Source: Haliclystus octoradiatus (Eukaryota > Cnidaria > Staurozoa > Stauromedusae > Haliclystidae). From it: 64,000 nt of DNA. Shown here piece after piece: positions 1 through 64,000 of the stretch. The stretch is taken from assembly GCA_916610825.1 (NCBI GenBank), contig OU744447.1:7695402-7759401 (forward strand). Direction: 5' to 3'. Made by a program: the position numbers and the translations under genes. Each line of letters begins with the position of its first letter. The first letter of the stretch is position 1. Under the pieces are notes generated by a model, which did no database searches, was not told the origin of the DNA, and saw only the letters and a program-made list of their open reading frames with translations.

Positions 1-1
1 C

Positions 2-2407
2 TTAATTAGTTCTATGTTTTCCCCTGATGGATTTCTTTCACCAATATACTTAGTTCCCAAATTAATTATGCGTTCCCTGTGGGCATTGAAGATCGACTGG
101 GACGAACCACTACCACCTGACCAAGCGTCAGAGTGGAAAGAATGGTTGGATGGCTTAGCATCCTTATCTAAAGTGTCTTACCCAAGATGTTTGAAAGGCC
201 CTGATGTATTATCTTCACATAGCTCTGTTAGTATTCACACCTTCTGTGACGCAAGTCAAGACGGGATAGGTGTTGTTAGTTATGTAAGAGTTGATCGTAA
301 ATTAGAAAAGGGGGAGGGAAAAATTAATGTTGATTCTGGAGTATTTTGCAGGTTTCTTTTTGCTCGCTCACGCTGTGCTCCGATCAAGTCAGTAACCATC
401 CCACGTCTGGAACTACATGCAGCTACATTAGCGGTAAGGACAATCAATCAAATCAAACCTGAATTGCGCATGAAAGTAGATAAGTTTCATTTCTGGAGTG
501 ACTCCATGACAACTCTTGCCTACATTAGAAATTCTAGCAGGCGCTTTCCTGTTTATGTAGCAAATAGAATAAGTGAAATTTCATCTAGCACTTTCCCTGA
601 TCAATGGCACCACTGTCCTGGAAAATTGAATCCAGCTGACATTGCTTCAAGGGGAATCATGCCCTTGGCATTTAAGGAGTCTATGTGGACTGAAGGTCCT
701 GATTTTTTGAAATTGGATGAATCTTTATGGCCTTCTTTACCAAGTAAAACTATTGATAAGGCTGAAATTGAGCAATTGTCAAATGCTGTTACAAATATTG
801 TTTCCATTGATTCTGATAACCCTATTGCGTCTTTGATTTGCAAAACACGCTCGTTTTTCAAATTAATATGCATTGTTGCAAGAGTTTTGATGTTCATCTC
901 CAATTGCAAAAATTCTGTGAAAACAAACAATTTGTCAAATAATAGTTACAATTTAAGAAATCGAAATGTTAAAAATGTTGTTGTTTCAAATGTTAAAAAT
1001 GTTGTTGTTTCAAATGTTAAAAATGTTGTTGTTTCAAATGTTGATGTTTTAACTGATAACTTATTGTTAGAAAGTAAGAGTGTTGTTGTGAAATGTGAAC
1101 AGTTAAAGGCCTATCCGAAAGAAATCAGTGCACTTAAAAATAAATCAAAAATACCGGTAAATAGTAAAATTCTTTTATTAAATCCTTTTCTTGACGACCG
1201 AGGAATTATTCGTGTTGGAGGAAGATTGGAAAATTCGAATCTTCCTTATGATGTTAAACATCCTATTCTTATTCCGAAACAATCTTTTTTGGTAAATTCA
1301 ATTGTTGAGGATGCACATTTATCTTTGAAGCATACCGGTGTTATGTGTATTGTGAATTTTATCAGGCAACATTTCTGGATACCTTCACTAACTTCTAAAG
1401 TAAAACAAAGAGCTCATGCATGTATCCCTTGCCAGAAACTACATGGACGTCGAATGGAACAATTCATGGCACCTTTACCTCATGACAGACTAATACAGAC
1501 ATTCCCCTTTGACGTAACGGGGGTAGACTACTTTGGGCCCTTTTATGTAAAAGTTTTAAGATCTACTGTTAAGTATTGGGGGTGTATTTTTACCTGCATG
1601 TCAATTCGAGCTGTCCATTTAGAAACCTCCTCCTCCCTAGACACAGATAGATTTATTTGTGTACTGAGAAGATTTTTAGCTAGGAGAGGAAAACCTAGTA
1701 AGATTATATCTGATAATGGGACCAATTTTGTAGGGGCTGAGACCGAACTTAAGGTGGCGATCTCCAATTGGGATCAAAACCGTGTTTCGCAGTTTCTTCT
1801 ATCTTCAGGAATCACATGGAAATTCAATCCTGCCGGTGCTCCTCATCATGGTGGTGCGTGGGAAAGATTGATTCGATCTGTCAAACATTGCCTGAAAACT
1901 GTCCTTGGTAACCGATCATATGACCTGGAGACGCTTCAAACATTGCTCACAGAAGTAGAAGCTGTTCTAAATTGCCGCCCTTTGACTGTTCTATCAAATG
2001 ATCCTTTGGACCTGGACCCTTTGACGCCAAATCATCTGCTGTTGTTACGGAATGGTGTGTCTCAACCCCCTGGTACGTTTGACGATTCAGATATGATTCT
2101 AAGAAAACGCTGGAGAAAATCGCAAGCCCTCGCTGACTCGTTCTGGACAAAATGGAGTCAAGAATATGTCACCCTTCTCCAAGCAAGACAGAAATGGAAA
2201 ACCTCCAAACCAAATATCCAAGTTGGAGACTTGGTTCTAGTCATGGATGATAATTTGGTTCGTTCCCAATACCCAATGGGAGTTGTGATAGATGCGCCTG
2301 ATGGGAAAGATGGTTTGGTACGCCAAGTTAAAATCAAAACTGCAACTGGTCAGCTAGTGCGTCCGCTGACGAAGATATGTCTCTTGGAGGGACAACCCTG
2401 TAAATAA
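2..2407 (+). CDS. BEL/Pao retrotransposon polyprotein, 3' part (RNase H, integrase, C-terminal domain)
   Basis: This frame is open from the left edge of the window, so the reverse transcriptase core lies outside. In order it shows an RNase H-like region (HTFCDAS near residue 75, PRLELHAA near 130, WSDS near 163, PADIASRG near 210), an integrase zinc-binding region (HLSLKHTG, then CIPCQK near 480), an integrase core with the D, D, E residues in GVDYFGP, ISDNGTNF and GGAWERL, and a C-terminal segment of the kind found after BEL/Pao integrases (near 695-797). The frame has no internal stop and ends about 170 bp before the 3' LTR. Three in-frame 24-bp repeats lie between the RNase H and zinc-binding regions. 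The element sits in an intron of RIC1 on the opposite strand. Residue numbers count from the Met at position 14. Confidence 0.9.
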   Translation, partial: LISSMFSPDGFLSPIYLVPKLIMRSLWALKIDWDEPLPPDQASEWKEWLDGLASLSKVSYPRCLKGPDVLSSHSSVSIHTFCDASQDGIGVVSYVRVDRKLEKGEGKINVDSGVFCRFLFARSRCAPIKSVTIPRLELHAATLAVRTINQIKPELRMKVDKFHFWSDSMTTLAYIRNSSRRFPVYVANRISEISSSTFPDQWHHCPGKLNPADIASRGIMPLAFKESMWTEGPDFLKLDESLWPSLPSKTIDKAEIEQLSNAVTNIVSIDSDNPIASLICKTRSFFKLICIVARVLMFISNCKNSVKTNNLSNNSYNLRNRNVKNVVVSNVKNVVVSNVKNVVVSNVDVLTDNLLLESKSVVVKCEQLKAYPKEISALKNKSKIPVNSKILLLNPFLDDRGIIRVGGRLENSNLPYDVKHPILIPKQSFLVNSIVEDAHLSLKHTGVMCIVNFIRQHFWIPSLTSKVKQRAHACIPCQKLHGRRMEQFMAPLPHDRLIQTFPFDVTGVDYFGPFYVKVLRSTVKYWGCIFTCMSIRAVHLETSSSLDTDRFICVLRRFLARRGKPSKIISDNGTNFVGAETELKVAISNWDQNRVSQFLLSSGITWKFNPAGAPHHGGAWERLIRSVKHCLKTVLGNRSYDLETLQTLLTEVEAVLNCRPLTVLSNDPLDLDPLTPNHLLLLRNGVSQPPGTFDDSDMILRKRWRKSQALADSFWTKWSQEYVTLLQARQKWKTSKPNIQVGDLVLVMDDNLVRSQYPMGVVIDAPDGKDGLVRQVKIKTATGQLVRPLTKICLLEGQPCK
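964..1042 (+). repeat. Three-copy 24-bp in-frame tandem repeat in the BEL polyprotein
   Basis: A 24-bp unit occurs three times without any difference (964-987, 988-1011, 1012-1035), followed by a 7-bp partial copy. Each unit encodes eight residues of the type NVKNVVVS, so the repeat lengthens the linker between RNase H and the integrase zinc-binding region without breaking the frame. Confidence 0.9.
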
Positions 2408-2576
2408 AGACAGTAGCTTGTCGCAATATGTAACCCTGTTGGTTAAATTAATAATTAATTTCTAAGAAATAATTTTTTATAGTACGCTACATTGATAAAA
2501 TAATTGTTACTTTTCAGTTTGTAAATTAGTTTAAATACGTTTAATATGAAAGACCAAGATATTTCATGGTGGGGAG

Positions 2577-2982
2577 TGTAGAAACTAATTTACCATATTT
2601 GTTGTCATGGTAACTTGTTAATTCACATTGTCTTTGTCATCACCATAGTAACATTAATATTGTCATACGGTCATACAGCACATGTCAAACTGTTTCACAT
2701 TCACTGTCATAGTTCCTGTCATGTTGTCAATTCACTAATGGTTATTTGTCTGTTGCCCTAATTTAGTGTTATATTGAGTGTTTGTATTGTGATTGGTCAA
2801 CTTGTAATCATTGCTGTGTTTTAACTAATGTTGTGCTACACTTCCCATCCACTGTTCGTCTTGGGGCCACATAGTACGGTCGTAATAGATTGTTATTAAA
2901 ATTATACGCTGTAGTTTTCTCTTGGCCTACTTCTTGTCTTGTTGTTCTTGCGGTCTCAAGCGGACAGTCAAATACAGTTACA
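2577..2982 (+). mobile_element. Probable 3' LTR of the BEL/Pao element
   Basis: The LTR is proposed to start with TGTAG directly after the purine-rich run TGGTGGGGAG (polypurine tract, 2569-2576) and to end at TTACA near 2982, giving about 406 bp with TG..CA ends. An ATTAAA near 2894 could be its polyadenylation signal. The partner 5' LTR is outside the window, so neither the exact right end nor the target duplication can be confirmed. Confidence 0.6.
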
Positions 2983-3632
2983 GTCCTCTGAAGTCAACGT
3001 TAGGCTTTGGAAAGCAAAGCAATTATCTCAATAACAGGGAGGATTTAAGTGCAGATGGAAGAGCATGCAGACAACACGATTTTAGAAAAATTTGTGTTAT
3101 GAACGAATAATTGATAGGTGTCTTGATCAGTTAGACATTATGACGTCACTCAAAAACTACTTATCCATTTGCTGTAAAACCTTGGCAGAGTAATCAAAAC
3201 ACTTAGTACAACAGGCTAAGGTAAAAATTTGGAGTTTTTATTTTTAATGAGTCAGCACTATGGCACACATCCCACATACCGTCATTCAAAAAATACAATG
3301 ACGTCACTACGGGCAAACGCAAAAAAGTATAAGAAAACCGTATCAAAACTGTGTAAGAAAAAGCAAAATTTATTCCTTCTTCGTTGTTAAATAATCAAAT
3401 ATTTCTTCATTCAAGTAATTTCTCTTATTGACAATTTCGCAGGTTTGTTTGCCCGTACTTTAATTTAATTGGAAAACGTACCATAAAGTCATAAAAAGGA
3501 ATATGTATTCATGATTTGAACCAATATATTTTAAAATCAATAATTTAGACACAACAAAATTTGCTAGTAGACAAAATTCATTGTCGATTAGTAATTAGTA
3601 GAGTATCTTCATTATACAACAAATTGTATTAC
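2983..3632. other. RIC1 intron remainder, no coding feature seen
   Basis: AT-rich sequence between the BEL LTR and the last visible RIC1 exon. I see no further exon of RIC1 and no recognisable repeat in it. Confidence 0.5.
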
Positions 3633-6600
3633 CTTGTTTCTGTGATTGTTTGTTTCTCCGTCGTGTTTCTCTCTTTGTAACATTAAAATTCTTCCACCGA
3701 CATTAACAATCATTGAATGGACTTTATGTTGTTCATGTTGCAATTCAGTTGCACCTGAAGACAGCAATATTGAATTAGATTAAAATACTTTTGGGGGGGA
3801 TTTATATGTTTACCCCAAACCGGGTAAGATAGTAGATTTTTTCCCTGTGTTCAGGGTCTTCCAAAAGTAGGAATCCTGCAATCTTAGATTCCAGAAGGCT
3901 ATTCAGAAGAAAAAAAACGATAATTTTCATGATTCATTGGTCAAACCTCAACAAAAAATTTCAGAAGAAAATATTGAAATGTTCTATAATTCCAGAATGC
4001 TGAATAATTTATCAAACCCTGCCCGGGGTGGTTTGTTAGTGTTTTTGGAAATTGTGTGAGTTCAACCCTTCCTGGTGCCAACCAAAAGCGTTTCTGTCAG
4101 GGATTGAACCCAATACCCTACGTTTTTATTTGAAGACCACACACACACCAGGGAATTTTGTGATAGGATAAAATGAAATTATTCATTTTGTCTATTAAAA
4201 TGAATTATTGCTGAATTGATAGCAAATTGCCAAATTACCTGATTCATTGCGAAGTGACGTCAAAAAGATAGAAATAACGGTTAAAGGATGAGGAACATAA
4301 TCAATTAATGATGTCTCTGATATCTTTGTGATTAATAACATCGGTTCTGGAAAGTAAAATGAATAATAGAATTAAAACACAGTCCAACATGTATAAAAGT
4401 CACCTCTATACAGCGATCACCTGTCGATATGGCCACTCTCGAATGTCTAAAATAAGTTTCTATTAAATCAATGCTGAATGTCAAGGTCACCTGCATATAG
4501 TGGTCAATTTATCTATCTCTTGTAGCTGGCTGTTATATACATATTTCACTGTATAGTGTAGACCGCTTAAGTGCAAATCAAAATGGCCAATGATTTCCAA
4601 CAAATTTAACCGAATTTGCACTTATCTAAAAATTATTCAGTAAGGACTTGACCACAAAATAGTTGCAAAGACAGGTTTCAGATAAGCGGGAATTCACTTT
4701 GCATTCATGTTAGTGTTTACATAACAATGGAGAACATGTAAAAGCTATAAACTCTCCAATCAAGCATTTGAGATTGTAGCAATGTAGCTGGTTCAAATTC
4801 AACGGAATTATCAAAATTTGATTGTACGTAGTCTTACAGCTTTGTAAAAACAGTTCATGAATATTAAATGGCACACGTCAAATGAAGTTCTAAAACATCA
4901 CAAGCTTCCAAGGCAAATTATTTTTAGCTTCTCAAGTTGGTTCATAAACATTGAACAGTTCATGAATGCTCATAAAAATTATCAACTGTTCATAAAATTA
5001 GTGGATTTCCTTGCAAAGGCATGTAACGAAATCAGGGTCTGACAAAAATATTTGACTTCCAGAAAACATTCCAGAATATTTTTTCAGAACTAACAATAAT
5101 AATACTAATGAAAGTAATTGTATACTCTAGTGTCAATACTATAGAAATACAATCTATTTTACTTAACATGTTACCAGGGTCTGACAAGAGTGGGGATCCT
5201 GGGATCCTAGATCCTGGAAGGCTAGAGCAAATTCAGAAGAAAATTAACAATTTTCTGGTTTATAGGCTAATACTCAAATAAAAAATCATAAGAAATAGTA
5301 TACCATGAATGGTTACCAAAAATGCAAAGGAAATGATAATACCAGAAATAATTCTAGATTTCTTCTGATTTCCCTTAGCCTTCCGCAAACCTGGTTTCCA
5401 GACTTTGTCAGATCCTGGACAAGATTTTATTGACTTACTATTCAGCTGATGATAGTTACTTTCCAGTTTATATAAAACAACTTGACATTCTGCTGTAAAA
5501 ATGAGTAAAATATTTGAAAATGTATTAATGCAAATGATAGGGGCAGATGCTTCCAGTCGTTGAGCAGTTTCAACGTCAAGTTTATTCTTTCTTTGGTGAA
5601 ATAGAACCTACAAATGGAAACAATAGAGAGTTTTAGATCCAAGTGACAACAACAGTATTTTGATGCACAGCGCTTCTGTGCATATTTAACAGGACAACCT
5701 TCTGTGTCCACAGTCGTCAGTTTTGATAAACAACACGTCACTTTTTGATAAACAACAGTCTTTTCAAAGAACGAAGTTCAAGAGAAGCAAACAGAAGTCA
5801 ACATCGTGAGAGTGTTTTAAATCGGTTGTATCATTTTGAAATCAATCTCTTGTCTGTAGACTTTGAGCTAAAACAGTCGCTCATTTGCTGTAATTGATGT
5901 TTTCAATTATACAAATTATATTATTTTCAAATCAATCAATCTTACAATAGCGCTACCGATTCAATACAAAAAAGGAAACTCACCTCGCTTGTATCTGCTT
6001 CATTTAACAGACAGGCAACGATTAAGAAATCATTCCACCAGATGCATCCACCACGACAACTAACACTTCGTTCCTATAATGAAAACAATTCAAACATAAC
6101 ACAGTGAAACCTGTATATAATAGTCAGCTATGAGAAGTGGATAAATTAACCACTACATGCAGATGATCTTTATACACAGGGTGGAAATCAATAGAAAATG
6201 ATATTTTAGACATTCCAAAATTGAGCATTATAGACATTTGGACATTGTATAGAGGTGACCTTTATAACAGGTTTGACTGTACTGAAATCGTTATTTATTG
6301 AGAGTGTTCCCAGCACCTTCCATAGATATAATGAATGAATGAATGAATGAATGAATGAATGAATGAATGAATGAATGAATGAATGAATGAATGAATGAAT
6401 GAATGAATGAATGAACGAACGAACGAATGAACAAACGAACGAACGAACGAACGAATGAATGAATGAACGGACGAACGAACGAACGAACGAACGAACGAAT
6501 GAATGAATGAATGAATGAATGAATGAATGAATGAATGAATGAATGAATGAATGAATGAATGAATGAATGAATGAATGAATGAATGAATGAATGAATGAAT

Positions 6601-9600
6601 GAATGAATGAATGAAACATGATATTAATGATATTTTCTTTGAATTTTTACAATCGACCTTATAAATTTACCTGGCGTTCACTTCCAAATAATTTCCATTT
6701 TCTTGTTGGAAACGAGAAAAAAGCGTACCCAAATTTACCAGCAATTGCAATATAATTCCCAGAACTATCAACGGCAGTATACTATATAGAGATTACAAAA
6801 CAGAAGATAAATTTTGAATTCATAGAATTAATTATGCATTAAATTAATTGATTAATTGATTGACTCATCAACTGATTAATCAGTCACATTGTTTTTCAAC
6901 CGGGATTGCGCATGCGATATGCACCGAGGTTGTCATCATCCATAATATCCGTTAGTGGGACTCCAGGCATGAATCCTGACGAGCTACGACATCTGAAAGG
7001 TCTCTGATGAGTCCCTTGGCAAGGACAAAAAAGGGTCAGACCAGCCTTATCAAATTCATATCTCATTCTGAAATTAATAACTTTCAAAAATATCTATAAA
7101 TGTCCCTGAGAAAAACTGTTCATGAATTTCTAATGGCCTCACTTTTACGAGAAGGCTCATAAAAGAGGCCATTTAACCTCCATGAATAGTTCATGAACAC
7201 AGACTGATGATTCCAATTGACAGAATAATGGCTAACGCAAAGGGGCAAGACAGCAGCTTGAAGCCATTAGAGAACAGTTAAATTTCAAACTACGTTTTAA
7301 GCAGTTTTTGTTTCTAAATAAAACATATTTTTCCCTGATGAAAGGGTTATTTATGAGTTCCAATCTCAAGTTGCAATATTCATGAGTATAAATATCTGTT
7401 TTTAATTGTTTTTGAAGGTAAAAATTTTTGTTTTTAATATGTCTTTGTCTCTTGATGATTTTAAATTATTCATAAATGTTTGAAGATAATTGTAGTCATA
7501 TGAATAAATCTTGCCTTGCTGGCAAGAAAATCCTATTTAAGCTATCTTTCTATGACAGTGAGAACATATTGCTTAGAGCTTAGATTGCAAGAGAGTTATA
7601 ATGTAGGAAATAGGAAACATCAAATCATTTTTAAAAAGTCAATGAGAAGAGCATCAAAATAAGTCCTTTGCATCAGCCATCTTTGTTGTAACCCCCATGT
7701 TGCATAATCTCGTCAGCCGTCTATGTAAGTCTATGTGAGTAACTCACCCTTATTGGCCAATTCGAATTGATATAGCTGCCAGGTACTTGAATAGTTTGCC
7801 AATGTCGATTACTAAACAGCATACTAGGTGACATGGCATTTTCAATACGATCAATAGATCCATCAAGAAATTCTTTATTCTGACTATGAGCAGATTGATG
7901 TAGCAGCATATCACCAGTATTAAAATGGAGACAGTCGTCAGCTTGCAAAATTAAATGTTTGTGATTTGGCTAAAAAACAACAGAGAAGCTCAATAAGTTT
8001 GACGTCACCAGGGTCCGACAAAAGTGGGGATCCTGGGATCCTAGATCCCGGAAGACCAGACAAAATTCAGAAGAAAATTGATGTTTTTAATGATTTATTG
8101 GTCAAACATCAACAACAAAATTCAGAAGAAAATGTTGAAATGCCTCTAGGATTCCAGAAGGCTGAATCTTCTGTCGGACCCTGGACGTCACATGTAAACT
8201 GAATAAAAATTGTAATTAATTATTATTTACTATAACTGGTATATTGAAAGCTGTATATAATAGCCATCTATGGGATGTAGAGAAATTGATAATTATATGC
8301 AAGTGGCATTTATATACAGGGTTGATTCAATAGAAAATTATATTCTAGACAATGCAGTAGTGACCACTAGAGATATGCGGTCTCTGTAGAAAGGTGACTG
8401 TTATAACAGGTTTGACTATATTCAGTCATATATTGATCACTTTATAGTCAAACCTGCATTAGCAGTCACCTCTATATAGCAGCTACCTGTCTACTGTGGC
8501 CATATCAGCAAAGCACGATCTCATAAAATCGGAATGAGCAATCATAGACAAACAGAGTCTTATTCACAGAATGTTCTTATATAGTTCTTATATAGGTCCA
8601 AGATCTACAAATTTGGGGGCTCCCGCCGACTTCACTATAATGTGGTTCGACAGTTAATGTCAAATTTGGGCAAACATCATTTTTTGCCACTAATTTGAGA
8701 AACATTTTTGAGTTCAAAAACATTAAATAGTACCATGCTCATGATATGTTAATGGATGGTTCATGAAAAGTTCACAGGCAGTTTACAAACGTTCATGAAA
8801 ACATGCAATTGAGCATCCATGAACTTTCTATGAATGTTTCCGATAAAAAATGACGTAGATGTTGCTTCATGTATTCTGTCACATGTTTATTTTTGTGACG
8901 TCAATACTCAAAATTGACGGCACAAAAATAAATGCATGGAAGAGTAGACGATTTAAAACATCCATATCTACGTCATTTCTTATCGGATTGGCTTCAAGCT
9001 TTTACCAGTCAAATTTTTAGTCAAAATTTATAATCAATCATTCATTTGAAAAATATTTTTTCAGTATAATCCCATATTGTTGAGAATTTCAGGAGCTACG
9101 AATAATTTCATTTATAATTTGTTATATCTTACCATGCAAGGATTGACAGTTAAAACACTTTTTGCAAATGATAAGGATAGGAAGTCTCCATTATTTAAAA
9201 CTGTCTTTTCATTATTTTGTGATAACGCAGGTATCATTAGTAATTTGTAACCATCTAAGCCCCAGTCCTAAATGAAATAGAATTAAAATAGAAATAAAAT
9301 TTAAACTTGTGTGCATATTTAGATATGGATAAAAATATTTTCATAATTTATTGCTTATATCAAAATTGGTAATAAAAATAGATTAGCTGATGTCTTATAG
9401 ATTAGACGTTTCTAACCTATGTTACCATTTTTAGACGCTGATGACATTTTATAATTTTATTGCTAGAACACATTGACAGAGTGCTTGATGAGTATGCAGA
9501 GCAGTATAGAAGATAAGTCTAAGATTAGATGTTATATTACATATGATAGAAATAAGGTCAAAAGACTAGACGTAGTCTCCGTTACTCACAGTTTCGCGCG

Positions 9601-12600
9601 CTAGCATTCATCACATGGTTTTTATTCAAGATGAGTGCTATTGCGAAACTCTGAGTAACGAAGACAGCGTCTAGTCTTTGATTTTATTTACAAACTGCTT
9701 TTCATACCTGCACCAAGCACTCTATTGATGTATTAACCACCAATAAAGTTTATTTCATATGATATATGTATATTCATTCAGTATGACATAAATAAATAAA
9801 TAAGTGGAAATGAGCAATTGTCTGGCCTCATATTAATAATTTATCGCATCCAATAAAATTTTGGTTAAACATTTTATTAAAATCACACTAGAAAAGTATT
9901 ATAACTTTTAAACAATAAATTTCTCTAAGAATAGTACAACATGTTGGCAGGCTCGATTGACTGGTCAATAACCCTCAAATACAATCGAACTTGCTTAACA
10001 TCCCCTCTCTGGCACAGATGAAAAGCGAGACATTAAATGAGGTAGGATTATGAGAGTTTGTATGGAGAATGGAAAATAGAAATCAGTTTTATGTGGGGAT
10101 ATTAAGCAAGATGGGACACTAAAAGAGGGATATTAACCGAGTTTGACTGCATCACTGATGTTGAGGAAAATGATAAAAAAATTATTTATTTTGACAGCCT
10201 TTTGTAAACATAAGAACTGAGACTACAGTTCTTGTTTGCCCATAAACCTTACATAAGATGGAAATGTCTACTGTTCCAATATTTTATCTCATATTGATGA
10301 ATACATTAATTTTTATCTTTTCAGTCGGTCATGTTCAATGTTGATATTTCTATAACTGATCAGATCTAATATATTATGATTTTGAAATCTGATCCAATGC
10401 AAAATTCAGGTACAAAACAAACATTAGGGTGGAAATATTAAAGCACGATGCAACCTTTTGCCATCAAACTTTTCTTCATTGAAAATCAATATGGATTTTA
10501 TCATAAATCGATACATTCAAGAAACAGTGAAAACAACGATATCTGGCCCAAATATATTGAAATTCCTATGAATGACTGTTTGAGCTGAATGCAGTATCCG
10601 ACAAAATGTTTAGCCTTGTAGAATCTTGGAACGTTTTCAGTATTTCTAGCTGATATTTTTGTTGAGGTTTGGCCTATAAATCAGAAAATTATCAATTTTC
10701 TTCTGAATTTTTTCTTTGAATTTGAATTTGAATTTGCTAGCTACTTTTGTCGAACCCTGGCAGAATGTCAACTCTATTTAAAAGTAAACCAATGACATCA
10801 CATTGCAAGACGGGTACGTCAGGCAAGGTAGGTACGTTCATACTACCTAAGTGAACCTGCAAACATAATTAAAAGATATATCTTACCAATGATAAAAGTT
10901 TAACAGGATGATGGTGAAAGAAACTGTTGTCAAAACTAGAAAAGTCACAAAAAGGATTTTGTCAGAAACAATATAAATCGTAGCTAAGCCTCTTACAGAT
11001 CCATTTAATTCAAAAGAGGTCAGAGGAAATATATTTATGCTAAAATTGGAACTAATGTATGATAATGTATGCATCACTAAGAAAAAACGTTGGGAAATGA
11101 TTATTAAACATTTTGAGAAGAATTGAGAATGGGAAGATGAAGCGCTTGCTTAAATATATTTGATGGTACTGACGACAGATTCTCGCACATAATCTGAAAT
11201 TAATAAAACAATTCTATACAAATGACAAACATGATTGATAAACTGATCACAATCAATCAACTTCTTGCCAGCCGTCTCTACAAAATGCAGATTAGTACCC
11301 TTTTGTGGTGTACCTCAAACAGTTAAGTTCCATCAGCTTTATTATGCATAGTAACCCATGCGGAAAAAACCATGAGTTCATGAGCAGTTCATGAGCAGTT
11401 CATGCACAGTTCATGAACGATTCATGAACTTCAAAAAGTTAGTCCATGAACTCTTTTTTGTGGGTTCATTAACAGTTCATGAACTTTTTGGGGAATTTCA
11501 CGTTCATGAATTCATGAACATTTTTTGAAGGAGAATTTCAGTATAGTACAGGAGGAAATCATTTGATAGGCAAATGAACCATATTTAACATACTTTATCT
11601 ATTGTGAATGGATTATGTATGCAACGCAGGCTTAACAATTTTTGAAAGACATTTGGTTTAAATCAAATCAATTTTCCATACTTAACAAACAAAATTGCTC
11701 CGTTTCGGCAAAGTACAATCATTTTACATTGAAAATTAAACGCAAAAAATGATTCTGCAGTTTTGTGTTTTGCTTGTCGTTTGACATACCTGAGCAAGTC
11801 AATTTCAAGCTCAAAGAGAGTATGCACCAAATACAGTATTTAAAATCTTACATTGTCGCTTGCTGTCTGTTGAAGATTAATCTGTGGTAGTCAGCCTGAG
11901 AGATTAGTTATAAGTATTAAAAATCAGTCTGCAAAAAAGGTTTCATCTCCAAATATCTATAAGTGGTACAGTGAAACCTGTATATAACATCCATCTATGA
12001 GAGATAGATAAAATGATAACTGTATGCAAGTGGCATTTATATACAGGGTTGATTCAATAGAATACGGTAAACCCTGTAATAAGAGCCAGCTATGAGAGAT
12101 AGATAAATTGTATCTGTACTAGATTGTACGGTGTAACCCGCATAAGTGCAGATATGGGGTAAGTCAAATTCCCAATTATGTGCAACCTGACTTTGAACCA
12201 TATTAACCATTTTGTAGTGAAGTCCTTGCTGTAGAATTTCGGATAACTGCAAATTTGGTTAAATGCAATGAACATTAAAGGCAATTTTGGCTTGCACGTA
12301 AGTGGGTTAAACTGTGTTAAAAACAGTTCAGGAGTTCACAGACAGCCATCAAAAAACAAAAAAGTATGGACAAAAAAGTAAATTTTGGGCAATTTAATGT
12401 CCATGAACTGTTCATGAACTGATCATGAACTCCCGAACTGTTTTTCCCATGGGGAGCGCCATTGGTGAGGTGATACTGTTCAGATATAGTACACTTACCT
12501 GACATTATCACTTAATGAACACATCAGTAGAGAGCCGAAGACACTCCAAACAGCCATGCCACCATTTTGCCAAATCAAACACAAACTACAACCATCTGGT

Positions 12601-15600
12601 GACCACGACATAGATAAGACTGGACCAGCTTTAGAACCAAGATCTGAGGAGAAAATAATAAATGAATGGTTACAAATGTATTCAAATGAGAATCAGCCAA
12701 GTGTATGGTACCACAGAGGTTCAGGTTAAAACATAAAAAGCATCAAAAGATGTAAATACAAAAGAATAACCAGTGAAATGAAGGAAATCTTGCCTAGAGT
12801 TAGTCTGAGAATCAAAGCTACATCATTGTCCTCCAGATATTCAGTTTTTTATTGACATTTAAAAAATCTACTTTTTCAATAAACAGACACTGAAGTGTAA
12901 CATAATATGATTTGTTTAGAATAAAATACAAATTATTAAAATATCCAACTCATTATGTTATCTATTTAAGTAAATTTAAGTAAATTATTTTAGTTATCTT
13001 GAAAATGATCACTAATTGCGATCGAAACGTTGATTTAAAAAAATTAATAAATGATGTTGTTACAAATTGCTTTTTCAATCAAATAGTAGGCCTATAGTCA
13101 GTTTGTCCTTCTAACCTTATAAATTTAAATTAAATAGTTGCAATTTAGGGAACTTTCCTTTAAATTACCTGGGAAGTCTCTAACTGGAAGAGTGAATTGA
13201 TGGGAAAAGATAAGACCACCAGTCAAGTCGTCAAAGCAATATGTTATTCCTTGGCTGCTACAAAAATACAAAAACAGAAAATTTAAACGCTATAAATGAA
13301 ACCTAGCTTTGAAGCCCTATAAATTATTTTGTGGTCAAGTCCATGTAAAGCAATTTCGGATAACTGCAAATTCGGATAAATGCAATACAAAAACCATTGA
13401 CATTTTGACTTGCACCTAAGCAGGATGATACACTGTGAAGTAAGATTCAGATTTGCTATTAGTAGGTCAGCGCAAGCCCTCATTCAAAAATTTCTATGTG
13501 CACAGGGTCCGACAAAGTCTGCAAACTTGGGAACCTGGTTTGCGGAAGGCTAACAAAATTCATAAGGAAAACGCAAAATACTGAATATGAAGCTAAAATA
13601 ATTAGAAAAATATGAAAAATAAAATTTTGATTTTACGTTTTTATGTCAGTAAATTTTACTTAAATGTTTATCTGAAAAATTGAGGCTTGCAGAAGGTTAA
13701 ACATTTCGTCAGACCCTGTATGTGCAGAAGTTTTTCCTTTTAAATAAACTTGTAAAGATTGGGCTACTAACTAATACAAAAAGTTCCTATTAGTATCTAC
13801 ATTACATTTAGTATCTTTACAAATAACTTCAAAGTCCTGTTTGCTGGTTTTATTGTCAGATGATCTGTTGTCATGCACAAACAATTCTCCATTTTGAAAT
13901 TCAAAAGGCAATAGCGATTGACATCATAGAGAACTTTAGTAAAAAAGAAAAGAAAGAAGGAGCACGTTTAATTTGCTGAGAGAGCAGCAGGAACTTCTTA
14001 CAATAATTTTATACTTATGTAGTTGACTTTGGATGGTCCCGATAAAATACAATGAAACTTGTATATAACAGCCAGCTACAAGAGGTAGATAAATTGACCA
14101 CTATAGACAGGTGGTCTTTATATACAGGTTTGATTCAATAGAAAATACTATTTTAGACATTAAATTGCAAGAGTGACCACTATGGACAGGTGGCCGCTGT
14201 ATAGAGATGACCGTTATAACAGGTTTGACTGTGGTAAGCTAATGAAAAATATGCACAGGTCAGAGCGAGAAATAAACATTTCTCATTTGATATCTTGCAT
14301 ATTATATTAACTTACTTTTCACAACCAAATGTTATTAATTGATATCGATGATTGATAGCTACACAACAAGCATTTTTCACATCTTTTGCCAATAAACCTA
14401 TCAAATTCTATAGAAAACAATTTGAAAAGTAAAATAAATAACTATCAAAAATAATAAACTAAAGTAAAAGGGGGCAAAATTAATTCTAAAATCAGACACT
14501 GACCGTCGGTTCAAGGTGTGAGGAAGTTGCTGCAAGGAATCCACCTCTCCCATCGCCAAGTACAAATGCAAAACCACCAAGAGGAAGACTTGCTTCCACG
14601 TCGACAACATGAAGATTACTTCCTTCTAAATAATGACTCCTTGTTGTTTCCAAATCAACAGCAAATGGTATTTTGGTAATGTCAAAAGATAGTGTTAAGT
14701 CAACACATCCGCTCCATAGAATATGCTCTAACCATCCTCCAGCAGTGGCTACAACAATATCTTCACCTCTTCCTGTAATGCTATAGAAATAGAGTAGCCT
14801 ATACTCTCTTAAAACGAAAGTGGTTCGTAAACCAGAGTATAATTTGTTAACACACACATGGAATTGTCAGTTAGAAATTACGTGATGAAAACATTAAATT
14901 CAATGATGCTTCTGTGATTTTTTATTTTTTATCAAAGTCCGTTAATCCATTAAGATGTATAAACAATTAAAAAGATTGAATTACTCGATAATGACTTTTA
15001 AGGAAGGTCGAAACGTTGTTCTAATAAAAATCATAATACTTAAGCGTTGGCAATTCAACAGGGTTTCACAACAGTTTGAGTCTTCCAGGGACCACTTTTG
15101 TCAGATTGATTTTCAAAACATGCAAAGTATATGAAATCCAAAAGTTATGTTGATAATTGAAATTCCTTCCTGGACCCAGGTTGCAAGGATCCTGCGCTTT
15201 GTGAGCAGATTATCAAAAAGAGCAGGAACTTGGGAACCTGGTTCCCGGAAAGTAATTAAAAATTCAGAAGGTTTTCAATTACCAACATTGCTTTCTCATT
15301 AAAATTATGATTTCTGGATTTCATACTTTTTTATGTTTCAAAATTGAAATCATCATGATTTAAAGAAAATGAAATTTTGTAAAGATAAGTAATATTTCTT
15401 CTGAAATATGAAGCATTTTAAATTCAGAATGTTATTAATCTTGCATCCTCTTTCCCAGAAGAATAAACCATTTGTGACACACTGATTGTAAAAACCTGGG
15501 CATTTGTAGAAGTGGTAAATATGAATTGCGGTCGGTTTGATAGTAACAGGTATAGTTCATATTTGGTATTAGTATTTATTTGGATCAAGTACCAAAGAAA

Positions 15601-18600
15601 AAGATTCAAGTTATGTAATGAGCAAACATAAAAATGTAAATGTTGATAATAGACTGCAGCTATAACATTAGGCTACGATTTACTATCCAACAATCAATGC
15701 TTTGGTGCTTTCTTAAACACCTGAATCGCAAAAGTAAAGTTTTATCCCGTACAGCAGCCTTTACAGAAATGAAAAAAGTCCTGCCGCAAATCAGTTATAT
15801 TATTGTCATTTTGTATTCACCAGCCCTACATAAATGTATATAAATGTAATTTGTAGTTTTACAGTTTTCAGTCCCCCCCCCCCTTGTGACCCCCTCTTCA
15901 GGATATAGACTGGAAAATCAGAAAGAAGAAGAGCAATTTCAGAATTAATGAAAACAAAACAAGACTGAACAATTTTATGTCAGAATGAGTTTCATCAGGC
16001 GAACAGACAACCCTGTGAGCCTTAAATAATAACAAGCAACCAACCTTGTAATATTCTCTCTGAGGTTAACAGATGATGTAAATTGTAAATTATGATTGAG
16101 TATATCCTCATCATCAAAGCGTTCAATGATAGTTGATCTGAAAGAATATTATAAATATGACATCATAATCTAACATAATCCTACAATCTGATTGGTTGGT
16201 CCATGTGTTTGGAAATTCTAGGATGAACATTGTTCGAAAATTCCTGTTTCGAAATTTGCCAATAAAGTGTTTTCAGAGGTCCAAAGCTGAAGAAGAATAG
16301 GAAACTACAACATACTATTAGAGATATAATATCAGAAAATTGGAGGGTGTTCAGCCTTCCGGAATCCTAGAGGCATTTCAACATTTTCTGTTGAATTTTT
16401 TGTGTTGAAATTTGACCAATAAATCATAAAAACTTCAAATTTCTTCCGAATATGCTACAGCATTCCATAATCTAGGCATTCCAGGATTCCTACTTTTGTC
16501 AGACCCTGGCCTTGTGCGGAGGTGTGCGATTGCCGCCTAGGAATACAAGCCAGCCATATGTATAACAGTAACTAATTAACCATTGTTGCAAAACAAAACA
16601 TGTGCAAGTTTCATTTGAGGATATTCACTTTCAAAATAATTCTCTTCTGGATAATGATTCCAAATTTAAACAAATTTATACTATTTTTCCATAACCATAA
16701 ACAATACCCTATGGCTAAGGATCAGTGATAGTTATTGTGACATAACGCAACTTACCCTTGTAATTGAATTGAGTAGATCTTCTTATCCGTAAAAACCACA
16801 GAAATGAATAAAAGCCTTCCTTCTGATGTCTAAAAACGACAACAAAATGTCTATTGTATGAAGTCTTCTATGACGATACAGTAGGCTATATAATAATTAT
16901 ATTATACTAGTGAAGTGAACCAGCTCCGCTGATTGAAACTTTCAAATGATTTGAAAATGATAATAAACAATAGAACAGAAGGTCAGTCGGATGTGAAAGA
17001 TATTGCGCGACGAACATGAGAATGTAATTCCTTCTTTCTATTGAGCCGCAAGAGAAATCCTACGAAAAAAAAAAACTCTTCGGGCCGTCAATTGAAGGAA
17101 TATAAAGATATAAACATAAAATATGGCCTATGTTGCCGCAAAAAATTTCAAGATACCTAACGGAAAGTATGGATTTGATACGTTTACTATGAGAAGCGTG
17201 AATCTCGAATACAGTAGATACAGACAGACATACATCGATATTTATATAGTCCAATTATGTAATATAATAATAAAGAATGTCATATACATTAATCTGATTG
17301 GACAATGCTGACTCGAAATAAATGCAAATTCTGCCAAACCATCCATTTGCTCATTACAGCAGCTCTCAGAAACTTTCCGCGACGATGCATGATTTTTTGG
17401 TACCTTGGCAAATTTGGCAAATTTCTTATTACGCAACAAGCCCTAATCAAAGAAATACTGCAGCATACATTTAATTTTTATACTCACAGACAGACAAAGC
17501 TGTGTTGAATCAGGTTTCCATACAACATCAACAAAATCGCCTGCATCTCTAAATATGTGAGGATCTTTCTCCCAATGAGATAGTAACAAGCAAGGCTGAA
17601 ATCACAGACAAAAAACATTATGAACACAAAAGATTGCTGTGAGGTTAACTTGAGTTGATTTCATAAGAACACTTTACACACAAAATGAATTACATTTCAG
17701 TCTCCAGGATGGCACCATAACACACTTGAGTGATCTAAGCTTTAAGTGCAGTGTAACCCTGTTAATATCACTTTGTATAAATAGTTAGCAGGATTATTGT
17801 GTTGCTACACAACATTGCTGGAGCTTAGTTTAAATATGACAGAAATAGGTTTGAGATAGATTTTGAGACGAAAAACCTGTTACAGCAGCGTAGGAACACG
17901 ATAATCCTGTTGATGTGATAAGTTTCTGCTAGAAAGTGTGACAAAAAGTTTAAACTTTGAAGGAACATGGGAATCATTTTGGAATATGTTATAAATATTA
18001 ATGAGTGGCTCTTGAATTTTCCATTGAGGCCCAGAAGCCGCTAACAGTCGTTCCAGCATAAGTTTTCAAAGTTTTCCTATCGGCTTAATCAAAACTCCCT
18101 TAGCCAATCACATCTTTTGCAATGTCTGGCAGACCGGCATTAATTATGCAGAAAACCTCAGATAAATCAGCTGAGATTTGACGAAATTATATTATTATTC
18201 TGCAAGCATGTTTTTATCAAATACAAAATGGCACTTGGGAAACAGCTCATTAATTGTATGTCTAAATTAAACTAATGTTTTGGTTTTGTGAATGAAATAA
18301 GAAGTACAGTATATGAATTGATCTGGAGGATGTATTCTAGTATATACTTGACATTTATTTATGTTGTTTGTGTTTAAATTGATTAATTAAAGCTGAGAGC
18401 GATGGCTTTGGTCGACATAAGAACGATCATGGAAATCAGCTGATTCAGCAAGTGCCACAACATGGAAAATTGAAGTCAAGAGTCTGTGAACTCCGAGAAA
18501 ATTTTTACTTTCCAGAATCTTAGGCCTACGTTTTTTCTAAGATATCTTCTGAATTTTTCCCAATAACGTAATAAAAGAAGAAAGAAATATCTACAATAAA

Positions 18601-19344
18601 ACAATATCCAATTCCAAACTGGCTAGGATATGAGGCTAATTTGCAGAGAAGGGCGGCCACGAAATATTCGCCAGCTTTAACAAATTTTTGCCTTCTCCAC
18701 TGGCGGAAAATCAATATTTTATTGAAAGTAGTAGTAATAGGGCTTCTGTAAAAAAATTTTGCGGGCAGCTCGAGACGCTGAAAATATTATCTTGGGGGCG
18801 GCTCTGCCCCAGACTGAAAAGTTTGTTGTGCGTGCCTGAGATCTCAGGCGCGCAGCAGACTTTCCTACGTAGGATTTCAACTAGACTTGACTGAATCTCA
18901 GGCGCGCAAATTGCAATATTTTCAATCTGGGCTTCTGCAAACTGGATATGAGGTATATTTATCATGGGGTAGGTAAGCGTAACGCTGAACTGTAGGATGA
19001 TTTTGGTGAGACAAGACACTCTTTTAGCTTGCTTAATAATCCTAAATAATCATGTCATTTAGACTAATCATTTTTCTCTTTCCAAAAGACCAAAATATTA
19101 GGAAAGCTTACTTCAAAATGTAGGCTTAGCTAGCTTTGAAGCTTAGCTAGGCTACTGTTTCACTGTATTAACTAGATAGTATCAAGAATAATTCTTCTTC
19201 TACCTTATACTTCCACAAGTAGACCCATCTTTTTGAAATTATAACGAAAAAAGTTCTGCCTCTATTGAACCTGATTCGAATAGGATGATCTCCATTCTCA
19301 ATGTTGCTATTAAAAACAGAAGGCCAATCAATTGGGAAATACAT
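3633..19344 (-). CDS. RIC1: RIC1, RAB6A-GEF complex partner 1 (5' part, exons 1-16)
   Basis: RIC1 with RGP1 activates the Golgi GTPase RAB6A for endosome-to-TGN traffic (family knowledge). Exons, in transcript order: 19344-19204, 17595-17488, 16829-16756, 16137-16045, 14780-14504, 14407-14316, 13257-13169, 12643-12499, 11051-10997, 9267-9133, 7969-7748, 6781-6671, 6073-5984, 5607-5460, 4346-4239, 3754-3633. All have GT..AG borders and compatible phases, total 670 codons. Matches to remembered vertebrate RIC1 include WKPDST, IPFAVDLE, GGFAFVLGDG, SWSPDG, LSMSWSP, SVLTVNPCM, NRHW...NWPIR, GKFGYAFFS, KWKLFG, WWNDF, DYVPHPLTVISI. They fall in the N-terminal beta-propeller (WD40-like) half. The C-terminal half lies beyond the left edge. 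The acceptor of the 55-bp exon is ambiguous: 11039 would also keep the frame. The start Met precedes YFPIDWP, where vertebrate RIC1 also starts. Confidence 0.9.
3852..4021. mobile_element. hAT-like MITE, family 1 (degenerate copy)
   Basis: Begins CAGGGTCTTCCAAAAG, contains GATTCATTGGTCAAACCTCA and ends AAACCCTG, the pattern of the intact copy at 8009-8183. No matching 8-bp duplication is visible, so it is an old copy. Confidence 0.7.
4025..4140 (-). mobile_element. Degenerate tRNA-derived SINE, family 2
   Basis: The segment keeps GGGATTGAACCC (reverse complement of a B box), CTTCCTGG near 4070 and a GGGTGGTT block, in the same order as the minus-strand copy at 24312-24473, but with many changes and no clear A box. 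Confidence 0.45.
4380..4551 (-). mobile_element. pogo-like MITE, family 1
   Basis: Termini CAGTCCAACATGTATAA and TTATATACATATTTCACTG are imperfect inverted repeats. The interior (GTCACCTCTATACAGCGAT, ATTTATCTATCTCTTGTAGC) matches other copies in reverse orientation. TA follows the right end. Confidence 0.75.
4555..4697. mobile_element. pogo-like MITE, family 3 (degenerate)
   Basis: Starts GTGTAGACCGCTTAAGTGCA and ends near AGATAAGCGGGAATTCAC, imperfect inverted repeats of the kind seen at 12129-12314. It directly abuts the preceding MITE. Confidence 0.5.
4848..5000. repeat. GTTCATGAAC-type foldback repeat (degenerate)
   Basis: Contains AACAGTTCATGAATATTAAATGG at its left and repeated GTTCATGAAT/GTTCATAAA words, resembling the well-preserved copy at 31608-31767. 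Confidence 0.5.
5175..5417. mobile_element. hAT-like MITE, family 1
   Basis: Starts CAGGGTCTGACAAGAGTGGG, with GGATCCTGGGATCCTAGATC in its left arm, and ends TTTGTCAGATCCTG. The right arm resembles the 13503-13718 copy. Flanking 8-mers do not match. Confidence 0.75.
6102..6279 (+). mobile_element. pogo-like MITE, family 1
   Basis: Termini CAGTGAAACCTGTATATAA and TTATAACAGGTTTGACTG are inverted repeats; TA follows the right end. At 178 bp it is near full length. It lies in a RIC1 intron, with no coding capacity. Confidence 0.8.
6331..6615. repeat. (GAAT)n microsatellite with GAAC-variant block
   Basis: A tetranucleotide array of about 285 bp. Two GAAT runs flank a central block near 6415-6500 in which many units read GAAC. 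It lies in the RIC1 intron between exons 12 and 13. Open frames across it are repeat artefacts. Confidence 0.95.
7104..7203. repeat. GTTCATGAAC-type foldback, short copy
   Basis: Left arm AAAAACTGTTCATGAATTTC with AATGGCCTC, right arm GAGGCCATTTAACCTCCATG and AGTTCATGAAC. The arms pair over most of their length. Confidence 0.6.
8009..8183. mobile_element. hAT-like MITE, family 1, intact, with 8-bp duplication
   Basis: The 175-bp element starts CAGGGTCCGACA and ends TGTCGGACCCTG, perfect 12-bp inverted repeats. It is flanked on both sides by GACGTCAC (8001-8008 and 8184-8191), the 8-bp target duplication expected of hAT transposons. It has no coding capacity and lies just outside RIC1 exon 11. 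Confidence 0.92.
8242..8419 (+). mobile_element. pogo-like MITE, family 1
   Basis: Contains GCTGTATATAATAGCCATCT, ATTTATATACAGGGTTGATT and ends GTTATAACAGGTTTGACTA, collinear with the copies at 6102 and 14050. A partial inverted copy follows at about 8448-8510. Confidence 0.7.
8690..8850. repeat. GTTCATGAAC-type foldback (degenerate)
   Basis: Clustered GTTCATGAAAAG, CGTTCATGAAAAC and CATGAACTTTC words in opposing orientations. Confidence 0.4.
9559..9680. repeat. Foldback element with CGTTACTC arms
   Basis: Left arm CAAAAGACTAGACGTAGTC then CCGTTACTCACAGTTTCGC. The right arm is its imperfect inverted copy, ending GACGCTGAGTC-like sequence and AGACTAG...CTTTG. It shares the CGTTACTC..AGTTT core with the hairpin at 44593-44697. 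Confidence 0.65.
9982..10149. mobile_element. pogo-like MITE, family 2
   Basis: The ends read CAATCGAACTTGCTTAACAT and ATATTAACCGAGTTTGACTG, imperfect inverted repeats. The interior GAGAATGGAAAATAGAAATC recurs at 29165, where the same family hosts a nested insertion. Confidence 0.7.
10592..10759. mobile_element. hAT-like MITE, family 1, inverted orientation
   Basis: Runs from CAGTATCCGACAAAATG to TTTTGTCGAACCCTG. The flanking 8-mers GCTGAATG and GCAGAATG agree at 7 of 8 positions, consistent with an aged target duplication. An extra AATTTG run is present near 10720. Confidence 0.75.
11368..11527. repeat. GTTCATGAAC-type foldback cluster
   Basis: Many copies of the palindromic word GTTCATGAAC or near relatives, several in direct tandem (AGCAGTTCATG repeated). 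The outer parts pair (CATGAGTTCATGAGC with GTTCATGAATTCATG). Confidence 0.6.
11969..12113 (+). mobile_element. pogo-like MITE, family 1, two partial copies
   Basis: A left half starting CAGTGAAACCTGTATATAAC runs to the TTGATTCAATAGAA block. A second left end (GGTAAACCCTGTAATAAGAG) then begins near 12067 and breaks off near 12113. Neither right end is present. Confidence 0.65.
12129..12314. mobile_element. pogo-like MITE, family 3
   Basis: Starts CGGTGTAACCCGCATAAGTG and ends CACGTAAGTGGGTTAAACTG, clear inverted repeats. The interior contains TTCGGATAACTGCAAATTTG, shared with the degenerate copy near 13300-13435. Confidence 0.75.
12317..12445. repeat. GTTCATGAAC-type foldback
   Basis: Left end AAAAACAGTTCAGGAGTTCA pairs with right end GAACTCCCGAACTGTTTTT. 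Internal TCCATGAACTGTTCATGAAC words occur. The same termini bound the copy at 31608-31767. Confidence 0.75.
13300..13435. mobile_element. pogo-like MITE, family 3 (degenerate)
   Basis: Shares TTCGGATAACTGCAAATTCG and the right end TTGCACCTAAGCAGGATGATAC-like sequence with family 3. The left end is not clear. Confidence 0.5.
13503..13718. mobile_element. hAT-like MITE, family 1, with 8-bp duplication
   Basis: From CAGGGTCCGACAAAGTC to TTTCGTCAGACCCTG, 216 bp, flanked by identical TATGTGCA octamers (13495-13502 and 13719-13726). The interior differs from the 8009 copy, so this is a subfamily. Confidence 0.9.
14050..14231 (+). mobile_element. pogo-like MITE, family 1
   Basis: Ends CAATGAAACTTGTATATAA and GTTATAACAGGTTTGACTG, 182 bp, collinear with 6102-6279. 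It lies 85 bp downstream of RIC1 exon 6. Confidence 0.8.
16341..16508. mobile_element. hAT-like MITE, family 1, inverted
   Basis: Contains TCAGCCTTCCGGAATCCTAG, TTTGACCAATAAATCATAAA and ends TTTTGTCAGACCCTG. The left terminus is eroded. Confidence 0.7.
18520..18960. other. GC-rich inverted-repeat patch in RIC1 intron 1
   Basis: The palindrome CCTGAGATCTCAGG near 18834 and repeated TCAGGCGCGCA words interrupt an otherwise AT-rich intron. I cannot assign it to a transposon family and see no coding exon in it. Confidence 0.4.
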
Positions 19345-30955
<11,611 letters not shown>

Positions 30956-31259
30956 ACTGAAGTCCATCATCTGCAAAGGCAAGATTTCTATTCATTAACA
31001 ACATTTTCATTCGCTAATTGGTATCTTTTATTCTAAATTGAATGACACACTCTGCTGTCTCAACAATATAATATTATTGAATTTCTTTATGTATGACTTT
31101 TGAATGTTTTATTTTATATTTATGTATCAGATAGCCTATCTATTCTCGCTACAGATTAGAACATTTTATCAATATAATATTTAGAATTTCTTATAATGTA
31201 TCATTTGTATTCCAGTATGTTGAATTTTAATATTACCATAACATTTAATTGTGTTGTAA

Positions 31260-31467
31260 TTAAAGGAGCAAAAATGACCGGCAGGCGCTACGCACTTAGG
31301 ATCACATGCACGCTTATTGTTATAACACAATGTTCATTGTCGACATGAATTTTATTACAAGTTAGGCCTGCGTATAACAATTGTTTCAAAGCGAGACGGT
31401 TGAATTACGCTAAGCATAAATTCAACTTGTGCTCGCAGCGGTCGCCGGTCAATTTTGCCCCTTTAAT
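31260..31467. mobile_element. MITE with AATTAAAGGGGCAAAA-type termini
   Basis: Left end TTAAAGGAGCAAAAATGACC and right end GGTCAATTTTGCCCCTTTAA are inverted repeats, continuing through CGGCAGGCGCTACG and its partner. The target site is TA- or TTAA-like and cannot be settled because the termini themselves are TTAA-rich. Confidence 0.7.
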
Positions 31468-31607
31468 TAATAAGATGTGTGAGTTGTATTTTATTTTACT
31501 ATAACAATTTCTATAATCAATTCCCAGCTGTATTAAGCTTCATGTGTATTGAGTAAATAGGTCGTGTTCCTTTATGTGTATTTGAATGTTGATGCCTTCA
31601 CCTTTGC

Positions 31608-31767
31608 GGAAAATAGTTCAGGAGTTCATAAACAGTTCATGAACGTTAAATGGCCCCAAATTTTCATGAACTGTTCATGAACTGTTCATGAAATGTCGGT
31701 GAGTGTTCATGAACAGTTCATTAAAATTGGGGCCATTTAACATTCATGAACTCCTGAACTGTTTTTC
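31608..31767. repeat. GTTCATGAAC foldback, best-preserved copy
   Basis: Left arm AGTTCAGGAGTTCATAAACA, then GGCCCCAA; right arm TTGGGGCCATTTAACATTCA, then GAACTCCTGAACTG. The middle repeats TTCATGAACTG three times. The entire element can fold into one hairpin. Confidence 0.85.
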
Positions 31768-32098
31768 GATACAATTATTGCTAAAGTTAATTTGCTGAAG
31801 CTCCTGACAGTTAATTGCTAGCATGCAATGTTTTGTTTGGGTCAAGGCCCTCCCAGAGAGGTTTTAGCAAACATATGAATTTTTCAAGTATTTTCAAATG
31901 AATGAGGAATTTATATTCAGTGTTCCATGTTTCCCCTATTCTCTGTTGCCCATTTAAATACGAAGTTACTCAAAACAGGGTCTATTTTGGTTTACCAGTA
32001 TGACCCACAATCGCTTAGGTAACCTACAGAAATAATAACCACATCAAAATATGGCACAAATAACTGTAATGTAGCATCATTCCAAAGCGGCCCTTAAC

Positions 32099-32474
32099 CA
32101 GAGGTGTACGGAGTCACAATTTTCAGACCCCAAATCTGAAAAAGTTCTTATAGAACGTTTGACTTCAGAATGTAAGAAAAATTGACTCTGACTCTGACTC
32201 CAAAATATTTCAGACAAACTCCTATAAAAAGTCTGAAAATTGATTAATTTATCAACACAAAATCAAGTAAACATAACCAACTTTTAAAGCCAACCTCTAT
32301 ATAGAATTATCTAAACAATTTTCCCCAACGTTGAAATTTTATTTAAATAGAAATTACCAGGATTTCATTCTAGACTCCCGCTCCTGACTGGCAAAAAATC
32401 CACTTCCCAGTTACGCTCCTGTTGAAATATGGATACTCCTGTCAGAGTTTAACTCTGGCTCCTGTACACCTCTG
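32099..32474. mobile_element. hAT-like element, CAGAGGTG family
   Basis: From CAGAGGTGTACGGAGTC to GGCTCCTGTACACCTCTG, 376 bp. The flanking octamers CCCTTAAC and CACTAAAC agree at 6 of 8. A second copy lies at 34884-35219. Confidence 0.7.
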
Positions 32475-33053
32475 CACTAAACTTCACGCAAACGGTTCAT
32501 CGAGGATGTTTTGAAACATCTGCACCTGCATGGAGAAGAGGGTTGTTATGGAGTGAGGCTACGTGTAACTATCAAATAGCTGTACACTGTACCATCAATT
32601 AAATTAAATTGGTGTTATGTGACTGCAATCTGAATACCTTAGCTGAAATCAGATATGATAGCATGGGGAATCTGAATGATGGGTATAAGAATCAAAGAAA
32701 CTAACAAAAAATAAATAAATACACTTGAAATTTGAATGTAGCCATCTGATTGGTTAATTTGAAAATATATTTTGATGCAATAGATAGAATTTGATAATCT
32801 GTAAATGTGTCACATATCCAAATATTGTTGAGAAATTTGAAAATATTTGTTATCATTATTTACAAATGGATACAGGATCAAGGATTAACAACACAAGTTG
32901 TCTATCCAAAGGATGGGGTATCTTATTGGTCATATTTAATATTTACAAATGCATACAGGATCAAGTAGGCCTATTGTATTTAGAGCAGCTCGAATACTGA
33001 AGGAGATCGGTTCCACTGAAATCTGAGATTTGTCATAATGAATTGCGGAAATA

Positions 33054-34460
33054 TCAATGCAAGTCGTAGGAATCACTTACTGCAGTAGCTAATTCCCTAG
33101 AAATCCAACTTGGCCAATGCTCGATTGAAATACCATTACTTCGAACTTTCGCGAATAGACCTGCAGGTTTTAATTGATTAGAAGCAATTTGATCGTATTT
33201 GCCCCACAGAGCCATATTTAACTTTACTCCTAATAATAATGAATAAAAATATTTTTGTTCAGTTGAATTGATATATCTTTGTGAATCACATAGTTGTGTT
33301 CTTAATTCGCTAATTACTCTTTCACGATTTACAATTTCATCATGATGCCGACCGTGTGCTTCACTTAGTGTATTTCTCAACGTTTCAATTTGACATCTGC
33401 ATTTTTGTAACTGTGAATCTGCTGCAGTACTTTGTATTCGTGAATCTTCAATATCTTTTTTAAGCATATCAACACTTTCTTTATATAACCGTTCCATAGA
33501 AGTTCTAGTTGTAGTAAGTGCTTTTTGTATTTCAATTTCACGTTCAGTTATACCATCAACTGTTTTCACATCAATGGTTCTACCACCGATATCAATTTTA
33601 ACTTTACCAAGACCACAAAATGCTTCTACAAGTGTTTTTAAACTTTCATCTTCTGCCTTTTGTGAGTCTTGGTATTGTAATGTGAGTTCTTTGACTGCAA
33701 ATTCTCTCCTTTGTCTTTCTGTTTGTCTGGTAGCTTCAATCAAGGCTGTTTCCGCTCTTATCTCTTCTTTCAAACGTTCTAGCTCTTCATTAACACGTGC
33801 TGCAGTATCCTGTGCCTCGATTAGCCTTTGCTGCAAAACTACATAGGGTAATGAATTCACTCCTTCTAGATTTCCTATATCTCTTATAGAATGTTGTGAT
33901 AATGTTAACTCACTTCGTAAATAACTTAACTCTAATTCCTGTTCGCTCATGTCTTTTCTTAAACGTTGTGTTGTTGATTCTAGCGAACTGCAATAACTTC
34001 TGCATGCTTCTAAATCTTCGTTTGGTTCAGGTGGATTATCAAGACGGAAAAACTTACGAACACAGCTTGCCTCAATTACATCACGTAAACTAAATAGATT
34101 TTTCATATAACCTTCAAGGCCAACTTGTCGTTTCTTTATAAATGAACGATTAAAATTATCCATAAAAAATCTTTTAGGTGGCAAATTTATCTGAATATTT
34201 GGAAATCCTCTTTTTAATTTTTTATTCAATAAAACAAAATCAGAATAACGTCGAAAGACGACCCATGATTTCCCAGCATCTCTGACCTCAATTTTATATA
34301 GTGTAAATTTCTCCCTTGGCTCGAAGATTTCTTGTCCTAATATGGCAGATCCAACACTATCAATAGATGAAGTACTCTGTCTATAAAATGATGATGAAGA
34401 ATCAGATCTTTGTGAAATATCCAAGCCACTCCCTCTACTAGCAAAACTTTCATCTGCCAT
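33054..34460 (-). CDS. SNX16: Sorting nexin with PX domain and long coiled coil, SNX16-like (468 aa)
   Basis: SNX16 binds PI3P on early and late endosomes and acts in endosomal sorting (family knowledge). The start Met chosen is MADESFASRG at 34460, which has a good context (AAGATGG) and follows an upstream in-frame stop. A Ser-rich N-terminus (residues 10-40) precedes a PX domain (about 45-145) with KFTLYKI, the PI3P-contact motif RRYSDF (70-75), PPKRFF (94-99), RQVGLE (111-116) and KFFRLDNPP. Residues about 155-400 are predicted coiled coil (heptad-like Leu, Glu, Arg), longer than I recall for vertebrate SNX16. The last ~70 residues are non-coiled. The gene is one uninterrupted exon although its neighbours have many introns, so an origin by retroposition is possible. 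Another PX protein with a coiled coil is the main alternative. Confidence 0.8.
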   Translation of the reverse strand: MADESFASRGSGLDISQRSDSSSSFYRQSTSSIDSVGSAILGQEIFEPREKFTLYKIEVRDAGKSWVVFRRYSDFVLLNKKLKRGFPNIQINLPPKRFFMDNFNRSFIKKRQVGLEGYMKNLFSLRDVIEASCVRKFFRLDNPPEPNEDLEACRSYCSSLESTTQRLRKDMSEQELELSYLRSELTLSQHSIRDIGNLEGVNSLPYVVLQQRLIEAQDTAARVNEELERLKEEIRAETALIEATRQTERQRREFAVKELTLQYQDSQKAEDESLKTLVEAFCGLGKVKIDIGGRTIDVKTVDGITEREIEIQKALTTTRTSMERLYKESVDMLKKDIEDSRIQSTAADSQLQKCRCQIETLRNTLSEAHGRHHDEIVNRERVISELRTQLCDSQRYINSTEQKYFYSLLLGVKLNMALWGKYDQIASNQLKPAGLFAKVRSNGISIEHWPSWISRELATAVSDSYDLH

Positions 34461-36208
34461 CTTTATTTTTGTTGATTTCGAAGTTGAAAAGAAACCTTGA
34501 TGTCTTCTCAATCAAAATCAAACCATTGTGGTACAACTTTCTCGTGTCTGCACTACAAAGTCATGTGATGCGTAGGGGTCCAAAATGACGTCACTATGCT
34601 TAGAACGATTTTCTCTGTATTCAGGTCACCTATTGGCCTTTGCCCGTTACTATGCACGGAACGTGGTTACTATGAACGCCAATAAATATATAACAAAAGA
34701 TTTCAAGAGAGTTTACGATTTGAGATTTGATAGTCATTGTTTACCAATTAAGGTCTCCGTCATCTCCACGGTTGAATTAGAAGTGAGATTGACGATATTA
34801 TTATTGACAAACCGTTCATGCAGTAGCTGTAGATCTTCTCATGGTATGAAAATGTTTTTAATCTTTTTGTTAAAAATGTTTATCAGAGGTGTATGGAGTC
34901 GGAATTTTCAGACTCTGAATCCAAAAAAAGTCCGAAATAGTGAGCATTTGACTCCGAGAATGTAAGAAAAATAGACTCCAAGTCCTGCTCCAAAATATTT
35001 CAGACAAACTCCTGTTAAAAGTCCTAAAATGGATTAATTCATCAACCTCAAATGCAGCCAATCCAGCAGCTTCTATGAAGAATATATAGACAATGCTCAA
35101 TTTCTCAACTCCGGCTCCGACTTCCACTCCTGCATGGTTGGCAAAAATTTCACTCCAGTCCGGCTCCTGTTAAAATTGTGGATACTTCTTCCATAGTTTG
35201 ACTACGGTTCCTACCTCTGGTGTATATTTTTGAATATGTTCTTTATTTTCCAAGAATCTATTATGAATAAGCATCAATCTACTTACAAAAGCGTGTTCTA
35301 TAAAAGGTCTGAGTGTATCAGGGGATGAGCGGCATTGTCGACAATATCGAATCCCTCCAATTCAGAGAGGTCTTCGGCCGAACAGAACATGCAGGCTATA
35401 GGAAGAGAGCGGACATCTCGAGCGAATTGTTGGGACACTGAAATAACGGGACAAACTGACCCTGTTGATTGCTCCGCTATTACGATATACATTGTCATTT
35501 CGATGGAATTACTCAGAAATACATCTCTAGTAAAGTCAAGTATATAGCGCATATATTTATTTAGCAAGCGAAAATCATTGTTTTTATATAATTATTATAA
35601 AATTCATATCGTATAATATTTATAGTCAAAATAAATTTATTTAGGAATAAATACACGAGTCCAGTAGCATCTTTTAAGATAGTAATGTAGATCACGAAAG
35701 GTTTTCAAGTTCCAGAAAGTCACAGATTTGCATCTGAGCAATGAGCATGATTTGAGGTTATTACACGACCATGTTCTTCGGATTTTCACCTCCTTTCCAT
35801 TTCAGATCGAGAAAAATCGGGATTACGCTGTAACAACCGATCCCCGATGAGTCTCACCAGTATCAATCTGGAATTGGGAGCAGGCTTCTGTCCTGAATAT
35901 ATTTCTTAAAACTTCTTTGTAAATAAATCCAAAATTATTCAAAATTCCAAGTAATTTATCGTTTTGAAAGATGTAAAATCTCAATCATATAATGATTTTC
36001 AACAAAAAACTTTTCAAATTCCGGGCAAACATAATCATATACTATATATGGTCCAATTACCAATATTATGCTATATATCACTGCCTTGCATAATATAATA
36101 ATAATTTACCATCATCTTCTATCACTAATCCGATCATGTATAATTATGTATAATATTATGTAATGTACAGAGTATTTTTAATTATAGAAATATATTTCTT
36201 CGGCCCGA
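34461..36208. other. Intergenic between SNX16-like and calcyphosine-like genes
   Basis: Contains the upstream region of the SNX16-like gene and one CAGAGGTG element. Open frames here are short and show no recognisable domain. Confidence 0.5.
34884..35219. mobile_element. hAT-like element, CAGAGGTG family, second copy
   Basis: From CAGAGGTGTATGGAGTCGG to GGTTCCTACCTCTG, with GACTCCAAGTCCTGCTCCAA and AATATTTCAGACAAACTCCT inside, as in 32099-32474. A right-end fragment (TTCCGTACACCTCT) also occurs at about 37064-37183. Confidence 0.7.
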
Positions 36209-41340
<5,132 letters not shown>

Positions 41341-41772
41341 AATTAATTATAACATATATATTTGATAATATTTTCAACTGGAATAGAATAATATCTTGCT
41401 TTCGAAATTTAGCTTCCCGCATATACACGTTCTGCCGAAACAATTTCTTGATGTGCAGTTTTTATGCGTTTTGAATGTAATGTAATTTTGTTTAATTTTG
41501 TCATGGTAACGTTTTGTTGTCGTATGCTATTGTTACTAAAACAATTTTTCTGATATAAGAATTACGTCTATGTTGCTTTCAGGTGGCAGTATTGTGATCT
41601 AGTTTTTGTTGTTGACTGTCACGATACCATCGCATCATTACGAATATCGTAAGGTTGATATCGGAACAGTATATAGAACAGGGCGTCTGCAGGCAAGGTG
41701 GGATATATGTTTGTGAGTCTTTTCTCTTGTATTAAAGGTCTCTATGAAATACTCAATATAACAATGATCAAT

Positions 41773-41990
41773 TGCGACCTTGGTGTAGTGGTTAGAGCGT
41801 TGGACCACGGCCCGCAGGGTCTCAGGTTCAATCCCTGGCCGGAGCACTATAGGTTGGCGTCAGGAAGGGCATCCGGCTATTAAACGCACACAAGCTTCAA
41901 AATACTAACCAATTTAACCAACCACCCCGGTGAAAAAAAGCTGCAAGCTTACCCGGTTTGTGGATAAATGATAAATCCAAAAAAAAAAAA
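41773..41990 (+). mobile_element. SINE family 2 (tRNA-derived)
   Basis: tRNA-like head with A box TGGTGTAGTGGTTAGAGCG and B box GGTTCAATCCC, then a GGTTGGCGTCAGGAAGGGCA block, and a 3' end AAACCGG-type segment followed by poly(A). Near-identical copy at 58063. Confidence 0.9.
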
Positions 41991-42098
41991 ATTATATCGT
42001 TCTGGACGTTTCAGAAGAGAAATACTGTATAAGATGGTTAACTCAAAGAAATGTGTCAAAATATAATATAACAAAAGTATAATGTTTTGATATGCTCT

Positions 42099-42104
42099 AT
42101 TTTA
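42099..42104 (-). promoter_or_regulatory. Candidate AATAAA polyadenylation signal of the peptide gene
   Basis: AATAAA on the minus strand, about 145 bp after the stop codon at 42249. Another AATAAA overlaps the stop codon itself and is too early to be typical. Confidence 0.4.
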
Positions 42105-42248
42105 TTCACGTATACCAAAGTCAACAATTGGTTGAATTCTAGGGAGTAGCTTCTATCGCGCTTTGAATGGGTTGTTCAAATAATCCCCATATACCCTGGC
42201 ATATACCATAACGCATGGAAGTAGCCGCCAGGGGATTAATAATAATGT

Positions 42249-45200
42249 TTATTTCTTGCCCCATCCCCATCTCCAACGACGAATATGAGGGAGTCTACGA
42301 GCAGCAGTGACAACTCTTCGAACAGGAGGAAGTCTGATTTTTCGGATTTCGTTAAAACGTATCCAGGCTTTTGGGTCATTGTGTTCATCTAAAGGTATGA
42401 AAATAAACATATCAGATACTGGATACTATAGACATACCAATTTTGACCATTACAGGGTATCCATCAAAAGTGAAATTCGGAAGTGGAAACCAAGCTTGTG
42501 GTTGCAGCCAGGCTTTGAAACTCCGAATTAACTAGAATTTAATCAAATCTTCTTATATTGTATGAGTTGGAAATAAACCTCCTGAAGCTAGAACCATGTG
42601 AAGCTCTTAATGAATATATGATATTGTGCCTCAACCGTTATACTCAAGGATGTAAATTATTATTTCAAATTTGAACTTCAAACTCTATATCAAAAACAAA
42701 CAGAATGATACTGTATAATAAGTTATATGGATTATGGATTTATCATTTATCAGCAAACCGGTTAAACTTGCAGATTGTATTATCGATTCAATGGGCATTC
42801 AATTCTGTAGATGAAATCTGTGGGGGCTTTAAGATTTTACTAACTAATGAGATTGAGGATACTTTAGCTTAAATATTGCAGCATTATATAGGTTGTAGAT
42901 TCGACGGTTCACGAGTGGCTACTTCCATATCGAATATGAGTCAGCTGCTATGGAAAGCATACCTCTTGCATCTAAATCGTTTTCATCGTCATCTTGGTCT
43001 TGTCTATCAAAATCTGTAATATCAAAAATCAAGATGAGTTAAGTTAAGATGATCAATATTATATGCCATAGTTGTAAATTTTTATGTATTCTTCTCATGT
43101 ACGTAAAAGTAATGTAGACGGTGTCGCCCTACCGAAGGCACCCATACCACTTCTCTATTTCTAGATGAGTGATTTCCAGATAGGTCTTGATTGTCAATGC
43201 GCAACGATGCGCCGCAGCTACTCACAATGCAATTCCCTCTGGACCATTCCATCCGCCATCCTCAGATGGAACTCATTTGATGTTTTAGATAAAGTCAAAG
43301 CTGAGTTGACCTTAGGGGGATTTGAACCATATTAAGCATCACTATAATGCACGCGCCAGCACATAACATCAATATGTTCACACATTCATGAAATCCAAAT
43401 AGAATCAGTGTATATGCTGTGTTGATCAATAGAAGAAAGTTATACCGTTATGACAGGCTGTGAACCTCCTATACCATTCTCGCATACCCCCGGGGGACTT
43501 CCCTACTGATGTAGCCTGGGACTGAGAGAGTCCTCGAGGCACATTGTATTAACCTTGATATTCATTATATAGTTCACGTTTATGCTCAACCAGAGCCCTA
43601 GCTATATTACTGTTGTCTATCTTTACTACGAACATAACACTTACATTGATTGTACGGGGACGTGCCAGTGCCATTTTACGGGGTGCATTTTTCAGATTAT
43701 TGTGAAATTTTACGGTGTTAATTTAGAGATTTTCAAAATGTTTAGAACTTTTTTTTTGTTTTGCTCGTAAAAACATGAAATTTTAGGGTCTTCATTCTCA
43801 TTTGCTGTGCAATTTTACGGTTTTAGTAGCTGTTTGAATATTTATAGCACATACCTTCAAATATTGAATCGTCGTCATCTTCCTGGTTGTGATCTATAAT
43901 AAAGAGGAACGAAGGTCAGCCAAGATGTAATACAGTAGTAATATATCTATCATTAGTATATAGTCATCCAAATTATGAATATGTATCTATAATAATATAA
44001 TATAATATAATATAATATAATATAATATAATATAATATAATATAATATAATATAATATAATATATAATATAATATAATATAATATAATATAATATAATAT
44101 AATATAATATAATATAATATAATATAATATAATATAATATAATATAATATAATATAATATAATATAATATAATATAATATAATATAATATAATATAATAT
44201 AATATAATATATAATATAATATAATATAATATAATATAATATAATATAATATAATATAATATAATATAATATAATATAATATAATATAATATAATATAAT
44301 ATAATATAATATAATATAATATAATATAATATAATATAATATAATATAATATAATATAATATAATATAATATAATATAATATAATATAATATAATATAAT
44401 ATAATATAATATAATATAATATAATATAATATAATATAATATAATATAATATAATATAATATAATATAATATAATATAATATAATATAATATAATATAAT
44501 ATAATATAATATAATATAATATAATATAATATAATATGAGGTAAACACATGTGAGAGTGTTCAATGTTTGTTAAGACAGAGCATAATATACAATAGACAC
44601 AAAGATGAGGCAAAAGCCTTTTTCGTTACTCGGAGTTTACGCGTGAAGCTCGAGCTCCGAGTAACGGAAAAGGCTTTTGCCTCATCTTCGTGTCTATTTA
44701 TATATGTATCTTACTATGAATATTACACTCGGACGTACGGTTCTTCAATATATGGTAATGATTTGAGTGAATTAAATGTTTTGACATTTCGCTTTGCCGG
44801 GTCAAAACCATAGACTTATTGGAAACATATAATAAAAGATAATTTATTAGATTATTATTATTATTATTATTTGCAATTATTAGATGTTCTAATAAGTCTA
44901 TGTTCAAAATATATATCAGAGCCGGGTTAACTAAACCGCGCGAAATGCAATTCAACTATTGCATTAGCTGGTCTATACATGTAGAAAAGTTTATTCAATA
45001 TAGATATCTATTAGGTATATATATTAAGTATTTGGCAAATTGGAAGTAAAGAATGAATATACAAGAGTAAATGCATAGCCTGAGTCCAGACGAAAACATT
45101 TCTAAACGAAAGTGTAAACTTTACACTTTCCTTCAGAAACGTTTTAGTCTTGACGCAGGCTAGTAAATGCATTATTCTCAAACATTACGGATCATATTAA

Positions 45201-45298
45201 CATTCGTGCATTGCACATATCTCTATTAAAGTATATTTACATGAAAGCCCCAAGGCAATACCCATAAATAACAAGGCGACCAAAAATAGCTTTGTCAT
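42249..45298 (-). CDS. Secreted 95-aa precursor with acidic spacer and basic Trp-rich amidated C-terminus (antimicrobial or neuropeptide candidate)
   Basis: I do not recognise this gene. Four short exons join in phase: 45298-45241, 43893-43855, 43013-42963, 42388-42249 (TAA). All introns are GT..AG and the sum is exactly 96 codons. Exon 1 encodes a signal peptide (MTKLFLVALL, hydrophobic to residue 19). Exons 2 and 3 encode a spacer dominated by Asp/Glu (DDDDS, QDDDEND; about 14 D and 4 E in 38 residues). Exon 4 switches to a strongly basic region (10 R, 3 K in its last 40 residues) with RKIR, three RR pairs, and the end WRWGWGKK. The final G-K-K is the canonical signal for C-terminal amidation after removal of the two lysines. 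Acidic spacers that offset a basic peptide are typical of antimicrobial precursors. The dibasic sites plus amidation also fit a neuropeptide prohormone. A pyrimidine tract and CAG directly before the ATG suggest an acceptor site there. Confidence 0.75.
42725..42780 (-). mobile_element. SINE family 2, 3'-end fragment
   Basis: GGATTTATCATTTATCAGCA followed by AACCGGTTAAACTTGCAG matches the 3' end of family 2 in reverse. Confidence 0.5.
43114..43335 (-). mobile_element. SINE family 1, internally deleted, head lost
   Basis: Begins (on plus) with ATGTAGACGGTGTCGCCCTA, lacks ~100 bp of the middle found at 62541, and stops at GGGGGATTTGAACCATATTA without the A box region. It lies in the peptide gene's intron between exons 2 and 3. 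Confidence 0.85.
43991..44537. repeat. (TATAA)n microsatellite, ~547 bp
   Basis: An almost perfect pentanucleotide array with two phase-shifting TATATAAT interruptions (near 44062 and 44210). It lies in intron 1 of the peptide gene. The long frames across it are artefacts of the repeat. Confidence 0.97.
44593..44697. repeat. Near-perfect 105-bp hairpin
   Basis: Left arm ATAGACACAAAGATGAGGCA then AAAGCCTTTTTCGTTACTCG; right arm CGAGTAACGGAAAAGGCTTT then TGCCTCATCTTCGTGTCTAT. The arms of ~43 nt differ at about two positions around a ~19-nt loop containing ACGCGT. In intron 1 of the peptide gene. Confidence 0.9.
45076..45162. mobile_element. 87-bp foldback element with 9-bp duplication
   Basis: TAGCCTGAGTCCAGACGAAA at the left and TTTTAGTCTTGACGCAGGCTA-type right end, flanked by GTAAATGCA on both sides (45067-45075, 45163-45171). 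It lies in intron 1 of the peptide gene. Related to 36941-37030; 56170-56260 may be a further relic. Confidence 0.85.
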
Positions 45299-45781
45299 CT
45301 GTTTGGAGAAATTAAAAAAGAAAAGAATTAGAGAGATGCCGATATCTTGTTGTCCTATACTTTGTAATCAACATGGATGCAACTTTTATGGAAATGCAAA
45401 TAATAAACAATAAATTGATGTTATCAAACTGTTTTTTTTTTGCCCATCAAATGAGGAAGTAGAGGATTAAGGATTCAATAGGAAGGTATAGTATTTATTT
45501 GGGAATCTACATGAAGCTGAACATAGTTATATTATATATCTTACCTAGCTATAGAATTTATGCAAAAGTATATAGCGGTATGATAGTTAAAATATTTCCA
45601 AATTGATGGTCAATAATATTTTAAGGATAGCAATCAAATAATTAGATAATGTTGAGCAATTAGTTGATGAAAGAACAAATAATTATTATTTAACTACAGT
45701 CAACTTTTCTTGATAATGAAAAGAGTCAAAACAGCAATTAATAAAGACATTCTATCAAGATCTATAATTAAGATATGTACG

Positions 45782-45938
45782 TGTGCTATTACAACTTATT
45801 TACATTACAATATTGATATACTTCCTGTAAACATAATCGTGTCATTTATAGTTTTAGTTTAGATTCTAATATACTGATCTGTGATCAACAACGTTTATTC
45901 TCTCGTCTCAAGTTCTAGCTTATTCACATAATACTACA
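45782..45938 (+). repeat. 5' LTR of the Ty3/gypsy-type element
   Basis: 157 bp, TGTGCTATTACAAC...ATACTACA, identical by eye to the 3' LTR. Confidence 0.95.
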
Positions 45939-45956
45939 TGGCGCTGCGATTATTCG
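45939..45956 (+). promoter_or_regulatory. Primer-binding site candidate
   Basis: TGGCGCTGCGATTATTCG begins directly at the LTR end with the TGG complementary to a tRNA CCA tail. The donor tRNA is not identified. Confidence 0.6.
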
Positions 45957-46075
45957 AACTTTGGGATTGTTATTGTTGATTTGTTATTTATACCTTCGTC
46001 TTCGTTTGGTATATTTATTGGTTCATATTTTTCATTCATCTTACTGTTCGTGTTGTTTACATTATGCCAATTAGG

Positions 46076-46150
46076 GGTGATTTAGGGGTGATTATTACAT
46101 TACATTATACATTATACATTATACATTATTACATTATACATTATACATTA
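46076..46150 (+). repeat. (TACATTA)n-like simple repeat before the SINE head
   Basis: Repeated ATTATACATT words between two copies of TTAGGGGTGATT. They resemble the ACATTAC tail of SINE family 1, so this may be the tail of an earlier SINE or an expanded target site. Confidence 0.6.
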
Positions 46151-46510
46151 GGGGTGATTAGCTCAGTTGGCAGAGCAACCGAACTTCAGATTGTATCATA
46201 TCTGATCGACTGTGGTTCAAATCCCCCTCAGGTCAACTCAGCCTTAACTTTATCTGAAACATCAAATGAGTACCATCTAAGGATGGCGGATGGAATGGTT
46301 CAGAAGGAAATGCATTGTGAGTAGCTGCGGCGCATCGTTGCGCATTGACAATCAAGACCTATCTGCCATGAAATCTGTTGAAATTGATCTGCAGTGTCGC
46401 GGCTGAGATCTAAGGAGCGTTTAACATCATTGCTCTTAGCGAAAAGAGCCACTTCTCTAGAAATAGAGGAGTGGTACGGGTGCCTTCGGTAGGGCGACAC
46501 CGTCCACATT
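46151..46510 (+). mobile_element. SINE family 1, full length, inside the retrotransposon leader
   Basis: tRNA-like head GGGGTGATTAGCTCAGTTGG with a perfect A box (TAGCTCAGTTGG), B box GGTTCAAATCC near 46204, a unique body, and the 3' end GGGCGACACCGTCCACATTA. It ends about 7 bp before the Gag-Pol start codon. This is the best reference copy of the family in the window. Confidence 0.92.
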
Positions 46511-46516
46511 ACTTTA

Positions 46517-49500
46517 ATGGAGACACGTCAGAATGAAAAAGCTTCCACAAGCACTGCTGGTGATGAAGAATTCTCTGATAATTCTGATTCTCATGATCCA
46601 ATAATACCTTTGGCATCTTCTATTAATCTACCTTCAGGAGATATTCCGCCATGGTTTAACGCCATTTTACAGCAACAACAACAAGCTTTTACCGCCGCTC
46701 TGCAATCCGTCGCTAAAGCAACTTCAAAACACAGAAATAACGAATCTCACTCGGGTTCAGCCAAAAGAATGGACATACCAACATTAAAAAGTCCTTCGAA
46801 GATAACTATTGCCGATTTTCGTGATTGGGAAGAACGATTTTCAGGTTACGCTGCTGCGACACGTTTGTCAACAGACTGCAATCTCGCTGCTCGAAGAGGC
46901 ATACTAAGATCTGCAATTCACGACGATTGGTCAAAGTTGTGGACAGCCAAAGTAATCTTGGTCAACGATATCGATGATACAGACGCAATAATAGACAAAT
47001 TTAGTCATTATCTTCGAGATAAACGAAATCCACTGCTTGATCGAAAAGAATTTCACAACAGGGACCAACTTCCTGATGAGACGATAGATCAATACTACGC
47101 CGTTCTACGCACGCTTGATGAAAGCTGTGGGTTTTCCCCTGAGTTAACACGCGAAACATGTCACGCAGACACAGGAATATCACAAAACATGCGGGACGAA
47201 AGACTGCGGGACCGTCTAATATGTGGCCTCCGCGATGTTGACACGCAACAAAAAGTCCTGGCAGAAAAATTTTCTACGCTTACATTAAAGAAAACATTAG
47301 ACATTTGTACATCTCACGAGGCAAGTAAGACAACACAAGACAAGTTAGCAACCTCTTCAACAATTAATGTCTCAGCAATCAAAAGCAAGAAGCCTTACAA
47401 GAAATCAGAAAAATCAAATACTGGTCGTCAAGACAACAACAGCTCTAATGAACATACACCTAAATGTTATTTTTGTGGCAAGCAAAAGCATTCAAGAGCC
47501 GAATGCCCAGCAAAAGAAGCTATATGTGGATTTTGTGACAAGTTAGGACACTATCAATCAGTTTGCAAAGCAAAAAAAAGATCATCACATCAACCAAATA
47601 CTAACCATGTATATCTTAATGCATTGTCAAATACAACTGATACAATCAAGCTACTAACTACACATGAACATGGACCCTCATACCTTCATTGGCTACCTGA
47701 CACTGGTGCTGCATGTGACGTCCTAAGTGTTCAACATTTAAAGGCATTAAACTGTGACCTTTTATTAAAGTTGAAGCCAGCTACTGATCAACTATTTACA
47801 GCTAATTCAACACCTCTATCAACACTTGGTCGCTGTTCTCTGACAATCAAACTTAACAACAATCAATACACTGCTGACATTCATGTGGTGGACGCTGTCA
47901 ATGCACCATTACTAAGCAAAAAAGGATGCATTGCGTTGGGTCTTATTCCTGAAAACTGGCCAGACTTATCAGCAGCTACTCCTGTCAACACTGTGTCTCT
48001 ATTGGCAAGCACTGACCAAGAAGCTCATCACATCAATCTACCAACACAGCAATCTTCCAACGATGACGCCACACAACTTATAAAGGAATTCTCTTCTGTT
48101 TTCACTGACACAGGACCACTACGGAAAATGGATGGCCCTGCAATGAAGATAGAGCTGACCGAAGACGCCACACCTACTCGCCAATACAAAGCGTATAATA
48201 TACCGTTTAAGTGGCAGAAATTGGTACAAGCACAACTAGATTCGATGATCACAAAGGACATCATAGAAAAAGTTCCTTTGAACGAATCACCACAATGGAT
48301 TCACCCTATGGTTGTCGTTCCAAAGAAGAACTCTACAGAGCCAAGAATCACAGTTGATCTCACATCACTAAATCGGTTTGTCAAAAGACCTGGTTATCCA
48401 TCACGCACACCACGAGATCTGATCGCCAACATCCCGCCTGGAATGAAATACTTCACTACCTTGGACGCCCGTCATGGCTACTGGCAAGTACCTCTGGCTA
48501 CTGAATCAAGACCGCTCACTACATTCATCACACCCTGGGGCTGTTACCGCTTTAGAAGGAATGTCATGGGTCTTATCAGCGCTGGCGATGAGCACAACCG
48601 ACGTGGAGATGAAGCATTGGCTGGCATTGACAACCTACAGAAAGTGGTGGAAGACGTCATCATCTACGACAAAGACTATGACACACACATCAAACGAGTC
48701 AAAGACGTCTTAAAGAGATGCTCTGATAATGGTATCACCTTGAATAAAAAGAAATTTCATTTTGCTCAATCATCTGCTGAATGGTGTGGGTATGTTATTA
48801 CTTCAACTGGTTACACGTTAAATCCTCGCCTGGTTACTGCATTGACAGAATTTCCACAACCAACATCATTGACGCAACTACGCTCTTTCCTTGGTCTGGT
48901 ACAACAGTTTGAATCATTTTCATCTGAAATTTCACAACTGGCAACACCACTACGAGCTCTACTGTCACCTTCAACATCTTTCTATTGGAATCAACTCCAC
49001 CAAGATGCATTCAAAGGCCTCATCAATGAACTAACTAGTCCACGCATCCTTGCTCATTTCAATCCACAAGCTCAACTCCGACTTGAAACAGATGCTGCAC
49101 AATCTAAAGGACTTGGCTATGCTCTATGGTCCGAACAAGATGACAAAACTTGGCGCCTCCTACAATGTGGTTCACGCTTTGTCACTGATGCAGAGTCCCG
49201 CTACTCTGCTACTGAAATTGAATTGGCCGCAGTCGTTTGGGCAACCCAGAAGTGCAAAATGTTTTTACATGGGTCATCATTTAACCTAATTGTCGACCAC
49301 AAGCCACTAATATCCATCCTCAATGACAAGCGTCTGCACCAAATTCCAAGTGCAAGAATCATTCGCCTCAAAGAAAAGTTATCATCATTTTCATTCACTG
49401 CTATCTGGCGTGCTGGTACAAGTCACACCGTCGTCGATTGCTTCTCACGACATCCAGTTGATCAACCAAGTCCAGACGATGTCAACATTGATACAGATGC

Positions 49501-50863
49501 TGATTCAAGCTTCCAAGTAAATCACATCCAAACTCGTCTTCAATCAACTGATGCTACCAACTTTCCACCAGACGCAACTCTCAACAAAGTCAAATCTGCA
49601 GGTGAAAATGACGCAGTACATCTCAAGCTAGCTGACCTGATCATTAATGGCTTCCCACAACAGAAGGAAAAACTGGACATCAGCATTCACCCCTATTGGT
49701 CACTACGTCACGATCTGTCACTCTTGGAATCATCAATCATCCTCTACCAAGATCGCATTCTTATCCCAAAATCTCTTCGATCGACTATGCTGAATGAACT
49801 CCACACATCTCATCTTGGTCTAACTCGAACTCTTGCACGAGCTCGACAATGTATTTTTTGGCCAAATATGACCAACGAAGTCACAAATCGAATTCGGTCA
49901 TGCGAAGAATGTGCCCAAAGACTGTCATCCAACTCACATGAGCCACTTATTCAAGACACACCACCAACTCGTCCTGGTGAAGCGATTGCAACAGACATTT
50001 TCTCACACCATGGCCACGAATTCCTTGTCATCACCGATAAGTACTCTGGTTGGCCTCACGTTGTACACTGTGGCAAGAGCACCGATACAGACACCGTCGT
50101 CGATATTCTATCCAGCTGGTTCTGTAGCATGGGTGTCCCTATTCGCTTAACGTCTGATGGTGGACCGCAGTTTTCAAGTCATGCATTTTCAGCATTCTGC
50201 AAAGATTGGGGCATAATTCACGACCCGTCGTCACCATACCATCATCAAGCCAACGGACATGCAGAAGCTGCTGTCAAAGCTATGGAAAATATTGTCGCCA
50301 AAGTAACAACAAATGGACACCTCAACACAGAAGCCTTCTACAAAGCTCTATTGGAATACCGTAATACACCAAGAAGTGATGGTATCAGTCCAGCCCAGCG
50401 TTTATTTGGCAAACCTCTTCGGTCACGAATCCCAATTCATCCATCGCAATTCACTGATGACATCAAGCAACTAATTATTATTGCAGACAAGAAAGCAAGC
50501 ACGCTAAAAGAAAAAGCAAAACAACAACATGACCTTCATGCTCGCCGCCTTGATCCATTCATTCCTGGTGATATTGTCCGCATCCAAAATCAGAATACCA
50601 AACATTGGGATCGCATTGGAGAAATTGTCTCTATTGATCCTCGAGGACGCAGCTATCGCCTAAAAACCGAATCTGGTCGACTCTACTGGCGCAACCGCCG
50701 TCAACTCCGCCGGTACTATGGTCCATCAACATCAACTACAGCTGCTGCTTCAACCACCCCAGAGGAGGAAGAACCATCAACAAATACATCTAGTGCATCA
50801 TTACATTCACCACCTAGACGCAGCACTAGAAAGAAAAACAAAACTAATAAACTAAATTTATAA
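46517..50863 (+). CDS. Gag-Pol polyprotein of the Ty3/gypsy-type element (1448 aa)
   Basis: Order of domains: Gag with two CX2CX4HX4C zinc knuckles (CYFCGKQKHSRAEC near residue 317 and CGFCDKLGHYQSVC), protease with LPDTGAACD near 394, reverse transcriptase with TTLDARHGYWQ near 648, RNase H (LETDAAQ near 857, SATEIELAAVVWA, NLIVDHKPL), integrase zinc finger (LHTSHLG...CEEC near 1095-1135), integrase core (ATDIF near 1160, TSDGGPQFS near 1213, NGHAEAAVKAME near 1250) and an SH3-like C-terminus (GDIVRIQ...YWRNRRQLR). Gag and Pol are fused without a frameshift or stop. At the reverse transcriptase metal site the motif reads VVEDV (E at residue 712, codon 48650-48652), where the family normally has two adjacent Asp. 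The domain order with integrase last assigns it to Ty3/gypsy. Confidence 0.96.
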   Translation: METRQNEKASTSTAGDEEFSDNSDSHDPIIPLASSINLPSGDIPPWFNAILQQQQQAFTAALQSVAKATSKHRNNESHSGSAKRMDIPTLKSPSKITIADFRDWEERFSGYAAATRLSTDCNLAARRGILRSAIHDDWSKLWTAKVILVNDIDDTDAIIDKFSHYLRDKRNPLLDRKEFHNRDQLPDETIDQYYAVLRTLDESCGFSPELTRETCHADTGISQNMRDERLRDRLICGLRDVDTQQKVLAEKFSTLTLKKTLDICTSHEASKTTQDKLATSSTINVSAIKSKKPYKKSEKSNTGRQDNNSSNEHTPKCYFCGKQKHSRAECPAKEAICGFCDKLGHYQSVCKAKKRSSHQPNTNHVYLNALSNTTDTIKLLTTHEHGPSYLHWLPDTGAACDVLSVQHLKALNCDLLLKLKPATDQLFTANSTPLSTLGRCSLTIKLNNNQYTADIHVVDAVNAPLLSKKGCIALGLIPENWPDLSAATPVNTVSLLASTDQEAHHINLPTQQSSNDDATQLIKEFSSVFTDTGPLRKMDGPAMKIELTEDATPTRQYKAYNIPFKWQKLVQAQLDSMITKDIIEKVPLNESPQWIHPMVVVPKKNSTEPRITVDLTSLNRFVKRPGYPSRTPRDLIANIPPGMKYFTTLDARHGYWQVPLATESRPLTTFITPWGCYRFRRNVMGLISAGDEHNRRGDEALAGIDNLQKVVEDVIIYDKDYDTHIKRVKDVLKRCSDNGITLNKKKFHFAQSSAEWCGYVITSTGYTLNPRLVTALTEFPQPTSLTQLRSFLGLVQQFESFSSEISQLATPLRALLSPSTSFYWNQLHQDAFKGLINELTSPRILAHFNPQAQLRLETDAAQSKGLGYALWSEQDDKTWRLLQCGSRFVTDAESRYSATEIELAAVVWATQKCKMFLHGSSFNLIVDHKPLISILNDKRLHQIPSARIIRLKEKLSSFSFTAIWRAGTSHTVVDCFSRHPVDQPSPDDVNIDTDADSSFQVNHIQTRLQSTDATNFPPDATLNKVKSAGENDAVHLKLADLIINGFPQQKEKLDISIHPYWSLRHDLSLLESSIILYQDRILIPKSLRSTMLNELHTSHLGLTRTLARARQCIFWPNMTNEVTNRIRSCEECAQRLSSNSHEPLIQDTPPTRPGEAIATDIFSHHGHEFLVITDKYSGWPHVVHCGKSTDTDTVVDILSSWFCSMGVPIRLTSDGGPQFSSHAFSAFCKDWGIIHDPSSPYHHQANGHAEAAVKAMENIVAKVTTNGHLNTEAFYKALLEYRNTPRSDGISPAQRLFGKPLRSRIPIHPSQFTDDIKQLIIIADKKASTLKEKAKQQHDLHARRLDPFIPGDIVRIQNQNTKHWDRIGEIVSIDPRGRSYRLKTESGRLYWRNRRQLRRYYGPSTSTTAAASTTPEEEEPSTNTSSASLHSPPRRSTRKKNKTNKLNL

Positions 50864-50909
50864 TCAATATTCATTACATGTATATTTCTATAATCTCCCA
50901 GAAAGGGCA

Positions 50910-51066
50910 TGTGCTATTACAACTTATTTACATTACAATATTGATATACTTCCTGTAAACATAATCGTGTCATTTATAGTTTTAGTTTAGATTCTAATAT
51001 ACTGATCTGTGATCAACAACGTTTATTCTCTCGTCTCAAGTTCTAGCTTATTCACATAATACTACA
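50910..51066 (+). repeat. 3' LTR of the Ty3/gypsy-type element
   Basis: 157 bp, identical by eye to the 5' LTR, followed by the GTACG duplication. Confidence 0.95.
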
Positions 51067-51504
51067 GTACGTAATATATTTTTACCTTTTAATACTGTAT
51101 AGCCAAAATTTCAGCACTCAAAAAATGTACTTTTTATTTCACACACACTGACGATCGTAACAGGAAGAATTTATGAGAAGTCGCTCTACAATTTGTTGGT
51201 TTTATAATCGGCCTAATACAATCAAGATTTAGACAATAGATGACGGTATATGTGAATCAATTTCTCTGCTTTACATTCTGATAATAGGGTATTTCAATAA
51301 TTGAAAATATCATTCATTTAAATTCTAAAGACATTTTAAACTTGGAAAATCTTGCGCAACAAGGGCAGAACACATTGACGTTGAGTTTTCTTCACCCACT
51401 ACATTCTTTAATGAACTTTTTCCGTGTACCTAAAATTTCAATAAAAATACACTCCACGATGATATGAGTCCATCATGATTGTATAGGATTTATTCATTAG
51501 CTTA

Positions 51505-51684
51505 CTTAAATTTATTTTCTGACATAATTTTGCTCTCCAAGCCTCCAAAAGTAACGTAATGATGACAAATATCCACGGGGTTAATTTCCATTGCGCTTCG
51601 AGGGGTTGTTCAAATGGAACTTTGACAGAATGACCTTACAAATTTTTCACCTAGTGAAAATTGAAAAAGATACTCCAAACATAT
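51505..51684. repeat. ~180-bp direct repeat, left copy
   Basis: Starts CTTAAATTTATTTTCTGACA, contains TTGCGCTTCGAGGGGTTGTT and ends GATACTCCAAACAT. The right copy is at 52893-53073, with a few differences. A weaker relative (CTTTGAATGGGTTGTTCAAA) is near 42160. Confidence 0.85.
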
Positions 51685-51769
51685 ATTTATGAATGACAGA
51701 TTCAACCCTAAGAATGAAAATAAAAAATTTGCAAAATGAATAAATTGATTATATCAAAAGGATACTTGA

Positions 51770-52891
51770 TTGATTGATTTGATTGTACTTAATTGTCTTT
51801 GGGTTTCGTTGACTTGTGTAACATGCAAGGTGATGGAATCGATCATCTCAAAACAAATGAAAAAGTATTTCTTGAAACATGGCTTTCACCAGAGAGCAGC
51901 ACGGAATTTTAGAACGTCGCTCGACGTGCACAATAAATTATTAACGGATACAATCTATTTGGACTTTAGTAAAGCTTTTGATACCATGTCGCACAATAAG
52001 CTAGTTATCAAGCTCAACGCGATTCGAGCTCATCAATGGATATCTTCATTTTTATCTGGTCGCACTAACAGATTTACAACTTGGAAGGAAAAGAACTGAG
52101 ATCAGTAAATAGAATAAAAGACCTGGGAGTTGTATTCACTACCGACCTTAAGCCTTCAGCTCATTGAGCTATGATTACTGCAAAGGCCAACTCTAGGTCA
52201 TTCCTAATAAGATAATGTTTCTCAAGTAGAGATGCTGATGTTTTAATGAAAGCATACAGTGTGTACGTGAGACCACTTTTAGAATCAGTGTCTCCTGTAT
52301 GGTCACCATATTTAATTAAAGATATCATTAGCATTGAAAAGGTTCAAAGAACATTTATCAGGCATGTATGCCACATCAAACACATTTACGGTCAAACATA
52401 TCAAACTCGTTTTAAGTATCTCAATATTGATTCTTTGGAATTAAGGAGAATCAAAAGCGATCTGATAATGATGTTTAAAATTATTAATAGTCTAGTAGAT
52501 TTACATTTAGAAGAATTTTGTAAATTCAATAAAACTAAATATTCACTGCGAGGTAACTCCTTAAAGTTACAACTGACAAATGTATCCGGTAGGCTAAATA
52601 TCAGCAAATACCAATTTAGCAATCGAGTAATTCCATGGTGGAACAGTTTACCAGAGAGTGTGGTAACCTCCAAATCATTAATTTCCTTCAAATCAAAATT
52701 GAACACTGTTGATCTAAATGCCTTATGCAAAGTTAAGTAACAATTCTATATGAACTACTAGTATAGTTAACGCAATTAACACATTTTAATTTTATGCTTT
52801 TTGATGTATTTAAAGGATATATGTAAGTGGAAGTTTTACTTTCCTATATAATCCGGTCAGTATTTTTGACAAATAAACAACAACAACAACA
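51770..52891 (+). pseudogene. Decayed non-LTR (CR1/Jockey-like) retrotransposon fragment
   Basis: Frame 51770-52099 has reverse transcriptase motifs SLTCVTCKVMESIISKQM, TIYLDFSKAFDT and ISSFLSGRTN. Frame 52246-52740 has the C-terminal part YVRPLLESVSPVWSPY and PWWNSLPESVVTSKSLISFK. The segment with the catalytic YADD-type motif is missing between them and stops separate the frames, so this is inactive. The tail is AAATAAACAACAACAACAAC. Confidence 0.88.
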
Positions 52892-52892
52892 A

Positions 52893-53073
52893 CTTAATTT
52901 ATTTTCTGACATAATTTTCCTCTCCAAGCCTCCAAAAGTAACGTAGTAATGATGACAAATTCCCACGTGGTTAACTTCCATTGCGCTTCGAGGGGTTGTT
53001 CAAATGGAACTTTGACAGAATGACCTTAGAAATTTTTCACATAGTGAAAATTGAAAAAGATACTCCAAACATT
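52893..53073. repeat. ~180-bp direct repeat, right copy
   Basis: Starts CTTAATTTATTTTCTGACAT immediately after the (CAA)n tail of the non-LTR fragment and ends GATACTCCAAACAT. It differs from the left copy by several substitutions and a 3-bp GTA insertion. Confidence 0.85.
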
Positions 53074-53388
53074 TTCATGAAAAAGCATACCCTAAAATTT
53101 TTTTCTGAGTTTTTGAAAAGGTGCCCTTTAATATTTTAACTCTCCCGTATACCAAAAGTATTGAAGTTACCCCCCGGGCACAAATGAAATATTATCAAGA
53201 TGCTGTGAAGACAGTGATTCGTGTTGTTCTTAGAAAATATATCAGGTGACAGGTGAAAGGGGGATGTCGGCAAGGCACATTCCTATAATGTCTTTACTAT
53301 TACTGAGTATTGGGTGCTATCGCAACATTGTAACTGACAATCCTTCAAAGTGATCATCAACTGTTATCACAACCCCCTGGTCACAACC

Positions 53389-53556
53389 TCAGGTTCCGAC
53401 AAAAGTAGGAACCCTGGAATCCTAGATTCCTTAAGATTAGAAGACAATTGATATTTTTATGATTTATTGACAGTGAAACTTCAACAAAAGAATTCAGAAG
53501 AAAACGTTGAAATGCCTCTAGGATGTTCCAGAAGGCTGACTCCTTTATCCAACCCT
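53389..53556. mobile_element. hAT-like MITE, family 1, with 8-bp duplication
   Basis: TCAGGTTCCGACAAAAGTAG at the left, AATGCCTCTAGGATGTTCCA inside, and ATCCAACCCT at the right, flanked by TCACAACC on both sides (53381-53388, 53557-53564). Confidence 0.8.
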
Positions 53557-54049
53557 TCACAACCAATACAATTTCTAGGAGAGAATTACGTGAAATTGGG
53601 AGGCTCCTACTAAATTTCAACGTGATAAATCAATATTAACTACATTGTTTTTAAAAATTGCTAAAGTCTAAAGCTAACAATACTGAGTCTTTTGAAAGGT
53701 TACACTCAGGGGAGGTGTGCAAATCCGATCGGATTCAGATTGACTTTCATCTAGTTCGGATACTTTTAGTTTTCAGAGAGTCCCATTCTGTCGCCTATCT
53801 CTTCTTTGAAAATATATTATTACTAAATTAAAACTAATAACAGATCCATTGCGAATGCAATATAAATATATCTGTTACATTCCCGCAGAAATTAAATTCA
53901 AATATAAACAAGGAAATTAAACAAGGACATTCCAACTTATGAAATGTCTTGTGACAAAGAAATATACGTTGTTTAAATATCATGGATTACCATAAAATGA
54001 TTTAATTAATTTGATATTACATAAATAATTGTTGAAATTAAATAATACT

Positions 54050-55279
54050 CTAAAGTTCTTCTTTCGTAATTGGAGAACCCTCAGGTTTAGGTATTCTAGG
54101 TTGTGTTAAATCAACATTAAATCCCAAATCAATATCATCAAGTACTCCTGGTCCATAAACATCTTGGAGTGTTTCAATAAAATCATCTTCACTATTAGCT
54201 TCAGGTAATACATCATCTATAAATGTGGCTAATAAAATTTCTCTTTCTCTTCTATAATCATCATCGTGTATGGCATTAGCATAAAATGAACAAATTTCTT
54301 TAACAGCTACCTCAAACTTTGTAGGTGCCCAATCATCTAATTTACTTTTAGCAACACTAATATCTAATGGGCCTTTAAATGTTGTTGGGAACCGGTACCA
54401 TGCTGTATCGATATCATGATCATAATTTATTGAACTAATTTGGTGACATTTACCAATTTCTTTTAATAGATTTTTCAAAGTAATTGGCTCGTCAAATGCA
54501 ATGTTAATAATTTCATCTGAAAGTTGAACTTGTCCATCGACTATAACTTCAATTGCTCTAGAAACATCTTTAGAATATGCTAAGCTAAATTCGTGATTTT
54601 GAACTGGCGAAGGTAGTGAAACTTTAATCTTTAAATCCTGATGTAGTTTAATCCATAAATCGTAAATCCAGAATCTCATTGTTTCATCACGTGGACCGAT
54701 AGCGTCAGCAACACGAAAAATAACATAAGTGAATCCTCCTTTTTTTCGTTGACTAATCAATAGATCTTCACAAGATAATTTATTGTTTGCATATTTATTT
54801 TCATTATTTAATTCTTGCATTATTGTTTCATTCGTTGGTCTTTTGTCATCTGTTTCCTTAGTTAAACTAGAATGTTCTTTTGTAGTAACTTCATAAATTG
54901 AATCTGTACTCACATAAATGTAGACACCAACTCTATTTTTCAAAACATCTAAAATTTGATCTAGTTGGACAGGTTTAAACGAGCTGAAGTCTATAACATA
55001 ATCATAATATCCTGATGTTAATAATTCTTTACAATTCTTACGTAATAATTCATCTCTATCACATATTATATGCTTATTTGCCAGCCAATTTATTCGTGTA
55101 TCTGAAGCAAAATGGATGTTTCCTCTTGTAAGTAAGTCAATTGCATAATCTCGCTGTGAAAGGGCAAGGAAAGTTTCACTGCCAAGAAAACCAGTCCCTC
55201 CTAGTATTAATATTTTTAAACCTTTTAAATAACCAAAATTAGTAATAAATAACAAACAAAACAACTTTAAAAACGCCAT
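54050..55279 (-). CDS. ER-targeted extended short-chain dehydrogenase/reductase (409 aa)
   Basis: An NAD(P)-binding epimerase/dehydratase-type protein; the substrate is unknown. The start is the ATG at 55279 (ATAATGGCG). Residues 1-20 form a signal peptide (FLKLFCLLFITNFGYL). The Rossmann loop is GGTGFLG (27-33), a conserved Asp-Phe-Ser region is near 97-100, the catalytic Ser region is VSTDS (123-127) and the YxxxK pair is Y163/K167 in YANNK. FRVADAIGPRD follows, as in extended SDRs. The C-terminus is KEEL, a KDEL-type ER retention signal, so the enzyme is probably ER-luminal. An N-glycosylation sequon (NET, near 150) agrees with this. The gene is a single exon. It could also be an RNA-binding-type SDR homologue without enzyme activity. 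Confidence 0.85.
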   Translation of the reverse strand: MAFLKLFCLLFITNFGYLKGLKILILGGTGFLGSETFLALSQRDYAIDLLTRGNIHFASDTRINWLANKHIICDRDELLRKNCKELLTSGYYDYVIDFSSFKPVQLDQILDVLKNRVGVYIYVSTDSIYEVTTKEHSSLTKETDDKRPTNETIMQELNNENKYANNKLSCEDLLISQRKKGGFTYVIFRVADAIGPRDETMRFWIYDLWIKLHQDLKIKVSLPSPVQNHEFSLAYSKDVSRAIEVIVDGQVQLSDEIINIAFDEPITLKNLLKEIGKCHQISSINYDHDIDTAWYRFPTTFKGPLDISVAKSKLDDWAPTKFEVAVKEICSFYANAIHDDDYRREREILLATFIDDVLPEANSEDDFIETLQDVYGPGVLDDIDLGFNVDLTQPRIPKPEGSPITKEEL

Positions 55280-56617
55280 TATTTTGTAATAAACATTCTC
55301 CTGCAAGCTGAAGAATATGACAGGAAACCGTTTTATTTAAACCTTATCGGTATTTATTCAGCTAAGTTGAACAGCGAATCAATAATGTTTACGTCAAGAC
55401 AGGGCACTCGTAACGTGTATTTACTTCCGCTGTTGGTTTCGAAATCAAAGTTTTTGGTTACTTTGGAAAAAAACTTTAAAAGCTTTAGCTGATGTAGAAG
55501 AGTAGATTAAAGTTATTATTCTTTTCTTACTCAAACATCTGCGCTCAAATTTTAATTAAATGAGAGATGTAAAACTTGGATGAAAGGATTTATCTGTGTT
55601 TGTGAAAACTAAACTTTCCAAAGCATCTGTTTGACGGTGAATGCATTTCGTCTACCAGGCGCGAAATCGCTTTATTATATAGATTATGGCCCTAGATAAC
55701 TATTAGTCAGTCACATTGTTTGCAAATGCTTTGAAATCTGAGACAAGAGCAGAGTAGCCTGCCTGTATGTGGTTGTTATTTACAAGTTTCTTTGTCAGCT
55801 ATGTCTGACAGTGATTTGTGGCGTTCTTTGTGTAGCAAATATGTAAGGCATAAGAGGGACGGCACATTCCTTATAATGTGACGGTCTATCTACTACTACT
55901 ACTGTATGCGGTTGTACTTGGTTGTATATGTTATTACATTCCATACGTGTATCTATTTTTGGAAATATATTTTTGCTAAATATAGACATATAAATGTAAT
56001 ATAAAGTCTGTTGCCTTACGTTAATTTACCATGGTATACTATATTGTAATTAATTTATCATATTTCTGAATAAATTATGATCATAAATCATAGCAATTAA
56101 ACCCTTTAAAACAACGGTTTCGCTGTCACTAAAACTAGCCTGTTCGGTATCTTCTCCATGGTAAAAAAGACAATTAGCCTGCCTGTAGACTCAAAATGTT
56201 TCTAAGCAAAACAGTAGATATTTTACTGTTTTGCTTAAATTTTTTGAGTTTGTGCGAGAATCGGATCGAACATAAATAGTAAGACACCAAAAACCCACAC
56301 ACAAATAAGTCATATCATTGAAAGTTTAATAATACAATACTTGCAAAATAATTAAAACCATTGCAATTGAACGTCATTGTCAATATAACAGAACAAATAT
56401 TATATAAATTGACAAATAATCAAAAAGTTAATACTATATTTTTCAAATTTAATAATACAATTCCAAAAAATTGTCAAAGAATATAATGAAATTACAAACA
56501 AAATAAAATATAGAAAGATAGCTTAGCTACTGAATAAAATGGTAATAAGGGTGTGGTTTTTATAACTGCCATATCATGACAATAGATAATACACTAGATT
56601 GACAAATAAGATGAAAT
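55280..56617. other. Intergenic between reductase and calcyphosine-like gene B
   Basis: The upstream region of the reductase gene and the 3' flank of gene B. A weak foldback relic lies near 56170-56260 (GCCTGCCTGTAGACTCAAAA). Nothing else is recognised. Confidence 0.5.
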
Positions 56618-62092
<5,475 letters not shown>

Positions 62093-62540
62093 CTGAATAG
62101 GAATGGAAATTAAATAATTAGGGAGAGGAAGCTTGACAATGAAAAGTTACTGAAGAAGATTATCAACTAAATTTAAGTACATTATACATAAATAATTTTA
62201 TAAGAAAAGTTGTACAAAAAAGCCTAATTTTCAAACTAACTTCCATTCACTTTGTATGGTTAGACGAGCAACCATACCTCATATGTTCTGCACATTTTAC
62301 AGCTCTGGATATCAAGCAATTTGTAAGCAACTTCTCGTACAACAAGATCCAATTTCATTTAAGAAACTTTTAGTACTATGTTTGAAAACTGTGGCATTTT
62401 CTGAATTTCAAGTAGGGGAACAATAGAACAATATAATAGATTGATGGGTCATAGAGCCAAGTAGAGGTCTTTGTTTTACAAGGCTTAGCCTACTGGTAAG
62501 GACTTGATTTTTTTATTCAAGGATGGCGCCCCTCCTTGCA

Positions 62541-62910
62541 GTAATGTAAAAAGTAATGTAGACGGTGTTGCCCTACCGAAGGCATCCATACCACTCCTCT
62601 ATTTCTAGATGAGTGGCTTTTTTTGCTGAGAGCAATGATTTTAAACGCTCTTTGTTGATCTCAGCCGCGACACTACAGATCAATTGCAACAGATTTCATG
62701 GCAGATAGGTCTCGATTGTCAATGCCCAACGATGCGCCGCAGCTAATTACAATGCATTTCCCTCCGGACCATTCCATCCGCCATCTTCAGATGGTACTCA
62801 TTTGATGTTTTAGATAAAGTCAAGGCTGAGTTGACCTATGAGGGATTTGAACCACAGTCGATCAGATATGATCCGATCTAAGTTCGGTTGCTCCCCCATC
62901 TGAGCTAATC
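62541..62910 (-). mobile_element. SINE family 1, full length, with target duplication
   Basis: 3' end (plus-strand left) carries ATGTAGACGGTGTTGCCCTA, and the tRNA-like head ends at CTGAGCTAATC. CCTCCTTGCA flanks both sides (62531-62540 and 62911-62920), a direct target duplication. Upstream of gene B exon 2. Confidence 0.9.
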
Positions 62911-62920
62911 CTCCTTGCAC

Positions 62921-64000
62921 AACCCGACAAAAAGTTTCACCTTCTGAAAAACTTTATTTTCTTAGATAAATGTCTGAATACTGCTGATGATATAAAACAC
63001 GAAATTGAAGTTTCTTCTTCATATTTTAGATATCCAACAATTTGCCTGAATTAACCAGAATTTTGAGCCCTGCCCGCTGATGTGGTGAGGGACGCCATTT
63101 CCCCCATCATCACTGCTTGAAACTGTAGCCTACAAGCTTTCCACAAAATAAATTAAATGTTCAATGTTTTTAATCATTCGACTCAGACAACAGTGGACTT
63201 ATACATAAGAATGCCTGGAGTGTTTTTGTTTGGGAACTATGGAGATTTGCAACTCCTGTTTACTGTTTAGAATTGGGTCAGGTGATAATTTCCCATGAAA
63301 TGAAGCATGACACAATTTTATTTTGAGATGGAAATCCCATGAAAATGTTGATTATTTGGAACAGACCTAGAAATTCACAGGCTTTGTACAAATAGATACA
63401 ATTAATTATCTTATCATAATGAATCTGTTATCCGTTTTTAAATCAAGAGGAGCAAGAACTTGATAAGTATTTTGGGCGTTGACCAAGTTTTTCACTTTTT
63501 TCTTCAGCCAACACTATTCTCATGAAATATTTACTGTTTATTGAGGATAATCATTCATGTCTTTGATTGAATGAATAACAATAAACTCAGCGATAAAAAA
63601 GTTTACAGCATTTTATTGAGGTTGTAACAGCAAACATATAAATATATATATCAATGAAGTGTCAAATACAGGTTATTGATAATATGACTTATCAGATTTT
63701 TTTGCAATTACTGTAGTTTTATTGCTAGACAGAAATTTTACAAATTAATCCTCGCAAAGTGGATAAACCCATAGCAGGTGGGTATTTTTTAAAGAAAATA
63801 AAGTACAAGTATTTACATAACATAGCACGCAAGCTAATGATTTTAATGTTCACCAAAAACAGAAATTTCTTCTACTTTCAGTTAACTGCAAATATCGAAG
63901 CACGACCTGAATTTAGGAAGGCAGCATGCAGACTAGACTATTTTGATAGCAAGCAAAGGGGGAAAATTAATTAAATGTTGGCATATAGACAAGACAGGTT
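62921..64000. other. Right edge, no supported gene
   Basis: Mostly AT-rich sequence. The first exon of gene B was looked for here and not found. One weak candidate exon on the plus strand is listed separately. Confidence 0.5.
63886..63975 (+). other. Possible coding exon with EF-hand-like loop (uncertain)
   Basis: After a good-looking acceptor (CTTCTACTTTCAG) comes an open stretch of 29 codons including PEFRKAACRL and DYFDSKQRGKIN, which resembles an EF-hand loop, then TAA. No donor is seen and the gene it would belong to is not identified. Confidence 0.25.

What the first reader, a model, noticed from the sequence alone, without database searches (positions are those of the whole stretch)
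42249..45298. Unrecognised four-exon gene for a secreted, acidic-spacer, Arg/Trp-rich, amidated peptide
The exons (58, 39, 51 and 140 bp) are too short to appear as significant open frames, but all splice sites and phases fit and give exactly 95 residues: signal peptide, Asp-rich spacer, then a basic region ending WRWGWGKK. G-K-K at the C-terminus is the classic amidation signal, which would leave a Trp-amide. RKIR and three RR pairs are convertase-type sites. The charge reversal between exons 2-3 and exon 4 is characteristic of antimicrobial precursors; the dibasic sites plus amidation also suit a neuropeptide. I recall no described family with this end. The exon chain is read directly; the function is inferred.
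Basis: partly seen in the sequence, partly recalled or inferred. Interest (0 to 1): 0.88.

Follow-up and report, generated by a model that had tools for sequence, protein, structure and literature searches.

The report
Stalked-jellyfish antimicrobial-type peptide precursor gene
This stretch of a stalked jellyfish's genome looks like a real but small split gene for a secreted, probably amidated, arginine- and tryptophan-rich peptide, built in the style of the antimicrobial arminins of Hydra although common ancestry with them is not shown.

Summary
On the minus strand four exons (58, 39, 51, 140 bp; 45298-45241, 43893-43855, 43013-42963, 42388-42249) join at GT-AG sites, all introns phase 1, into 95 residues plus stop. 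A scan of 264 kb for such chains found only this one, against none in 80 resampled strand-runs (criteria set after seeing the gene). The genome (261.86 Mb, 33 contigs, 18,316-base mitochondrial contig of medusozoan type) matches the published numbers for Haliclystus octoradiatus, a staurozoan. No paralogue was found and no Pfam or NCBIfam family. The layout (signal peptide, acidic spacer -16, basic end +13, G-K-K) is that of Hydra arminins, whose arminin 1a also ends GKK; placozoan "arminin-like" precursors share it. Best reading: an arminin-style antimicrobial precursor whose amidated peptide disrupts bacterial membranes; expression and activity untested. A new member of a known kind, of moderate interest.

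The parts
45241..45298 (-). coding exon 1 (58 bp): ATG and signal peptide MTKLFLVALLFMGIALGLS, phase 1 donor GTAAAT
   Evidence: best 10-residue hydropathy mean 2.9; no signal-peptide predictor was available
45299..45320 (-). pyrimidine-rich tract and AAACAG acceptor directly before the ATG: sign of an upstream non-coding exon or trans-spliced leader
   Evidence: inference, no RNA data
43855..43893 (-). exon 2 (39 bp): acidic spacer HNQEDDDDSIFE
42963..43013 (-). exon 3 (51 bp): acidic spacer FDRQDQDDDENDLDAR; perhaps a duplicate of exon 2
   Evidence: duplication suggestive only with flanks, not for the exons alone
42249..42388 (-). exon 4 (140 bp with stop): end of spacer and basic region KAWIRFNEIRKIRLPPVRRVVTAARRLPHIRRWRWGWGKK
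   Evidence: net charge +13 over residues 56-95
42252..42275 (-). codons for WRWGWGKK: Trp-rich end with G-K-K amidation signal
   Evidence: the degenerate DNA pattern for this end matches once in the genome
42248..42253 (-). AATAAA overlapping the stop codon, possible polyadenylation signal; another at 42101-42106
   Evidence: inference

Best explanation
A gene, single-copy as far as could be searched, of the stalked jellyfish Haliclystus octoradiatus for a secreted host-defence peptide precursor of arminin style. Shown by sequence: a four-exon phase-1 chain coding for a signal peptide, an Asp-rich spacer (-16) and a basic Arg/Trp-rich end (+13) closed by G-K-K. Inferred: the signal peptide is removed in the ER; the acidic spacer neutralises the basic part until it is cut off near the N-D-P/K-A-W boundary; carboxypeptidase removes KK and the amidating enzyme turns the Gly into a Trp-amide; the roughly 37-residue peptide (+11) binds and disrupts bacterial membranes through its Arg/Trp residues at an epithelial surface.
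For: Exact exon chain, the only one of its kind in 264 kb and absent from 80 resampled strand-runs. Charge layout -16/+13, 10 Arg and 4 Trp in the 37 residues 56-92. Same layout in Hydra arminins (PMC4820302, passages), same GKK end in arminin 1a (PMC12011183, passage), arminin-like precursors with an amidation signal in Placozoa (PMC12013895, passages). The genome has 23 exon-level matches to the copper type II monooxygenase C domain, which amidating and dopamine-type hydroxylases share (the two were not told apart). Exon GC 0.41 against 0.19, 0.38 and 0.33 in the introns, the first lowered by an AT repeat.
Against: No RNA, peptide or activity data. No paralogue found, whereas arminins number nine in H. 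vulgaris AEP and 12 in H. oligactis, though the same paper infers only two in the ancestor. The best helical moment of the basic part is no higher than in shuffles (2836 of 5000 reach it), as for arminin 1a by the same measure (3569 of 5000), so no special amphipathic helix is shown. Two internal Pro pairs or singles (LPP, LP) and a Gly in the mature part. Donor 1 and three of the four acceptors score modestly.
Confidence: 0.6

Rival explanations
1. A neuropeptide or peptide-hormone precursor: cutting at RKIR and the RR pairs frees short peptides, the last of them WRWGW-amide.
For: G-K-K amidation signal and dibasic sites; staurozoans have a Trp-amide neuropeptide family, pQPPGAWamide (PMC6909153, passages).
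Against: The three staurozoan families described there occur in several to many copies per precursor; here there is one amidation site and no related repeats. That study's script asked for at least three similar copies, so a single-copy precursor would have been missed. 38% Arg+Trp (14 of 37) fits an antimicrobial better.
Confidence: 0.15
2. A cytolytic peptide of the nematocysts or another venom component that is matured from an acidic propeptide.
For: Cnidarian genome; cationic secreted peptide with a propeptide.
Against: No cysteines, and no family match in Pfam or among PDB sequences; nothing found ties it to nematocysts.
Confidence: 0.1
3. No functional gene: a decayed remnant or a chance chain of short frames.
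For: No RNA evidence available; donor 1 is weak; no conserved relative could be found or looked for outside this genome.
Against: None of 80 resampled strand-runs of 264 kb gives such a chain, also with looser charge and hydropathy limits; all phases fit and the frame is intact over 96 codons in four pieces.
Confidence: 0.1

Closest known systems
Arminins of Hydra (arminin 1a, UniProt D2XUU4, 88 aa)
   Same: Acidic N-terminal part, basic C-terminal part, no cysteine in the mature peptide and end ...GKK; cnidarian.
   Different: Mature-peptide similarity no better than shuffles; Trp-rich GWG end; Asp-rich rather than (as recalled) Glu-rich spacer; one gene found instead of nine or 12 paralogues; arminins are said to be confined to Hydra.
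Arminin-like AMP1-4 of Placozoa (Trichoplax)
   Same: Signal peptide, acidic then basic precursor, amidation signal (PMC12013895, passages).
Trp/Arg-rich antimicrobials such as indolicidin (and lactoferricin, recalled)
   Same: Dense Trp and Arg in a short stretch; the indolicidin sequence is listed.
   Different: Unrelated precursors (cathelicidin, lactoferrin; recalled); no alignment was made.
Staurozoan pQPPGAWamide neuropeptides
   Same: C-terminal Trp-amide in a staurozoan.
   Different: Short peptides in numerous copies per precursor; no sequence repeat of that kind here.

Membership tests
Hydra arminin family | Short secreted precursor with a negatively charged N-terminal and a positively charged C-terminal part | tested here: met
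   Charges -16 (residues 20-55) and +13 (56-95); family description
Hydra arminin family | C-terminal Gly followed by basic residues, for amidation | tested here: met
   GKK in both
Hydra arminin family | Sequence similarity of the mature peptide | tested here: not met
   Best local score 27; 2231 and 2375 of 5000 shuffles reach it. The C-terminal part is described as scarcely conserved within the family.
Hydra arminin family | Conserved N-terminal (acidic) region | tested here: inconclusive
Hydra arminin family | Paralogues, most of them in one locus (H. vulgaris AEP) | tested here: not met
   No convincing copy within 100 kb either side and none genome-wide at DNA or exon-protein level; short divergent exons could be missed (one search did not list the gene's own exon 2). 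infers two arminins in the Hydra ancestor, so this is weak evidence.
Hydra arminin family | Membrane- or wall-disrupting antibacterial activity | not testable with these tools
   Needs the peptide
Cnidarian neuropeptide preprohormones (criterion of PMC6909153) | At least three similar peptide copies with processing sites | tested here: not met
   One GKK end only; criterion from passages; single-copy precursors are not excluded by it

The most novel reading that the evidence does not exclude
This is a true arminin homologue outside Hydra, in Staurozoa. Arminins, reported as strictly confined to Hydra, would then date to early medusozoans, fast evolution of the mature peptide having hidden them elsewhere. 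The precursor that I recall (unverified) shares E-x-N-D-x-K-x-W and a following R-F around the spacer/peptide boundary, and the GKK end.
Probability: 0.15. Interest if true: 0.65.

Novelty: new member of a known kind. Interest (0 to 1): 0.4.

Why it matters
I saw no experimentally described antimicrobial peptide from a stalked jellyfish: one listing of 12 of 19 papers holding 'Staurozoa' and 'antimicrobial peptide', passages of two of them (the second reports three predicted staurozoan peptides, in silico only), and one paper holding 'Haliclystus' and 'antimicrobial', seen as a listing. This is not an exhaustive search. An arminin-style precursor there gives a concrete sequence with which to ask whether arminins are really a Hydra invention or part of an older, fast-evolving medusozoan family, and adds a compact Arg/Trp peptide with a probable Trp-amide for activity tests.

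Tried and rejected
Tunicate origin: considered at first; the glycosyl hydrolase 6 search was empty (uninformative, nothing rang in its controls either) and the mitochondrial contig pointed to a medusozoan. First genome pattern: I guessed the codons wrongly and it matched nothing. Family profiles: Pfam and NCBIfam empty; Pfam has no match for the arminin 1a peptide either. PDB sequences gave chance-level matches only (E 1.4 to 3.5). Plasmid collection: no match. Exon 2/exon 3 duplication: exons alone not significant (440 and 636 of 3000 resampled; 1204 of 3000 codon-shuffled); with flanks 11 and 16 of 3000, but shared splice signals inflate this; left as suggestive. Arminin 1a peptide against the genome: nothing, without a positive control. 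Copper monooxygenase loci: frames of one were listed but not assigned to an enzyme. Structure prediction of exon 4 never ran. Published peptides with RRWRWGW, WRWGWGKK or RWRWGWG: none in the open-licence library (sequences shown only in figures would be missed).

Full report
What is there. The reported chain is present to the base. On the minus strand, exons 45298-45241 (58 bp), 43893-43855 (39), 43013-42963 (51) and 42388-42249 (140, with TAA) join at GT-AG sites, all in phase 1, into MTKLFLVALLFMGIALGLS / YHNQEDDDDSIFEDFDRQDQDDDENDLDARDEHNDP / KAWIRFNEIRKIRLPPVRRVVTAARRLPHIRRWRWGWGKK (the slashes are my division). The introns are 1347, 841 and 574 bp.

Chance. I took the window plus 100 kb on either side and searched both strands for four-exon chains with a hydrophobic start exon, two acidic short exons and a basic last exon, in phase, with splice scores above cut-offs set just below the gene's own. 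Only this chain was found on the two real strands; none in the reversed or the complemented sequence; none in 80 strand-runs resampled by a first-order Markov model, under strict and under looser charge and hydropathy limits. An earlier run with cut-offs a little too high found nothing, not even this gene. The criteria were made after seeing the gene, so the result shows that the combination is rare; it is not a formal probability. In the 264 kb only one other open frame (29 codons, charge +8 in its last 30 residues against +11) meets a loose rule of basic end plus terminal G, GK or GKK-type residues.

Whose genome. The own assembly has 261,861,806 bases in 33 contigs. COX1 lies on contig 33, an 18,316-base mitochondrial contig read with TGA as Trp: a polB-type frame at both ends, rnl and cox1 on one strand, then cox2, atp8, atp6, cox3, nad2, nad5, rns, nad6, nad3, nad4L, nad1, nad4 and cob on the other (protein genes named by my reading of the translations; cox1 and the rRNAs). 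That order is, as I recall, the medusozoan one. The published assembly of Haliclystus octoradiatus has 262 Mb, 33 scaffolds and an 18.3-kb mitochondrial genome (PMC9975415, passages). The match is strong but rests on these numbers.

Relatives. Searches of the own genome with the protein, with exon 1 and exon 4 DNA and with a degenerate pattern for the Trp-rich end find only the gene itself. Within 100 kb on either side the best other matches are chance-like: exon 1, E 0.72 with a stop inside; the acidic exons, E 0.08 to a run of Asp; exon 4, E 3.3. Short exons limit sensitivity: one search did not list even the gene's own exon 2. No other animal genome could be searched.

How it may work. The layout is that of a charge-balanced host-defence precursor. 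Net charge is -16 over residues 20-55 and +13 over 56-95; without GKK the basic part has 37 residues, +11, with 10 Arg and 4 Trp. Steps inferred: signal cleavage, removal of the acidic spacer, trimming of KK, amidation of Gly to give a Trp-amide, binding to bacterial membranes. The genome gives 23 exon-level matches to the C-terminal domain of copper type II monooxygenases, but that domain is shared with dopamine-type hydroxylases, so presence of the amidating enzyme is likely, not shown. The best helical moment is not above that of shuffled versions, for this peptide or for arminin, so I claim no particular fold; structure prediction could not be run.

Known kinds. Arminins of Hydra have a conserved acidic N-terminal part and a scarcely conserved basic C-terminal part, and bacterial cell walls are disrupted by arminin (PMC4820302, passages). 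Arminin 1a ends ...VGKK (PMC12011183, passage). They are reported as strictly confined to Hydra, with nine paralogues in H. vulgaris AEP, most in one locus, 12 in H. oligactis, and an inferred ancestral number of two (PMC10945409, passages). Placozoan precursors with the same features, amidation signal included, were called arminin-like (PMC12013895, passages). Against the published arminin peptide the alignment is no better than shuffles. Against the full arminin 1a precursor as I recall it, with shuffling inside each segment so that the charge layout is kept, 92 and 69 of 4000 shuffles reach the score with gap cost 11, and 230 and 170 with gap cost 8 (full length); for spacer plus peptide alone the numbers are 170 and 108, and 256 and 157. 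This is borderline, rests on one unverified sequence and does not establish homology. I therefore say that it works like an arminin, not that it is one.

Neuropeptide rival. The staurozoan neuropeptide precursors described in PMC6909153 carry repeated RPRSamide, GRFamide or PPGAWamide peptides (passages). This gene has one amidation site and no repeats of that kind, but that study's script asked for at least three copies and could not have found single-copy precursors.

Further details. An AAACAG acceptor with a pyrimidine tract abuts the ATG, so the gene probably has one more exon upstream or receives a spliced leader. AATAAA overlaps the stop codon. Exons 2 and 3 may be duplicates (suggestive only).

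Verdict. The function is inferred. It is a new member of a known kind of precursor, in a class for which I saw no characterised antimicrobial peptide in the limited literature looked at.

Noticed in passing
window 45782-51066: LTR-retrotransposon-like element: one 1456-codon stop-to-stop frame of gag-pol type by eye (46493-50863) between direct repeats of 157 nt that are 100% identical (45782-45938 and 50910-51066). It looks like a young insertion and begins about 0.5 kb upstream of the peptide gene's ATG.
   Followed up: partly
window 43118-43330: Intron 2 holds an inverted stretch that resembles 46170-46500 near the left end of that element (by eye), perhaps a fragment of a related element.
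   Followed up: no
window 43992-44537: 108 copies of the pentamer ATAAT, 98% matches, inside intron 1 of the peptide gene; it makes long spurious open frames.
   Followed up: no
window 44592-44698 and 45076-45162: Two long palindromes (arms 44 and 43 nt, 95% and 86% complementary) in intron 1, MITE-like.
   Followed up: no
window 41780-41990: tRNA-derived SINE-like sequence downstream of the gene, ending in an A-run; an inverted piece of its tail seems to lie in intron 3 near 42735-42775 (by eye).
   Followed up: no
window 2-2404: Long frame that looks like the end of a BEL/Pao-type retroelement polyprotein (by eye).
   Followed up: no
window 33054-34511 and 54053-55336, minus strand: A PX-domain sorting-nexin-like frame (485 aa) and a single-exon, secreted-looking NAD-dependent epimerase-like frame (428 aa); names by eye, no profile search made.
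   Followed up: no
window 59257-62109, minus strand: Short frames with EF-hand-like loops (for example [13 protein letters not shown]), probably exons of one gene (by eye).
   Followed up: no
own genome contigs C4, C5, C11: 23 exon-level matches to the copper type II monooxygenase C domain, many of them clustered, some with stops inside: suggests an expansion of this superfamily in the staurozoan.
   Followed up: no
window 6206-6666, minus strand: Repetitive (FIHS)n-type frames in all three reading frames of one strand, from a tandem repeat.
   Followed up: no
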